A stretch of 64,000 bases of DNA, taken from Tahibacter soli. Lineage in GTDB: Bacteria > Pseudomonadota > Gammaproteobacteria > Xanthomonadales > Rhodanobacteraceae. The position numbers and the translations under genes were made by a program. The stretch is from assembly GCF_025717065.2 (NCBI RefSeq), contig NZ_JAOVZO020000015.1, positions 62,001 through 126,000 of the forward strand. The letters are read 5' to 3'. The notes below the pieces were generated by a model that had not been told where the DNA came from, ran no database searches, and saw only the letters and a list, made by a program, of their open reading frames with translations. Positions 1 to 64,000 of this stretch are shown here, one piece after another (position 1 is the first letter of the stretch; every line of letters starts with the position of its first letter).

Positions 1-1564
<1,564 letters not shown>

Positions 1565-1652
1565 CGGTCGCGTTCCTGTCGTGGGCATGGTGGCTTGCGA
1601 TGGTAGCGGCTGGCGGCCGGCGTTCGCTGCGGTACGTCGTTTGCGCCGACGC

Positions 1653-2045
1653 CTACTCGGGGCGGTGCGACACGGCTTCGAGATTGTGGCCGTCCGGATC
1701 GATCACGAACGCGCCGTAGTAGGTCGGGTGGTAGTGCTCGCGCAGGCCCGGCGCGCCGTTGTCCTTGCCGCCGGCTGCGAGCGCGGCCTGGTGGAACGCA
1801 TCGACCGAGGCGCGGTTCGGCGCGACGATCGCCACGTGCAGGCCGTGCCTGGTCGCCGGGCCGCCGGTGCCGATCCAGAAGTCCGGCTTGCCGCCGACGC
1901 CGTAGCCGAGGTGCGTGGAGCCGTCGCCCGTCATTTCGGGCGTCACTTCCATGACGAGGCCGTAGCCGAGCGGCGCGAGCGCGGCGTCGTAGAACGCGCG
2001 GCTGACCGCGATATCGGAAACCTTGAAACCGACGTGATCCAACAT
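1653..2045 (-). CDS. VOC (glyoxalase/bleomycin-resistance) family protein
   Basis: A 130-residue single VOC domain. It opens with MLDHVGFKVSDIAVSRAFYD, the usual first beta-strand and helix carrying a metal-ligand histidine, and ends with DPDGHNLEAVSH, which carries the second-half metal-binding Glu. The family covers glyoxalases, dioxygenases, isomerases and resistance proteins, so the substrate is unknown. It begins one base after the liuC stop and precedes mccA, so it is probably co-transcribed with the leucine genes. That placement suggests, but does not show, action on an acyl-CoA or aldehyde intermediate. There is no signal peptide, so it is cytoplasmic. Confidence 0.8.
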   Translation of the reverse strand: MLDHVGFKVSDIAVSRAFYDAALAPLGYGLVMEVTPEMTGDGSTHLGYGVGGKPDFWIGTGGPATRHGLHVAIVAPNRASVDAFHQAALAAGGKDNGAPGLREHYHPTYYGAFVIDPDGHNLEAVSHRPE

Positions 2046-2046
2046 C

Positions 2047-2841
2047 TCAGGACTCCTTCGCCCAGTCGGGCGCCCGCTTGTCGAGAAAAGCCGAAAGGCC
2101 GTGCTGGCCTTCGGCCGATACGCGCAGCCGCGCGATCAGCGCCGCGTTGTCGGCGTCGACCGCGGCCTGCGATTCGGACGTCATGCCGGCCATGCGCAGC
2201 GCCAGTCGCTTGGCTTCGCCCTGCGCGACCGGTCCGCCCTTGCCGAGCCAGTGCAGGCAGCGGTCGACCGCTTCGTCGAGCGCGGCCGGTGCGACGGCTT
2301 CATGCAGGAGGCCGATGCGGCGCGCCTCGGTTGCGTCGAACACCTCGCCGGTGATGAACAGGCGTCGCGCCGCGCGCGCGCCGATCGCGGCGATCACATA
2401 CGGTGAAATCACGGCCGGCACGAGCCCGAGCTTCACCTCCGACAGCGAGAACTTCGCCGACTCGACGCCGATGGCGACGTCGCAGCATGCGATGAGGCCG
2501 ACGCCGCCGCCGTACGCCGCGCCGTTGACGCGCGCGATGGTCGGCTTGCCGAGAAAATTGAGGACACTCATCAACTGCGCGAGCTTGAGCGAATCGGCGC
2601 GATTGTCGGCCTCGCTCGCGGCGGCCATCGAACGCATCCAGTTGAGGTCGGCGCCGGCCGAGAACGATGCGCCGGCGCCGGTCAGCACGACGGCGCGTAC
2701 GGCGGGGTCTGCGTCGGCTGCGCGCAACGCGCCGGTCAGCTCGGCGATCAGATGCTCGTCGAACGCGTTGTGCACCGAGGCGCGGTTCAGAAGGATTTCG
2801 CAGACGGAACCGCGACGGCTGACGGCGACGGCTTCGGACAT
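2047..2841 (-). CDS. liuC: Enoyl-CoA hydratase/isomerase, probable methylglutaconyl-CoA hydratase
   Basis: A crotonase-fold protein of 264 residues. Oxyanion-hole segments are visible: FSAGADLNWM near residue 65 and NGAAYGGGVGLIACCD near residue 105, followed by EVKLGLVPAVISPYV with the conserved Glu/Pro region. In the liu pathway this step hydrates 3-methylglutaconyl-CoA to HMG-CoA. The assignment to that substrate comes from adjacency to mccA and from mccB and liuA on the same strand; general enoyl-CoA hydratases look very similar. I chose the ATG at 2841 (MSEAV), which has GAGAG upstream, over an in-frame ATG at 2856. It is the first gene of liuC-VOC-mccA; directly upstream lies the 17-bp repeat array. 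Confidence 0.82.
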   Translation of the reverse strand: MSEAVAVSRRGSVCEILLNRASVHNAFDEHLIAELTGALRAADADPAVRAVVLTGAGASFSAGADLNWMRSMAAASEADNRADSLKLAQLMSVLNFLGKPTIARVNGAAYGGGVGLIACCDVAIGVESAKFSLSEVKLGLVPAVISPYVIAAIGARAARRLFITGEVFDATEARRIGLLHEAVAPAALDEAVDRCLHWLGKGGPVAQGEAKRLALRMAGMTSESQAAVDADNAALIARLRVSAEGQHGLSAFLDKRAPDWAKES

Positions 2842-2933
2842 GGACGGCTCTCGCATTCAGGGGACTGCCGATGATAGCGGGGAAGGGCGTGTCTTCGGTG
2901 GACATGTCGCGGCGAACGGGCGTTCCGGGATTC

Positions 2934-3241
2934 GGGACAGCCAGGATTTCGGGACAGCCAGGATTTCGGGGCAGCCAGGATTTCGGGACAGCCAGGATTT
3001 CGGGACAGCCAGGATTTCGGGACAGCCAGGATTTCGGGACAGCCAGGATTTCGGGACAGCCAGGATTTCGGGACAGCCAGGATTTCGGGACAGCCAGGAT
3101 TTCGGGACAGCCAGGATTTCGGGACAGCCAGGATTTCGGGACAGCCCAGGATTTCGGGACAGCCCAGGATTTCGGGACAGCCCAGGATTCCAGGACACCC
3201 AGGATTCCAGGACACCCAGGATTCCAGGACACCCAGGATTC
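2934..3241. repeat. 18-unit tandem repeat, 17-bp unit
   Basis: Read on the plus strand there are 12 uninterrupted 17-bp units of GGGACAGCCAGGATTTC (one has a G for A change), then two 18-bp units with an extra C, one 17-bp hybrid, then three units of CAGGACACCCAGGATTC. The unit length is not a multiple of three, so several frames stay open and encode a 17-residue repeat (for example RDSQDFGTARISGQ). These have no start context or independent support and I do not call them genes. The array lies between liuC (minus) and feoA (plus). Its core GGACA-CCAGGATTC matches the other interspersed repeats of this window and the sequences beside the transposase at 31.5 kb. Confidence 0.95.
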
Positions 3242-3387
3242 ACCCGGCGTTTTCCAGACACACCCGCAGGTCCGAAGTCCCGCATTCGCCGCACCGCACG
3301 GTGTTGTAGCGACGTCGTCACGCCGTTCGCCGCGGCAACTTGCCGCATAGGCAACTCGTCATGGCCCCGGACGCGCGCGTTTGCGGG

Positions 3388-3393
3388 TACAAT
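3388..3393 (+). promoter_or_regulatory. Probable -10 box of the feoA-feoB promoter
   Basis: TACAAT preceded by GGG occurs 24 bases before the feoA start; the same GGGTACAAT string is found before icmF. I see no convincing -35 hexamer. The next bases, GAGAACCATTCCTATTTA, are locally A+T rich and weakly resemble a Fur box, as expected for iron uptake genes, but the match is partial. Confidence 0.4.
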
Positions 3394-3416
3394 CGAGAAC
3401 CATTCCTATTTAGGCC

Positions 3417-3671
3417 ATGTCGAACGTGCGGTTGTCCGAACTGTCGCCGGGAGCCAACGCCATCGTCGCGCATGTCGAAGCCACGAATCCGTCCGATCCG
3501 ATCGCGCGTCGGCTGAGCGATCTCGGCTTCGTCGCGGGCGAGCCGGTCAAGCTCGTCGCGAGCGGGCCGATCGGCGCCGATCCGCTGCTGGTCCAGATCG
3601 GTTTTACGCGTTTCGCGCTGCGCCGCAGCGAGGCGGCGCGCGTGCACGTCGATGTTTCCGAAGCCTGTTGA
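3417..3671 (+). CDS. feoA: Ferrous iron transport protein A
   Basis: An 84-residue SH3-like FeoA protein. The segment ARRLSDLGFVAGEPVKLVAS is the family signature, and the product ends with the usual beta-strand FTRFALRRSEA. FeoA is a small cytoplasmic protein needed for full FeoB activity. The stop lies 7 bases before the feoB start, so the two genes are an operon. The Shine-Dalgarno sequence is weak (AGG close to the ATG), but the N-terminus MSNVRLSELSPG matches the family, so the start is probably right. Confidence 0.93.
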   Translation: MSNVRLSELSPGANAIVAHVEATNPSDPIARRLSDLGFVAGEPVKLVASGPIGADPLLVQIGFTRFALRRSEAARVHVDVSEAC

Positions 3672-3678
3672 GAATTCC

Positions 3679-5508
3679 ATGTCGTCCCTGCGCATCGCCC
3701 TCGTCGGCAATCCCAACTGCGGCAAGACCGCTCTGTTCAACCTCCTGACCGGCAGCCGGCAGAAGGTCGCGAACTACGCGGGCGTCACGGTCGAGCGCAA
3801 GGAAGGCCGCTACACAGCGCCATCGGGCCGCATCGTCGACATCGCCGACCTGCCGGGCGCCTACAGTCTCGACGCCACCAGCCCCGACGAGGCGATCACG
3901 CGCGACATCTGTCTGGGCCGCTATCCCGGGGAGGTGCCGCCCGATCTGCTCGTATGCGTCGCCGACGCGACGAACCTGCGCCTGCACCTGCGCTTCGTGC
4001 TCGAAGTGCGCAAGCTCGGCCGGCCAATGGTGATGGCGCTCAACATGATGGACGCGGCCGCGCGCCGCGGCATTCGCGTCGACGTGGCCGCGCTCGAACG
4101 CGAGCTCGGCATTCCGGTCGTCGAAACGGTCGCGGTCAAACGCGGCGGCGGCGCGGCGCTGGTCGAACGCGTCGATCGCGAGGTTGCCGCGCCGCCGCCG
4201 GAATTGCGCGACATCGACGATCTGCATGCCGAAGTGCGGCGCTTGCTGGCCGCCACGATCTCGATGCCGGCGCGCACCGCGGCGATCGACGACGCGCTCG
4301 ACCGCGTCGTGCTGCATCCGGTGTGGGGCCTCGCCATCCTCGCCGTACTGATGTTCTTCATCTTCCAGAGCGTGTTCTCGTGGGCCGAGCCGCTGATGGA
4401 AATGATCGAAACCGGCATCGCGTCGCTCGGCGCGTGGGTCACCGGCGCGCTGCCCGACGGGCCGATCAAGAGCCTGCTCGCCGACGGCATCTTCGCGGGC
4501 CTGGGCTCGGTGCTCGTGTTCCTGCCGCAGATTCTCATTCTGTTCTTGTTTATTCTGGTACTCGAAGAATCGGGCTACCTGCCGCGCGCGGCGTTCCTGC
4601 TCGACCGCTTGATGTTCAAGGTGGGCCTGACCGGCCGCGCGTTCATTCCGCTGCTGTCGAGCTTCGCGTGCGCGATTCCCGGCATCATGGCCACGCGCAG
4701 CATTCCCGATCCGCGCGACCGCCTGACGACGATCTTCGTCGCGCCGCTGATGACGTGCTCGGCGCGCCTGCCGGTGTATACGCTGCTCATCGCCGCGTTC
4801 ATTCCGCAGCGCACGGTGCTGGGCGTGTTCAACCTGCAGGGCATCGTGCTGTTCGCGCTGTACGTCGCGGGCATCGCGAGCGCGCTGGCCGTGGCGTTCG
4901 TGATGAAGCGCTTTCGCCGCGACAAGAGCGAGCATGCGCTGCTGATGGAACTGCCGTCGTACCGCGTGCCGAACGCGCGCGACGTCGCGCTCGGCCTGTG
5001 GGAGCGCGCCAAGACGTTCCTGAAGCGCGTGGGCGGCATCATTCTAGCGCTCACGGTGCTCTTGTGGTTCCTGTCGAGCTTCCCGGCGCCGCCCGAAGGC
5101 GCGACCGGCCCGGCGATCGACTACAGCTTCGCCGGACGCATCGGCCGCTGGCTGGAAGTGTTCTTCGCGCCGATCGGCTTCAACTGGCAGATCTGCATCG
5201 CGCTGATTCCCGGTCTCGCCGCGCGAGAAGTGGCGGTGGCGGCGCTCGGCACCGTGTATGCGATGTCCGGCAGCGACGACACCGTCGCCGCGCAGCTCGG
5301 TCCGCTGATCGCCAACGAGTGGACGCTGGCGACCGCGCTGTCGCTGCTCGTGTGGTACATCTTCGCGCCGCAGTGCCTGTCGACGCTCGCGGTCATCCGG
5401 CGCGAAACGAATTCGTGGCGCAACGTCGGCATCGCGACGGGCTACCTCTTCGCGCTCGCGTATCTCGCGTCGTTCGTGACGTATCAGGTGGCGAGGGCGC
5501 TGACATGA
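3679..5508 (+). CDS. feoB: Ferrous iron transporter FeoB
   Basis: Inner-membrane Fe(II) permease of 609 residues with an N-terminal G domain: G1 GNPNCGKTALFN near residue 9, switch region VTVERKEG, G3 DLPG and G4 LNMMD. A spacer helix and a long polytopic membrane region follow, including the gate motifs SSFACAIPGIMATR and APLMTCSARLPVY, whose cysteines are conserved in the family. FeoB usually exceeds 700 residues; this is a shorter version like those of other Xanthomonadales relatives. I chose MSSLRIALVGN at 3679, just after the feoA stop, over the ATG at 3652, which lies inside feoA. Its stop overlaps the next start by 4 bases (ATGA), indicating translational coupling. Confidence 0.96.
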   Translation: MSSLRIALVGNPNCGKTALFNLLTGSRQKVANYAGVTVERKEGRYTAPSGRIVDIADLPGAYSLDATSPDEAITRDICLGRYPGEVPPDLLVCVADATNLRLHLRFVLEVRKLGRPMVMALNMMDAAARRGIRVDVAALERELGIPVVETVAVKRGGGAALVERVDREVAAPPPELRDIDDLHAEVRRLLAATISMPARTAAIDDALDRVVLHPVWGLAILAVLMFFIFQSVFSWAEPLMEMIETGIASLGAWVTGALPDGPIKSLLADGIFAGLGSVLVFLPQILILFLFILVLEESGYLPRAAFLLDRLMFKVGLTGRAFIPLLSSFACAIPGIMATRSIPDPRDRLTTIFVAPLMTCSARLPVYTLLIAAFIPQRTVLGVFNLQGIVLFALYVAGIASALAVAFVMKRFRRDKSEHALLMELPSYRVPNARDVALGLWERAKTFLKRVGGIILALTVLLWFLSSFPAPPEGATGPAIDYSFAGRIGRWLEVFFAPIGFNWQICIALIPGLAAREVAVAALGTVYAMSGSDDTVAAQLGPLIANEWTLATALSLLVWYIFAPQCLSTLAVIRRETNSWRNVGIATGYLFALAYLASFVTYQVARALT

Positions 5509-5723
5509 GCGCGAATCTTGCGATCCAGTACGTCGTCATCGGCCTCGCGGTGGCCGCGAGCGCCTGGTATACGGTGCGCAAATACTGGCCGCGCTCGGGC
5601 GCGAAGGCGGGCGCCTGCGGCAGTTCCGACGGCGGCTGCTCGACCTGCGGCGCATGCGCGGCGCCTGTCGAACCGCGGCCCGAAGCCATCGCGCTCGCGC
5701 CGCCCAAGCCGATCCGGCGCTGA
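5505..5723 (+). CDS. FeoB-associated Cys-rich small membrane protein (DUF6587-like)
   Basis: A 72-residue protein with one N-terminal membrane segment (about residues 6-20, IQYVVIGLAVAASAW), then a cysteine cluster CGSSDGGCSTCGACA and a proline-rich tail. It starts inside the feoB stop codon (ATGA overlap). Many gammaproteobacteria carry such a Cys-rich protein in the third feo position in place of FeoC. The cysteines could bind iron or a cluster near the FeoB mouth, which is inference. No independent function is known to me. Confidence 0.78.
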   Translation: MSANLAIQYVVIGLAVAASAWYTVRKYWPRSGAKAGACGSSDGGCSTCGACAAPVEPRPEAIALAPPKPIRR

Positions 5724-5740
5724 TCCTTCGCATAGAAAAG

Positions 5741-5764
5741 CGCGGCCGTTTCGCAACGGCCGCG
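5741..5764. terminator. Shared hairpin between the convergent feo operon and DUF1501 gene
   Basis: A perfect 10-bp stem, CGCGGCCGTT / AACGGCCGCG, encloses the loop TCGC. Read on the minus strand the stem is followed by CTTTTCT, a usable U-tract, so it should terminate the DUF1501 transcript. Read on the plus strand there is no U-run. It sits between the stop codons at 5723 and 5777. Confidence 0.75.
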
Positions 5765-5776
5765 CGATTCCCCGCG

Positions 5777-7255
5777 TCAGGCCTGCATGAAGCCGAGATT
5801 GTCCGTCGGGAAGTTGATCAGGTTCGGGAAGATCGCGGCGAGCTCGTTCGTGTTCGTCACGCCCATCCAGCGCGCGAGCGTGGCGCCCATCTGCTCGACG
5901 CTCGTCGACGGAATCGTCTGGCCGCGGCTGAAGCTGATCGGGTTGTCCAGCGCCTGATTCGGAAACGCGCCGTACAGGCGACCGCCGTTGACCGCGCCGC
6001 CCATGACGAACTGCACGCCGCCCCAGGCGTGGTCCGAGCCGTTGCCGTTCGAACTCAACGTGCGCGCGAACTCGCTCATCGAGAACGTCGTCACTTCGTT
6101 CTGCGCGCCGAACTCGCCGAGCGACGTATAGAACGCGCCGAGCGCCTGCGACACGCGATTGAGCAGCGCCGCGTGACCGTTCTGGTTCGTCGCCATGAGG
6201 CCGTCGTGCAGATCGAAGCCGCCGATGCGCACGTAGAACACCTGGCGCTTGTGCTGGATCGGCAGCGCCGTGTCGCGCGAGATCTTGATCATGCGCGCGA
6301 CCATTTTCAGCTGGTCGGCGAGCGAATTGCCGGTCGGAAACACGGTCGTGACGTTGCCGGTCGGGCCGGTCAGCGCGCTGTTGACGGTGTCGTACAGGTC
6401 GCGCGCGCGCTTGAACGTGCGGCCGTATTCGTTCGCGAACGGCGAGTTGCCGGTATCGGCGAGCAGGAGGTCGAGCGCGCCGCCGCGCTGCGCGCCGTAC
6501 GTGCCGCCGGTCGAGTTCGGGCTGTTGTATACATTGCTCAGCGCCGACAGGCCGCCCGACGACATCTGGTACGGGAACGTGCTCTGGCCGACTTCGAAGC
6601 GGTTGGAGCCCGCGATCGAGATGCACGGCGACAGCGTGTCGAACGCGTTCTGGTTGCGTACGCGATCGGCGACGAGGCCGCCCCAGCCGGTCGCGACGTT
6701 GCCGGTCTGCGCGAGATGCCAGAGGTTTTCCTGATCGTTGTGCGAATACAGCTGCGGCGGGCGCTGCGCGGGCTGGCTGTTGTACGTGGCCTTGTCGATC
6801 GGCCGGCGCAGCGTGCCGACGTTCGCGATGAACGCGACCTTGCCCTGGTTGTACAGGTTGCGCAGGTCGGTCATGCCGGTGGGGTAGTTCGCGTTGCCCG
6901 GATTGAGCGCGTATTCGGCGCTCGTGGCCGAGTCGACGATGCGCATCGGCTGCAGAGCGGTGCGGTCGATCGCGAGGCCGCCGGCGTTCGTCGTCGCGTT
7001 GTATACGCCGCTGCGGGCCGTGGCGTACACGGCGTGGCGCGTCGCGTCGTACGGCATCAGCATGTTCCACGAATCGTTGCCGCCGGAAAAATACACGCAG
7101 ACGAGCGCGCGGTAGCCAGTGACGTCGCCGGTCGGGGCGGCGAGCGCCGAGCCGATCAGCTTGAGCTGCGGCACGAGCGCCGAGGCGCCGCCGGCGGCGA
7201 GCGTCGTGCAGAGATTGGCGAGAAAACGGCGGCGCGAGTGATTGTCGTTGTTCAT
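5777..7255 (-). CDS. DUF1501 family exported protein (copy 1)
   Basis: A 492-residue protein with a twin-arginine leader (SRRRFLANLCTTLAAGGASA) and mature domain motifs CVYFSGGNDSWNMLMPYD near residue 50, SHNDQENLWHL, GGFDLHDGLM and FSMSEFARTLSSNGNGSDH. DUF1501 belongs to the alkaline phosphatase/sulfatase-like superfamily. The Asp/His-rich motifs could bind metal, but no substrate is established. It follows the DUF1800 gene by 9 bases, TGA-GGAGCCGCC-ATG, so the Shine-Dalgarno sequence sits directly in the gap. The same two-gene layout recurs at 26596-29767. Expected location is the periplasm via Tat. Confidence 0.88.
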   Translation of the reverse strand: MNNDNHSRRRFLANLCTTLAAGGASALVPQLKLIGSALAAPTGDVTGYRALVCVYFSGGNDSWNMLMPYDATRHAVYATARSGVYNATTNAGGLAIDRTALQPMRIVDSATSAEYALNPGNANYPTGMTDLRNLYNQGKVAFIANVGTLRRPIDKATYNSQPAQRPPQLYSHNDQENLWHLAQTGNVATGWGGLVADRVRNQNAFDTLSPCISIAGSNRFEVGQSTFPYQMSSGGLSALSNVYNSPNSTGGTYGAQRGGALDLLLADTGNSPFANEYGRTFKRARDLYDTVNSALTGPTGNVTTVFPTGNSLADQLKMVARMIKISRDTALPIQHKRQVFYVRIGGFDLHDGLMATNQNGHAALLNRVSQALGAFYTSLGEFGAQNEVTTFSMSEFARTLSSNGNGSDHAWGGVQFVMGGAVNGGRLYGAFPNQALDNPISFSRGQTIPSTSVEQMGATLARWMGVTNTNELAAIFPNLINFPTDNLGFMQA

Positions 7256-7264
7256 GGCGGCTCC

Positions 7265-8926
7265 TCAGCGCTGCGTCGCGAATTCGGGCGAGATGGCGGT
7301 GATGTGGATCAGCGAGCGCGCCTTCTCGCTCGCGGTCGCGCCGTTCATGAAATTGAGCATGTTGATCAGCGTCGTGCGCATATTGGTCGACATGCTGCCG
7401 TACATCATGCGCGTGTTGACGAGATCGACCATCGCCGTCGCGTTGGGCTGCGCGGACACTTCGTCGACGATCAGCAGCGGCCGGTCGGTAGGCGGATTGG
7501 TCATGCCGACGAAGTAGCGGAACGACACGTCGTACAGCGCGTTGGAAATGGTGTACGTCGAGCTTTCGTTGATGATCTGGAACTCGGGCGAGTACAGGCC
7601 GGCGTCCTCGATCGGGCCGGGCTGCTGGTAGTCCGGCTCGTAGAAGTTGAACACCGTGTTCGCGCCGAGCGGACGCTGGCCGTACGTCGTCATGAGGTTC
7701 GGCAGGCCCATCTTCATCTCGCCGTAAACCGACGGCGCCGGCATCTGGAACGTCCAGGCGCGCCACAGGGCGGTCAGGCGCAGAAGCGGTTCGCGCAGCT
7801 TGCCGAAACTCGCCGGCGGCGCGTTGTTGCGCGCTTCGGCGTCGGTGAGGATGGCCTTGATCACGGCGCCGAGGTCGCCGCGTTCGCCGTCGCCGTTGTT
7901 CTGGAACTTCTGCGCGACGCGCTGGATGTACGCCGGCGACGGATTGCTCGTGGTGAAGCGTTGTATCAATTGCCGCGAAATGAACGGCGCGACGTTCGGG
8001 TGCGCGGCGATGATGTTGAGACCCTGCTGCACGTCGACCGCGCAGGTCTGGCCGGCCGCCACGGTCATGCCGTCGAGCACGGTCTTGAGCGTCTGGTCGT
8101 GCTCGTTGTCGAAGCATCGCATCGGCAGGTAGTTGTTCGTGCCGTTGTTGATGTTCGTCGCGTTGTTGTAGGCGAAGCCGGTGAAGATCTTCGCGTAGTT
8201 CGTGATGACGTTCTGGTCGTAGGTCGGCAGCGGCTGGTTCTGTCCGTCCAGCAGCGGCGAGAAGTCGAGATTGCGTTCGACGAGGCCGATCGAGAACAGC
8301 TGCATCACTTCGCGCGCGTAGTTCTCGTCCGGCTCGCGGCCGGTCGCCGCCTTGCGGTTGCGGAAGTGCGACAGGAACTTGCCCATCGACGGGTTGTAGG
8401 TCACCTCGTCGAGCAGCGTGCGGTAGTTGCCGAACGCGTTGCGCGCGAGGAGATCCCAGTATTCGGTCACCTGGATCGGCTCGCCGGACAGCGATCCGTT
8501 CTGGTCCGAGATCACGAAGATCTGCGACAGGGCGTAGGCGGCGCGCTGGCGCAGCTGATCGGGCGCGACCATCGCGGTATGAAACCAGCGGTCGATGCGC
8601 TGGCCGTGGCCGATGTTCTGGCCGGCAGCCGTCATCGCGGCGCTGACGGTTTCCATGAACGGCCGCGCGGCGGTCGAAGGCGTGCTCAGTTGCTGGTCGA
8701 TCCACTGGCCGATGCCGAGCGAGCGGACACGCGCGATATCGGCCTTGGTCGGGCCGAACGTCGCCTGGGTCAGAAAGCGCGCGGCTTCGGCGTCGGTCGC
8801 CGGCGCATCGGCGAAATTCTGGAAACCGGCGCGGAACAGATGATCGTAGACGCGCGCCTGAGCGCCGGCGGCAAACATCGCGGCAGCGGCGAGCGGCAAC
8901 ACGCGCGCGGCAGTGCGGAGTGACAT
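7265..8926 (-). CDS. DUF1800 family exported protein (copy 1)
   Basis: A 553-residue protein with a Sec-type signal peptide (about residues 1-24, ending AGAQA), followed by the short tag YDHLFRAGFQ and then the DUF1800 domain from about residue 45 (AARFLTQATFGPTKADIARV). Further family motifs are QLRQRAAYALSQIFVISD, YAREVMQLFSIGL, FISRQLIQRFTTSNPSP and the C-terminal HITAISPEFATQR. The biochemical role is unknown; the family is nearly always paired with DUF1501, as here. An AGGGGA Shine-Dalgarno sequence lies upstream of the ATG. The post-signal tag is shared with three unrelated exported proteins of the window. Confidence 0.88.
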   Translation of the reverse strand: MSLRTAARVLPLAAAAMFAAGAQARVYDHLFRAGFQNFADAPATDAEAARFLTQATFGPTKADIARVRSLGIGQWIDQQLSTPSTAARPFMETVSAAMTAAGQNIGHGQRIDRWFHTAMVAPDQLRQRAAYALSQIFVISDQNGSLSGEPIQVTEYWDLLARNAFGNYRTLLDEVTYNPSMGKFLSHFRNRKAATGREPDENYAREVMQLFSIGLVERNLDFSPLLDGQNQPLPTYDQNVITNYAKIFTGFAYNNATNINNGTNNYLPMRCFDNEHDQTLKTVLDGMTVAAGQTCAVDVQQGLNIIAAHPNVAPFISRQLIQRFTTSNPSPAYIQRVAQKFQNNGDGERGDLGAVIKAILTDAEARNNAPPASFGKLREPLLRLTALWRAWTFQMPAPSVYGEMKMGLPNLMTTYGQRPLGANTVFNFYEPDYQQPGPIEDAGLYSPEFQIINESSTYTISNALYDVSFRYFVGMTNPPTDRPLLIVDEVSAQPNATAMVDLVNTRMMYGSMSTNMRTTLINMLNFMNGATASEKARSLIHITAISPEFATQR

Positions 8927-9090
8927 GGCTGGATTCCCCTAGTGGCTGCGCAGACTGTACTTTTCTGTACGTTCCAAATCGTGACGGCGAGCACAGCGTT
9001 GACAGACGACCGCCAAGCGGTAGAGGCCGAGCCCGCGAACGGTCGAGGGGCGCGCTCGCGAGTGTCCGAATCGGACGGAGGTGGTCAGAA

Positions 9091-9345
9091 ATCGGCAATG
9101 GGGACCGGCAATGAGGACAGTCAGGAACCTGCGACCAGGGGAGGTACACGGCGACCTGGCGTGACGAATGCGGACACCCGCAATCGGTGGACGCAATCTG
9201 CGCCGCCGACCGAATGTGGACAGACAACAATCGAGATATGCCGCTGGAATGTGGACAGACAGGAATCCGCCGTAATCCGGATAGACGACAATCGGCAATG
9301 GGGACCGGCGATGGGGACAGCCAGAAGCAAGAACCCGGACAGAAA
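9091..9345. repeat. Degenerate interspersed repeat cluster (GGACAG core)
   Basis: This fills most of the non-coding stretch 8927-9361. Repeated elements are GAATGTGGACAGACA (twice, near 9212 and 9247), GGGGACAGCCAG near 9314, GAGGACAGTCAGGA near 9115 and the direct repeat ATCGGCAATGGGGACCGG at about 9091 and 9291. The core is the same as in the 17-bp array at 2.9 kb but copies are diverged and irregularly spaced. I see no gene in 8927-9361. Confidence 0.75.
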
Positions 9346-9361
9346 GGAACCGAGACTCGCC

Positions 9362-9994
9362 ATGTCCCCGAACGACGACCAAACCTTCGAAGACGTACGC
9401 CCTAGAGACCCCGGCGTCGGTCCCAGCCGCGGACGTGCGTTTGTCTACGTCATGCCGTGCCGATACGAGGACATTCTGAAAGTCGGCTTCTCGCGCGATC
9501 CGCTCGATCGTTTCCGGGCGCTGCACGCGCGCTGGTTCGAATTCTTCGATCTCGACACGGGGTTGCTCATCGAGACCGATAGCGTCGCGGACGCGCGACG
9601 GCTCGAAACGCTGCTCGGCGAATCCGTCGCCGCGCACAGCGCGCCGGCGCCGCTCGTCGTGCCGCGCCTTGCCGCCGGCCACACCGAGTGGTATCGCGGT
9701 GCCTATGCGCCGCTGGCAGCGTCGATCGAGTCGCTACATGTACAGCACGGCTATCCGATACATCGCCCGGCCTCCGTCTGGCTCGCGCATGCGCTCGAGC
9801 AGCGTGCCGCCGTGCTGTACGCATGGAGCGCGACCCAGCTCGATGCGATTCGCGCGTTCGAGCACGGGCCGTCTCACGACGCGGTCGCGCCGCTCGCACG
9901 AACGCTGCGCGACACGCTCGATGCGTACGACGCGCTCGGATTGCCGCCCGAGCGCTGGATCGGCGAGGACGTTCGTCGCTGGTACCGGGACTGA
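9362..9994 (+). CDS. GIY-YIG-like nuclease-fold protein
   Basis: A 210-residue protein. Residues about 26-90 carry a GIY-YIG-like core: FVYVMPCRYEDILKVGFSRD (the VYV and KVG strands) then PLDRFRALH and a later ETDSVADARRLETLLGE helix with a conserved Glu. This resembles the T5orf172/Mug113 branch of the superfamily. The C-terminal half (WYRGAYAPLAASIESL onward) is not recognised. There is no signal peptide, so cytoplasmic action on nucleic acid is inferred from the fold only. I chose the ATG at 9362, the start nearest the recognisable domain. It is a single gene between two different repeat arrays and between minus-strand metabolic genes, which suggests it came as a separate insertion. Confidence 0.65.
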   Translation: MSPNDDQTFEDVRPRDPGVGPSRGRAFVYVMPCRYEDILKVGFSRDPLDRFRALHARWFEFFDLDTGLLIETDSVADARRLETLLGESVAAHSAPAPLVVPRLAAGHTEWYRGAYAPLAASIESLHVQHGYPIHRPASVWLAHALEQRAAVLYAWSATQLDAIRAFEHGPSHDAVAPLARTLRDTLDAYDALGLPPERWIGEDVRRWYRD

Positions 9995-10050
9995 ACCGCG
10001 CGGTTCGGGGACGAGGCAGCGACAAGGCCCCGCTGAAGCTCGGTTCACTG

Positions 10051-10338
10051 CGTAGAGCGCCGCGCTGCGCGCGCAGTATTTGTCTTGGATCCCGACCTGC
10101 GTCGGGATGACGAACCGGCAAAGCCGCGCTGAAGCGCGGGCCGGTTCGTACAGCGCCGCGCTGCGCGCGCAGTATTTGTCTTGGATCCCGACCTGCGTCG
10201 GGATGATGAACCGGCAAAGCCGCGCTGGAGCGCAAGCCGGTTCGTAGAGCGCCGCGCTGCGCGCGCAGTATTTGTCTTGGATCCCGACCTGCGTCGGGAT
10301 GACGAACCGGCAAAGCCGCGCTGAAGCGCGGGCCGGTT
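10051..10338. repeat. Three tandem copies of a 96-bp palindrome-containing repeat
   Basis: Exact 96-bp periodicity (units starting at 10051, 10147 and 10243) with a few substitutions. Each unit contains the inverted repeat ATCCCGAC-CTGC-GTCGGGAT and a second GCCGCGCTGAAGCGCGGGC-type hairpin. A degraded partial unit precedes the first copy at about 10030. The motif GGATCCCGACCTGCGTCGGG resembles a short palindromic repeat that is widespread in proteobacterial intergenic DNA. Because 96 is a multiple of three, the array stays open in several frames, which are not genes. It ends two bases before the mccB stop and may act as its 3' end. Confidence 0.92.
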
Positions 10339-10340
10339 CG

Positions 10341-11948
10341 TCACATTCTGAAGACGCCGTAGCGTTGCGGTTCGATCGGTGCGTTCAGGCTCGCGGAAAT
10401 CGCCAGGCCCAGTACGCGTCGCGTGTCCCTCGGGTCGATCACGCCGTCGTCCCACAGCCGCGCACTCGCGTAGTACGGATGGCCCTGCTTTTCGTACTGC
10501 GCGCGAATCGGCGCCTTGAACGCCTCTTCCTCGTCGCGGCTCCAGGCGGTGCCGGCCGCTTCGAAACCGTCGCGGCGCACGGTCGCGAGCACCGATGCCG
10601 CCTGCTCGCCACCCATCACGCTGATGCGCGCGTTCGGCCACATCCACAGGAACCGCGGCTGGTAGCCGCGTCCGCACATCGCGTAGTTGCCGGCGCCGAA
10701 GCTGCCGCCGGTGATCACGGTGAACTTCGGCACGTGCGAGCACGCGACCGCCGTCACCATCTTCGCGCCGTCTTTCGCGATGCCCGCGTTCTCGTATTTC
10801 TTGCCCACCATGAAACCGGTGATGTTCTGCAGAAACACGAGCGGAATATTGCGCTGGTTGCACAGCTCGATGAAATGCGCGCCCTTGAGTGCCGACTCGG
10901 CGAACAGGATGCCGTTGTTCGCCACGATGCCGACGGGATAACCGTAGATGTGTGCGAATCCACAAACCAGCGTTTTACCGTAGCGCGCCTTGAATTCCTG
11001 GAACTGCGAACCGTCGACGATGCGCGCGATGATCTCGCGGATGTCGAACGGCCGGCGCGTGTCGGCCGGCACGATGCCGTAGAGATCGTCGGCCGGATAC
11101 GCAGGCTCCTCGGGCGTCGCCAAGGCGACCGGCAGCGTCTTCTTGCGGTTGAGGTGCTTGACGATGTCGCGCGCGATCGCGAGCGCATGCGCGTCGTTCT
11201 CGGCGAAGTGGTCGGCCACGCCGGAAACCGACGTGTGCACATCGGCGCCGCCGAGCGATTCGGCGTCGACCACTTCGCCGGTCGCCGCCTTCACCAGCGG
11301 CGGGCCGCCGAGGAAGATCGTGCCCTGTTCCTTGACGATCACCGTTTCGTCGCACATCGCCGGCACGTAGGCGCCGCCGGCGGTGCACGAGCCCATGACG
11401 ACCGCGATCTGCGGAATGCCCAGGCCCGACAGGCGAGCCTGGTTGTAGAAAATGCGGCCGAAGTGCTCCTTGTCCGGAAACACTTCGTCCTGCAGCGGCA
11501 GGAACGCGCCGCCCGAGTCGACGAGGTAGACGCACGGCAGACGATTCTCGAGCGCGACCTCTTGAGCGCGCAGGTGTTTTTTCACCGTCATCGGGAAGTA
11601 CGTGCCGCCCTTGACCGTCGCGTCGTTCGCGACGACGACGATCTCCTGTCCGTGGACGCGGCCGATGCCCGCGATCACGCCGGCGCACGGCGCCTGGTCG
11701 TCGTACATGCCGTGCGCGGCGAGCGGCGAAAGCTCGAGAAACGGCGAGCCGGGATCGAGCAGCGCGCGGATACGCTCGCGCGGCAGCAGCTTGCCGCGCT
11801 CGGTGTGCTTGGCGCGGGCCTTTTCGCCGCCGCCGAGCGCGATCTTCGCCATCTGCGCCTGCAGGTCGTCGACCGCGGCGCGCAACTGCGCCGCATTGGC
11901 CTGGAATTCGGGACTGCGGGTGTCGATCTTGGTTTCGATCATGCTCAT
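10341..11948 (-). CDS. mccB: 3-methylcrotonyl-CoA carboxylase beta (carboxyltransferase) subunit
   Basis: A 535-residue biotin-dependent carboxyltransferase (liuB) that moves CO2 from biotin to 3-methylcrotonyl-CoA. Length and sequence match the methylcrotonyl type: CoA-site [39 protein letters not shown], the acyl-CoA segment [18 protein letters not shown] and [16 protein letters not shown], then [20 protein letters not shown]. It partners with mccA at 1-1564, about 8.8 kb away on the same strand; in most genomes the two are adjacent. No strong Shine-Dalgarno sequence is seen; ATGs at 11948 and 11942 are both possible. The 96-bp array immediately follows the stop. Confidence 0.95.
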
Positions 11949-12054
11949 GCGCGCGCACCGGCCTTGGCGAAGTCGCGCATGTTACGCACTGCGGGCGCCG
12001 TTTGGGAACGACATGACGCTGTGCGGGCCGGTACGCGACCGTGGGCCGACACCG

Positions 12055-13725
12055 TCACGTGCCCAGGGCGTGCGGCCCCCAGATCAGCGACGCGACCAGC
12101 ATGGCGAAGGTGGTGCCGACGAGCAGCCAGAACGTGCGCCGTTCGCGAGCGCCGTTCGCGGCGTTCGGCCATCCGGTCGTGCGCACGGCGATGCGGTCGC
12201 ACAGCCACGCGAATCCCGGCAGCAGCGCGGCGCCTGCGGCGAAGTAGAACGTCCCGTCGCCGAACGTGTTCTCGATCGCGTAGCGGCCGAACACGAGCGC
12301 GATGGCGCTGCTGACCGCCGCAGGCCCGCCGAGTACGAATCCGATGACGGCAAGGGCGGCGAGCGCGAGCCTGCCCGGTCCGAAATACGGGTTGTCGCCG
12401 AGCGCGAAGGCGACGCCGGCGACGGTGCCGACCGACAGCACCGGTATCGCGATGGCAGGCTCCAGATACGATTCGACGCCGCGTTTGAACGTCTCGCGCC
12501 ATTGCGCGTAGCGCGGCACGCCGACGAAGCGCAGCCAGCGCCAGGCGGTTGCGCCGGCAACGGCGACGAGGGCGCTCGCGAACACGCCGAGCCACAGGTT
12601 GCGCAGCGCTTCGCCGAGATGCGGATCGTCCGGGCTCATGATGATGCCCGTGGCGAACAGGCCGAACGCGGCGAAGCCCAGCAGCCAGCGCAGCGCCGAC
12701 AGGCCGATTTGCGTCAGGTTCGGCGGCGTGCCGGGATGCGCGCGATTCCAGAACCGCACCGCGTCGGCGCCGAACAGGCGATCGACCGCCGCCGCGCCGC
12801 AGCGCGCGGTGTAGGCGTAGAACAGCTGATTGACCACGTTGACGACGCTCGGCCGCAGCGCGCGCAGCAGGCGCCATCGCGGACTCGCGCGCTCCGCGTG
12901 CAGGCGCCTGAGCTCGGCGCGCTCGCCGTCGGCATCGCCGAGCACGGCGTGCCAGCGTTCCGGCGTGCGGTTGAACAGGGCGTCCCGCTCGGCGAGATGG
13001 CGGGCGAACTGCGCGTCGATCAGGCAATGATCGAGCGCGGCGACGACGCGCTGAACGAGCGCCGGCGACATGCCGCCGGCGAGCAGCCGTCGCTCGAAGC
13101 CGATCTGGCTCCAGCCGTAGCTGTGGTCCAAGGCGGAAAATGCCTCGTAGCTCAGCTGCGTGTCGCTCGCGGCGAGCCGGCCGAGCAGTTCGCGCTCGAT
13201 CGCTTCGCGCGCGGCGAAGTTCGACAGCTCCGGGCAGCGCGCGAACCACGCGCCGAACGCTTCGCCGTCGACGCGCGCCGGGTCGGCCGCGGCGAGCAGT
13301 TCGTCGACGACCGCGACGGGGCTGCGCAGCGCCTCGAGCCGGTCGAGCCCGAGCCATTCGTGCGCGGAGACCGACGCCGCGACAGGCGGAGGCATGCTGC
13401 TCGGACGCGTGCCGGTGTCGCTTGGCGGCGTGTCGTCGGTCGGCGGTTCGATCGCGCCGGCGGGCTGCGGTGGCGATTGGACCGCCACGACGGATGCGAC
13501 CGCGGTTTCGGCCGCGAACGCCGGTTGTCGCGCATCGTCGGGCGTCGAGTCGGACGCCGGCCCGGCATGCGCGAGGCAGATTTCGTAGGCCCAGCGCAGC
13601 ATTTGAAAACCGCCGGGATTTTCATCGGGGCGATTGAGCTTGAGCAACTGCGCGTAGCGGCGCTTCACGTCGCGCGCGGGCGCGCCGCGCGGCAACGCCA
13701 TCAGCTCCCACGGATCGGCGTTCAC
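12055..13725 (-). CDS. J-domain-like membrane co-chaperone, partner of HscC
   Basis: A 556-residue protein with an N-terminal J-like domain (about residues 4-50, PWELMALPRGAPARDVKRRY), in which the canonical HPD tripeptide is replaced by RPD (NRPDENPGGFQ). A low-complexity linker, an alpha-helical middle region and about six C-terminal membrane spans follow (for example LLGFAAFGLFATGIIM and FWLLVGTTFAMLVASLIWG). It starts 3 bases after hscC and is surely co-transcribed. E. coli HscC is likewise encoded beside J-like membrane proteins (DjlB/DjlC), so I infer that this protein recruits HscC to the inner membrane. The altered HPD motif may restrict it to that Hsp70. Confidence 0.75.
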   Translation of the reverse strand: MNADPWELMALPRGAPARDVKRRYAQLLKLNRPDENPGGFQMLRWAYEICLAHAGPASDSTPDDARQPAFAAETAVASVVAVQSPPQPAGAIEPPTDDTPPSDTGTRPSSMPPPVAASVSAHEWLGLDRLEALRSPVAVVDELLAAADPARVDGEAFGAWFARCPELSNFAAREAIERELLGRLAASDTQLSYEAFSALDHSYGWSQIGFERRLLAGGMSPALVQRVVAALDHCLIDAQFARHLAERDALFNRTPERWHAVLGDADGERAELRRLHAERASPRWRLLRALRPSVVNVVNQLFYAYTARCGAAAVDRLFGADAVRFWNRAHPGTPPNLTQIGLSALRWLLGFAAFGLFATGIIMSPDDPHLGEALRNLWLGVFASALVAVAGATAWRWLRFVGVPRYAQWRETFKRGVESYLEPAIAIPVLSVGTVAGVAFALGDNPYFGPGRLALAALAVIGFVLGGPAAVSSAIALVFGRYAIENTFGDGTFYFAAGAALLPGFAWLCDRIAVRTTGWPNAANGARERRTFWLLVGTTFAMLVASLIWGPHALGT

Positions 13726-13728
13726 GGG

Positions 13729-15423
13729 TCAGAACGCCGACTGGCTTTCGACATGGTCGAGAAACTCGGCGAAGCGCTTGCGCGCGCGTTCGATGCGTTG
13801 CGGTTCCTGCGTGGCGAGTTCCGCGTTGAACGCATGAATGTGCTCGGTCAACGCCTGGCGCAGCGGGCCGACGTTCTCTTCGTACAGCCGTTCGGCGCGC
13901 GCGAGCACCGCGAGATTGGCCTGATGTTCGCGCGGATGCACCTTGAGCTCGGCGAGCGCGGCGAGTCGCGCGCGGATCTCGTCGGGCGTCATGAGGCCGG
14001 GGTTCTGTTCGATCACGAGCTGGTGCATGGCGCCGGTGGCGACGACGTGCGCCTCGACGTCGAGCAGGCCGTTGACGTCGTAGGTAAAGCGCACGTCGAC
14101 CGGATTTTCCGCCGACGTGCGGCGCGGCAGCGGCACTTCGAGTTCGCCGAGAAACACGTTGTTCGCCACGCGCGGCGATTCGCCCTGGAACACGCGCAGC
14201 TTGAGCACGGGCTGGAAATCGCGCAGCGGGTTGTAGCGCGACACGCGGCTGGCCGGAATCACGGTGTTGCGTTCGATCAACGGCGAGAAAAGGCCGTCGT
14301 GCTGACGCTGGTTCTCGTCGACGCGCGAGGTTTCCACGCCGAGCGTGTACGGACACACGTCGGTCATCACGACTTCGCTGAACGCCTCGTGGCGGGCTTT
14401 CATGCCGGCCATGACGCAGGCGCCGAGCGCGACCGTCTGATCCGGATTGATATGCCGCAGCGGCAGCCGGCCGAACATGCGCGCGACCATGCGGCCGATC
14501 ATCGGCATGCGCGACGCGCCGCCGACCAGCACGATCTGCAGCAGCTCGTCGGGCCGCGTGCGCGAATCGCGCAGCGCGCGCTCGACGGGTGCGCGCATGC
14601 GCGCGAGCAGCGGTGCCGCGAGCGATTCGAAGCGCGCTTCTGTAATGTTCCACTCGTATTCTTTTCCGGAGATCGTCAGCGGCACGGCAAGCGACGCCTG
14701 ATTCGTCAGCTGGCATTTGACGCGCTCGATGCGCGCGCGCAGCGCGGCCGCGTCGGCCGGTGCCGGCGGCGGTGCGACGTGAAGGTCGTCGAGCGCGGTC
14801 TTGACCAGCAGATCGACGAAATCTTCGCCGCCGAGGAAGTTGTCGCCGGCGCTCGCGTGCACTTCCATGACGCCGGCGAAGGTTTCGAGTATCGACACGT
14901 CGAACGTGCCGCCGCCGAGATCGAAGACGAGGAACTTCGATTCCGCGTTCTGCGCCTGCAGGCCGTAGGCGAGCGCCGCGGCGGTCGGTTCGTTGATCAG
15001 ACGTTCGACGCGGATCCCCGCGATTTCTCCGGCGTTGCGCGTGGCCTTGCGCTGCGCGTCGCTGAAATAGGCGGGCACGCTGATGACGGCTTCCGTCGCT
15101 TTCTCGCCGGTGTGCGCCTCGGCGTCGGCGACGAGCGCGCGCAGCACGAGCGCCGAGAGTTCCTCGGGCCTGAAGGCGCGATCGCCGAGTCGCGTTTCGC
15201 GCGCGCTGCCCATGTAGCGTTTGAACGTCGAGGCCGTGCGGGCGGGTTGGGCGGCGAGACGTTCGAACGCCGCGCGACCGACGAGGAGGTTGCCGTCGAC
15301 GCCGACGCCGACGACGGACGGCGTCAGCACCTCGCCGAGCGCGTTCGGCACGAGCCGCGCACCGTCGGCGGTCCAGACGCCGATCAGCGAATGCGTGGTG
15401 CCGAGATCAATGCCGACAATCAT
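13729..15423 (-). CDS. hscC: Hsp70-family chaperone HscC
   Basis: A 564-residue Hsp70, shorter than DnaK (about 640) and close to E. coli HscC. ATPase-domain motifs are IGIDLGTTHS-type VGIDLGTTHSLIGVW at the N-terminus, VISVPAYFSDAQRKATRNAG, RLINEPTAAALAYG, VFDLGGGTFDVSILE and VLVGGASRMPMI. The HscC-like stretches STFKRYMGS and HASAGDNFLGGEDF are clear. A compact substrate domain follows (SRYNPLRDFQPVLKLRVFQG). The start is the ATG at 15423, where the Hsp70 N-terminus begins; the open frame runs further upstream into repeats and is not coding. It is the first gene of a pair with the J-like membrane protein. No heat-shock promoter is evident upstream. Confidence 0.93.
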   Translation of the reverse strand: MIVGIDLGTTHSLIGVWTADGARLVPNALGEVLTPSVVGVGVDGNLLVGRAAFERLAAQPARTASTFKRYMGSARETRLGDRAFRPEELSALVLRALVADAEAHTGEKATEAVISVPAYFSDAQRKATRNAGEIAGIRVERLINEPTAAALAYGLQAQNAESKFLVFDLGGGTFDVSILETFAGVMEVHASAGDNFLGGEDFVDLLVKTALDDLHVAPPPAPADAAALRARIERVKCQLTNQASLAVPLTISGKEYEWNITEARFESLAAPLLARMRAPVERALRDSRTRPDELLQIVLVGGASRMPMIGRMVARMFGRLPLRHINPDQTVALGACVMAGMKARHEAFSEVVMTDVCPYTLGVETSRVDENQRQHDGLFSPLIERNTVIPASRVSRYNPLRDFQPVLKLRVFQGESPRVANNVFLGELEVPLPRRTSAENPVDVRFTYDVNGLLDVEAHVVATGAMHQLVIEQNPGLMTPDEIRARLAALAELKVHPREHQANLAVLARAERLYEENVGPLRQALTEHIHAFNAELATQEPQRIERARKRFAEFLDHVESQSAF

Positions 15424-15524
15424 GTACGGGCCCCTGAGCCGGACGGTCGAAGCCGTCGATCTTAATGTTCCGGCTGATCCTTGGCGACGGAGGTGTCGGT
15501 GGTTGGGCGGGGGCGGTCGAGATT

Positions 15525-15700
15525 CCGGACAGTCACGTTTCTCGGAGATCACCGGCGAGATTCGGGACAGTCACGTTTCTCGAAGGTCACTGGCGCAATC
15601 CGGGACAGTCACGATTCTCGAAGATCACTGGCGCAATCCGGGACAGTCACGATTCTCGAAGATCACTGGCGCAATGGAAGACGGTCATGTTTCTCGACTT
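15525..15700. repeat. Tandem 38-bp repeat array (4 to 5 units)
   Basis: Units begin at 15527, 15565, 15603 and 15641 with exact 38-bp spacing; a diverged fifth begins near 15679. Each opens with GGACAGTCACG(T/A)TTCTCG and continues with GATCACTGGCGCAATC. Copies three and four are nearly identical. The sequence GGACAGTCACGATT recurs at 34.3 kb. No spacer variation exists between units, so this is not a CRISPR. The following 15701-15897 holds no gene that I can support. Confidence 0.93.
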
Positions 15701-15897
15701 TCGAGATAGCTCAGGACCTCCGCTCTGTCGGGCAGTCGGGGCCGCCGCAAGCCGTCGCGCATGTCGCGCGCTCCAGCTGGGTGCGAATGGATCGAAGAAT
15801 TACACCCCGGAAGTTCCTGTGTGTCCCGGAAGCGCTGGAAATACGGGCGGCAAATCCTGGCTGTTTCGAAGCCGTGAGCAGAAGAATCGTGACTGTC

Positions 15898-16819
15898 CCG
15901 AAGTCGACTGTCCCGAAGTCGCGGCCAGAACGCACACTCGAACATACGTGCCGGTTTGGAAGAGGGGTTGCCTGGGGAGGGCTTGACGTTTTCTGGCTGT
16001 CCCCAAATTCGCAGGCTGTCCCGAAACCTGGCCTCGCTAGCCGCCGACGCGATCGCGAAACCGCAGGTACGCCCGTTCGACGTCGATCGGCGCTTCGACC
16101 TGCGGGTAGTGGCCGATGCCCTCCAGCAGCGTGACGTCCGCGGCCGGTACGAGTTCGTGATAGCGCTGTGCCATGTGCGCGCCGGAAATGGGGTCGCTCG
16201 CGCCGCAGATCAGCTTCAGCGGCGTGCGCGTGTCGCGCAGCGCGCCGACCCAGCGCTCGCGATGCGTTCTGCGTTCTTCGACGTAGCGGATGAGCCGCGG
16301 CAGCACGGCGCGACCGCCGTCGTGATCGATGAGTGTCCAGAAACCGTCCGAAGTCGACTATCCCGAAGTCGCGGCCAGAACGCACACGCGAACATACGTT
16401 CCGGTTTGGAAGAGAGGTTGCCTGGGGAGGGCTTGACGTTTTCTGGCTGTCCCCAAATTCGCAGGCTGTCCCGAAACCTGCGCAGGCTGTCCCGAAACGT
16501 GGCCTCGCTAGCCGCCGACGCGATCGCGAAACCGCAGGTACGCCCGTTCGACGTCGATCGGTGCTTCGACCTGCGGGTAGTGGCCGATGCCCTCCAGCAG
16601 CGTGACGTCCGCGGCCGGTACGAGTTCGTGATAGCGCTGTGCCATGTGCGCGCCGGAAATGGGGTCGCTCGCGCCGCAGATCAGCTTCAGCGGCGTGCGC
16701 GTGTTGCGCAGCGCACCGACCCAACGCTCGCGATGCGTTCTGCGTTCTTCGACGTAGCGGATGAGCCGCGGCAGCACGGCGCGACCGCCGTCGTGATCGA
16801 TGAGTGTCCAGAAACCGTC
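15898..16819. repeat. Head-to-tail tandem duplication of about 450 bp
   Basis: Segment 15898-16348 and segment 16349-16819 are near-identical, at offset 450 and then offset 471 after a 21-bp insertion in the second copy. The insertion is one extra unit of a GCAGGCTGTCCCGAAAC repeat near 16480. Each copy contains CTGTCC-type repeats at one end and the last 103 codons of the hydrolase gene at the other. The join at 16348/16349 fuses hydrolase sequence (AAACCGTC) to the repeat sequence CCGAAGTCGAC with only a few bases of microhomology. Scattered substitutions, such as Asp versus Asn in the coding part, show that it is not an assembly echo. Confidence 0.9.
16037..16348 (-). pseudogene. Truncated 3' copy of the MEST-like hydrolase gene
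   Basis: It is collinear with the last 103 codons and stop of the intact gene at 16508-17392, offset by 471 bases, and lacks everything upstream including the nucleophile region. The reading frame is still open (for example LPRLIRYVEERRTHRERWVG) and keeps the C-terminal histidine-containing segment LLEGIGHYPQVEAP. It has no start signal of its own at the junction, so it is a duplication remnant; a short product from an internal ATG at 16306 cannot be excluded. Confidence 0.88.
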
Positions 16820-17392
16820 GAGATGCTCGGCGTCCGGCGGCGTGCCGGGTCCGAAGATGCGCCGCAGGTTGCGCGCCAGCGCGCGCCGCCCGGTCAGACG
16901 CGCGACCAGCCCGCCGGCCGGAGACGCCAGCAGCTTCTGCACGAACGCGGCGCGGTGCGTTTCCGGAAACAGTCCGCCGTTGAGGAAGCAGGCGCTGCGG
17001 ATCGCGGGACGCGCATCGCGCGCCTCGACACGGCGCGCGAGCAGTTCCTGCGCCACGGTGTCGCCGTAGTCGTGCGCCAGAACGTCGCACGCGTCGATGT
17101 CGAGTCTGCGCAGCAGCGCTTCCTGCAGGTCCGCCTGATCGGCGATGCGATAGTCGTGGTCGCGTGGTTTCGCCGACCAGCCGAAGCCGAGCATGTCGAG
17201 ACCGATCGTGCGGAAGCGCGACGCGAGTGCCGCCCACAAGACTGCCCAGTCCCACGAAGCCGTCGGAAATCCGTGAATCAGCAGCAGCGCCGGCGCGTCG
17301 CGCGGGCCGTCGTCGCGGAAGAAAATCGTGCGGCCTTCGTGCGAGAAATAATGGCCGCCGGCACGCCAGTCGGGCAGGGAGATCGTGTTCAT
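16508..17392 (-). CDS. Alpha/beta hydrolase, MEST-like with Asp nucleophile
   Basis: A 294-residue alpha/beta hydrolase. Motifs: FFRDDGPRDAPALLLIHGFP (oxyanion region, about residues 24-43), LAHDYGDTVAQELLAR with aspartate at the nucleophile elbow as in haloalkane dehalogenases, epoxide hydrolases and mammalian MEST/PEG1, then LNGGLFPETHR, a strong MEST-type signature, and the histidine segment GIGHYPQVEAP. The physiological substrate is unknown. The protein has no signal peptide. The gene stands alone; a tandem duplication has copied its 3' third downstream (16037-16348), leaving this copy intact. Confidence 0.85.
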   Translation of the reverse strand: MNTISLPDWRAGGHYFSHEGRTIFFRDDGPRDAPALLLIHGFPTASWDWAVLWAALASRFRTIGLDMLGFGWSAKPRDHDYRIADQADLQEALLRRLDIDACDVLAHDYGDTVAQELLARRVEARDARPAIRSACFLNGGLFPETHRAAFVQKLLASPAGGLVARLTGRRALARNLRRIFGPGTPPDAEHLDGFWTLIDHDGGRAVLPRLIRYVEERRTHRERWVGALRNTRTPLKLICGASDPISGAHMAQRYHELVPAADVTLLEGIGHYPQVEAPIDVERAYLRFRDRVGG

Positions 17393-17462
17393 GCGGCGAT
17401 CATAGCCGCGTGCCGCGCGCTCGCGGCCGACAGCGCCGGCCGCGAGCGCGCGACGGGCGACT

Positions 17463-17939
17463 TCAGTGCTTGTCGCCGTCCTTCTTCACCGCGTCCTTCG
17501 CGGCGTCTTTCGCCTCGACCGCGGTTTCCTTGATTTCGTGGCCGACCTCTTTCGCGCCTTCCTTGACTTCGCGGCCCGCGGCCTTCGCCGCTTCCCACGC
17601 GTCCTTGGCGCCTTCCTTCACGTCGTGCGCGCCGTCCTTGATCGCGGTACCGGCCTCGTTCGTCGCGTTGCGAATGTGGTCGCCCGCGGTCAGCGACTTT
17701 TCCCCGATCGTGTCGACCGCGGCGTTGACCGTCTCGCCGGTCTTCTTCGCGGCATCCTGCACGGCCTCGCCGGTCTTCTGCGCGGCGTCGGCGACGGCCT
17801 TCTTCGCTTCCTCGGCCTTCTGCGCGGTCGCCTTCGCGGCTTCGTCGATCTTCTGCTGCGCGTTCTGCTGACCCTGCTCACTGCACGCGGCCAGGGCCGC
17901 GACCAACGCAATGCTCATGACGATACGGCTAGCTTGCAT
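17463..17939 (-). CDS. Alanine/lysine-rich repetitive lipoprotein (LEA-like)
   Basis: A 158-residue protein. The N-terminus MQASRIVMSIALVAALAACS is a lipoprotein signal with lipobox LAAC, so the mature protein should be lipid-anchored at Cys19 facing the periplasm. The rest is a long amphipathic helix made of imperfect 11-residue-type repeats rich in Ala, Lys, Glu and Asp (for example AQKTGEAVQDAAKKTGETVN and AKDAWEAAKAAGREVKEGAK), ending KKDGDKH. This composition resembles LEA group 3 and YtxH/CsbD-like stress proteins. A role in envelope protection is inference only. It is transcribed in the same direction as the thiolase, with a 66-base gap. Confidence 0.78.
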   Translation of the reverse strand: MQASRIVMSIALVAALAACSEQGQQNAQQKIDEAAKATAQKAEEAKKAVADAAQKTGEAVQDAAKKTGETVNAAVDTIGEKSLTAGDHIRNATNEAGTAIKDGAHDVKEGAKDAWEAAKAAGREVKEGAKEVGHEIKETAVEAKDAAKDAVKKDGDKH

Positions 17940-18005
17940 GGCTTCGCTCCTTCGTTGAAGACAACGCCGAGTATTGAACGGTCCGCTTCGACCGGCAAGC
18001 GCGCG

Positions 18006-19184
<1,179 letters not shown>

Positions 19185-19333
19185 GGATTTCTCCGCGTGT
19201 TTGGATGGCTGAAAGGATGCGCCGCACGCGGCGCAAAGCCTCCGGATTATGCGCGGCTTGTTGCGCTGCGGCAAATGCGGTCCGCCACGATTCGTTGCTG
19301 TACGGAAGGCCGTGCGCGCGCTAGCCTCGACGC

Positions 19334-22300
19334 ATGCGCAACAGGGGGCGGTTCGCGTGGCTGATCGCGACCGTCGTGCTCGCGACCGCGGTCGCGCACG
19401 ACGCCGTCGCCGCGCCCGCGTGGGCGGCGGATGCCGGCGTCGAACGCCTGCGTTTCAAGCGTCTGGGCGTGCGCGACGGGCTGTCGCAGACGATCGCCAC
19501 GACGCTTGCGCAGGATGCTCGCGGCTTCGTCTGGGTCGGCACGCAGGATGGCCTGAACCGCTACGACGGCTACGGCTTTCGCGTGTACCGGCACGACCGC
19601 GACGATCCCGCGTCGCTGCCCGACAACAACGTGCGCCGTCTGCTGGCGGATTCGAAAGGCCGGCTGTGGATCGGCTTTGCGACCGGCCTTGCGCGCTACG
19701 ACGCCGCGCTCGATCGCTTCGATACGTGGCGCCCCGCGCCCGGCGTGCGCAACGCGCTTGCGGCGCGCTCGGTCGGCGCGCTGCTCGAAGATCGCGACGG
19801 CCGCATCTGGGTGGCGACGTCCGGCGGCGCGCTGCAGTTCGTCGACGAACGCGGCGGCTTTGCGCCGGGTCCCTGCGACGGCGAGCCGACGGCGCGAATC
19901 AACGCGCTCGCCCAGGCGCACGACGGTGCGCTGCTGCTCGGCACCGATCGCGGGCTGTGGCGCTGCGACGTCGCGAGCGGCGCGCTGTCGGAAATCCGCT
20001 ACGGCGACGCGCGCATCGTGTCCGGCTCGCAGACGCTGCGCGTCGGCGCGCACGGCGAAATATGGGTCGCGGCGTCGGGCCAGGGCGTGTTCCGCTTCGA
20101 CGCCGACGGCACGCCGAGCCTGCGTCTGGATAGCGACGCCGTGCCGCCGCTCGCCGACCGCACGGTCCACGGCCTTGCGATCGATCGCGACGGCGCGGTG
20201 TGGTTCGGCAGCGACGTGCGCGGCGTGTCGCGTTTCGATCCGGCGACGCGTGCGCTCGAGAGCTACGGTCATGCGGTGGGGCGCGAATACTCGCTCGCGT
20301 CGAACCGCGCGTTCTCGCTGCTGGAAGACCGCGATGGCGTGATCTGGGTCGGCTCGTGGGGCAGCGGCGTGTCGCTGCTCGATCCGCGCACGGCCGCGTT
20401 CGTGCAGCTCGTGCCGGGCGCCGCGCCGCATGCGCTGCCCGGCGCGTCGGCCACCGCGGTGCTCGCCGACGCCGACGGCGCGTTCTGGATCGGCACGCTG
20501 GAAAACGGCGGGCTGTCGCGGTTCGATCCCGCGCGCGGCGTCGTCGAACGCCACGTGCACGATCCGGCCCGCGCCGACAGCCTTGCGACGAACTTCGTCA
20601 CGGGCCTCGCGCGCGGTCCCGACGGTTCGCTCTGGGTCGGCACGAACGACTCGGGGCTCGACCGGCTCGCGCCCGGCGCGAAAGGCTTCGCGCACTACCG
20701 GCACGATCCGGCGCGTGCCGACACGCTGCCCGACGACGACGTGCAAGGCCTGTACGTCGATAAAAGTGGAACCTTGTGGGTTTCCACCGCGAACGGCCTT
20801 GCCGCGCTGTGCGCCGGGTGCGATGCCTTCCGGCGCTACGTCAACGATCCGAACGATCCGGCGAGCCTCGGCGGCGGCAGCGTGCAGACCGTGCTCGAAA
20901 CGCGCGCCGGCGAGCTGTGGGTCGGCTTGCGGCGCAACGGGCTCGACCGGCTCGATCGCGCGACCGGCCGCTTCGAACACTTCCGCGCCGACCTCGACGA
21001 CGCGCGTTCGCTCGCCAACGACGTCGTCACGTCGCTGCACGAAGACGCGCGCGGCGACCTGTGGATCGGCACGCAGGGCGGCGGCCTCAATCGCCTGCGC
21101 CGCGACGCCGCCGGCCGCGTCGCGTTCGACGCCGTCACGACGCGCGAGGGCCTCGCGGCGGACGCGATCGGCGGCATCGCCGAAGACGCGCAGGGCCGTC
21201 TGTGGCTGTCCACGACCGCGGGCATCAGCCGCTACGATCCGCCGACGCGCAGCGTGCTCAATCTTTCCGGCGCGCGCGGCGGCTCCGACGCGGGCTATTT
21301 CATCGGTGCGGCGAGCCAGCATGCCGACGGCCGCGTGCTGTTCGGCGGACCGGCCGGCGTCACGGTGTTCGATCCGGCCGATGTCGCGACCGCACCGCCG
21401 CCGCAGCCGCTGTTCACCGACTTTCGCCTGTTCAACGCGCCGGTCGCGCCGCGCGCGCGCGACGCGGCGTCGCCGCTCGCCGCGACGCCGTGGACCGGCG
21501 GCGGGATCGAACTCGACTACCGACAGTCGATGTTCTCGCTCGACTTCGCCGCGCCGAACGCAGCCGATCCCGACGCCGTGCGCTACGCCTATCGCCTGGA
21601 CCCGCACGACGCGGAGTGGATCGAAACCGACGCGTCGCGCCGCACCGCGACGTACACCGCGCTGCCGCCCGGCGACTACCGGCTGCGACTGCGCGCGCGC
21701 TACGCAGGCCAAGCGTGGAGCGGTGCCGAAGCCGCGCTCGCGGTGCGCGTGAAGCCCGCGCCTTGGTTCGCGCCGCCGGCGCTGGCCGCGTATGTGGCGC
21801 TGGCAGCGCTCCTCGGCGCCGCGGGGTGGTGGCGCCGGCGCGAACGGCTGCGCCGGCGCGCCGCGGCGCAGGAGGATCTGCGCCGCAGCGAGGAACGCCT
21901 GAAGCACGCCTTGTGGGGCAGCGGCGGCGAGCTGTGGGACATCGATCTTGCGAGCGGCCGGCTGCATCGCGAGAACCGTCTGGAACATCTCGCCGCGAGT
22001 CACGACGCGACCGCCGAGACCGTCGCGTCGTACATGCCGTTCCTGCATCCCGACGATACGGGTTCGATGCGCGAGGCGATGATCGTGCACCTCAAGGGCG
22101 CGTCCGACGATTTCGCGATCAGCTTTCGTACGCGCGACCGCAGCGGCGAATGGACGTGGCTGCTCACGCGCGGGCGCGTCGTCGAACGCGATGCGCAGGG
22201 CCGCGCGCGCCGCATGACCGGCACGACGCACGACATCAACGCGTTGAAGCGCGCCGAAGAAGCGCTGCGCAGCCTGAACGAGGAACTGGAGCTGCGCGTG

Positions 22301-23131
22301 GAGCGGCGCACCGCGGCGCTGCGCACCGCGAACGTCGAACTGCAGCAGACGCTCGACCGCCTGACGCTGACGCAGCGCCAGCTCGTCGACGCGGAAAAAC
22401 TCGCGTCGCTCGGCGGCCTCGTCGCCGGTATCGCGCACGAGATCAACACGCCGCTCGGCGTCGGCGTGACCGCGGCGTCGCATCTGGCCGAAGAAGCGCG
22501 GCGTCTCGGCCGCGCGCTCGAAGGCGGCGCGCTCGCGCGTTCGGATCTGACGCGGTTCCAGGAAATGGCGCGCGAAAGCTCCGAGCTGATCCTGCGCAAC
22601 CTGCAGCGCGCCGACGGCCTCGTGCGCAGCTTCAAGCAGGTGGCGGTCGACCAGTCGAACGAGGACCGCCGCGTGGTCGAACTCGGCGCGTGTCTGCGCG
22701 AAATCCTGACGACGCTCGGTCCGGCGCTGCGCAAGACGCCGCACGCGGTGACGCTTGCGTGCCCGGTGCCGGTACCGTGCCTCACCGCGCCGGGCGCGCT
22801 GTACCAGATATTGACGAATCTCGTGATGAACTCGCTGACGCACGGCTACGCGCCGGGCGTCGCCGGCGCGCTGTCGATCGCCGTCGCGCGCGACGGCGAC
22901 GAGGCGGTCGTCGACTACCGCGACGACGGCGCCGGCATGGACGAGGCGACGCGTTCGCGCATCTTCGATCCGTTCTTCACGACGCGGCGCGGCCAGGGCG
23001 GATCGGGGCTCGGCATGCACATCGTCTACAACCTCGTGACGCAGGCGCTCGGCGGCACGATCGCGTGCCGCAGCGCGCCCGGCCGCGGCGTCGAATTCCG
23101 CATCCGCTTTCCGCACGGCACGGGCCGTTGA
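19334..23131 (+). CDS. Hybrid-type periplasmic beta-propeller sensor histidine kinase (Reg_prop/Y_Y_Y/PAS)
   Basis: A 1265-residue membrane kinase. A signal peptide is followed by about 14 two-component regulator propeller repeats (residues about 45-690, with recurring WVGT-x-GLNRYD motifs). A Y_Y_Y domain lies at about 700-800 and a membrane span at about 814-832 (LAAYVALAALLGAAGWW). A PAS domain lies at about 860-970 (ending HDINALKRAEE), then a coiled coil, a dimerisation/phosphoacceptor segment SLGGLVAGIAHEINTPLGV with His near 1036, and a HATPase with N-box NLVMNSLTHGY, DDGAGMDE and GSGLGMHIVYNL. There is no receiver or HTH domain, so it is not a full one-component hybrid. The ligand is unknown. 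The next kinase gene starts inside its stop codon. Confidence 0.9.
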   Translation: MRNRGRFAWLIATVVLATAVAHDAVAAPAWAADAGVERLRFKRLGVRDGLSQTIATTLAQDARGFVWVGTQDGLNRYDGYGFRVYRHDRDDPASLPDNNVRRLLADSKGRLWIGFATGLARYDAALDRFDTWRPAPGVRNALAARSVGALLEDRDGRIWVATSGGALQFVDERGGFAPGPCDGEPTARINALAQAHDGALLLGTDRGLWRCDVASGALSEIRYGDARIVSGSQTLRVGAHGEIWVAASGQGVFRFDADGTPSLRLDSDAVPPLADRTVHGLAIDRDGAVWFGSDVRGVSRFDPATRALESYGHAVGREYSLASNRAFSLLEDRDGVIWVGSWGSGVSLLDPRTAAFVQLVPGAAPHALPGASATAVLADADGAFWIGTLENGGLSRFDPARGVVERHVHDPARADSLATNFVTGLARGPDGSLWVGTNDSGLDRLAPGAKGFAHYRHDPARADTLPDDDVQGLYVDKSGTLWVSTANGLAALCAGCDAFRRYVNDPNDPASLGGGSVQTVLETRAGELWVGLRRNGLDRLDRATGRFEHFRADLDDARSLANDVVTSLHEDARGDLWIGTQGGGLNRLRRDAAGRVAFDAVTTREGLAADAIGGIAEDAQGRLWLSTTAGISRYDPPTRSVLNLSGARGGSDAGYFIGAASQHADGRVLFGGPAGVTVFDPADVATAPPPQPLFTDFRLFNAPVAPRARDAASPLAATPWTGGGIELDYRQSMFSLDFAAPNAADPDAVRYAYRLDPHDAEWIETDASRRTATYTALPPGDYRLRLRARYAGQAWSGAEAALAVRVKPAPWFAPPALAAYVALAALLGAAGWWRRRERLRRRAAAQEDLRRSEERLKHALWGSGGELWDIDLASGRLHRENRLEHLAASHDATAETVASYMPFLHPDDTGSMREAMIVHLKGASDDFAISFRTRDRSGEWTWLLTRGRVVERDAQGRARRMTGTTHDINALKRAEEALRSLNEELELRVERRTAALRTANVELQQTLDRLTLTQRQLVDAEKLASLGGLVAGIAHEINTPLGVGVTAASHLAEEARRLGRALEGGALARSDLTRFQEMARESSELILRNLQRADGLVRSFKQVAVDQSNEDRRVVELGACLREILTTLGPALRKTPHAVTLACPVPVPCLTAPGALYQILTNLVMNSLTHGYAPGVAGALSIAVARDGDEAVVDYRDDGAGMDEATRSRIFDPFFTTRRGQGGSGLGMHIVYNLVTQALGGTIACRSAPGRGVEFRIRFPHGTGR

Positions 23132-26100
23132 ACGCGCGACGGCGCTGCGCGTTCGCCGCGTTCGCCGTATTCGCGCAAACGGCCGTCGCCGCCGTGCCGT
23201 CGGTCGACGCCGTGCGCTTTCGCAACTACGGCGTCGACGACGGGCTGTCGCACAACCGCGTGCGCGCGTTCGCGCAGGATGGACAAGGCTATTTGTGGAT
23301 CGCGACGCGCGACGGCCTGAACCGCTTCGACGGCGCGCGCTTTCGCGTCTACCGCCACGACCGCGACGATCCGCACAGCCTGCCCGACAACGTCGTGATG
23401 ACGCTGGCGACGACGCGCGACGGCACGCTGTGGATCGGCACGGCCGGCGGCGGCCTCGCGCGCTACGACGCCGCGCGCGACCGCTTCGAACGCTACCGCG
23501 CCGGCGACGCGACCGGACTGGCCGGCGACCAGATCCGCGCGCTGCACGTCGACGCCGCGGGCGCCCTGTGGGTCGGCAGCTTCGGCATCGGCGTGCAGCG
23601 CTTCGATCCTGCGACCGGCCGCGCGAGCGACCTGCCGTTCGGCCGTCCCGAAGCGCTCGCCGGCGTGCACGGCTATGTCGACCTGCCGGGCGGCGGCATG
23701 CTGTTCGCCGCCGGTTCGAACGTCTGGCGCTGGAATGGCGGCGACACGATCGCGCCGCTGCTCGACACGGCGGGCGTGCGGCATCCGGCCGAGCGCTCGA
23801 CGCGCGGTCGCGACGGCGATCTGTGGGTGGCGCTCGTCGCCGGAGGCCTCCTGCGCTTCGACGCCGACGGCCGCGAGCGCCGCCGCTACGGCGCGGCGGA
23901 CGGCCTCGGCAGCGACGTCGTCACGAGCCTGCTGCAAAGTCGCGAAGGCGATTTGTGGATCGGCACACAGCTCGGCGTCGCGCGCTACGATCGCGACGCC
24001 GACCGCTTCGTCGCGATCCGTCACGACGCCGGCGACCGCACGACGCCGCCGCCGGAATCGCACGCGCTGTTCGAGGACGCCGACGGTCTCGTCTGGACCG
24101 GCAGCGGTACGAGCGGCATCGGCGTGCACGATCCCGACGGCGAAGCCGTGAGCGTCTACCGCCGCCGCGCCGACGGCCTGCCGTCGAGCCGCGTGCAGGC
24201 CGTGACGGTCGAGCCGGACGGCGCGTTCTGGCTCGGTTTCGGCGACGCCGGCGTCGTGCGCTATGCGCCGGAACGCGGCGTGGTCGAACGGCTCGACCGG
24301 AAATCGGGTCTGGCCAGCGACGCCGTCGCCGCACTCGCGCGCGGTCGCGACGGCGCGCTGTGGATCGGCCACGTCGCGAACGGCCTCGACCGCCTCGACG
24401 CGAACGGCGCCATCCGCCACTACGCGAGCGTCGAAGGCGATCCGGGATCGCTGCCGGCGAATCTCGTCAACGCGCTCGCCGTCGACGCCGCCGGCACGCT
24501 GTGGGTTGCGAGCGACGGCGGGGGGCTGGCGAGCCTGTGCGACGGCTGCGATGCGTTCGTGCGCTATGCCGACGCGGGCGACGACCGCTTCGATTTCGCG
24601 CGCGCGACGACGACGTCGCTGGCCATCGCACGCGACGGCGCGGTCTGGTTCGGCCTGTTCGGCGGCGGCGTCGCGCGGCTCGATCCGGCGACGCGCAGGA
24701 TACGGCGCTACGCCGCCGCGGCCGGCGGCGCCGGGCCGTCGAACGACGTGGTGCGCAGCCTGCTCGCCGACGCGAACGGCGACCTGTGGATCGGCTCGGC
24801 GGGCGGCCTCGATCGCCTCGACGTCGCGGCCACGGGCGAGGCGCGTTTCGTCGCGCAGCGCGGCGAGGGCTGGCGCGGGCGCGAACACGTCGTGTGCCTC
24901 GCCGCCGCCGCGCACGACGAGTTGTGGGTCGGCACGACGACCGGACTCGTGCGCTATCGGCCGTCCGACGGCGCGTTCGCGCTGCCGGCCGCGCTCGGCC
25001 GCATCGATCGCGCGGGCTTCGCCGCGGGGGCCTGCGACGCGCGCGACGGCAAAGTATACTTCGGCGGCGTCGAGGGGCTCATCGCGTTCGCGCCGGCCGA
25101 CTTGCCGCCGCCGCGCGCGCCGGGTCCGGTCGTGCTGACCGATTTCCTGCTGTTCAACCGCCCGGTCGACGTGCGGCCCGACGCGGCCGATGCGCCGCTG
25201 ACACGCGCCATCGCGCAGACGCCGCTGCTGCGGCTCGATCATCGCCAGAACGTCTTCGGCTTCGGTTTCGCCGCGCTCGACTATCGCGATCCGGCCGGCG
25301 TCGCCTATCGCTACCGGCTCGACGGTCTCAACGACGACTGGATACCGGTGCTGCCGGGGCGGCGCGACGCGGTGTTCTCCGGGGTGCCGGCCGGCCGCTA
25401 CCGGCTGCGCGTGCAGGCCGAGCGCGCGGGCGCCGCACCGAGTGAAACGACGCTTGAAATTTCAATATCGCCGCCGCCGTGGCGCTCGCCGTGGGCTTAC
25501 GCCGCCTACGCGTCGCTCGCCGCGCTCGCGCTCGGCGCGCTGTGGCGGCGCTACGAACGGCGCCTGGCGTACGAGCGATCCGTCGCCGCGCAGATCCGCC
25601 GCAGCGAAGAAGAATTGCGGCGCATGAACGAGGAACTCGAGTCGCGCGTCGCATCGCGCACGTCCGACCTCGTCGCCGCGAACGAAACGCTCAGCGGCAC
25701 GCTCGAGCGCCTGCGCGAGACGCAGCGCCAGCTCGTCGAGGCCGAGAAGCTCGCGTCGCTCGGCGGGCTCGTCGCGGGCGTCGCGCACGAGATCAACACG
25801 CCGCTCGGCGTATGTCTGACCGCCGCCTCGCATCTCGCCGAAGAATCGCGGGTGACGCGAGAGCGTCTCGCGCGCAGCGAACTGACGCGCTCGCAGCTCG
25901 ACGCGTACCAGAACGGCGCGAGCGAGGCGGCCGAGATCATCGTGCGCAACCTGCAGCGCGCCGACCGTCTCGTGCGCGGCTTCAAGCAGACCGCCGTCGA
26001 CCAGGCGGTCGACGAGATCGGCGACATCGATCTCGAACAGGCGGTCGCAAACGCGCTGGCGCTGATCGGACCGCTGCTGCGCGGTACGCCGCACCGCATC

Positions 26101-26472
26101 GTCGTCGACTGCGCCGAAACCGTCGTCGTGCGCGCGCCGCCCGGTGCGCTGTACCAGATCGTCAGCAATCTCGTGTTGAACGCGGTGCAGCATGCGTTCG
26201 CGCAGGGCGAGACGGGCACGATCGCGATCGCCGTCGCGCGAGACGGCGACGGCGTATCGCTGTCGGTTCGCGACGACGGCCGCGGCATGGACGAGGCAGA
26301 GCGTTCGCGCGTGTTCGAGCCGTTCTTCACGACCCGGCGCGGGCAGGGCGGCACGGGGCTAGGCCTGCACGTCGTCTACACGCTCGCCACTCAGGTGCTC
26401 AAGGGCCGCATCGACTGCGACAGCACGCGCGGGCGCGGCACCTGCTTTCGCGTGCGCTGGCAGGCGGACTGA
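23128..26472 (+). CDS. Second beta-propeller sensor histidine kinase, TTG start
   Basis: 1114 residues with the same architecture as its neighbour but lacking the PAS domain: signal peptide, propeller repeats (about 30-660, GYLWIATRDGLNRFDGARF), Y_Y_Y (about 695-775), one span (about 786-806), phosphoacceptor SLGGLVAGVAHEINTPLGV with His near 887, and HATPase (VLNAVQHAFA, DDGRGMDEAERSRVFEPFFT, GTGLGLHVVYTLATQ). I propose the TTG at 23128, which overlaps the upstream TGA (TTGA): the reading frame begins at a signal-like NARRRCAFAAFAVFAQTAVAA, and no ATG or GTG fits. The two kinases are clearly tandem paralogues and should be translationally coupled. Confidence 0.85.
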   Translation: MNARRRCAFAAFAVFAQTAVAAVPSVDAVRFRNYGVDDGLSHNRVRAFAQDGQGYLWIATRDGLNRFDGARFRVYRHDRDDPHSLPDNVVMTLATTRDGTLWIGTAGGGLARYDAARDRFERYRAGDATGLAGDQIRALHVDAAGALWVGSFGIGVQRFDPATGRASDLPFGRPEALAGVHGYVDLPGGGMLFAAGSNVWRWNGGDTIAPLLDTAGVRHPAERSTRGRDGDLWVALVAGGLLRFDADGRERRRYGAADGLGSDVVTSLLQSREGDLWIGTQLGVARYDRDADRFVAIRHDAGDRTTPPPESHALFEDADGLVWTGSGTSGIGVHDPDGEAVSVYRRRADGLPSSRVQAVTVEPDGAFWLGFGDAGVVRYAPERGVVERLDRKSGLASDAVAALARGRDGALWIGHVANGLDRLDANGAIRHYASVEGDPGSLPANLVNALAVDAAGTLWVASDGGGLASLCDGCDAFVRYADAGDDRFDFARATTTSLAIARDGAVWFGLFGGGVARLDPATRRIRRYAAAAGGAGPSNDVVRSLLADANGDLWIGSAGGLDRLDVAATGEARFVAQRGEGWRGREHVVCLAAAAHDELWVGTTTGLVRYRPSDGAFALPAALGRIDRAGFAAGACDARDGKVYFGGVEGLIAFAPADLPPPRAPGPVVLTDFLLFNRPVDVRPDAADAPLTRAIAQTPLLRLDHRQNVFGFGFAALDYRDPAGVAYRYRLDGLNDDWIPVLPGRRDAVFSGVPAGRYRLRVQAERAGAAPSETTLEISISPPPWRSPWAYAAYASLAALALGALWRRYERRLAYERSVAAQIRRSEEELRRMNEELESRVASRTSDLVAANETLSGTLERLRETQRQLVEAEKLASLGGLVAGVAHEINTPLGVCLTAASHLAEESRVTRERLARSELTRSQLDAYQNGASEAAEIIVRNLQRADRLVRGFKQTAVDQAVDEIGDIDLEQAVANALALIGPLLRGTPHRIVVDCAETVVVRAPPGALYQIVSNLVLNAVQHAFAQGETGTIAIAVARDGDGVSLSVRDDGRGMDEAERSRVFEPFFTTRRGQGGTGLGLHVVYTLATQVLKGRIDCDSTRGRGTCFRVRWQAD

Positions 26473-26595
26473 CGCGCGCGTCCGATGGCGGCGCTCTCGT
26501 TGCGAATTGGACGAACCGGCATTGCGCATCGGGCGCCGGAGTGACGGCTTCGTCGGGCCGCGTCCGTCCTCGGGGACATCCACCTGGGGAGTTTC

Positions 26596-28323
26596 ATGCG
26601 CGCATTCCTCCGTCGCGTCGGCGTTTTCGCCGCTGTCTGGCTGGCCGTGCCGGCCGCGCTCGCGCAGTCGAGCTACGATCTCGTGTTTCGCCAGGGCTTC
26701 GAACGATCGGACGATCGACCGTCGACGCGCGGCGAAGCGTCGCGTTTTCTCGCGCAGGCGACGTTCGGCGGTTCGGACGCCGATATCGACGCACTCGCCG
26801 CGAGCGGCTACGACGCGTGGCTGTCGGCGCAGATCGCGCTGCCGCCGACGTCGATGCTGCCGTACATGCGCGCGCAGGCCGGCACGGCGGATCCGCTCGA
26901 GCCCATTCCGTTTCACCTGTTCAAGCAGGCGTGGTTCGTGCGAACGCTCGGCGCGCAAGACCAGCTGCGACAGCGCGTCGCGTTCGCGCTGAGCGAAATC
27001 CTCGTGGTTTCGGAGCGCGGCAACGGCCTGGAAAACGACGGTCTCGCGCTCGGCGCGTACTACGACATTCTGCTGCGCAACGCGCTCGGCAACTATCGCC
27101 AGCTGCTCGAAGACGTGACGCTGAGTCCCGCGATGGGCCGGTATCTGTCCATGTACCGCAATCGCAAGCCCGACCTCGCGAACAACATCCAGTCGGACGA
27201 GAACTACGCGCGCGAAGTGATGCAGCTGTTCTCGATCGGCCTCGTCAAACTCCATCGCGACGGCTCGCCGGTGATCGTCGGCGGCCGCACGGTGCCGACG
27301 TACGACGTCGGCACCGTGCGCGGCTTCGCGCGCGTGTTCACGGGCTGGGCGTGCCACTGCGGGCCGGGCCAGCCGTGCCCGGCCGATCCGTTCCCGGTGG
27401 AGCCGTTCACGTGCAGCACCGAGCACGAGATGGTGCCGTACGAGGCGTATCACGACCGCGACGCGAAGACGGTGCTCGACGGCGTCGTGCTGCCGGCCGG
27501 CCGCGACGCGCGGCCGGAACTCGAGGCGGCGCTCGACGTGCTGTTCAACCATCCGAACGTCGCGCCGTTCATCGCGCGGCAATTGATACAAAAGCTCGTC
27601 ACGAGCAATCCGTCGCCGGGCTACGTCGACGCCGTCGCCGCCGCGTTCGAAAACAACGGGCAGGGCGTGCGCGGCGATCTCGCCGCGACCGTGCGCGCGA
27701 TGCTCACGCATCCCGAGGCGCGCGACGGCCATCGCACGATGCCGCAGACATTCGGCAAGGTGCGCGAGCCGATCGTCCGCCTGGCGCAGCTGTGGCGCGC
27801 GTTCGACGTGATGTGGGAGAACGACGCGCTGTTTCCCGACGATCGCGAAATCCACGAAAGCCACAACCAGTCGCCGCTGCTGTCGCCGTCGGTGTTCAAT
27901 TTCTTCTCGCCGGGCTATACGCCGGGCGGCGCGCTCGCGACGGCCGGACTCGTGGCGCCGGAGATGCAGATCGTCACCGCGAACTTCGCGATCCGCCTCG
28001 CCAACGACGTCAACGGCCGCGTCTACTGGAGCTATCGCGGCGGCCCGATGGACGAGTTCGACGACCGCGTGCGGCTGATCCGGCTCGAACGCTGGGAGGC
28101 GTCGATACGCCCGGCGCCCGGCGCGAACGAAGCGCCGGCCGGCGCGGTCGACCGGCTGATCGATCGCTGCGCCGAACTTCTCGTCGGCGGGCAGATCACG
28201 CCCGCGCTGCGCAGTCGCATTCGCGCGCGCGTGCTGTCGATCGACGCCGACGATCCGCTGCGCCGCGTGCAGAACGCGATCTATCTGATCGCGACGTCTC
28301 CCGAATTCGCCGTGCAGCGCTGA
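26596..28323 (+). CDS. DUF1800 family exported protein (copy 2)
   Basis: A 575-residue paralogue of the protein at 7265-8926. A signal peptide (to about residue 23, ending ALAQ) is followed by the tag YDLVFRQGFER, then ASRFLAQATFGGSDADIDAL, the family opening. QLRQRVAFALSEILVVSE, YAREVMQLFSIGL, FIARQLIQKLVTSNPSPGY and the C-terminal LIATSPEFAVQR align closely with copy 1. GGGGAG upstream of the ATG is a good Shine-Dalgarno sequence. It lies 123 bases after the second sensor kinase on the same strand, so the kinases and this pair may share regulation. Function is unknown. Confidence 0.88.
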   Translation: MRAFLRRVGVFAAVWLAVPAALAQSSYDLVFRQGFERSDDRPSTRGEASRFLAQATFGGSDADIDALAASGYDAWLSAQIALPPTSMLPYMRAQAGTADPLEPIPFHLFKQAWFVRTLGAQDQLRQRVAFALSEILVVSERGNGLENDGLALGAYYDILLRNALGNYRQLLEDVTLSPAMGRYLSMYRNRKPDLANNIQSDENYAREVMQLFSIGLVKLHRDGSPVIVGGRTVPTYDVGTVRGFARVFTGWACHCGPGQPCPADPFPVEPFTCSTEHEMVPYEAYHDRDAKTVLDGVVLPAGRDARPELEAALDVLFNHPNVAPFIARQLIQKLVTSNPSPGYVDAVAAAFENNGQGVRGDLAATVRAMLTHPEARDGHRTMPQTFGKVREPIVRLAQLWRAFDVMWENDALFPDDREIHESHNQSPLLSPSVFNFFSPGYTPGGALATAGLVAPEMQIVTANFAIRLANDVNGRVYWSYRGGPMDEFDDRVRLIRLERWEASIRPAPGANEAPAGAVDRLIDRCAELLVGGQITPALRSRIRARVLSIDADDPLRRVQNAIYLIATSPEFAVQR

Positions 28324-28333
28324 GGACCTGTCG

Positions 28334-29767
28334 ATGACCCGCAACCACAACGACGCGTCGCGCCGTCGATTCTTGAAGCGCAGCCTCGCGGCGCTCGCCG
28401 GCGGCGCCGGTTTCTTCGCCGCGCCGCAGAGCCTCTCGCTGCTCAACGCGGCATGGGCGCAAGGCCCGCAGTGCGGCGGCGACTACAAGGCGCTCGTCTG
28501 CGTGTTCCTGCTCGGCGGCAACGACGGCCACAATCTCGTCGTGCCGACCGGCGCCGAATACGCCGCGTACGCCAACCGTCGCCGCGGTCTTGCGATCGCG
28601 CAGCAGCGCCTGCAGCCGGTCGCGCCGCTCTCCGGTGCGAACTACGCGATCGGGCTGCATCCGGACCTGCCGGAGCTGAAGCAATTGTTCGATAGTGGAA
28701 AAATGGCGATCCTCGGCAGCGTCGGCGCGCTGATGGAGCCGGTGACGAAGGCGCAGTACGACGCGCGCACCGCGCGGCTGCCGCCGCAGCTGTTTTCGCA
28801 CAACGACCAGCAGGCGTTCTGGCAATCGCTGCAGGAGCGTTCGCCGGTCGACACGACGCCCGCGAGCGGTTGGGCCGGGCGACTCGCCGACGTCGCGCAC
28901 CCGACGTACAACCCGTGCGCGACGCTCGCGATGAACCTGTCGCTGGCCGGCGCCAATCCGTTCCAAGTGGGGCTCGGCGGCGAAGCGCTGACGGTGGACA
29001 CCGGAGACATCCGCGCGATCGAGGCCGACCGCGATCCGACCGTCGTCGCCGAACTCGAAGCGGTGTACGCGCAGACGCACTCGAACCTCCTGGTCGAGCA
29101 ATATCGCCGCTCGACGCGCGCGGCGATCGACGACTACGCCGTGCTGCGCACCGCGCTCGCCGCCGCGCAGCCGCTGCCGACCGCGTTTCCGCCGCCGCCG
29201 AACGAAGGCGACCGGCCTGCCGTGCGCTTCGCATACGCGCTCGGCAGCCAGTTGCGGCGGGCCGCGCAGCTGATCTCGGTGCGCCAGGCGCTCGGGCATC
29301 GCCGGCAGATTTTTTTCTGCGCGCTCGGCGGTTTCGACACGCACGATGCGCAGACCGCCGATCAGCCGGAGCTGCTGCTCGGCACGTCGCGCGCGCTTGC
29401 GGCGTTTCATCGGGCGACGATCGACCTCGGCGTCGAGGCGCAGGTGACGACGTTCGCGGCGTCGGAGTTCGGCCGTTCGATGACGAGCAACGGCGACGGT
29501 TCGGACCACAGCTGGGGCAATCATCTGTTCGTGCTGGGCGGCGCCGTGCGCGGGCAGCGCGTGTTCGGCGCGCTGCCGAATCTCGCGGACGGCAGCGACG
29601 ATTTCGCCGGCGACGGAAATCTGATTCCGAAGATTTCGGTGGATCAGTACGGTGCGACGCTCGCGCGCTGGTTCGGCGTTGCCGACGAGTCGATGCTCGA
29701 TACGTGTTTTCCGAACCTGCGCCATTTTCCGCCGGCGCTGCGGGATCTCGGTTTCATGGCGGCGTAG
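28334..29767 (+). CDS. DUF1501 family exported protein (copy 2)
   Basis: A 477-residue paralogue of 5777-7255. Twin-arginine leader SRRRFLKRSLAALAGGAGFF, then CVFLLGGNDGHNLVVPTG, FSHNDQQAFWQSL, GGFDTHDAQTADQ and FAASEFGRSMTSNGDGSDHS. It starts 10 bases after the DUF1800 stop (TGA-GGACCTGTCG-ATG), the same arrangement as copy 1. Its 3' end overlaps the convergent LytTR gene by 14 bases. It is presumed periplasmic and metal-dependent by superfamily, with no known substrate. Confidence 0.88.
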   Translation: MTRNHNDASRRRFLKRSLAALAGGAGFFAAPQSLSLLNAAWAQGPQCGGDYKALVCVFLLGGNDGHNLVVPTGAEYAAYANRRRGLAIAQQRLQPVAPLSGANYAIGLHPDLPELKQLFDSGKMAILGSVGALMEPVTKAQYDARTARLPPQLFSHNDQQAFWQSLQERSPVDTTPASGWAGRLADVAHPTYNPCATLAMNLSLAGANPFQVGLGGEALTVDTGDIRAIEADRDPTVVAELEAVYAQTHSNLLVEQYRRSTRAAIDDYAVLRTALAAAQPLPTAFPPPPNEGDRPAVRFAYALGSQLRRAAQLISVRQALGHRRQIFFCALGGFDTHDAQTADQPELLLGTSRALAAFHRATIDLGVEAQVTTFAASEFGRSMTSNGDGSDHSWGNHLFVLGGAVRGQRVFGALPNLADGSDDFAGDGNLIPKISVDQYGATLARWFGVADESMLDTCFPNLRHFPPALRDLGFMAA

Positions 29768-30704
29768 GCGCGTCGTCGGAGGCGGGCGGCTCGGAAGGTG
29801 TCGTCGCCGACGCCTCCGCGACTGTCCGTTCGATCAGACCGAGCACCGTCTGCGCGCGCGAACGCGACACCGGTACGGTTTCGGCGAGATCGCGCAGCGC
29901 GAGACGAAAGCCCTGTGCGTTGCCGCGCACGCCGGCGATCGCCGCGAGCGCGACGAGATACGAGCGATGGCAGCGCACGACGCTGCCGTCGTTGAACTGG
30001 CGCTCGACGCCCGATAGCGCGACGCGCAGCAGGCGATGGCTGCGTTCGCCGTCGCGCACGAAGACGACGTCGACGTAGTTTTCCTCGGCGCGCACATAGC
30101 GCAACTCGTCGGGCGCGAGTTCGACGGCGCCGTCGCGAGCGCGGACGAGTCGCGCCGGCGGCGCCTCGACCGGCACGTCGATTTGCGGCGGTGCCTGCGC
30201 ATCGACGAACTGCGCGGCCCGCACTTCGTTGCGTCGGCGCAGCCAGCGCTCGATCAGCAGCGTGCGCACGACGACCGGCGCGACCGCGCACAGTCCGGTG
30301 ATCGCGACGAACGCGCGTGCGCGTGTCGCGTTGATCTCGATATGGCCGTTCCAGGCGAGCACGGCCATGAGCGCACCGGCCACGACGACGACTTCGACGA
30401 CTTCCCAGACGACCTGCCGGCCGACGGTCCAGCGCGATTCGTCCCAGCGGCGCGCGAGCAACGCCGGTACCGCGACGCGCAGCACGAGCGATACCGCGAG
30501 ACATGTGCCGCCGAGCTCGCCGATCAGCAAAGCGGCGGCGGGATCGGGTACCGATGCGAGGCCGAACGGGCGCGCGACGTAGACGATGGCCGTGACGAGC
30601 GCCGTCGCGGCGACGGCGAAGCGCGTCTCCGGCCAGGGGCCGCGCCACAGCGGGTAGGGACGCGCGAGCCATGCGCGCAGGCGGTCGCCGATTCCGTTCG
30701 CCAT
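29754..30704 (-). CDS. Membrane-anchored LytTR DNA-binding regulator
   Basis: 316 residues with an N-terminal region of four probable membrane spans (for example FAVAATALVTAIVYVARPF and VVEVVVVAGALMAVLAW), a linker, and a C-terminal LytTR domain at about residues 190-290. Its signature is VELAPDELRYVRAEENYVDV, then RSHRLLRVALSGVERQFND and VRCHRSYLVAL. No receiver domain is present, so this is not a classical response regulator; direct sensing through the membrane part is inferred. I chose the ATG at 30704 (MANGIGDRLRAWL). It is convergent with the DUF1501 gene and divergent from the small membrane protein at 30822. Confidence 0.82.
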   Translation of the reverse strand: MANGIGDRLRAWLARPYPLWRGPWPETRFAVAATALVTAIVYVARPFGLASVPDPAAALLIGELGGTCLAVSLVLRVAVPALLARRWDESRWTVGRQVVWEVVEVVVVAGALMAVLAWNGHIEINATRARAFVAITGLCAVAPVVVRTLLIERWLRRRNEVRAAQFVDAQAPPQIDVPVEAPPARLVRARDGAVELAPDELRYVRAEENYVDVVFVRDGERSHRLLRVALSGVERQFNDGSVVRCHRSYLVALAAIAGVRGNAQGFRLALRDLAETVPVSRSRAQTVLGLIERTVAEASATTPSEPPASDDAPTPP

Positions 30705-30821
30705 CAGTGATCCATCATCCGTCGATCGTTGCCGTTCGTCACACGCGTTTGTCATTCGTCACCCGCCGCTGGCGCGCCGGGGGCGCGGCGCGCAGGGTGA
30801 ACGCCTCCAGCGGAGCGGATC

Positions 30822-31253
30822 ATGAACGAACTACGTTGCGCACGCACGGCGTTGACAGTTGGCGGCGCGTTGTCGATCGGCATGGGCGGCTTGCATTTAT
30901 GGCTGCCGCGGATTTTCGACTGGCACTCCTCGATGGCCTCGGTACCGGCAAGTCTGCGGTGGGCGCTGGTGTCGTTGAACGCGTTCTGGAGCCTCCTCGC
31001 AATCGGGACAGGCACGATCGCGTTGCGGCTGGCCCGGTACGACGAATGGCGCGAAGCGTCCGGGCGCTTCGTCGCTGCCACGTTCGCGGCGTATTGGGGA
31101 GCGCATGCTGCGTACCTCGCGGCATGGCCGTTTCCGTTGCCGCCCCGGCTGGCGTGGCTCGGCTGGGCGTTTCTGGGCTTCGCGATGGCGCAGTGTGTGT
31201 TGCACGGGGCGGCGGCGGGAATGCGTGGAATGCGGACACCCAGAAATTCGTGA
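30822..31253 (+). CDS. Small four-span membrane protein, function unknown
   Basis: 143 residues with four predicted hydrophobic helices: around 10-28 (ALTVGGALSIGMGGLHLWL), 44-66, 82-102 and 110-130. An aspartate and tryptophan pair (IFDWHSSM) lies in the first loop. I do not recognise the family. It is divergent from the LytTR regulator with 117 bases between starts, a layout often seen when a regulator controls its neighbour. The C-terminal residues (MRGMRTPRNS) run into a repeat element, so the repeat may have altered the original end of the gene. Confidence 0.6.
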   Translation: MNELRCARTALTVGGALSIGMGGLHLWLPRIFDWHSSMASVPASLRWALVSLNAFWSLLAIGTGTIALRLARYDEWREASGRFVAATFAAYWGAHAAYLAAWPFPLPPRLAWLGWAFLGFAMAQCVLHGAAAGMRGMRTPRNS

Positions 31254-31335
31254 CGAACGTGTGGAACGCGGACACTCAGAAATTCATGACGAGGGCCGGC
31301 GAGCAGACGAGTGGAATGTGGACACCCGGAAATTT
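31230..31335. repeat. Interspersed repeat cluster upstream of the RAYT gene
   Basis: Three diverged copies of GGACACCCAGAAATTCGTGAC: starts near 31232 (GCGGACACCCAGAAATT), 31269 (GCGGACACTCAGAAATT) and 31317 (GTGGACACCCGGAAATT), each preceded by (T)GGAA(C/T)G(C/T)GG. The nearest relatives here are the final units of the 2.9-kb array (GGACACCCAGGATTC). Bases 31336-31542 show no gene or clear promoter. Confidence 0.8.
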
Positions 31336-31542
31336 GCGACGATAGCCGGCGAGCGAGTGACTACGAACGAGAACGAACGAGCACGAATGAGGGCAGTCGA
31401 AAAATTGCCGCAAAGCCTGGAATGCGGAAAGCCGGTAGCGCGAATACTCACGATTGCGTTATGCGCCGAAATCGGAATTCTCCGAGATTTTCGACGGAAG
31501 ACGCCGGATGCGATAGACGTTCGCCGTTCGCATACTGACTGC

Positions 31543-32499
31543 ATGACACTCGCCCGCCTGCACACTGTCGATCCGCATTCGTCCGGCGCCTACCACGTCG
31601 TATCGCGATGTGTTCGCCAAGCATGGCTGTTCGCCCGCGACACCGAAACGGGGCGTGACTTGTCGCATCGGAAACGCTGGGTCGAAGAACGAATCCATCA
31701 TCTGGCCGCACATTTCGCGATCGCCGTCTACGCTTACGCGATCATGGACAATCACGTCCATATCGTCGTCCAGACCGACCCGGACAGACCTCTTTCCTGG
31801 TCCGCAGAAACCGTTCTGCGTCGCTGGCTGGCGGTTTGTCCGCGGCGATTCGAATCCGGCGCCGATTTGGAGCAGTACATTGAACGGCAATCAGAAAATT
31901 CATCGAGAGTCGCCGAGCTTCGTGCGAGGCTCGGCAGTTTGAGCTGGTTCATGCGCCTGCTGAACGAGCCGATTGCACGGCGCGCCAATGCCGAAGACAG
32001 TCGCAAAGGACGATTCTGGGAAGGAAGATTTCGGTGCCAGGCGTTGCTCGACGAGGCGGCGGTCCTTAGCGCTATGGCATACGTCGACCTGAACCCCGTT
32101 CGTGCAGGGATTGTCACCGCACCTGAGGCGGCGAAGCACGTTTCGATCCGATGGCGCTGCCGCAACAGCAGGCGTTGCCGCAAGAGGGCTGACGCACTGC
32201 GGCCGGTCGCTGGTTGCGGTCCGGAGCGCCTCGTCACGGAACGCGAGTACCTTAAGCTCGTCGATACGACCGGGCGTCTCGCAGGCAAAAAGAAAAACGA
32301 CGACATCGCACGGACGATGCTGCCGATTGTTCGACGTTTCGGGCTCTCGGAGTCGGCTTGGATTGCGCAGGTTCGTGGCACCGAGTCTTGCTATTGGCGC
32401 GTCATCGGCCGGTTCGAATCGTTCCTCGACAAAGCCGCCGAACTCGGCCAGCGCTGGCTGAAGGGGTGTCGATTCGCCGGTCGCCTGGAAGCGGACTGA
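31543..32499 (+). CDS. REP-associated tyrosine transposase (RAYT, IS200-like Y1)
   Basis: A 318-residue Y1 transposase-like protein. Key parts are GAYHVVSRCVRQAWLFARD at the N-terminus, the HUH metal motif in YAIMDNHVHIVVQTDP near residue 70, and YVDLNPVRAGIV near residue 180, the conserved segment of the single-domain RAYT family. It is larger than true IS200 TnpA (about 150 residues), as RAYTs are, and I see no terminal insertion-sequence ends around it. RAYTs nick and join single-stranded DNA and are thought to spread their cognate short repeats. Repeats lie on both sides (31230-31335, 32810-32900). Its lower G+C and less biased codon use than the neighbours suggest a transferred gene. Confidence 0.88.
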   Translation: MTLARLHTVDPHSSGAYHVVSRCVRQAWLFARDTETGRDLSHRKRWVEERIHHLAAHFAIAVYAYAIMDNHVHIVVQTDPDRPLSWSAETVLRRWLAVCPRRFESGADLEQYIERQSENSSRVAELRARLGSLSWFMRLLNEPIARRANAEDSRKGRFWEGRFRCQALLDEAAVLSAMAYVDLNPVRAGIVTAPEAAKHVSIRWRCRNSRRCRKRADALRPVAGCGPERLVTEREYLKLVDTTGRLAGKKKNDDIARTMLPIVRRFGLSESAWIAQVRGTESCYWRVIGRFESFLDKAAELGQRWLKGCRFAGRLEAD

Positions 32500-32804
32500 C
32501 GCTCGGCGCTGTCTCGCCGACCTCATCGAGTCTGTCCCGTCGAATAGCTTTCGCATCGTGCGGCCACCGTGGACTGCGTTCGGACAAATGTCCGAACAAA
32601 CGTTGCGCGAAATAGCGACGGGCGTACCTCCTCCTTGTCGATCGAATCGACGCGTCTTGAGGCGTCGCTGTCGCGTGGTCGAATTGTCACGAGCGTCCCT
32701 GTCTCGCTCGTGTCGCGATTCGCGGAAATTCGCCGAATGCTCGCCTACGCTGCTTTCCTCGGCCCGGGCTCGCCGTTCGCCTTCGTGGGTGCGCGCTCGT
32801 GATT
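32500..32804. other. Non-coding stretch without recognised content
   Basis: This lies between the RAYT stop and the next repeat cluster. Small open frames exist on both strands but none has a ribosome-binding site or recognisable product. Base composition is less G+C rich than the metabolic genes, as in the RAYT gene, so it may belong to the same transferred segment. Confidence 0.5.
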
Positions 32805-32809
32805 GATTT

Positions 32810-32900
32810 CCAGACTGTCCAGATTCGATCTCCTCGCCCGACTTCCAGACTGTCCAGATTCGCTCGCCCGGCTTCCGGACTGTCCACATTCGATCCCCAG
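32810..32900. repeat. Interspersed repeat cluster downstream of the RAYT gene
   Basis: Three copies of (C/G)(A/G)GACTGTCCA(G/C)ATTCG with starts near 32812, 32847 and 32877, joined by CTCGCCCG(A/G)CTTCC. This is the reverse orientation of the GGACAG family (its complement reads CGAAT-TGGACAGTC). With the cluster at 31230-31335 it brackets the transposase in inverted orientation. Confidence 0.82.
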
Positions 32901-32946
32901 ATTCGACGATTCACACAATCCTCCCGACCATCGACCGGAAATCGTC

Positions 32947-34118
32947 ATGCTGAAACACGCGCTCGCGCTAACAATCGCAATGGCCATTCCGTCGCTTGCA
33001 GCGGCGCAAACGCTGAGCGTCGGGCCTGGCCAGCCCTACGCGACGCCATGTGCCGCGATTGCCGCGGCGTCGGCGGGCAGCACGATTCTGATCGACGCGG
33101 CCGGCAACTATGACGGCAATGTCTGTGGCTGGTCGACGAACGGATTGACCTTGCGCGGTGTCAACGGTCGGCCGCGCATCGATGCGGCCGGCAACAACGC
33201 GCAGGGGAAGGCCATCTGGGTGATTGCCGGCAACGACACGACGATCGAAAACGTCGAACTGTCGGGCTGTCGCGTCCCCGACGGGAATGGCGCCGGCATT
33301 CGTCAGGAGGGTAAGAACCTGACCGTGCGCCGCGTTTTTTTCACGACAACGAGAACGGCATTCTCGCCGGCGACAAGATCGGCAGCACGATACTGATCGA
33401 ACATAGCGAGTTCTCGCACAACGGCGCCGGCGACGGACTTACGCACAACCTGTACATCAATCACGTCGATACATTGATATTCAGGTACAACTGGTCGCAT
33501 GGCGCGAGTGTCGGCCACTTGCTGAAGTCGCGAGCGCGACAAAACTTCGTGCTGTACAACCGTCTCACCGGCGAGGCCGGCGGCACCGAGAGCTACGAAA
33601 TCAATTTGCCGAGCGGCGGCACCTCGTTTGTCATCGGCAACCTCATCCAGCAACCCTCGACATCGCAGAACGGTGCGATGCTCGACTATCTGAGCGAGCC
33701 GGGGAATACCAATCCCGACGATCATTTGTTTGTCGTCAACAACACGTTCGTCAACAACCGCAGCGCCGGCACCTTCGTTCAGATCGGTGCCGCCGCGATG
33801 TCGCCTGCGCTCATACGCAACAACATCCTGTTCGGCAACGGCACTGTGAGTACGCAGGCTTCGGCCGTCGTCGACCACAATCTGACCGGTAGCGCGCCCA
33901 TGTTCGTCGACGCGGCGAACTTCGACTACCGGTTGCTGCCCGGCGTCGCGGCGATCGACGCCGGCGTCGATCCCGGTAGCGGCATGGGCCAGTCGCTGAT
34001 GCCGACGCAGCAGTATCGACATCCGACTGAGGCTTCGTCGCGCTCGACGGCGGGAGCGATCGACATCGGTGCCTACGAATGGCTGCCGGATCTGATTTTT
34101 CGCGCCAGCTTCGAATAG
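32947..34118 (+). pseudogene. Exported parallel beta-helix protein interrupted by a frameshift in a T7 run
   Basis: A signal peptide (MLKHALALTIAMAIPSLAAA) opens a right-handed beta-helix-type sequence (TILIDAAGNYDGNVCGWSTN, TTIENVELSGCRV). The frame is lost at seven Ts, 33335-33341. One extra T restores the continuation RVFFHDNENGILAGDKIG and the second half, which runs in the other frame from 33342 to the stop at 34118 (FRYNWSHGASVGHLLKSRA, INLPSGGTSFVIGN). The C-terminus ends DLIFRASFE, the tag also seen in other exported proteins here. Restored length is about 390 residues. It may be a sequencing error, a real null allele or slippage-based phase variation; both halves look well conserved. 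The family resembles surface polysaccharide-binding or lyase-like beta-helices, function unknown. Confidence 0.75.
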
Positions 34119-34204
34119 GGCTCTCGAGGTTCGAAATTGCGGCCGACAACGGCAAGTTCGGCATGCGCGAACGGCGCGCGAGTGTCTTGACGACAAGTGC
34201 CGCC

Positions 34205-34345
34205 AATTCCGGGACTATCGGCCGATTCCAGGACGGTCACCCTGCGATTCAAGGACAGTCACCATGAATCGTGGCGCAGCCCGTTTGCGGACAGTCACGA
34301 TTCGCAGACCGGTTGCGGACAGTCACGATTCGCAAGTCGACGACT
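34205..34345. repeat. Interspersed repeat cluster (GGACAGTCAC type)
   Basis: Five units: GGGACTATCGGCCGATTCC, AGGACGGTCACCCTGCGATT, AGGACAGTCACCATGAATC, and two nearly identical copies of TTGCGGACAGTCACGATTCG near 34286 and 34314. The last two match the 38-bp array at 15.5 kb in GGACAGTCACGATTC. The rest of 34119-34590 has no gene I can support. Confidence 0.82.
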
Positions 34346-34590
34346 TGCGCGTCGGCCGTGGGCGCGCCGCGCGTGCTCAATACGAGCGCCGGGCCGATCA
34401 GGAATCGCATGATCGAGCTCCCCGTCGGCCGACCGGCCGTCGCGAATAGGATGCGGTCGCGTGCGATGGGGTTTGGATTGCGCCAAACACACGCCGACGG
34501 AGGCGGACGGGCGGTCGCGTAGTGCGCCAACTTCCGCGGTTGTATCTGTTTAGACTTTTGATGGGCTGCGCGTCGAAGCCGTGCCGTTCG

Positions 34591-36123
34591 TCAGGCGTCA
34601 GGCAATTCGCGTCGCAGGTGGAAGATCCGATCCCAATGCGCAAACAGCAGGTCGGTCAATTCGGGATCGAATTTCCTGCCGCGCTGCTCGGCGATGAAAA
34701 GACGGATTTCGTCTTCCGGCCATGCGTCCTTGTAGCAGCGCCGACTGCCCAGCGCATCGAACACGTCGGCCAGTGCGGTAATCCTGCCCTCGATCGGAAT
34801 CTGCGTCGCTGCCAGACCCGCCGGGTAGCCGCTGCCGTCCCAGTTTTCGTGATGGCTGACGGCAATTTGTGCTGCGAGCTTGAACATCGGGCGCCTCGAT
34901 CCGCCGAGCAGCTTCGCGCCGATTTCCGCGTGCGTGCGCATCACGGCGGTTTCTTCCGGGGTATGCGGCCCCGGCTTGTTCAAGATCGCGTCGGGTATGC
35001 CGATCTTGCCGATGTCGTGCAGCGGCGCGGCGTAGTTGAGGAGTTCGCAGGTTTCGTCGGGGAGGCCGTGCAATTGACCGAGCATCCTCGCGATGATCCC
35101 GACACGCCGGACATGATTCGCCGTTTCCTGTGACCGTGTTTCGGCAGCGCCGGCGAGGAGATAGACCATCTCGAGCTGGCTGTCGAAGAGTTCCCGGTTC
35201 AGATGCAGGTTCTCGAATGCGATCGCGACGTTGCTGCAGAAGACTTCCATCAGCCGCAGCCCCAGATCGTCGAGCGTGTGCGATTCGCCGACGTAAAGCA
35301 GCGCTTCGGTTTCCTGACTGTCCGCAAAATGCAGCACGTAGTGATCGTCGGCGAAAACGTGCCTTTTGTTGAGGTACGCGCCGCGCAGCGACTGCGCGAT
35401 GTGGCCCGGCAGTTTTTCGTCGGCGTTGCGCGCGAGCAGGTTCGCGTAGTCGCCGGTCGCCGCGGCAACCTCGAAATGCTCCGGCAGCGCGCCGTTGGGA
35501 TGCGCGACGCGACAGCACAACGCGCCGCGTTGGACGCCGACCAGATCGGCCAGCTGGCCGAGCACGATCGATGCGAACTGCTGCGGCTGCTGCTGTTGAG
35601 AGAACACGCGCGACGACGCCCGGATGACGTGTTCCAGACCGAGACGGCTGGCCTCGATCGTGCGCATGTCGCGGTACGCGCGCAGGGCGGCGTACAGGGT
35701 CGTCGCGAGTTTCTGCGCGGTCAGTTCGGTTTTTTCCTTGTAGTCGTTGATGTCGTACGCGGCAATGACTTCGTGTTCCGGCGCCTGTCCCGGTTGCCCG
35801 GTGCGCAGCACGATGCGCACGAAATGATTGCCGAGCGCGCCGCGGATCGTGCGCACGAGATCGAGTCCCGCCTGCTCGGTTTCCATGACGACATCGAGCA
35901 GAACGACGGCGGTATCTTCGTGTTCGGCGAGCAGGATCGCGGCTTCCTTGCTCGAATATGCGCTCAGCAGTTCGAGCGGACGTTCGGCGAAGCGGAAGCT
36001 CGAGAGAACGAGGCGGGTGACGTTGTGGATCTCGGGCTCGTCGTCGACGATGAGCACTTTCCACGGAGGGCGCTTGTCGCTTGGCTCGGCGGCGAATTCG
36101 AAGCGGTCGTCGAGTACACCCAT
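34591..36123 (-). CDS. Response regulator with DUF3369 and HD-GYP phosphodiesterase domains
   Basis: 510 residues. The receiver domain covers about 18-145 (VLIVDDEPEIHN acidic pair, phosphoacceptor Asp in VVLLDVVME, Lys in DYKEKTEL). A DUF3369 sensory region lies at about 165-325, preceded by a short glutamine run (SQQQQPQQ). The HD-GYP domain at about 335-500 is complete: AAPLHDIGKIGIPD and SHHENWDGSGYPAGL. HD-GYP domains hydrolyse cyclic di-GMP, so this protein should lower c-di-GMP on phosphorylation. I chose the ATG at 36123 with a G-rich Shine-Dalgarno sequence. It is a single gene; no kinase is adjacent, the nearest being the propeller kinases at 19.3-26.5 kb, and no partnership can be claimed. 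Confidence 0.92.
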   Translation of the reverse strand: MGVLDDRFEFAAEPSDKRPPWKVLIVDDEPEIHNVTRLVLSSFRFAERPLELLSAYSSKEAAILLAEHEDTAVVLLDVVMETEQAGLDLVRTIRGALGNHFVRIVLRTGQPGQAPEHEVIAAYDINDYKEKTELTAQKLATTLYAALRAYRDMRTIEASRLGLEHVIRASSRVFSQQQQPQQFASIVLGQLADLVGVQRGALCCRVAHPNGALPEHFEVAAATGDYANLLARNADEKLPGHIAQSLRGAYLNKRHVFADDHYVLHFADSQETEALLYVGESHTLDDLGLRLMEVFCSNVAIAFENLHLNRELFDSQLEMVYLLAGAAETRSQETANHVRRVGIIARMLGQLHGLPDETCELLNYAAPLHDIGKIGIPDAILNKPGPHTPEETAVMRTHAEIGAKLLGGSRRPMFKLAAQIAVSHHENWDGSGYPAGLAATQIPIEGRITALADVFDALGSRRCYKDAWPEDEIRLFIAEQRGRKFDPELTDLLFAHWDRIFHLRRELPDA

Positions 36124-36344
36124 GCTGTAGCCCCCCGGTACCAGCACAGGCAGTCTACTCCAGAACCTTCGATTCGGAAGCCCGGGAGTCGGTACGACAT
36201 GACGTTCGTAATTTACGCATTCTTCGCGCGACGACGGCGCTTTCGCGTCGCGTCTTGAACGCGTCGCGGTTCTGATTCAGACCTGAGTTCGTACGTACGA
36301 GTTTGTCTCGATCATGCGATGGTCGGCGCACCAACGCGTTTCGT

Positions 36345-36470
36345 GGCTGTCCAGATTTCCCGCAGGTTTCGCGTGCTCGTAACGTTTTGTGTCTGTCCCG
36401 GTCTTGCGGACGTTTGATCGCGCCGGGCCGGGTCGGGAGCGTACCCGGAACGTGCCTGTCCGAAACTTGC
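36345..36470. repeat. Degenerate CTGTCC repeats between the HD-GYP and liuA genes
   Basis: Scattered units TGGCTGTCCAGATTTCCCG near 36346, GTGTCTGTCCCGGTCTTGCG near 36391 and TGCCTGTCCGAAACTTGCCC near 36456, all in the CTGTCC orientation. They occupy most of the 460-base gap 36124-36583. I see no gene there. Confidence 0.65.
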
Positions 36471-36583
36471 CCGACCGGGTTCACGACCGTGTGCTTTGTT
36501 GCCGGCCCTGCGTTCTGCGGGGCGGCGCTCTTCGAGCGCGGGCGAGGCGGAGGCATGTGGTGCCTCCGCCGTCGATCCGTAGA

Positions 36584-37741
36584 TCAGCTCTTGCCGTGAA
36601 ACAGCTCGCGTCCGATCAGCATGCGGCGGATCTCGTTCGTGCCGGCGCCGATTTCGTACAGCTTGGCGTCGCGCAGCAGGCGCCCGGTCGGAAACTCGTT
36701 GATGTAGCCGTTGCCGCCCAGCGCCTGGATGGCTTCCAGCGTCACTTTGACGGCGTTCTGCGACGCGTTCATAAGGCACGATGCCGGATCGATGCGCGAT
36801 TTCACGCCGCGGTCGAAGTCGAGCGCGACCATGTAGGCGTAGGCGCGCGAAGACTGCAACGCTGTGTACATGTCGGCGACCTTTGCCTGCATGATGCCGA
36901 ACGTGCCGATCGGCGCGTTGAACTGTTTGCGTTCGCGCACGTAGGGCAGGGTGATGTCGAGTGCGGCCTGCATCAGGCCGATCGGGCCTCCCGAAAGCAC
37001 GAGACGTTCGGTGTCGAGGCCGCCCATCAATACGCGCACGCCTTCGTTCACCTGGCCGACGATGTTTTCGGCCGGAATCTCGCAGTCTTCGAACACGAGC
37101 TCGCTCGTGTTCGAACCGCGCATGCCGAGCTTGTCGAGCTTCTGCGCCGTGGAGAAACCCTTCATGCCTTTCTCGACGATGAAGGCGGTCATACAGCGAC
37201 TGCCGGCGGGTCGCGGCGCGGTGCGCATATAGACGAGCAGCACGTCGGCGTCGGGGCCGTTGGTGATCCACATCTTCGAACCGTTGGCGATCCAGCGATC
37301 GCCTTTGAGTTCTGCACGGCAGGTCATCGAGCCGACCACGTCGGAGCCGGCGCCCGGTTCGCTCATCGCCAGGGCGCCGACGTATTCGCCGCTGCACAGT
37401 TTCGGAATGTATTTCTGGCGTTGTTCTTCCGTTCCGTTCGTATACAGATTCTGTACGCACAGGTTGGAATGCGCGCCGTACGAAAGGCCGATCGAGCCGG
37501 AGGCGCGGGAAATTTCTTCCATCGCGACGAGATGGGCGAGATAGCCGAGGCTCGACCCGCCGTAAGCGTCCGAAACGGTAATGCCGAGCAGTCCCATGTC
37601 ACCGAGCTTTTTCCACAAATCGCTCGGAAACACGTTCTCGCGATCGATGAGGTCGGCGCGCGGAGCGATCTCCTTCTCCGCGAACTGGCGCACCGTTTCG
37701 CGCAGGAGGTCGAGTTCTTCACCGAGGGGAAACGGTCGCAT
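36584..37741 (-). CDS. liuA: Isovaleryl-CoA dehydrogenase
   Basis: An acyl-CoA dehydrogenase of 385 residues, first committed step of isovaleryl-CoA breakdown, passing electrons to ETF through FAD. Distinctive segments are [48 protein letters not shown] and [18 protein letters not shown]. The Glu in that last segment, near residue 245, is the catalytic-base position specific to isovaleryl-CoA dehydrogenases; most relatives place it elsewhere. [20 protein letters not shown] and [18 protein letters not shown] close the sequence. The start is the ATG at 37741 ([13 protein letters not shown]); the upstream extension is not family-like. It is transcribed in the same direction as mccB and liuC but far from them. 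Confidence 0.94.
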
Positions 37742-37909
37742 TCGAATCGTCCGGGCAGTGGTCGCAGCCGACGATTCTAGCTTTTCGCCCACGACCGCGG
37801 CCAATGATGCGTCGCGCTAAGGCCGTACTTCTGGGTATAGCGGTGCGAATGCGCGTCCGTACGAGTTCGACGGGGTTTGCGGGAGGGATTGCCCAGCCAG
37901 GCGTACTGG

Positions 37910-38425
37910 CGGTTTTGTGTCTGTCCAGGTTCGATTCTGGGGATTCGCGGCTGTCCCGATTCCCGCACGTGGCTGACCCGATACGGAGACTCTCCCGACC
38001 GGAGCGAATGCGTGACTGCCTTGATTCGCTCGCGATTCATGACGGTCCCGGTTCCGCATGCGCGCCTGCACAACTATGCGCCGTCTGATCGATTCCAGGT
38101 CGGAGTCCGGCAAACGATGACTGTCCCGGTTCGGTCTCCCGGTCCGGTCGCGAATGGTGCTGCTCGGGATTCTTGACTGTCCTGATTCGCTCCTCGGGAT
38201 TCTTGACTGTCCTGATTCGCTCGATCGCGATTCTCGACTGTCCCGGATCTGCTCGACTGTCCCGGATCTGGTCCTCGACTGTCCCGGTTCGGTCGGGAAC
38301 GATGGGGCCACGCAATTCGTGGATGTCCCGATACGTTTGATGTCCTGATACGCTTCGCTCGCGGACCCGATACGCTTCACGACGGCTCCGATTCGCCGGC
38401 GATTCGTGCCTGTCCCATTCCGCCG
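37910..38425. repeat. Long cluster of CTGTCC interspersed repeats
   Basis: At least ten diverged units lie between liuA and the carbonic anhydrase gene, for example TGTCTGTCCAGGTTCGATTC near 37920, two adjacent copies of TTCTTGACTGTCCTGATTCG near 38172 and 38202, then TCGACTGTCCCGGATCTG near 38247 and 38263, CGACTGTCCCGGTTCGG near 38276 and GTGCCTGTCCCATTCCG near 38406. The orientation is the same as the clusters at 32.8 and 36.4 kb. No gene is supported in 37742-38488. Confidence 0.85.
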
Positions 38426-38488
38426 CCTGCATTTCGCCGCCTGCAACGCGCCGCCGCTCACCGTCGCGCGGCGGCGCGCAGGCGACGC

Positions 38489-39205
38489 TCAGTTGCCGTA
38501 GCGAATGACCGGCCTGCCGTTCAACGGCTGGAGCTTGCGATTGTTGCGCGGGTAGCGCGCGAGGAAGGCGTCGAGCTGCGCCTTGGACATCGTCACCGGC
38601 GCCGGCAGCACGTACCACTCGACGTTTTCGGTCAGCGGCGGCGTCGTCAGCGAGCCGAGATAGTGGTAGTAGCCGCGCTGCTTGGGCAGCAGCTGACCGA
38701 TGTCGATCGTCTTCTGCGCGACGTCGGCGCCGGGCTTGAGGTCGTCGATGACGGTCTGCGCGGCGGCGTTCGCTTCGCCTTCGGCGAACATCACGCCGAT
38801 CACGGCGAGCCGGCCGTCCTGCGCCTTGAACACGAAGTGGCCTTCGAGCGGATAGTGCTTGCCGTCGATCGTGTGCTCGCTCGCGGCATGGAAATGGAAC
38901 TGCGCGAGGGTGAAGTGGCGGCCGCGGATCATCGCTTCGGTCGAATGCGTGTCGACCTGCACGGCATGGCCGTTGTCCTCCACCTTGTCGATCGGCGACA
39001 CCGACCGCCAGATCTGCAGGCCCTGCGGTTCGTTGTCGTCGGCCGCAACGGCGGCGGCGGTCACGATGTCGATCGGCGATTGCGCGCGATCGAGTGCGGA
39101 CGGCCATTTTTCCTGATGCGCGTAGTCGAGCTTGCCTTCGTTGGCACCGGCGGCGCCGGCGACGAGGCAGGTGACGAGGGCGGTAGCGGCGAGAAGATGG
39201 CGCAT
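38489..39205 (-). CDS. Alpha-type carbonic anhydrase, periplasmic
   Basis: A 238-residue alpha-carbonic anhydrase with signal peptide (MRHLLAATALVTCLVAGAAG, cleavage near ANEG). Zinc ligands are visible: the pair in LAQFHFHAASEH and the third His at the end of that motif (FHFHAASEHTIDGKHYPLEG). Other family marks are QSPIDI, GHAVQV and YYHYLGSLTTPPLTENVEWY, where the Thr-Thr contacts bicarbonate. It interconverts CO2 and bicarbonate in the periplasm. The start at 39205 has GGAG 8 bases upstream. It stands alone next to leucine dehydrogenase on the same strand (119-base gap). A link with the CO2-consuming methylcrotonyl-CoA carboxylase is possible but not shown. Confidence 0.94.
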   Translation of the reverse strand: MRHLLAATALVTCLVAGAAGANEGKLDYAHQEKWPSALDRAQSPIDIVTAAAVAADDNEPQGLQIWRSVSPIDKVEDNGHAVQVDTHSTEAMIRGRHFTLAQFHFHAASEHTIDGKHYPLEGHFVFKAQDGRLAVIGVMFAEGEANAAAQTVIDDLKPGADVAQKTIDIGQLLPKQRGYYHYLGSLTTPPLTENVEWYVLPAPVTMSKAQLDAFLARYPRNNRKLQPLNGRPVIRYGN

Positions 39206-39323
39206 ACGGCAGACTCCGGTTGGTGGAGCGCCATGATGCACGAATGCGCGAGACGCGCGTGTGACCGGGCACGCGAGCATCGACTCTCCCGGGCGCCCGG
39301 GAGAGTCGTGCGGAACGAGCGTG

Positions 39324-40427
39324 TTACTGGCCGCGCATGCGACCGAGGAAGCGCGTCTGCTGGTTGCCCATGTGCGGCAGCTTGATCTTGCCGATGGCGT
39401 TGATGCGTTCTTCGGCCATGCGGTCGGCGGCCTTGTAGGTCGGGATGCCGTCGCGCTTGGCGATCATGAAGATCTTGCCGAGGTTGTAGTAGATCGTGCG
39501 CATCATGCGCATCGCGCGTTCGCGGTTGTAGCCGTCGATTTCGAGCGACACGTTCATCAGGCCGCCGGCGTTGACCGCGTAGTCCGGCGCGTACAGCATG
39601 CCGCGCTTTTCCACCTCGTCGCCGATCGCGTCGGTGGCGAGCTGGTTGTTGGCGGCGCCGCAGATGATCTTGCACTTCAGGCGCGGCAGCGTCTTTTCGT
39701 TGACCGTGCCGCCGAGCGCGCACGGCGAATAGACGTCGGCCGGCACGTCGTAGATCTCGTCGAGCGCGACGGCTTCGCAGCCGAACTCGTCGACGCAGCG
39801 GCGCACGGCTTCCTGGTTGATGTCGGTGACCCACACCTTGGCGCCCTGTTCGCGCAGGAGCTTGACGAACTCGAAGCCGACGTGGCCGACGCCCTGCACG
39901 GCGTAGCTGTACTTGCCGACGTCCTCGTTGCCGAACTTGACGTTCAGCGCGGCCATGAGGCCCTGCAGCGTGCCGAACGCGGTGAACGGCGACGGGTCGC
40001 CCGAACCGCCGTGCACTTGGTGCACGCCGGTCACGAATTCGGTTTCCTTGAGCACGTATTCCATGTCGTTGACGTCGATGCCGACGTCTTCGGCCGTGAT
40101 GTAGCGGCCGTTGAGCGAGTTGATGAAGCGGCCGAACGCGCGGAACAGCGCTTCGCTCTTGTCCTTGGACGGATCGCCGATGATCACGGCCTTGCCGCCG
40201 CCGAGGTTGATGCCCGACACGGCCGCCTTGTAGGTCATGCCGCGCGACAGTCGCAGCACGTCGTTGAGCGCTTCCTGCTCGGTCTTGTAGGCCCACATGC
40301 GCGTACCGCCGAGGGCGGGACCGAGCACGGTGTTGTGGATCGCGATGATGGCCTTGAGGCCCGCGTCCTTGTTGTGGCAGAACACCACCTGCTCGTGGCC
40401 GGTCTGAGCGAGGGTTTCAAAGATCAT
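39324..40427 (-). CDS. Leucine/valine (branched-chain) dehydrogenase
   Basis: A 367-residue Glu/Leu/Phe/Val dehydrogenase-family enzyme that deaminates L-leucine (also Val and Ile) to 2-oxo acids with NAD+. The catalytic lysine region is MTYKAAVSGINLGGGKAVI, the substrate segment GPALGGTRMW, and the NAD-binding motif VQGVGHVGFEFVKLL with the acidic residue in VTDINQEAV; CGAANNQLA follows. The length fits the leucine dehydrogenase branch, shorter than glutamate dehydrogenase (about 420-450). I chose the ATG at 40427 (MIFETLAQTGHEQVVF), the family-like start. It supplies branched-chain oxo acids upstream of liuA and icmF products. Confidence 0.92.
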   Translation of the reverse strand: MIFETLAQTGHEQVVFCHNKDAGLKAIIAIHNTVLGPALGGTRMWAYKTEQEALNDVLRLSRGMTYKAAVSGINLGGGKAVIIGDPSKDKSEALFRAFGRFINSLNGRYITAEDVGIDVNDMEYVLKETEFVTGVHQVHGGSGDPSPFTAFGTLQGLMAALNVKFGNEDVGKYSYAVQGVGHVGFEFVKLLREQGAKVWVTDINQEAVRRCVDEFGCEAVALDEIYDVPADVYSPCALGGTVNEKTLPRLKCKIICGAANNQLATDAIGDEVEKRGMLYAPDYAVNAGGLMNVSLEIDGYNRERAMRMMRTIYYNLGKIFMIAKRDGIPTYKAADRMAEERINAIGKIKLPHMGNQQTRFLGRMRGQ

Positions 40428-40667
40428 CGACGTAAAGCTCCGAGTCGAAGCGTCTGGAACTGCGCGGGCGCGGGCCGCGGTCGGATGCGGCAACCCGCGA
40501 AGAACGGACGCTAACTAGCTGAATGGAAATGCGGATGTGCGAACGCCCGCAAGAGGGGGCGGGCGTTGGCGGCGCGTAGTGTAGCCCCGTGCGCCGGCAG
40601 GTGGAATGCTTCGGCGCAAGTTGGTGGCGGATCGAACGTTCGTTTGTCGCAAGCGGGAGATCGAAGT

Positions 40668-41399
40668 TTACTTTTTCGCTTCTGCCGCGGCGGCGTCCTT
40701 CGCCGCTTCCTTCGCCTTGCGGTCGGCTTTCCTGTCGGGCTTCTTCTCGGCCTTCTTGCCGGCATCGCCCGGCGCGGCTTCCGGTGCCGGCGGCTTGCCG
40801 TCCGTCTCGGTCTTTTCCGGCACCTTCGTCTTGGCGCCTTCTTCGTCGGGGGCGCCCGGTTCGACGACCTTGAGCGTCGCCTCGTCGGCCCAGATGGTGC
40901 CGCCGTCGATCAGGAGGAAGCCGACTTCGATGTCGCGCGTGCCCGACGACACCTTCGCCCGCACGCTCAGTCGCGTCCATTCGTCGTTGGTGCCGGTCGT
41001 GCGCGGCTTGGAGCGGAACTGCTCGCGCACGCCGCCGGTGCGGTCGATGACGTTGACGCAAAGTACAAAACCGCGCTTGCCGACGTCGCGCGTGCGCACC
41101 AGCGCCGAGAATTCCACTTCCTTGCCGACCAGCGTGCTGGCCGGAACGATCTGGTCGAGCGCGCCGTAGTCCTGCTCCAGCAGGCGCTTCATGCGGAACG
41201 AAGCCTTGCCCTTCGCCACGACCTCGCTGTCGAGCGCGAATTCGTACGACGGTTCGCCCGCGTGCTGATGGCCGCGCCAGCCCGGTATCGTTTCGCCGGC
41301 CGCCGGTTTCTGTTCGAAGCCCGGATTGACGAGATTGATCGACTGCGCGGCGGCGAACGGCGGCAGCAGGGCGAGCAGAATGGCGGCGGCGATTTTCAC
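40668..41399 (-). CDS. Exported carbohydrate-binding-like protein with Lys/Ala-rich tail, GTG start
   Basis: 243 residues. A signal peptide ([19 protein letters not shown]) leads to a beta-sandwich-like domain opening [10 protein letters not shown] and ending [20 protein letters not shown], which resembles family 4/9 carbohydrate-binding modules. A 65-residue tail rich in Lys, Ala, Pro and Glu follows (for example [18 protein letters not shown]). I chose the GTG at 41399 because GAGGT lies 7 bases upstream and the signal peptide begins there; the frame is open further upstream without support. The tail could contact cell-wall polymers or nucleic acid. The family is unassigned. Confidence 0.7.
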
Positions 41400-41518
41400 G
41401 CGGTGTACCTCGGGCAAAGCGACGGATCGCCGATGATAGTCGATGATCGCGTCCGAGCCGACCGGACGACCCCTCGCTTGTCCGGACATCATTCGGCGAG
41501 CGCGGGTTTGGGGACGGG

Positions 41519-41524
41519 TACAAT
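41519..41524 (+). promoter_or_regulatory. Probable -10 box of icmF
   Basis: TACAAT preceded by GGG, identical to the context before feoA. It lies 35 bases before the icmF ATG at 41559 and overlaps an earlier in-frame ATG (41523), which argues for the later start. The -35 region is not clear. Confidence 0.4.
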
Positions 41525-41558
41525 GGCGGTCCCAACGCCGCACCGCACGGGCCTTTCG

Positions 41559-44500
41559 ATGAGCACTCCCGCCAAGATCACCGCCGACCTGTCCGCCGCC
41601 GATCTGTCGGCAGAGCCCGGTCCGCTGCGCTTCGTCACGGCCGCGAGCCTGTTCGACGGCCACGACGCCGCGATCAACATCATGCGCCGTCTGATCCAGG
41701 CGCAGGGCGCCGAAGTCATCCATCTCGGGCACAACCGCTCGGTCGAGGACGTCGTGCGCGCCGCGCTGCAGGAAGACGCCGACGCCATCGCGCTGTCGTC
41801 GTACCAGGGCGGCCACGTCGAGTACTTCAAGTACATGGTCGACATGTTGAAGGAGCGCGGCGCGCCGCACATCCGCGTGTTCGGCGGCGGCGGCGGCACG
41901 ATCACGCCCGAGGAAATCGCCGAACTGCAGGCCTACGGCGTCGAGCGCATCTATCACCCGAACGACGGCATGCACATGGGCCTCGTCGCGATGATCGAGG
42001 ACGTGATCCGCCGCGCACGCGCCGCCGCCGCCGCGCGCGCGGCCGGCAACGCCGCGAACATCGACGACGACATCTCGGTCGGCCGTTTCCTCACCGCGAT
42101 CGAAGAGGGCATGCTCGACGAGAGCGACCTTGCGCGTCTGCGCAAGGAATGGCAGCTCGCCGGCGCGAAGATTCCCGTCGTCGGCGTCACCGGCACCGGC
42201 GGCGCCGGCAAGTCGTCGGTCGTCGACGAACTGCTGTTGCGGTTTTTACAGTCTTTTCCCGACATGCGCATCGCGGTGCTCGCGGTCGATCCGACGCGCC
42301 GCCGCTCCGGCGGCGCGCTGCTCGGCGATCGCATCCGCATGAATTCGCTGCGCAGCCCGCGCGTCTACATGCGCTCGATGGCCACGCGCCGCCAGCACGT
42401 CGCCACTAACGTCGTGCTCAAGGACTGCATCGCGTTCCTGAAATCGCTCGGCTACGACCTCGTCATCGTCGAAACGGCCGGCATCGGCCAGAGCGATTCG
42501 GAAATCGTCGATCTCGTCGATTTTCCGATGTACGTGATGACGAGCGACTACGGCGCGGCGAGCCAGCTCGAAAAGATCGACATGCTCGATTTCGCCGAGC
42601 TCATCGTGCTCAACAAGTTCGACAAGCGCGGCGCCGAAGACGCGCTGCGCGACGTCAAGAAGCAGTGGAAGCGCAATCGCGTCGCGTTCCAGCTGAAAGA
42701 CGACGAGGTGCCCGCATATCCGACGATCGCGAGCCAGTTCAACGACCCGGGCGTGTCGTGGATGTTCGCGAACCTGTGCCGCCTTCTGCGCGACAAGCTC
42801 AAGCTGCCGGCCGAGCGCTGGACGCCGACGATCGACACCTCGCTCAAGGAGCCGCGCGCGACGGTGCTGATTCCGGGCCCGCGCGTGCGCTATCTCGCCG
42901 AGATCGCCGAAGGCGGCCGCGGCGTCAATACGCAGATCGACGTCGAAGCTGACGCCGCGTCGAAAGCGCAGAGTTATTTTCAGGCACTGACGGAGCTCGA
43001 CGATCCGTCGCTGCCGCGCGAGCTCGACCTGTACGCGCCGGCCGACGTCGGCGCGTCGGCGAACGGCGACCGTTCGCTCATCGTGCTGCGCCAGCGCTAC
43101 AACGCGGCGGTGAAGGAACTGTCGGCCGAGGCGATAACTCTGCTGCGCGAGTGGCCGGCGCGCTACAAGTCGGTCACCGACGAGGTCAACGAATACGAAG
43201 TGCGCGGCAAGAAGATCCGCGTCGAGAACTACGTCGAATCGCTGTCGCACCAGAAGATTCCAAAGGTGTCGCCGCCGCAGCTGCGCGACTGGGGCGACCT
43301 GCTGAAATTCCTGATGAAGGAAAATCTGCCCGGCGACTATCCGTACACCGGCGGCGTGTATCCGTATCGCCGCACCGGCGAGGATCCGATCCGCATGTTC
43401 GCCGGCGAAGGCACGCCGGAACGCACGAACCGCCGCTTCCACTATCTGTCGGTCGGGCAGAAGGCCGCGCGTCTGTCGACGGCGTTCGACTCGGTCACGC
43501 TGTACGGCGAAGACCCGGCCGTGCGCCCGGACATCTACGGCAAGATCGGCAACTCCGGCGTGTCGATCGCGACGCTCGACGACATGAAGAAGCTGTATTC
43601 GGGCTTCGACCTGTGCGCGCCGTCGACGTCGGTGTCGATGACGATCAACGGTCCCGCGCCGATCATCCTTGCGATGTTCATGAACACCGCGATCGATCAG
43701 CAGGTGGAAAAGTACCTGCGCGCCGACGGCGCGCGCTGGGACGCCGCGCACGAGAAGATTCTCGATCTCTTCAAGGACCGTCGCCGCCCGAGCTATTCGG
43801 GCATGATGCCGGAAGGCAACGACGGCCTCGGCCTGGGTCTGCTCGGCCTCACCGGCGATCAGGTGGTCGACGCGGAAACCTACGCGAAGATCAAGGCCGA
43901 AACGCTCGCGACGGTGCGCGGCACGGTGCAGGCCGACATTCTGAAAGAAGACCAGGCGCAGAACACCTGCATCTTCTCGACCGAATTCGCGCTGCGCATG
44001 ATGGGCGACATCCAGCAGTATTTCGTCGACCAGAAGGTGCGCAATTTCTACTCGGTGTCGATCTCGGGCTATCACATCGCCGAGGCCGGCGCGAACCCGA
44101 TTTCGCAGCTCGCGTTCACGCTGTCGAACGGCTTCACGATCGTCGAGTACTACCTCGCGCGCGGCATGCACATCGACGACTTCGCGCCGAACCTGTCGTT
44201 CTTCTTCTCTAACGGCATGGATCCGGAGTACAGCGTGATCGGCCGCGTCGCGCGGCGCATCTGGGCGCGCGCGATGCGCGAGCGCTACGACGCGAGCCCG
44301 CGCAGCCAGATGATGAAGTACCACATCCAGACGTCGGGCCGTTCGCTGCACGCGCAGGAAATCCAGTTCAACGACATCCGCACGACGCTGCAGGCGCTGT
44401 ACGCGCTGTTCGACAACTGCAACTCGCTGCACACGAACGCGTACGACGAGGCCATCACGACGCCGACCGAGGAGTCGGTGCGCCGCGCGGTCGCGATCCA

Positions 44501-45029
44501 GCTCATCATCAACCGCGAGCTCGGCCTCAACTTCAACGAGAACCCGTGGCAGGGCAGCTTCGTGCTCGACAAGCTGACCGACATCGTCGAAGAGGCGGTG
44601 TACAAGGAGTTCGAGGCGATCAGCGAACGCGGCGGCGTGCTCGGCGCGATGGACACGATGTACCAGCGCTCGAAGATCCAGGAAGAAAGCCTGTACTACG
44701 AACACAAGAAGCACGACGGCAGCCTGCCGCTGATCGGCGTCAACACGTTCCTGCCGAAGGACCACGGCGGCGAGATCGCGACGACGATCGAGCTGATCCG
44801 CTCGACCGAAGAAGAAAAGAACCAGCAGATCGCGAACGTGCAGGCGTACCAGGACAACCGCAACGGCTATGCCGGCGACGGCGCGGGCGCGCTCGCCAAC
44901 CTGCAGGCGACCGCGCGCGAACGCCGCAACATCTTCGCGAGCCTGATCGAGGCGGTGAAGTACAACTCGCTCGGGCAGATCAGCCACGCGCTGTACGACG
45001 TGGGCGGGGAGTATCGGCGGAATATGTAA
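41559..45029 (+). CDS. icmF: Fused isobutyryl-CoA mutase IcmF
   Basis: 1156 residues combining three parts. The adenosylcobalamin-binding domain (about 22-155) has [16 protein letters not shown] carrying the B12-ligand His, and [14 protein letters not shown] MeaB-type GTPase chaperone (about 205-520) has P-loop GTGGAGKSS, then [19 protein letters not shown] and NKFDKRG. The mutase TIM barrel (about 565-1120) has [57 protein letters not shown] and [20 protein letters not shown]. It interconverts isobutyryl-CoA and n-butyryl-CoA, and isovaleryl-CoA and pivalyl-CoA in some members, and repairs its own cofactor loading. A stretch near residues 735-775 ([14 protein letters not shown]) is longer than in the Cupriavidus protein as I recall it. 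It fits the branched-chain theme of the window. Confidence 0.95.
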
Positions 45030-45185
45030 AACATCGACGCGAGTTTCCAATCGAGTTCGGCATGTCGATCTGGATTCGAAGATGTGGCGTCGCCTTCGCG
45101 GCAACGAAGGTTTCGGCGCCGCCCCCTCACCTGACGTACATGGATGTACTAATGCCGCGGGCGCAGGATGCGCACGAGCGGCCGA

Positions 45186-45279
45186 CCCTCTCCCCCAAGC
45201 AAGCTTGGAGGAGAGGGCTCAAGCGGCGTAGCGCCTGAATCCTCGGCTCCTTCTCCCCCAACCACGTTGGGGGAGAAGG
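45186..45279. repeat. Two CT-rich inverted repeats downstream of icmF
   Basis: The first hairpin, 45186-45217, pairs CCCTCTCCCCCAAGC with GCTTGGAGGAGAGGG imperfectly. The second, 45249-45279, is perfect: CCTTCTCCCCCAAC, loop CAC, GTTGGGGGAGAAGG. They share the same CTCTCCCCCAA arm and are separated by about 30 bases. The arms resemble CCCTCTCCC-type palindromes common in proteobacterial intergenic DNA. Position after icmF suggests an attenuator or mRNA 3'-end stabiliser; no U-tract follows. The whole non-coding interval 45030-45448 has no other recognised content. Confidence 0.85.
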
Positions 45280-45448
45280 TTGGGAAGAGGGGGCGGCGCG
45301 CACGATGGCATCGAGTTTCGGTTTTCGCCGCGTCCCATCCCGCCCGACCGAACGTCCGGGCCGACTGGCGCGGACGCCTCCGCACACGCTTCGCGCAACC
45401 CTCGACCGCACCGGCATCGCCGCGATGCCGCGATCGAAGGGGAAGCGA

Positions 45449-47224
45449 ATGATCCGTTCCGCGTTACCGCTGCTCGCCGCCGTCTGTGCCGGCGCCGCCG
45501 TCGCCGCGCCGATGCAAAGCGCCACCGCCGGCTGGCAATGGGGCGTGAAGATCCCGCTGCGCGACGGCGTGAAACTTAACGCCACGCTGTACCGGCCCGC
45601 GCCGGACACGAAGATCGCCGCGTGCGTGTTCACGCTGACGCCGTACGTCTCGCAGACGTATCACGACCGCGGTCAGTATTTCTCGAAGAACGGCTACACG
45701 TTCCTGACGATCGACGTGCGCGGCCGCGGCAATTCCGAGGGCCGGTTCACGCCGCTCGCGCAGGAAGTCGACGACGTGCGCGACGTCGTCGAATGGCTCG
45801 GTCGCCAACCTTACTGCGGCGGCAAGGTCAGCATGTGGGGCGGCTCGTACGCCGGCTACAACCAGTGGCTCGCGGCGAAATGGCGGCTGCCGGCGCTGCG
45901 CGGCATCGTTCCGGCCGCGGCGCCGTGGCCCGGCTACGACTTTCCGTCCAACAGCGGCATCTTTCTCACGTACAACCCGAAGTGGCTGACGCTCACGAGC
46001 GGCAAGACCGCGCAGGACGACGTGTTCGGCGACCTTGCCTACTGGGACGCGAAGATGACCGAGTGGGTCGCGCAGAACCGGCCGTACGACGGCCTCGACG
46101 CCGATCTCGGCAATCCGAACCCGATCTTCAAGGATTGGGTGAAGCACCCGATGCGCGACGCCTACTGGGACAAGCACGGGCCGGCGCCGCGCGACTTCGC
46201 CGCAATGGACCTGCCGATCCTGTCGATCGTCGGCCAGTACGACATCCTCACGCCCGGCGCGCTCGAGTTCTATCGCATGCACATGCTGCACGCGTCGGAA
46301 GCGGCGAAGGCGAAGCACTATCTCGTGCTCGGACCGTGGGACCACGCCGGCACGCGCACGCCGCGGGCGAAGATCGGCAATCTCGCGATCGGCGCGGCCG
46401 GCCTTCTCGATCTCAACGCGCTGAACAAGGCGTGGTACGACTACACGCTCAAGGGCGGTCCAAAACCGGAATTCCTGAAGAAGCGCGTCGCGTACTACGT
46501 GCTCGGCGCCGGCGCGGAAGAGTGGCGCTACGCCGACACGCTCGAAGCCGTCACCGCCGAAGAGCGTCCGTACTATCTCGCGTCGGATCGCGGCGAGGCG
46601 AACGACATTTTCCGCTCGGGACGGCTCGAGCGCGATCGGCCCCCTACGCCGCAGACGCCCGACGCCTACGTCTACGATCCGCTCGCGACGCCGCCGGAAG
46701 ATCCGATGTACGACTTCCAGTTCGTCACGCAGCACGGGCTGCCGATGCAGGCGTACGGCAAACAGATGCTGATCTATCACGGCGCGCCGCTGACCGAGGC
46801 GACCGAGATCGCCGGCAGACCTCGCCTCAAGGTTTGGCTCTCGCTCGACCAGCCCGACACCGATCTGATGGCATGGCTGTACGAGGTGCGGCCGGACGGC
46901 TCGAACGTGATGCTCGGTTTCGACCTGATGCGCGCGCGCTATCGCGAGAGCCTGCGTGTCGCACGGCCCGTCGTGCCCGGCGCGATCGAGCCGTACGATT
47001 TCGACGAGTTCATGTTCGTCGCGCGGCGCCTGGAAAAAGGCAGCCGGCTGCGTCTCGTGATAGGACCGACGCCGCGCAAGCTGTTCGAGCACAACTACAA
47101 CAGCGGCGGCGTGGTATCGGCCGAGTCGGGCAAGGACGCGCGAACCGTGACCGTGACGCTGCACCACGACGCCGAACGGCCGAGCGCGCTGTATCTGCCG
47201 ATGGCCCGGCCCGTGCCGCGTTGA
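45449..47224 (+). CDS. Exported CocE/NonD family alpha/beta hydrolase (X-Pro dipeptidyl-peptidase-like)
   Basis: 591 residues with signal peptide MIRSALPLLAAVCAGAAVAA. The catalytic domain begins WGVKIPLRDGVKLNATLYRP; the nucleophile elbow is SMWGGSYAGYNQW (Ser near residue 133), a cap follows, then LSIVGQYDILTPGALEF with the likely Asp and LVLGPWDHAGTRTP with the likely His. A C-terminal jelly-roll PepX_C domain (about 400-585) contains WLYEVRPDGSNVMLG and RLRLVIGPTPRKLF. The family includes cocaine esterase, glutaryl-7-ACA acylase and X-Pro peptidases, so the substrate is an ester or amide, unspecified. The start at 45449 has AGGGGA upstream and begins the signal peptide. Confidence 0.9.
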   Translation: MIRSALPLLAAVCAGAAVAAPMQSATAGWQWGVKIPLRDGVKLNATLYRPAPDTKIAACVFTLTPYVSQTYHDRGQYFSKNGYTFLTIDVRGRGNSEGRFTPLAQEVDDVRDVVEWLGRQPYCGGKVSMWGGSYAGYNQWLAAKWRLPALRGIVPAAAPWPGYDFPSNSGIFLTYNPKWLTLTSGKTAQDDVFGDLAYWDAKMTEWVAQNRPYDGLDADLGNPNPIFKDWVKHPMRDAYWDKHGPAPRDFAAMDLPILSIVGQYDILTPGALEFYRMHMLHASEAAKAKHYLVLGPWDHAGTRTPRAKIGNLAIGAAGLLDLNALNKAWYDYTLKGGPKPEFLKKRVAYYVLGAGAEEWRYADTLEAVTAEERPYYLASDRGEANDIFRSGRLERDRPPTPQTPDAYVYDPLATPPEDPMYDFQFVTQHGLPMQAYGKQMLIYHGAPLTEATEIAGRPRLKVWLSLDQPDTDLMAWLYEVRPDGSNVMLGFDLMRARYRESLRVARPVVPGAIEPYDFDEFMFVARRLEKGSRLRLVIGPTPRKLFEHNYNSGGVVSAESGKDARTVTVTLHHDAERPSALYLPMARPVPR

Positions 47225-47233
47225 GCCCCGCTG

Positions 47234-47680
47234 TCAGCGCAGGCCGCTCGTCGCCTGCGCGATCCAGCGCTGCAGGCTGCCGGCGTCGAGCGCGCCGGAC
47301 TGCCGCGCGATTTCGCGACCGCGGTGGATCAGCGCCAGCGTCGGAATGCTGCGGATGTTGAACTGCCGCGACGTCTGCGGGTTGGCGTCGGTATCGAGCT
47401 TGGCGAGCCGCAGCTGCGGCTCGTAGCGTCGCGCGGCGTCGGCGTACACCGGCGCGAACGCGAGGCACGGGCCGCACCACGGCGCCCAGAAGTCGACGAG
47501 CACCGGCACGTCGCCGCGCTGCGCGAGGGCGGCGAACGTCGCGTCGGTCAGCTCGACCGGATGCGCCTCGAACAGCGCCTTGTGGCAGCGGCCGCACGAC
47601 GGTGCGTCGGCGAGGCGTTCGCGCGGCAGGCGGTTGAGCGTCGTGCAGTGCGGGCAGGGGATATCGATTGTCGTGCTCAT
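47234..47680 (-). CDS. trxC: Thioredoxin 2 (zinc-containing)
   Basis: 148 residues. An N-terminal zinc-binding pair of CxxC motifs, IPCPHCTTLNRLP and PSCGRCHKALFE, is followed by a thioredoxin fold with active site FWAPWCGPCLAFAP and the cis-proline loop RSIPTLALIHRG. This two-part arrangement identifies TrxC rather than TrxA. It reduces cytoplasmic disulfides and in E. coli belongs to the OxyR regulon; no OxyR site was recognised here. The start at 47680 (MSTTIDIPCPHC) fits the family. It is convergent with the CocE-type gene (9-base gap). Confidence 0.95.
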   Translation of the reverse strand: MSTTIDIPCPHCTTLNRLPRERLADAPSCGRCHKALFEAHPVELTDATFAALAQRGDVPVLVDFWAPWCGPCLAFAPVYADAARRYEPQLRLAKLDTDANPQTSRQFNIRSIPTLALIHRGREIARQSGALDAGSLQRWIAQATSGLR

Positions 47681-47805
47681 CGTCGCTGCGGGTGTGATAG
47701 GAATCGTTGCCAGATTGGGGCGCGCGCGGCGGGCGCAAGTTGGGGGTTTCGCCGCGCGCGCTCGTCCATGAGCGCAAGTCTGGGCGCGCAACGATGGAAG
47801 CTGCC

Positions 47806-49362
47806 ATGAACCTTTTTGGAAAAGTCGCGTTCGCCGCGCTGGCGCTCGCGCCGATCGGCGCGACCAACGCCGCGATGTCGCTCAATCCGCGCGGCCTCGG
47901 GCAGGTGCTGCTGTATCCGTTCTATTCGGCCTACAACTCCGGCAGCCTCTCGACGCTCGTCACGCTCGTCAACACTTCCGACCGCGCGAAGGTCGTGCAA
48001 CTGACGTTTCGCGAAGGCGCCGAAGGTGCCGAAACGCTGACGCTGCGGCTGTTTCTCGGACCGCGCGACGCCTGGAACGGCACCGCGTTCGGGCTTCCGG
48101 TGTTCCCGGTCGACGGGCCGAACCTGATCGCAAACGATCGCGGCTGCGCGGTGCCGGTCACGGTTGCCGACGTACGTGTGCTGCCGGACGGCCGGCGCTA
48201 CTGGGTGTTCTCGCGCGTCAACGCGGTCGATCCGCCCGGTTGGGATCAGGGACGCGTCGGCACCGGCGCGATCGAAGCGATCGAGCTCGGCGAGATCAAG
48301 GCCGGCTCGGCGCTCGAGACGGCAGTGACGTCGCAGGGCGCCGGCGTGCCGTCGTGCGCGGGCGTCGACACGGCCGATCTCGCGGCGTCGCTCGACGCGC
48401 CGGGCGGAAAGCTCTACGGCAGCTTCGCGCTCGTCAACGCGGCGACGGGCCGCGTGACCTCGGGCGCCGCGACGGCGATCGACGGTTTCTCGGTCGTGCC
48501 GCTCGGCGATCGGCCGCTCGCCGACCTCTCGCACGGGCGCACGAGCGCGAACGCGAACGATCCGGTCGAGGCGAGCGTCGATGCGAACGGCCGGCGCTTC
48601 AGCGTGAAATATCCGCGCGATCGCGCGATCGACGCGGTGTCGGCCGTGCTGATGACCGACGCGGTCCACGGCGATTTCGTCGTCGACCCCTCGGCCGGCG
48701 CGAAGACCGACTGGGTACTCGCGATGCCGACGCGGCGCTTCTACGTCGCGGGCGCGAACAACGACAACGGCGTCGCGCGCGAACCGTTCGCGGCGCGCGC
48801 GCATTCGGCGATGTGGCGCCGTCAGCCATGCTCGTACTACGACGCCGACGTGCGCGACCGCGACCAGCACGCGATCGCGCCGCGCACGACGTATCTCGTC
48901 CGGCCCTCGCTGCCGCCGCGGCCCGAGGCCGTCGATCCGAACATCCTGTTCGAGCCGTATCCGGCGCGCGGCACGCGCGCACTGTGCAACGCGGTCGAGG
49001 TCGTCGCGTTCTCGCGCTATCACGACGTGCCGGACACCTACCGAGGTTCCGCGGTGATTCCGTACAAATGGGTGTTCGAGCTGATCGACGAGCGCGAGAC
49101 CGCGACCGGCGGCACGACGCGGCTGCGCCTGGGACTGCCGGACCCGACGCCGTCGGGCACGAGCGGCACGACCCCGGCGGTGCTGCCGGCGGGCGTCGAA
49201 GGGCCGGCGTTGCGCGGCCTGCCGATGATCGGCTTCGCCGCGACGCTGTACGTCAACACGAACGGGCCGAACGGCGCGACGTTCGAATACACGTCGACCG
49301 AGCCGCTGCGCACCGAGGTCGCCTGCGCGACGAACGCCGGCGCGACGATCGCGTGCCCTTGA
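47806..49362 (+). CDS. Exported protein of unknown function (Xanthomonadales-type)
   Basis: 518 residues with signal peptide (MNLFGKVAFAALALAPIGATNA). The mature protein opens AMSLNPRGLGQVLLYPFYSA and TLVTLVNTSDRAKVVQLTFR, segments I associate with a family of hypothetical proteins from Lysobacterales and relatives. These look like an extracellular beta-sandwich protein with immunoglobulin-like openings, but no domain can be named with confidence. Cysteine pairs (GCAVPVTV, VPSCAGVDTAD, CACATNAGATIAC-like end) suggest disulfides. I chose the ATG at 47806 with GGAAG upstream; an in-frame ATG at 47794 is possible. It is divergent from trxC. Confidence 0.72.
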   Translation: MNLFGKVAFAALALAPIGATNAAMSLNPRGLGQVLLYPFYSAYNSGSLSTLVTLVNTSDRAKVVQLTFREGAEGAETLTLRLFLGPRDAWNGTAFGLPVFPVDGPNLIANDRGCAVPVTVADVRVLPDGRRYWVFSRVNAVDPPGWDQGRVGTGAIEAIELGEIKAGSALETAVTSQGAGVPSCAGVDTADLAASLDAPGGKLYGSFALVNAATGRVTSGAATAIDGFSVVPLGDRPLADLSHGRTSANANDPVEASVDANGRRFSVKYPRDRAIDAVSAVLMTDAVHGDFVVDPSAGAKTDWVLAMPTRRFYVAGANNDNGVAREPFAARAHSAMWRRQPCSYYDADVRDRDQHAIAPRTTYLVRPSLPPRPEAVDPNILFEPYPARGTRALCNAVEVVAFSRYHDVPDTYRGSAVIPYKWVFELIDERETATGGTTRLRLGLPDPTPSGTSGTTPAVLPAGVEGPALRGLPMIGFAATLYVNTNGPNGATFEYTSTEPLRTEVACATNAGATIACP

Positions 49363-49386
49363 ACGATCGCGCGATTCTTCAGCGAA

Positions 49387-50199
49387 TCATCCGATTCCGT
49401 GCTGCGCGGCGAGCCCGCGCAGCCGCTGTGCCGTGTCCGCGTCGGCCGGAAAGAACGATTCGATCGCAAGCTCGGCGAGCGTGACGTCCATCGGCGTGCC
49501 GAACACGGTCGTCGTGCCGATCAGCGACAGCTCGCCGGCGGCGCTCGCAAGGCGCAGCGGCACGACGACGCTTGCCGTCTGCGGCAGCGACGCGGCGTCC
49601 GCCGGCTGCGCGCCGGCCGGCGCGGGATAAGCCGCCAGTTCGCGATACAGGTCGTCGAGTGCCGTGTCGGCCGTCGCGTCGGCCTGATGGCGCAGGCGAT
49701 GCAGGATGTGCGCGCGCCACTCGTGATAGTTGACGATGCGGTCGGCGACGCCGTCGGGATGCAGACTCACGCGCAGCACGTTGACCGGTGGTGTCAGCAG
49801 CGCCTGCGACGCGTGCGCGAGCATCGGCGCCATCATGCGATTGGCCGCGACGAGGTGCCAATGGCGGTCGACCGCGAGCGCCGGATACGGTTCGTGGCCG
49901 GTCAGCACGAGATCGATCGCGGCGCGCGCCTGCGCCATCGCCGGATCGTCGAGGCTGCGCTCCGCGTACGACGGCGCGAGGCCGGCGGCGATCAGGAGCG
50001 CGTTGCGTTCGCGCAGCGGCACGTCGAGCCGGTCGGCGAGATTGATCAGCATCGCGCGGCTCGGCCGCGAGCGTCCCGTTTCGAGAAAGCTCACGTGGCG
50101 CGACGACGTGTCGGCGAGGCAGGCGAGATCGAGCTGGCTCAGGCGGCGGCGCTGGCGCCATTGCCGCAGCAGGGTTCCGACGTGGGGCTTCGTGTTCAT
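49387..50199 (-). CDS. XRE family regulator with MmyB-like ligand domain
   Basis: 270 residues. The helix-turn-helix covers about 8-62 (LLRQWRQRRRLSQLDLACLA, then SRHVSFLETGRSRPSRAML). The C-terminal domain, about 105-265, has the MmyB-like features HWHLVAANRMM, RVSLHPDGVADRIVNYHEWR and SVVVPLRLASAAGELSLIGT. MmyB-type domains bind small hydrophobic ligands such as fatty acids. I chose the ATG at 50199. It diverges from the small membrane protein at 50308, and the palindrome ATTACC-N5-GGTAAT lies between them, a natural operator for this protein. Confidence 0.85.
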   Translation of the reverse strand: MNTKPHVGTLLRQWRQRRRLSQLDLACLADTSSRHVSFLETGRSRPSRAMLINLADRLDVPLRERNALLIAAGLAPSYAERSLDDPAMAQARAAIDLVLTGHEPYPALAVDRHWHLVAANRMMAPMLAHASQALLTPPVNVLRVSLHPDGVADRIVNYHEWRAHILHRLRHQADATADTALDDLYRELAAYPAPAGAQPADAASLPQTASVVVPLRLASAAGELSLIGTTTVFGTPMDVTLAELAIESFFPADADTAQRLRGLAAQHGIG

Positions 50200-50233
50200 G
50201 GGGCGACGATAGCGCAGCGCGCGGCGCCGTCCC

Positions 50234-50250
50234 ATTACCTCACGGGTAAT
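50234..50250. promoter_or_regulatory. Palindromic operator candidate between the XRE gene and the small membrane gene
   Basis: Perfect inverted repeat ATTACC-TCACG-GGTAAT in otherwise G+C-rich DNA, 35 bases from the XRE start and 58 bases from the divergent gene start. The A+T content and symmetry suit a helix-turn-helix dimer. Confidence 0.6.
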
Positions 50251-50307
50251 TGAGGCGCGGCCGGCGCGGGCGGACGATGGCGTCGAATCTCAACGACGGA
50301 GTCGACC

Positions 50308-50715
50308 ATGAACCTCGCCAACCTCTTCAATCATCCGCAGTTCCTGCGCCGCGTGCTGCTCGTCGACGCGGTGTCGTGCGCCGGCATGGGCGCGCTGCTT
50401 CTCGCCGCCGCGGCGCCGCTATCGGGCGTGCTCGGATTGCCGGTCGCGCTGCTGCAGGGTGCCGCGGCGATCCTGCTGCCGTTCGCGGCATTCGTTGCCT
50501 GGCTCGCACGCCGCGCCGCGATGCCGCGTGCCGCGGTGTGGGCGGTCGTCGCGATCAACGCGCTGTGGGTGGTCGAAAGCGTCGCGGTGCTGTTCGTCGG
50601 CTGGACGCATCCGACCACGCTCGGCGTCGCCTTCGTGCTGATGCAGGCCGCGTTCGTCGCGGTGCTCGCCGAACTCGAAGCGATCGGCCTGCGCCGTCTG
50701 CCGGTTCAGGCGTGA
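50308..50715 (+). CDS. Small four-span membrane protein
   Basis: 135 residues with four hydrophobic helices: about 12-38 (RVLLVDAVSCAGMGALLLAA), 44-68, 75-96 (AAVWAVVAINALWVVESVAV) and 103-122. No charged catalytic motifs are evident. It opens divergently from the XRE regulator with the palindrome between them, so it is the likely regulated target. Its 3' end overlaps the convergent DUF4166 gene by 10 bases. I recognise no characterised family. Confidence 0.75.
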   Translation: MNLANLFNHPQFLRRVLLVDAVSCAGMGALLLAAAAPLSGVLGLPVALLQGAAAILLPFAAFVAWLARRAAMPRAAVWAVVAINALWVVESVAVLFVGWTHPTTLGVAFVLMQAAFVAVLAELEAIGLRRLPVQA

Positions 50716-51239
50716 GCGTCGAGCAGGCCGCCGTAGCGCAGCAGGTCTCCGAACGGCCGCTGCGCGATCGCGACCTCGAAGCGGTAGCGGCCGTCCTCGA
50801 TCCGCTTGAACGCGCGCGTTTGCGGCATCAGCCACAAAGGGACGACGATACCGAACGCGCGCGCGCCGACGCAGCGCCAGTGCCAGCCGCCGTCGACGAC
50901 GTCGACGGCGAGGCGCAGCGCGAACGGGCCGGCGGTTTCGGTCCAGTACCCGTCGGGCCAGCGGCCGTGCGGCACGAAGACGGAACGCATCGTCTGCCCG
51001 GTGTCGAAACGGCGGGTCCAGACGAGTGCGTCGCGCTCGTGCCGGATGTCGACCGCGAAGTCGCAGCGCGTGCGGTCGACGGGCAGGCCCAGTCGCCGCG
51101 CGAGCCGGCGGCCCGCGGGGCGTACGTCGAGATCGATCGCGCCCTGCAGCACGCCGCCGTCGCGATGCAGCTGCTGCAGTAGCGGGTGCAGGCCTTCGAA
51201 GCCTGCGCCGAACCAGCGCGTGACGGACGTTTCATTCAT
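50706..51239 (-). CDS. DUF4166 domain protein
   Basis: 177 residues, a single DUF4166 domain. It opens WFGAGFEGLHPLLQQLHRDG, then DRTRCDFAVDIRHERDALVW and the central FVPHGRWPDGYWTE, and ends with IVVPLWLMPQTRAFKRIEDG. There is no signal peptide. Biochemical function is unknown; the domain is often found near transporters or epimerase-like proteins. Its start overlaps the MFS stop by 4 bases (ATGA), so it is co-translated with the transporter. Confidence 0.82.
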   Translation of the reverse strand: MNETSVTRWFGAGFEGLHPLLQQLHRDGGVLQGAIDLDVRPAGRRLARRLGLPVDRTRCDFAVDIRHERDALVWTRRFDTGQTMRSVFVPHGRWPDGYWTETAGPFALRLAVDVVDGGWHWRCVGARAFGIVVPLWLMPQTRAFKRIEDGRYRFEVAIAQRPFGDLLRYGGLLDAHA

Positions 51240-52423
51240 GCGGCAAGTATCGCCGGTTTCCGCAGCAGACTCGCGGCGACGAACGCGGAAGCCGCCGCCG
51301 CCGCCGCGCCGACGAGAAACGCCGACGCATAGCCCCAGCGCGCCGCGGCGAGGCCGGCGAGCGGACTGCCGGCGATCAGCGCGATGTCGAAGAACGCGAC
51401 GTACGCGCCCATCGCCGACGCGCGGCTCGCCGGCGGCACGCGTCGCATCGCCTCAACGCCGAACGCCGGAAACACGAGCGAGAAGCCGGCGCCGGTCAGC
51501 ACCGCGCCGATGTGCGCGAAGGTCGCGTCGGGCGCCGACCAGACGAGCAGCTGGCCGAGCGCTTCGACGCCGAGGCAGACGAGCGCGACGCGCGCGCCGC
51601 CGTAGCGGTCGGGCCAGGCCGAGCCGACGAGGCGCAGGCCGACGTAGCCCGCGCCGAACAGCGTCAGCGACCAGCCCGCATGCTGCCAGCCGCGCGCGGC
51701 GAACAGCAGCGTGACGAACGTCGCCGTCGCCGCGAACGCGACGCTCGCGAGCGCAAGGCCGGTGCCGCAGCGCGCGACGAGCCCGACGACCCGCGAGAAC
51801 GGCAGCCGTTCGCCGCCGGCCGGCGCCACGGTCGCGAGCGTCGCCGCGACCGCGAGCGCGGCGAGCGGCAGCGCGACCGACGCTGCTGCGACGGCGGCGA
51901 ATCCGTGGCCGAGCAGCCACGCGCCGAGCGGCGCGCCGGCCGCGAACGCCGCGTACATCGCGACGCCGCACCAGACCATCACGCGGCCCGCGCGCGCCGG
52001 CCCGAAGCGGCGCATGCCCCAGCCGAGGCCGCCGGTCATGACGTAGCTTTCGCCGACGCCGAGCACGAGGCGCGCGATCACGAGCACGGCGAGCCTGCCG
52101 GCCGCCGACGCCGGCAGCGTCGCGGCGAGCAGCACGAGACCCGCCGCGGCGCAGATCGAAAGGCCGACCAGCATCGTGCGGCGGCCGCCGCGCGTATCGG
52201 CGGCGCGGCCGGCGGCGCGGCGCGTGGCGAGCGTCGCGAGCGACTGCGCGGCGATCGCGAGCGCGACGACGACGTCGCCGTAGCCGAGCGTGTCGTGCAC
52301 GTAGCGCGGCAGCGCGCCGAGCGCGACGCCGATGGCGGAGAAACCCAGGAATACGGCGATGCACAGCGGAACGAGCGCGGCGAGACCGGCGTCCCGTTCG
52401 GGAGAAAGCGGAGTGGCGTTCAT
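51236..52423 (-). CDS. MFS transporter (efflux type)
   Basis: 395 residues with about twelve membrane segments and the MFS loop motif between helices 2 and 3, GRAADTRGGRRTMLVG. The N-terminal helix reads LVPLCIAVFLGFSAIGVALG. The overall form resembles YfcJ/arabinose-efflux-type exporters of the proton-antiporter class; the substrate is unknown. It starts at 52423 (MNATPLSPERDAG). It is divergent from a TetR gene with operator-like repeats between them, and is followed with overlap by the DUF4166 gene, a common layout for an inducible efflux unit. Confidence 0.88.
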   Translation of the reverse strand: MNATPLSPERDAGLAALVPLCIAVFLGFSAIGVALGALPRYVHDTLGYGDVVVALAIAAQSLATLATRRAAGRAADTRGGRRTMLVGLSICAAAGLVLLAATLPASAAGRLAVLVIARLVLGVGESYVMTGGLGWGMRRFGPARAGRVMVWCGVAMYAAFAAGAPLGAWLLGHGFAAVAAASVALPLAALAVAATLATVAPAGGERLPFSRVVGLVARCGTGLALASVAFAATATFVTLLFAARGWQHAGWSLTLFGAGYVGLRLVGSAWPDRYGGARVALVCLGVEALGQLLVWSAPDATFAHIGAVLTGAGFSLVFPAFGVEAMRRVPPASRASAMGAYVAFFDIALIAGSPLAGLAAARWGYASAFLVGAAAAAASAFVAASLLRKPAILAA

Positions 52424-52507
52424 GATGGCCTTGTCGTGGGCAAGCCGCGTCCGCGCGAACGGCGCGGCCGGTCGCGAAAGCGGGACTTGCGAAGTCGTGG
52501 AAGGGAA

Positions 52508-52553
52508 GCGAGCATTCGCTCGCATATCGCCAGTTTATGAGCGAAAGCTCGCA
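52508..52553. promoter_or_regulatory. Operator candidate for the divergent TetR/MFS pair
   Basis: Two related palindromes in the intergenic region: GCGAGC-ATTC-GCTCGC at 52508-52523 and GAGC-GAAA-GCTC at 52539-52550. In opposite orientation they share the core GCGAGC-(A/T)TTC-GCTC followed by ATA. Paired, self-similar sites near divergent starts are typical for TetR repressors. Confidence 0.6.
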
Positions 52554-52579
52554 TTCACCACTCGCATTCCGGAGCCGCC

Positions 52580-53206
52580 GTGGACAAGCGCGTCGATGCA
52601 AGAAAACAGCCGCGCCAGGCGCGCTCGCAGGCCACCGTCGAGGCGATACTCGTCGCCGCGGCTCGCGTTCTGGAGCGCGAAGGGTCGCGCGCGTTCACGA
52701 CGAACCGCGTCGCCGAGGTGGCCGGCGTCAGCGTCGGCTCGCTGTACCAGTACTTTCCGAACAAGGAGGCGCTGATCGTCGCGCTGCACGACCGCCACGG
52801 CCGCGCGATGCACCGCGTGATCGGCGATGCGCTCGCCGACGGCGCGCATGCGACGCTGCGCGAGGCCGTGGCCGCGGTCGTGCGCGGCATGCTCGCGGCA
52901 CACGCGGACGAGCCGGAGCTGCACCGCGTGCTCGAGCACGAGTACGCGTCGTTCGACGAGCGCACGTCGGCGCCCGACACGGGATTCGACATCTATCGCG
53001 AAGTGCGGCGCCTGCTGCGGCGGCATGCGGGCGAAGTGCGCGTCGCCGATCGCGAACTCGCGGCATGGGCCGTCGCGCACACGGTGCACGCGCTCGTGCA
53101 TGCGGCGGTGCTCGAACCGCCGCGGCGACGCCGGCGCGGCGCGCTCGAAGGCGCGATCGTCGACGTCGTGCTCGCGTACCTGGCGGTGCCGTCGACGTCG
53201 CGTTGA
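52580..53206 (+). CDS. TetR/AcrR family repressor, GTG start
   Basis: 208 residues. The N-terminal HTH (about residues 14-60) is RSQATVEAILVAAARVLERE followed by FTTNRVAEVAGVSVGSLYQY and FPNKEALI, the TetR signature. The C-terminal ligand-binding domain is divergent. It starts at a GTG (52580) with GGAG 6 bases upstream; the nearby ATG at 52537 is in another frame. It is divergent from the MFS exporter with palindromes between them, so it probably represses that exporter and itself. No effector can be predicted. Confidence 0.9.
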   Translation: MDKRVDARKQPRQARSQATVEAILVAAARVLEREGSRAFTTNRVAEVAGVSVGSLYQYFPNKEALIVALHDRHGRAMHRVIGDALADGAHATLREAVAAVVRGMLAAHADEPELHRVLEHEYASFDERTSAPDTGFDIYREVRRLLRRHAGEVRVADRELAAWAVAHTVHALVHAAVLEPPRRRRRGALEGAIVDVVLAYLAVPSTSR

Positions 53207-53324
53207 ATCGTTCCAACCGCGTGCGGCATTCGTCGCATTGTCGGCTTGTTGAAAGTTTGCGCTACACTTCGCGGCGCTGGGTCCAACGTCGTACCGCAAC
53301 ACCCGCGCCGAGAGGGGCGCAACC

Positions 53325-56300
53325 ATGGAGCGTTATTCACGGAGAAGCCGGTTGCTGCCGGCTTGCGTGAGCGTTGGCTTTTTCCTGGCTCTCTGCTTGT
53401 CGTTCGGTGTCGTCGGTGCCCGCGGCGGCCCGGCCGACGATCCGATCTTCGCCGACGGTTTCGAACCTCGGCCGCCGTGCCTGCCGGGCGTGCCGGACGC
53501 CGACGGCGACAACCTCATCGATCTCGCCTGCGCGACGCCGTTCGTGCCGCCCGATCCGGCGGCCGTCGCGACGCCGATCGACCCGACCGTCGCGACCGAC
53601 TTCCACGAGGCGACGCGATTCCTGTACGCGGGACCCGAACCGGTCCAGCGCGGCGTGGCGCCCGACGCGATCAGAAGCTGGCGCGCGGCGGTGCTGCGCG
53701 GTCGCGTGCTCGACGGCGACGGCGCGCCGCTGCCCGGCGTGCTCGTGCGCGTGCTCGACCGGCCGGAACTCGGCTACACGTATACGCGCGCCGACGGCAT
53801 GTACGACCTCGCGGTCAACGGCGGCGGCGAGCTCACCGTCGATCTGCGCAAGCAGGGCTATCTGCGGGCGCAGCGCGCCGAACGCGCGCCGTGGAAGGAC
53901 TGGCGCGTGATGCCCGATACGCGCATGGTCGCGCTCGACGACGCCGTGACCACGATCGGCCTGACGCCGACGAGCGACGTGCAGGTGCACCGCGCGAATC
54001 TCGTCGCCGACGCCGACGGCGCGCGCCGCGCGACGGTGATCTTTCCCGCCGGCGTCACGGGCGAACTCGTCGCCGCCGACGGCACGCGCCGGCCGCTGTC
54101 GACGATCCGCTTCCGCGCGACGGAATACACGGTCGGCCCCGAAGGCCCGCAGCGCATGCCCGCGAGCCTGCCGGCCAGCGCCGGCTACACGTACGCGGTG
54201 GAACTCGGCGCCGACGAAGCCGTCGCGCAGGACGCGCGTTCGGTCGAGTTCGACCGGCCGATCGTCCTGTATTTCGAAAATTATCTCAATTTTTCGACGG
54301 GTAGCCGCATCCCGCTCGGCTACTACGATTTCCGGCGCGGCTCGTGGCTGCCGGCGCCGAACGGGCGCGTCGTCAGGATCGTCGGCAACGTCGGCGCGCT
54401 GGCGTTGCTCGACATCGACGGCAGCGGCACGCCGGCCGACGACGCCGCGCTGACCGCGCTCGGCGTCACCGCCGGCGAGCGCGCGAAGCTCGCGCAGATC
54501 TATCCGGTCGGGCAGGTGCTCTGGCGCAGCGCGATGACGCATCTGACGCCGTGGGACTGCAACTATCCGTACGGGCCGGACCCGAATCCCGATCCGCCGC
54601 AGCCGCCCGAACCGCCGGACGATCCGCCGTATCCGGACGATCCGCCGACCGATCCGACCGACCCCGGCCCGCCGACCGATCCCGACGGCGACGACGATCC
54701 GGCCGAGACGGACGAGGCCGAAGACACCGACGAATCCGACTGCGAAACCGGCAGCGTCATCGACTGCACGAACGCGCGGCTCGGCGAATCGGTGCCGATT
54801 CCCGGCACGCCGGTACTGCTCACGTATCGCAGCGACCGCGTGCCCGGCGGCACGCCGGAAAGCTTCAGTGTGCGCATGCGCCTTTCCGGCGCCGCGGTGC
54901 CGCGGCAGGTGCGCAGCATCGAAAGCGAAATCTGCGTCGGCGGGCAGTGCTTCCGCGAAAGCGAAGCGCCGGCGCCGAACCGCTTCCGCAACTTCGCCTG
55001 GAACGGGCTCGACGCCTACGGCCGGCAGTGGCAGGGCAGCGCCGCGATGACCGCGCGCATCGGCTACGCGTATGGACTCGTCTATCAGGCGACGAGCGAT
55101 GCGTTCGAGGCGTCCTGGGCCGGGCTGTCCGGCGTCGCGGCGATCGAGCGCGGTACCGGCACGGCCACGCTGTGGAGCCGATACGCGGGCCAGACGACGA
55201 TCACGCAGCCGGGGCGTTCGGTCGGCGCGTGGAGCGCCGCGGGGCTCGGCCTCGGCGGGTGGTCGATCTCGCTGCATCACGTGTTCGATCCGCAGACGCG
55301 CACGCTGTACTACGGCGACGGCACGCGCCGCCGCATCGGCATGGTCGGCGACGGCGGCGCGACGATCGTCGAGCCGTTTTCGAGCCGCGTTTCGGCGAAC
55401 CACGATCCGTTCGCGCTCGACGCCGACGGCACCGCGTTCCAGCTCGAGACGTTTCCGCGGCGCGACGCGCCGAACGGCTCGATCGGCCGGCAACTGGTCT
55501 ATGCGCATCCGCCGGGTTCCGACACGTCGATCGAGCTGGCGCAAAGCTGCCCGCCCGACGACGACAACCACATGCGCTGCGCGCCCGGCTCGACGCCGGT
55601 TTGGCGCACCGTGCACCGTCTGGTCGCCGACGACCGTTCGCGCGTGATCCTCATTGCCGATACGGGTGTGTTTCGCGTGAACGGCGGCGGCGCGATCGAA
55701 GCGCTGCTGCCCGCGGAACTCGCCGGCCGCGACTGCACGATCGACCGGCTCGCGGCGTGGTTCGAGCGCCGCCTGTACTTCGCCTGCGTCGACAGTGCGG
55801 AAAAGACGCGCCTCTTCACGCTGTGGCCGGACGGGCAGGTCACGCTGCTCGCCGGCGGCGGCAGCGATGCCGGCGCCGACGTCGCGGCGTCCGCGGCGCA
55901 GTTCGAGCGGTTCGGCGCGCTGGCGATCGGACCGGACGGCACGCTGTTCGCGACCGAGCCCGGCGCGAACCGCATCCGGCGCATCGGCACCGACGGCCGC
56001 GTGACGATCGCGGCCGGCAACGGCACTGCGGGGTTCACGCCCGACGGCGCGACCGCCGCGGGCGCGGCGATCGGCGACGTCATGGCCATCGCGGTGTCGC
56101 ACGAGGGCACGCTGCTGTTCGCCGAGTCGCCGCGCATTCGGGAAATCGCCAAGAATGGACAATTGCGCACCGTCGTCGGCGGCGGCGACGGCTATCCGTC
56201 GCGCGAGACGCAGAGCCTGGGTCGCGCCTTGTCGGTGCAGGCGAGGTCGATCGAATCGCTGCCCGACGGCAGCATCGTGTTCGACGACTGGGCCGGCGGC

Positions 56301-59300
56301 GTGCTGCGCTCGTCGCATTCGTCGTTCCGCCTCGACGGCCCGGAAGCGGCGATCACGATCGCCTCGCAGGACGCGCGCGAGCTGTACGTGTTCGACCGCA
56401 ACGGACGGCACCTGCAGACGCGCGACGCGATCACCGGCGCCGTGCGCTACGCGTTCCGCTACGACCCCGCGGGCCGGCTCGTCGAGATCGAGGACGGCGA
56501 CGGCAACGTGACGCGCATCGTGCGCAACGCGGCCGGCGTCGCGACCGCGATCGTCGGCCCGTACGGCACCGCGACGACGCTCACGATCAACGCGGCGGGT
56601 TATCTCGAAGCGATCGATCCGCCGCTGGTGGATCCGTGGCGCATGACCTACAAGCCCGGCTACGCGGGGCTGCTGCAGACGTTCACCGATCCGCGCGGCT
56701 ACGCGAGCGCGTTCGAATGGACGCTGCTCGGACGGCTTTCGAAGGACACCGACGCCGAAGGCGGCTACCAGGAACTCGTCAGCTACGCGTGGGATTCGCA
56801 GCGCGCGCGGGAAAGCAGCTACGAGAGCGCGCTCGGGCGCAAGGGCGTGAGTTATCGGCGTCGCGCGCCGGGCGGCGACGCGTATCGCACGTCGGCGCGC
56901 AGCGACGGCCTCGAACGCCATCTGTTGAGCGCGCGCAACGCCTCGCAGGCGGTCTACGACCTGCGCACGGGCATGTTCGCGAACACGCGGTTCAACGCCG
57001 ATCCGCGCTACGGTTTCCAGGCGCCGGTCGCCGGCGAAACCGGGGTTGCCTGGGGGACGTCGGTCGGCGTCGAGCGCCGCTCGCGCTACGTGCAGACCGG
57101 CGGCGACGGCACGTACGACGTGACCGAAACGCGCGAGATCGACACGCGCGTCTTCGCGCGCGCCTACACCGCGGCCGACCGCACCTGGACCTTCACGACG
57201 CCGATGGGACGCGAGATGCGCATCGTCGTCGACGCGCAGTCGCGGCCGTTGCGGCGCGAGATCGCGGGCGTGGCGCCGGTCGAATACGCGTACGACGGGC
57301 GCGGACGCCTCACCGGCGTCGCGCAGGGGCAGGGCGCGCTGCGTCGGAAATGGAGCTACACGTACGACGCGAACGGCTATCTCGCGTCGGTCGAAGATCC
57401 GCTCGAGCGCGTCGTCGAATTCGAGAGCGACGCGATCGGGCGCCGTCGCGTGCAGCGCCTGCCGGGCGCGCGCGCCATCGCGCTCGACTACGACGCGAAC
57501 GGCAATCTCACCGGCGTGCAGCCGCCGGGTCGTCCGGTTCACGGGTTTACTTATAACAAAGTGAACACGATGACCGCGTACCGGCCGCCGGCGATCGCCG
57601 GCGGCGCGGTCGACCGCACGTACACGCCGAACCTCGACCGGCAGCTCGCGGGCATCGCCGATCCGGACGGCCGGACGATCGGCGTCGGCTACATCGCGAG
57701 CCGCACGCAGCCGCAGACGCTGACGCTGCCCGGCGCGGCGCGCACGTTCGGCTATACGTTCAACGGCCTCGCCGCGACGATCGACTCGACGAGCGAGCCG
57801 TCGCTGGCGTTCGAGTGGGACGGCCCGTTCTACGCGGGCTACACGACGTCGGGCGCGATCGCCGGCCGCGTGCAGCTCCTGCGCGGCGCCGTCGCGAGCG
57901 CGCCGGGGCAGTTCTGGTTGAACGGTATCCGCACGACGGCGGGCGGCGACGTGCACGACGTGTCGTACGACTACGATCGCGACGGGCTCATGCTGGGCGC
58001 GACGTTCGACGCCGGCACGCCGGTCGCGCTGTCGCTCGCGCGCGATCCGGCCAACGGCCTGTTGCGCGGCACGCAGATCGGCCTCGTCGCCGACACGCGC
58101 GGCTACGACACGTTCGGCGAACTCGACGACTATGCCGCGACTTTCGACGGCGACCCGCTGCTGCACGCCGCGTACACGTTCGACAAGCTCGGCCGCGTCG
58201 TCGCGCGCACCGAGACCATCGCCGGCGCGACGCACGTCACCGCGTACACGTACGACGTCGCGAGCCGCCTCGACACCGTCACCGTCGACGGCGTGCTGCA
58301 GGCCGACTACGACTACGACGCCAATTCGAACCGCCGCACGGCGACGACGCCCGCGGGCGCGACGAACGCGACGTTCGACGACCAGGACCGCCTCGCGACC
58401 TGGGGTGCGCAGACGTTCGAGTACAACCGCAGCGGCCAGCTCGCGGCGCGGCGCGACGGCGACGACGTCACGCGCTACGACTACGACGCGCTCGGCAACC
58501 TGCGGCACGTCGACCTGCCCGACGGCACCGACGTCGACTACGTGATCGACGGCCTGAACCGGCGCGTCGGACGCAAGGTCGACGGCGCGCTCGTGCAGGG
58601 CTTCCTCTACGTCAACCAGCTCAAGCCCGCGGCGGAACTCGACGGGGCCGGAAACATCGTCGCGAGCTTCGTCTACGCCGACCGCCAGTACGCGCCGAGC
58701 TTCATGGTCAAGGCCGGCCGCGCGTACCGCATCGTCGCCGATCGTCTCGGCAGCCCGCGCCTCGTCGTCGACGTCGAGACCGGCGCGATCGCGCAGCGCA
58801 TGGACTACGATGCGTGGGGCAACGTCACGCTCGACACGAACCCGGGCTTCCAGCCGTTCGGCTTCGCCGGCGGTCTGTACGACCGGGCAACGAAGCTCAC
58901 GCGCTTCGGCGCGCGCGACTACGACGCGACAACGGGCCGCTGGACCGCGAAGGACCCGGTCGGCTTCGGCGGCGGGCAGGTGAACCTGTACGCCTACGCC
59001 GGCAACGATCCGGTGAACCTCTTCGATCCCGGCGGTTACCGCCTGTCGTGGAACCAGGTCGCGAACATCGTGTTCAACGAGACGCGTTCGCTCGACGGCC
59101 CCGGCATCGACCAGGCGCGCAAGGACGTCGCGCACGCCGTCATCAACGGCGACGAGCAGTTCGGCAACGCGCGCCCGCAGACCTCGACGACGCGCGCACG
59201 CGTGCCGCGCGAGGAGCGCGACGTGTACGAACAGTGCAAGAGCGCGACCATCGACGCGTTCATCGACGAGTACATGGGCATCGACCCGACGAACGATGCG

Positions 59301-59441
59301 ACGCATTTCAACATGCGCCGCAACGACAGCCGCAAGCCGTTCCAGGGGCACGAGATCGAGACGCAGAACGGCCCGTTCGAAAACAGCTACCCGACGCCCG
59401 ATCTGCCGGGCACCGGCATCTACCTCAACACGTACCGCTAG
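53325..59441 (+). CDS. Large exported Rhs/YD-repeat protein with C-terminal putative effector domain
   Basis: 2038 residues. A signal sequence (residues about 12-32) leads to the tag DPIFADGFEP, a carboxypeptidase-regulatory-like domain with GVLVRVLDRPELGYTYTR (about 130-175), and a Pro/Asp hinge (about 412-475, DPPQPPEPPDDPPYPDDPP). The Rhs shell includes NHL-like repeats (about 850-960) and many YD repeats (about 1040-1840). The Rhs core ends GLYDRATKLTRFGARDYD, WTAKDPVGFGGG and YAYAGNDPVNLFDPGGY (about 1850-1906). The last 130 residues are a distinct domain: NQVANIVFNETRSLDGPG, VAHAVING and THFNMRRNDS, with some likeness to cell-wall hydrolases of the SleB type. The hypervariable tail following the core is the usual toxin position. 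The next gene is a likely immunity protein. Confidence 0.88.
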   Translation: MERYSRRSRLLPACVSVGFFLALCLSFGVVGARGGPADDPIFADGFEPRPPCLPGVPDADGDNLIDLACATPFVPPDPAAVATPIDPTVATDFHEATRFLYAGPEPVQRGVAPDAIRSWRAAVLRGRVLDGDGAPLPGVLVRVLDRPELGYTYTRADGMYDLAVNGGGELTVDLRKQGYLRAQRAERAPWKDWRVMPDTRMVALDDAVTTIGLTPTSDVQVHRANLVADADGARRATVIFPAGVTGELVAADGTRRPLSTIRFRATEYTVGPEGPQRMPASLPASAGYTYAVELGADEAVAQDARSVEFDRPIVLYFENYLNFSTGSRIPLGYYDFRRGSWLPAPNGRVVRIVGNVGALALLDIDGSGTPADDAALTALGVTAGERAKLAQIYPVGQVLWRSAMTHLTPWDCNYPYGPDPNPDPPQPPEPPDDPPYPDDPPTDPTDPGPPTDPDGDDDPAETDEAEDTDESDCETGSVIDCTNARLGESVPIPGTPVLLTYRSDRVPGGTPESFSVRMRLSGAAVPRQVRSIESEICVGGQCFRESEAPAPNRFRNFAWNGLDAYGRQWQGSAAMTARIGYAYGLVYQATSDAFEASWAGLSGVAAIERGTGTATLWSRYAGQTTITQPGRSVGAWSAAGLGLGGWSISLHHVFDPQTRTLYYGDGTRRRIGMVGDGGATIVEPFSSRVSANHDPFALDADGTAFQLETFPRRDAPNGSIGRQLVYAHPPGSDTSIELAQSCPPDDDNHMRCAPGSTPVWRTVHRLVADDRSRVILIADTGVFRVNGGGAIEALLPAELAGRDCTIDRLAAWFERRLYFACVDSAEKTRLFTLWPDGQVTLLAGGGSDAGADVAASAAQFERFGALAIGPDGTLFATEPGANRIRRIGTDGRVTIAAGNGTAGFTPDGATAAGAAIGDVMAIAVSHEGTLLFAESPRIREIAKNGQLRTVVGGGDGYPSRETQSLGRALSVQARSIESLPDGSIVFDDWAGGVLRSSHSSFRLDGPEAAITIASQDARELYVFDRNGRHLQTRDAITGAVRYAFRYDPAGRLVEIEDGDGNVTRIVRNAAGVATAIVGPYGTATTLTINAAGYLEAIDPPLVDPWRMTYKPGYAGLLQTFTDPRGYASAFEWTLLGRLSKDTDAEGGYQELVSYAWDSQRARESSYESALGRKGVSYRRRAPGGDAYRTSARSDGLERHLLSARNASQAVYDLRTGMFANTRFNADPRYGFQAPVAGETGVAWGTSVGVERRSRYVQTGGDGTYDVTETREIDTRVFARAYTAADRTWTFTTPMGREMRIVVDAQSRPLRREIAGVAPVEYAYDGRGRLTGVAQGQGALRRKWSYTYDANGYLASVEDPLERVVEFESDAIGRRRVQRLPGARAIALDYDANGNLTGVQPPGRPVHGFTYNKVNTMTAYRPPAIAGGAVDRTYTPNLDRQLAGIADPDGRTIGVGYIASRTQPQTLTLPGAARTFGYTFNGLAATIDSTSEPSLAFEWDGPFYAGYTTSGAIAGRVQLLRGAVASAPGQFWLNGIRTTAGGDVHDVSYDYDRDGLMLGATFDAGTPVALSLARDPANGLLRGTQIGLVADTRGYDTFGELDDYAATFDGDPLLHAAYTFDKLGRVVARTETIAGATHVTAYTYDVASRLDTVTVDGVLQADYDYDANSNRRTATTPAGATNATFDDQDRLATWGAQTFEYNRSGQLAARRDGDDVTRYDYDALGNLRHVDLPDGTDVDYVIDGLNRRVGRKVDGALVQGFLYVNQLKPAAELDGAGNIVASFVYADRQYAPSFMVKAGRAYRIVADRLGSPRLVVDVETGAIAQRMDYDAWGNVTLDTNPGFQPFGFAGGLYDRATKLTRFGARDYDATTGRWTAKDPVGFGGGQVNLYAYAGNDPVNLFDPGGYRLSWNQVANIVFNETRSLDGPGIDQARKDVAHAVINGDEQFGNARPQTSTTRARVPREERDVYEQCKSATIDAFIDEYMGIDPTNDATHFNMRRNDSRKPFQGHEIETQNGPFENSYPTPDLPGTGIYLNTYR

Positions 59442-59449
59442 GAGGCCTC

Positions 59450-59821
59450 ATGCTCACCGCGTTCGCCATCGCCGCCTGGGCCGCTTCGGCCGACGAGACG
59501 CGGCTGTTCCGCGAAACCGTCGCCCGTCAGTCGCACGTGCTCGTCGCCCAATGCCGCGCGGCGGACCGGCGGCGCGCGCTCGTCTATCTCGCCGACGGCG
59601 GCGCGCTGTATGCCGAACTCGAGTCGGCGGACGCGGTCGCGCTGCTCGCCGACCTCGCGTTCGACGCGAACGGGCAGCGCAGCTTCGAGACGAACGGCGG
59701 CGTGGAAACGTATACGAAGGTCGGCGCGCGCATCGACGCGATGCTGCGTCTGCCGGCGCGCTTCGTGCGGCCGGCGCAGCTCGCGGACGCGCTGTCGGAA
59801 AAGATCGACGCCTGCCGGTGA
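59450..59821 (+). CDS. Candidate periplasmic immunity protein for the Rhs C-terminal domain
   Basis: 123 residues starting 8 bases after the Rhs stop with an AGGAGG Shine-Dalgarno sequence spaced 4 bases from the ATG. The N-terminus MLTAFAIAAWAASADE is a short cleavable signal, so the mature protein should sit in the periplasm. The rest is a small alpha/beta protein (SHVLVAQCRAADRRRALVYL, ETNGGVETYTKVGARIDAML) that I do not recognise. Its position directly behind an Rhs toxin-like tail and its export fit an immunity protein against a cell-wall-acting effector. This is inference from context. Confidence 0.62.
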   Translation: MLTAFAIAAWAASADETRLFRETVARQSHVLVAQCRAADRRRALVYLADGGALYAELESADAVALLADLAFDANGQRSFETNGGVETYTKVGARIDAMLRLPARFVRPAQLADALSEKIDACR

Positions 59822-59878
59822 ACCGGGCGCGCGGCGGTCGCGGCGCGACCGGCGCAAAGACCCCGTATCGACGACACA

Positions 59879-59908
59879 CACCGCCTGACGACAGGCGGTG
59901 CGCTTCTT
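59879..59908 (+). terminator. Terminator after the Rhs-immunity pair
   Basis: CACCGCCTG-ACGA-CAGGCGGTG, a perfect 9-bp stem with a 4-base loop, followed by CGCTTCTT. It lies 58 bases after the immunity stop and between convergent genes, so the KLPPA gene (minus) also runs into it, though without a U-tract in that direction. Confidence 0.78.
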
Positions 59909-59917
59909 GGCTTCGTT

Positions 59918-60322
59918 CTAGCGGCCGCGACCCCGAACCGGACCGCCGATCTTCGGCGGCACGAACTTCGGATTGATCTTCGGATTGACGATCTTCGGCG
60001 GCAGCTTGGCGAGCTTGGCCGGCGGGAGCTTGGCCAGTTTCGCCGGCGGCAGCTTCGCGAGTTTCGCCGGCGGCAGCTTCGCGAGCTTGGCGATCTTCGG
60101 CGGGAGCTTGGTCAGTTTCGGCAGCTTCGGGGGCAGCTTCGTCAGCTTCGCAAGCTTGGGCGGCAGTTTCGCGAGCTTCGCCGGCGGCAGCTTTGCCAGC
60201 TTCGCCGGCGGCAGCTTCGCGAGTTTGGCGGGTGGGAGTTTGGCGAGCTTCGCGGGCGGCAGTTTCGCGAGCTTCGCCGGCGGCAGCTTCGCGAGTTTCG
60301 GCAACTTCGGTCCTGCGGGCAT
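59918..60322 (-). CDS. Highly basic KLAKLPPA-repeat protein
   Basis: 134 residues, almost entirely repeats of the octapeptide KLAKLPPA with variants (KLPP, KLTKLPP, KIAKL). The tail is KIVNPKINPKFVPPKIGGPV then RGRGR. It contains no acidic residue and no cysteine. The gene is real by three signs: AAGGAGG lies 8 bases upstream of the ATG at 60322, a consensus promoter lies upstream (60413-60441), and codons vary between repeats. There is no signal peptide. Possible roles are nucleic-acid binding (as with AlgP-like or H1-like repeat proteins), a membrane-active peptide (the KLAK motif is amphipathic), or a substrate of lysine modification. I do not know its function. Confidence 0.72.
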   Translation of the reverse strand: MPAGPKLPKLAKLPPAKLAKLPPAKLAKLPPAKLAKLPPAKLAKLPPAKLAKLPPKLAKLTKLPPKLPKLTKLPPKIAKLAKLPPAKLAKLPPAKLAKLPPAKLAKLPPKIVNPKINPKFVPPKIGGPVRGRGR

Positions 60323-60412
60323 GTCGGTGGCCTCCTTGGTAGGTCCGTTGCGACGACGAACCGCGAGGCGAGATCGGTGCATTGCATAAGCGTCGCCCCA
60401 CGATCGACAATC

Positions 60413-60441
60413 ACTGTAGGCCCATCTATTTGGGGAGTCAA
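60413..60441 (-). promoter_or_regulatory. Sigma70 promoter of the KLPPA-repeat gene
   Basis: On the minus strand: TTGACT (60436-60441), a 17-base spacer, TACAGT (60413-60418). This is one of the best sigma70 matches in the window. Start of transcription is expected near 60406, giving a leader of about 84 bases before the ATG at 60322. The divergent operon begins at 60476. Confidence 0.75.
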
Positions 60442-60475
60442 CCGCATTGTGGACTTGTCAAGGGGCGGCTCGGCG

Positions 60476-61564
60476 ATGAGAACGAAGGCGAGGGAACGCG
60501 CGATCGGACGCGGCATGGGCTTCATCGTCGCGCTGGTCGAGACCGACGGCTGCCTCGACTACCTCGGTAGTGGTCTTTTGTACTTTTGCAGATCGCTGGC
60601 GACGACGTCGCCCGACCGGCACCTGCGCACGCAGGCGCGGCAGATCGGACGCGTCGCGTTCGCGCACTGGCAGTCGACGATGTGGGGCGACACGGCCGAC
60701 CCGGACGCCGCCTGGTGGGTGGCCGAACTCGTGCGCGGCTACGCGGCCGGCGAAGACCTCGGCGTGCGTTCGCCGTCGATGAAGCGCTGGCTCGCGTCGG
60801 CGGTCGTGCGCTTCGACGTCGACGACTTCCTGCTGTTCGACCCGCGCCGCGAAGCGCCGCCCGCGGGCTGCACCGACGAGTGCGACTGCGGCACGCGCAG
60901 CCCGCGCGGCCGCGGCGTCTGCGTCAATCGCGCGTGCCGAGCGCCGCTTACGCGCATGAGCCGCTACCGCCTGTGGTGCAACGCGTTCACCGGCGCCTAC
61001 TGCGCCGAGCGCTACGGCGTGCCGTTTCGCGCACGCTATCGCGACGTCGTGCGCTGGCTGCCGCAGATGCGGCCGTACCGCATCGACGGACGCAGTTCGA
61101 CCGCGACGTTCTACGACATCGCCTACACGATCACGCACCTCGTCTACACGTTGAACGACTACGGCCTGTACCGGCTGGAACCGGCGTGGCTGCCGTGGGA
61201 GTACGAATTCCTGCGCACGTACATCGACACCGCGATCGCCTGCGACGACCCCGACCTCGTCGGCGAGTTCCTCGACGCGCTGCGCGCGTTCGGGCAGCCG
61301 GAAGACGACGCGGCCGTCGCGCGCGGCTACGACTACGTGCTCGGCGCGCAGAACGCGGACGGCAGCTGGGGCGTCTGGGACGCCGACACGCTGTACACCG
61401 GCTTTCACGCGACGTGGGCCGCGATCGACGGCCTGCGCGAGTTCGCGTGGCAGGGCCCCGCGCTGTTCTGGCCCGACCTCAAACCGTCGCTCGAGCGCTG
61501 GGCGCGCATCGACTACGCGCCGTCGGCGAACGTGCCGACCGAGAAAACCCGGAGACGCCGTTGA
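60476..61564 (+). CDS. Cys-rich protein with a terpenoid-cyclase-toroid-like repeat
   Basis: 362 residues, no signal peptide. A central cysteine-rich stretch (CTDECDCGTRSPRGRGVCVN, then CRAPL, WCNAFTGAYC; about residues 138-178) could bind metal. Near residues 290-320, GAQNADGSWGVWDADTLYTG resembles the QW motif of squalene cyclase/prenyltransferase alpha-alpha toroids, as does FHATWAAIDGL. I do not recognise a catalytic Asp motif, so this may be a structural toroid rather than a cyclase. Its TGA overlaps the next gene's TTG start, so the two are coupled. The start at 60476 is the first family-neutral ATG with a GGGG-rich leader. It is divergent from the KLPPA gene. Confidence 0.65.
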   Translation: MRTKARERAIGRGMGFIVALVETDGCLDYLGSGLLYFCRSLATTSPDRHLRTQARQIGRVAFAHWQSTMWGDTADPDAAWWVAELVRGYAAGEDLGVRSPSMKRWLASAVVRFDVDDFLLFDPRREAPPAGCTDECDCGTRSPRGRGVCVNRACRAPLTRMSRYRLWCNAFTGAYCAERYGVPFRARYRDVVRWLPQMRPYRIDGRSSTATFYDIAYTITHLVYTLNDYGLYRLEPAWLPWEYEFLRTYIDTAIACDDPDLVGEFLDALRAFGQPEDDAAVARGYDYVLGAQNADGSWGVWDADTLYTGFHATWAAIDGLREFAWQGPALFWPDLKPSLERWARIDYAPSANVPTEKTRRRR

Positions 61565-63426
61565 GCGCGCGCGCGCCGCTGCGGTTTCGCGCCGACCGGC
61601 GCTATCCGGTGACGCTCGCGCGGCAGGACGACATCGCCGATACGCACGACGTCTGCTCGCACTGCGTGTCCGGCGCCTGCTGCACGACCGAGGGCGCGAT
61701 CGCGCTGACGCCGTTCGACGTGCTGCGGCTGGCGGCGTTCTTCGACGTGTCGCCGGGCAACTTTCTGGAAAAGTTCACGCAGGACCGCTTCGTCGATCCG
61801 GCCGGCGACGCGCGCTATACGACGTGGATCGAGGCGCAGGACTCGAGCATCGTCACGTTCCTGCGCCGCCGCTCGCTCGCCGCGGCGAGTCCCTGCGTGT
61901 TCCTCAAGTACGCGCACGACGCCGACGGCACGCCGCGGCGCGTCTGCAGCGTGCATCCGGCGCGGCCGCTCGCGTGCCGCGAGTACTACTACGACCACTG
62001 CCGCCGGCGCAGCACCGGCGAGACGGCGATCGTCCTCACCGACGGCTACGAGGCGATCCGCGACGGCGCGCTGACGCTCGATGCGGTCGACGCCGAACTC
62101 GCCGCGCTCGGCGCCGCGGCGCCGGACGACGGTTTCGCGACGCGCTGGCGGCGCGCGTTCTGGACCGAGATGCGCCGCGCGCTGCGCTGGGGCGACGCGA
62201 ACGCCGAAGGCGCGGCCGATCCGGAACTCGCGGCGCTGCAGGACCCGCTCGACGCGAAGCTCGACCGCGTGCTGTCGTCGCAGCATCTGCGCTTCGAGGA
62301 AAAATACGGCCCGGTGCCGCATAGCGAACAATTGCATACGTATAACGCGGGGCGTTCGTTCCGCGACGCCGACGATCGCGCCCGGCTGCTGCGCATCGTC
62401 GCCACGCCGCCGACGCGCGGGCTGTATCCGGTCGACGCCGACTACGACTATCACATCGGGCTGCGCGGGCTGCTGCCCGGCGCCGCGCTTCCGCAGCGCT
62501 TCGGCAGGGTCGAGGCCGCGAAGCCCGATGCGCAAACGCAGGCGATCGCGCGCGGCTGGACGTTCCTGCTCGGCCTTGCCAGCCTGTCGGAGCGCAACGA
62601 CGGACTGATGGAACTCGAACCGCGCGCGGAACTCGAGCGCGAACTCCTCGAGGCCATGCTGCGATTTCCGCGTGCGCCGCAGCGGCGCGTCGGCGTCGCG
62701 CTGCCGGCGCTCGCGCAGCGCTGGCTCGTGCGGGTCGTCGCGCTCGCGCTGGCGGAGGAGCACGCAAGTCTCGCCGCGCGCCGGCCGCGCGTCGACGACA
62801 TCGTCGCGCTCTGCGCACGCGCGCAGCGCTTCGACGTCGCGACCGCGCCGAAGGAGCTCGCCGGCGTCGTCGACGCCGTGCGCGCGTACGCGGCGGCGCG
62901 ATGGCCGCGCGGACGCATCGATGCCGAACTCGCGCTTTGGCGTGCGGGCCGGCGCGGGCCTGCGCGTCTGCAGCGGCTGACGGCGTTCGCATGGACCGCG
63001 TCGGCTCGCCGCTCAAGTGCGATCGCGACGGCGATCGTCGACGGCTTCGGCGGACGACCCTCGACGGCCGCGCGGCGGTTGTCGCTGCTCGACGCGTTCG
63101 TGCGCGCCGCGCCGCGACTCGCCGACGGCGTGCGGCTCCGGCTGGCGGCCATCGCGCGCGATGCGGCCGCGGTACTCGACGCGGCGGACGCCTGGCCGCC
63201 GGCGCTGCGGCGCGACCGGCCGGGCCTGTCGTTGCGGCTCGGTCTGCCGCTGCCGCGCGGCGCGCTCGCCGACGCGCTGGCGGAGCAGGCCGACGACGGC
63301 AGCTGGAACGCCGATCCGCCGCTCGCCGAACTGCCGGACTGGCAGGATCGCTACGTCCTGGCTATCGTGCAGGCCGGCGCAGCCGCGCTCGACATCCTGC
63401 AAGCCGTGGAGAACCGCGATGACTGA
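61561..63426 (+). CDS. YkgJ/CxxCxxCC cluster protein with long C-terminal extension, TTG start
   Basis: 621 residues. The N-terminal metal-cluster domain (about 25-150) has CSHCVSGACC near residue 32, then SPCVFLKYAH and RRVCSVHPARPLACREYY. This is the pattern of the zinc/iron-chelating YkgJ family, PF03692, which includes the flagellin lysine methylase FliB. The remainder is not recognised, but a toroid-like motif, AEQADDGSWNADPPLAE, recurs near the C-terminus, matching the DGSW motif of its operon partner. It starts at the TTG at 61561 in a TTGA overlap with GGAG 6 bases upstream. FliB-like lysine modification of the adjacent Lys-rich repeat protein is an attractive but unproven idea. There is no signal peptide. 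Confidence 0.68.
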   Translation: MSARAPLRFRADRRYPVTLARQDDIADTHDVCSHCVSGACCTTEGAIALTPFDVLRLAAFFDVSPGNFLEKFTQDRFVDPAGDARYTTWIEAQDSSIVTFLRRRSLAAASPCVFLKYAHDADGTPRRVCSVHPARPLACREYYYDHCRRRSTGETAIVLTDGYEAIRDGALTLDAVDAELAALGAAAPDDGFATRWRRAFWTEMRRALRWGDANAEGAADPELAALQDPLDAKLDRVLSSQHLRFEEKYGPVPHSEQLHTYNAGRSFRDADDRARLLRIVATPPTRGLYPVDADYDYHIGLRGLLPGAALPQRFGRVEAAKPDAQTQAIARGWTFLLGLASLSERNDGLMELEPRAELERELLEAMLRFPRAPQRRVGVALPALAQRWLVRVVALALAEEHASLAARRPRVDDIVALCARAQRFDVATAPKELAGVVDAVRAYAAARWPRGRIDAELALWRAGRRGPARLQRLTAFAWTASARRSSAIATAIVDGFGGRPSTAARRLSLLDAFVRAAPRLADGVRLRLAAIARDAAAVLDAADAWPPALRRDRPGLSLRLGLPLPRGALADALAEQADDGSWNADPPLAELPDWQDRYVLAIVQAGAAALDILQAVENRDD

Positions 63427-63709
63427 TCACACCGGGCAATATCCGATCCGCCACGAACCCGACGCGCGCCGTTTCGTCGTCGTCGTCGACGGGCACGAGT
63501 GCGAACTCGTCTATCGCCTCGCCGGCGGCGTGATGAAGATCGTGCACACGGGCGTGCCGTCGGCCGTCGGCGGACGCGGCATCGCGGGCGAGCTCGTGCG
63601 CGCCGCGTACGACGCCGCGCGCGCGCAGGGCTGGAAGGTGATTCCGGCGTGCAGCTATGCCGCGGTGTGGGTCGAGCGGCATCCGGAATACGCCGATCTG
63701 GCGGGTTGA
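63419..63709 (+). CDS. GNAT-like small acetyltransferase (PF14542 type)
   Basis: 96 residues. It overlaps the previous gene by 8 bases. The sequence YPIRHEPDARRFVVVVDGHE, VMKIVHTGVPSAVGGRGIAG and GWKVIPACSYAAVWVERHPE matches the short Yjdj/GNAT_like family, where the VGGRGIAGELV segment binds the pyrophosphate of acetyl-CoA and the cysteine is conserved. Substrate is unknown. It is probably co-transcribed with the two upstream genes. Confidence 0.88.
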   Translation: MTDHTGQYPIRHEPDARRFVVVVDGHECELVYRLAGGVMKIVHTGVPSAVGGRGIAGELVRAAYDAARAQGWKVIPACSYAAVWVERHPEYADLAG

Positions 63710-63729
63710 ACGAAACCCGGAGGTGCGAG

Positions 63730-64000
63730 ATGGGTACCCGCAATCCGAAAGTCGACGCGTACATCGCCAAGTCGGCCGAGTTCGCGCGGCCGATCCTCGA
63801 GCACCTGCGCGAGATCGTGCACGCGGCTTGTCCGGAAGTGGAAGAAGAGATAAAGTGGAGTTCGCCGCATTTCATGTATCGCGGCATGCTGTGCGGCATG
63901 GCCGCGTTCAAGCAGCACTGCGCGTTCGGCTTCTGGAAGGCCGCGCTCGTGGTGCCCGACGACAGGAACGACGAGGCGATGGGCAATTTCGGCTGCATCG
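63730..64000 (+). CDS. DUF1801/YdeI-type protein, cut by right edge
   Basis: 90 codons are visible. The opening NPKVDAYIAKSAEFARPIL and EEIKWSSPHFMYRGMLCGMA match the DUF1801/YdeI family of small cytoplasmic proteins, for which no enzymatic role is established. GGAGG lies just upstream of the ATG. It follows the GNAT gene by 20 bases on the same strand. The C-terminus lies beyond the window. Confidence 0.82.
   Translation, partial: MGTRNPKVDAYIAKSAEFARPILEHLREIVHAACPEVEEEIKWSSPHFMYRGMLCGMAAFKQHCAFGFWKAALVVPDDRNDEAMGNFGCI

Follow-up and report, generated by a model that had tools for sequence, protein, structure and literature searches.

A Y1 transposase gene of Tahibacter soli between hairpin-less inverted repeats that form arrays at the ends of a probable IS-like element

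Introduction

Among the systems with which the present locus invites comparison are the RAYTs, groups of which were reportedly dealt with by Bertels et al. 2017. In the available parts of the literature on RAYTs (TnpA-REP), REPs are described as GT[AG]G-tagged hairpins and the genes as not multicopy (Nunvar et al., 2010, PMC2817692; PMC8266576), and elements of the IS200/IS605 type are given subterminal hairpins and no terminal inverted repeats (PMC2817692; PMC6006769). TIRtrons, as characterized in the accessible text of Di Nocera et al. (2013; PMC3733652), have the motif GGGGWSAS and clustered repeats. The portions of Quentin et al. (2018; PMC6006769) at hand place most TIRYTs in subclass 2.1 of the TnpA-Y1 proteins, with helix-turn-helix tails, and describe subclass 2.3 as proteins of ~325 aa with WE, YVDLNP and NHYH. 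The same portions report automatic and manual searches in which subclasses 2.1 and 2.3 yielded no REP-like sequences, and the recognition target of both subclasses was thus open. Here we analyze a stretch of 64,000 nucleotides from Tahibacter soli (contig NZ_JAOVZO020000015.1; hereafter the window), in which an initial annotation, made from the sequence alone, had placed a RAYT bracketed by inverted clusters of its cognate repeat, possibly a REP class lacking classical hairpins.

Results

The gene assigned in the initial annotation to a Y1 (HUH) protein with NHVHIVV and YVDLNPVRAG lies at 31543-32499 on the plus strand of the window, and the assignment was borne out: its 318-aa product, P0001, contains both segments and matches Pfam Y1_Tnp with 27.8 bits (cut-off 23), which is its sole Pfam match at E 0.001, with no helix-turn-helix C-terminal domain. 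An AlphaFold2 model (pLDDT 89.5) has a Y1 core with helices 82-130 inserted between beta3 (71-78) and helix 133-151 and a helical tail at 201-317; the traits of subclass 2.3, namely insertions between beta1 and alphaA and between beta3 and alphaC and a long C-terminal tail, are all found in the model. The best structural match in the PDB is 4er8_A, a REP-bound transposase (Foldseek E 5.7e-4, TM 0.65 by target), and it shows that the HUH/Y1 fold is present; searched by sequence, the PDB gave only one weak, irrelevant match for P0001, and PHROGs gave no family. P0001 also carries FWE and YVDLNP, the latter conserved in all 75 relatives readable as protein (75/80; the 80 are the best of 555, mostly from Lysobacterales), and the full-length relatives are mostly 308-337 aa long. 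A smaller protein set of 52 sequences consisted of P0001 and 51 of the 75 readable relatives. The presumed catalytic tyrosine of P0001 is Y180. Where P0001 has NHVH, the relatives have chiefly NHLH or NHYH, the published subclass 2.3 motif being NHYH. Its own genome holds 13 tblastn matches to the protein, seven of them nearly full-length and the others partial, and several divergent gene copies per genome are the pattern, with copy numbers that are lower bounds (at most 7 candidates scored for each genome). By architecture, and judged against the published description of the subclass, P0001 fits TnpA-Y1 subclass 2.3, an assignment that draws on sequence motifs and a predicted fold.

The repeat units on either side of the gene were also mapped where the initial annotation had seen them, three GGACAC units on the left (31234-31320) and three in reverse orientation on the right (32885-32820). 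The left array (31225-31340, plus strand) consists of three units of the form GTGGAAYGY followed by GGACAC[CT]C[AG]GAAATT, with GGACA at 31234, 31270 and 31320; inspected by eye, GTGGAAYGY precedes all three units and differences begin at -10 (negative positions lie outside GGACA). The right array (32808-32896, minus strand) consists of three units of the form CGAAT[CG]T followed by GGACAGTC[TC]GGAA, with GGACA at 32885, 32855 and 32820, so that both triplets point inward, reading GGACAC on the left and, reversed, GGACAG on the right. Allowing at most one mismatch, GGACAGTCNNGAA has 21 matches in the window, as against a mean of 0.87 and a maximum of 3 in 100 shuffles. The gene had been described as less G+C rich than its surroundings, and G+C is indeed lower there than to the left, with 0.55-0.64 across 31251-32750 and 0.67-0.72 across 30001-31250 (250-bp bins). 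Between the left array and the gene, GAATACTCA (31442-31450, plus strand), which matches the motif at 7 of 9 positions, is probably a decayed inner left terminus; it lies 101 bp from the start codon, compared with a median of 85 bp for the intact inner left ends of relatives. Because this terminus looks decayed and the intact units lie farther out, the window copy of the element appears to be old. To its right, a gene at 32949-34118 (plus strand) has an apparent frame change near 33.34 kb, seen by eye. Elsewhere in the window are an open frame of 2038 aa that contains teneurin YD-shell and RHS repeats (53325-59441, plus strand) and a 1265-aa hybrid sensor with propeller repeats and Y_Y_Y, PAS and histidine kinase domains (19334-23131, plus strand), all by Pfam.

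Association of the repeats with the gene extends far beyond the window. De novo ranking of 8-mers in inward-read flanks, ignoring a row of masked N, put GGACACCC first, with 155 occurrences against 6.1 expected and presence at 48 of 80 loci (best 80 of 555 relatives). Within 400 bp of the gene, GGACA reads inward and outward 284 and 37 times, respectively, in the best 80 of 555 relatives, 46 and 4 times at eight copies in the own genome, and 150 and 24 times at 46 held-out loci of other genomes, a set freed of loci that duplicated one another or a locus of the first set. An inward unit is present on both sides at 54 of the same best 80 of 555 relatives, 6 of 8 own copies and 28 of 46 held-out loci, and on at least one side at 74/80, 8/8 and 43/46, counts that include some loci cut by contig ends. 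In 297 related genomes, repeat number followed gene presence, the comparison that the initial annotation had proposed: tandem pairs average 7.79 in the 67 gene-positive and 1.02 in the 230 gene-negative genomes (1.96 and 1.44 for a reversed control pattern). Permutation within families gave p = 0.0002, the lowest value that the test can return (control pattern, p = 0.11), and the same value when the own genus was left out (control, 0.20). Genomes with many repeats and no gene, the case that had been named as speaking against the pairing, are uncommon, at least five tandem pairs occurring in 4 of 230 gene-negative genomes (one of which has 13) versus 19 of 67 gene-positive ones. Tandem pairs are absent from 16 of the 67 gene-positive genomes. 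Motif drift may explain part of these, since the copies in one genome, G005, carry variants such as GGCCATCC; more generally, some copies use other motifs, for example GGCCATCC or AGACACCC. At loci L274-L280 of G005, which belongs to the window's genus, the variants are near GGCCATCC or GCCACCCA and perhaps co-evolve with the protein. Of 369 gammaproteobacterial genomes sampled, 57 contain the transposase family. We conclude that the pairing of the repeat family with the transposase family is real and family-wide.

The units have a 9-nt core, GGACA[CTG]CCA; in their logo, positions -6 to -4 are rich in A, and no dyad stands out. Folding revealed no hairpin in them, the mean z of -0.39 to -0.09 comparing with -0.15 for control stretches and with -4.0 for an E. 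coli REP as the folding reference (for logo and folding both flanks were read inward; four own copies were left unturned, with little effect on the counts). The DNA that gene copies of one genome have in common begins ~85-91 nt ahead of the start codon and extends to the first unit on the right, which in most copies lies 150-230 nt past the stop. When such copies were aligned on GGACA and pairs with similar far flanks were dropped, identity at the left end was 0.77 at -4, 0.51 at -7 and 0.29 at -8 (35 pairs, 8 genomes) and at the right end 0.69 at -5, 0.43 at -6 and 0.35 at -8 (49 pairs, 9 genomes), right-end similarity dropping across -5 to -8 and not at a single point. Because the DNA shared by same-genome copies ends at the units, we take these to be the termini of an element of ~1.2-1.3 kb in the examined relatives, with GGACAYCCA reading inward at both ends, together with arrays of such termini; the GGACAGTCACGATT variant is the putative target of the window protein. 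An empty site was not among the results when a 4.6-kb stretch of the window was compared with 61 genomes, which gave only the gene or one flanking gene: the right flank matched at 70-71% in two genomes, and no joined flanks were found. The matches of 70-71% to the gene at 32949-34118 (plus strand) are to DNA of G036 and G022. Two loci that share one flank (L050 and L051) likewise gave no empty site, and left and right words of one locus, compared by eye, do not match as direct repeats of a target duplication. On balance we consider it probable that an IS-like element resides here, in which a single-strand HUH transposase gene of TnpA-Y1 subclass 2.3 lies between hairpin-less inverted repeats of the form GGACAYCCA and arrays of these repeats arise by local duplication; the failure to find an empty site, the gene-positive genomes without tandem pairs and the copies with other motifs count against this reading.

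Units also occur apart from the gene. In the window, units without a transposase gene comprise an array of ~18 copies of the 17-bp unit TTCGGGACAGCCAGGAT (2931-3240, plus strand), scattered GGACA[GC] units (9115-9265, plus strand), an array of 4.5 copies of a 38-bp unit (GGACAGTCACG...; 15527-15697, plus strand), three GGACAGTCAC units (34253-34334, plus strand) and a seven-unit array, mostly GGACAGTC (38126-38328, minus strand). The 38-bp array is faced by units at 15891-15921 (minus strand), forming an inward pair with 257 bp between the first bases of the facing units; on the minus strand there are, in addition, two GGACAGCC units at 16002-16021, three more at 16445-16498 with a period of ~21 bp, and scattered GGACAG units at 36340-36461. 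Arrays with a regular period of 16 or 17 bp, that at 2931-3240 among them, are composed of a word of 8-9 nt plus GGACASCC. Two further long 16-bp arrays, with 31 and 19 units, were noted in genome G000 (C15:37358-37845 and C20:497679-497974), where differing words adjoin GGACAGCC or GGACACCC. A 96-bp tandem repeat of 3.3 copies at 10023-10341 of the window has no relation to the GGACA family.

In the 6.65-Mb own genome there are 13 exact copies of GGACAGNCACGA, 12 of them on the window's contig at 34.9-100.4 kb; with one mismatch there are 141 matches against 257 for the reversed control, and the looser count is meaningless because it does not exceed the control. Local spread around the gene, as suggested by the placement of GGACAGNCACGA, was considered and dropped because arrays sit hundreds of kb from the nearest copy or on contigs where no copy was found. 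The wider unit family, counted as tandem pairs, occurs throughout the genome: GGACASYCN{4,34}GGACASYC has 151 matches in the own genome versus 1 for the reversed pattern, and GGACACCC pairs number 78 versus 0, with many of the matches coming from a few long arrays. Across 1.47 Mb of the own genome, made up of stretches picked partly because units were present, 30 of 41 unit clusters have no gene match within 600 bp, and adjacent opposite-strand pairs face inward in four cases and outward, back to back, in one. A local tblastn search of the examined stretches for decayed copies of the gene next to arrays lacking one turned up nothing besides the matches and fragments already known. The gene-less units could be remnants or non-autonomous derivatives of the element, the numbers being too small to choose.

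At the ends of the element, short words next to the motif recur outward. We took the 8 nt outside the innermost GGACA and scored exact recurrence within the next 200 nt outward, excluding ends with N or with <208 nt of outer sequence (leaving 115/120, 61/66 and 13/13 ends). Words recurred at 39 of 115 ends (at 17 twice or more) compared with 0 of 110 far controls for the best 80 of 555 relatives, at 17 of 61 ends compared with 3 of 60 controls in the held-out set, and at 3 of 13 ends compared with 0 of 13 controls for the own copies; the far control shifts with the random draw (2/123, 4/123, 0/110). Per end, the best 80 of 555 relatives have 0.878 word copies, as against 0.010 in shuffled regions and 0.0046 at other loci. 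The words thus recur locus by locus, each array having its own and hardly ever those of other loci. The repeated segments tend to have their outer boundary in common: of 134 copies from 27 ends of the best 80 of 555 relatives, 83 place it at -9 or -8; in the held-out set 31 of 72 copies (16 ends) begin at -9 or -8 and 47 of 72 at -9 to -7. Their inner stops are scattered from -1 to +38, and the outer boundary is the tighter of the two at 24 of 27 and, held out, 12 of 16 ends. When the segments were anchored on GGACACCC-like cores the contrast was weaker (outer tighter at 13 of 21 and 5 of 9 held-out ends), and the eight own copies show the boundary poorly, with 4 of 9 repeats at -9/-8 and 5 at -6. 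These repeats resemble the tips of the element itself, copied in a stutter.

That the terminal arrays are ordinary tandem repeats which, once the element had inserted, grew by unequal exchange or slippage of replication and without any role of the transposase is in our view unlikely, albeit the strongest of the competing accounts. It agrees with the great regularity of the gene-less 16-17 bp arrays and with short matches seen by eye at some junctions, and it would also accommodate the missing age gradient: among 23 arrays of at least 4 units, units farther out were no less similar in their words to the innermost one (mean rho +0.27; of 20 values, 11 positive and 6 negative). Slippage, however, predicts boundaries that vary on both sides, and the outer one is tighter than the inner at most ends of both sets; moreover, this boundary falls near the point at which same-genome copies diverge, and words taken at control places seldom recur (0/110, 3/60). 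Nested remains of elements that inserted into their own ends and were later truncated seem still less probable as a source of the arrays. Such insertions would place the outer boundary roughly at the element border, as found, and at one locus (L030) a second, fuller left end does lie outside the first, but many units are shorter than 20 bp, and array words match one another and hardly those of other loci (a mean of 0.0046 copies per end), which argues that the segments derive from the resident end.

Local duplication of the tips, the reading that we prefer, might proceed as follows. The outer start of the repeated segments, 7-9 nt outside GGACA, lies near where same-genome copies diverge, and is for that reason taken as the enzyme's putative cut-and-join point. 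A predicted nick on the inward-reading strand, in single strands carrying GGACACCCA, would expose a free 3' end toward the element; this end would be extended by a few to some tens of nt into the tip and then re-join the held 5' end. Repeated rounds of extension and re-joining would yield the word followed by a variable stretch of tip as a local tandem duplication, the regular 16-17 bp arrays would be later expansions of tip plus GGACASCC, and gene-less arrays would represent remnants of the element or its non-autonomous derivatives. Because the expected gradient, with the newest unit innermost, is absent, homogenisation or another route of duplication must be added, and this absence counts against simple addition at the resident end. 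We therefore put forward only tentatively, as a possibility short of even odds, that nicking by an HUH transposase 7-9 nt outside a motif without a hairpin, followed by repair or re-joining, repeatedly duplicates the tip and so writes the tandem arrays.

Discussion

That the repeats are a REP class moved around the genome by its RAYT is improbable, for although the fold is shared with a REP-bound transposase (4er8), the flanking units are inverted, and many units lie far from the gene (30 of 41 clusters), four pairs facing and one back to back, the units have no hairpin, P0001 scores 47.5 bits against NCBIfam REP_Tyr_transpos, under the cut-off of 80, and several divergent copies with shared ends are unlike the single-copy RAYTs in the available part of Nunvar et al. 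(2010; PMC2817692). Of the proposal that the units are the cognate, hairpin-less repeat class of this protein, the pairing with the family and the lack of a hairpin are supported, and the REP designation is not; with a subclass 2.3 architecture and divergent multicopy genes whose shared DNA ends at the units, the REP/RAYT label should give way to that of a TIRtron-type, IS-like element belonging to subclass 2.3.

The motif offers a testable recognition candidate, and a predicted cut site, for subclass 2.3, for which none has been reported before; a search for the motif strings in the open-access literature gave no transposase title among the matches listed. The shared outer boundary of the tip arrays is a new point, and it, too, can be tested. 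If arrays do arise at transposase nicks, single-strand transposition would be linked to the birth of bacterial tandem repeats, which would then have an enzyme-driven origin, with gene-less arrays as its solo products.

Compared with IS200/IS605 elements, the present ones likewise have a Y1 HUH transposase and ends that move with the intervening DNA as a unit, but they possess terminal inverted repeats and lack hairpins. With RAYT/REP systems, as far as described in the parts available (PMC2817692; PMC8266576), they share the HUH/Y1 fold and inverted flanking repeats; they differ in units that are hairpin-less with the core GGACAYCCA and in having several gene copies, and GT[AG]G-tagged hairpins were not found in the flanking units. 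Likeness to subclass 2.3, in the sections of Quentin et al. (2018; PMC6006769) at hand, covers protein length, WE and YVDLNP, two insertions in the core and several divergent copies per genome, whereas the differences are NHVH in P0001 in place of NHYH and the cognate terminal motif found here. From the TIRYTs of subclass 2.1 in those sections P0001 differs in having no helix-turn-helix tail by Pfam. TIRtrons resemble the present elements most: in the accessible text of Di Nocera et al. (2013; PMC3733652), a RAYT-like Y1 gene is flanked by inverted repeats and not by REPs, repeats occur elsewhere too as dimers or clusters, and the motif GGGGWSAS overlaps the present units in GGACAS. Iteration of tips with a shared outer boundary finds no mention in that text, and the present core, GGACAYCCA, usually comes without GGGG, G not being general at -1 and -2. 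Like TIRYTs and TIRtrons, the present element has terminal inverted repeats in place of REPs. On the sequence comparisons made here, the present elements are closest to TIRtrons and appear to extend the TIRtron arrangement to subclass 2.3, with a related core motif.
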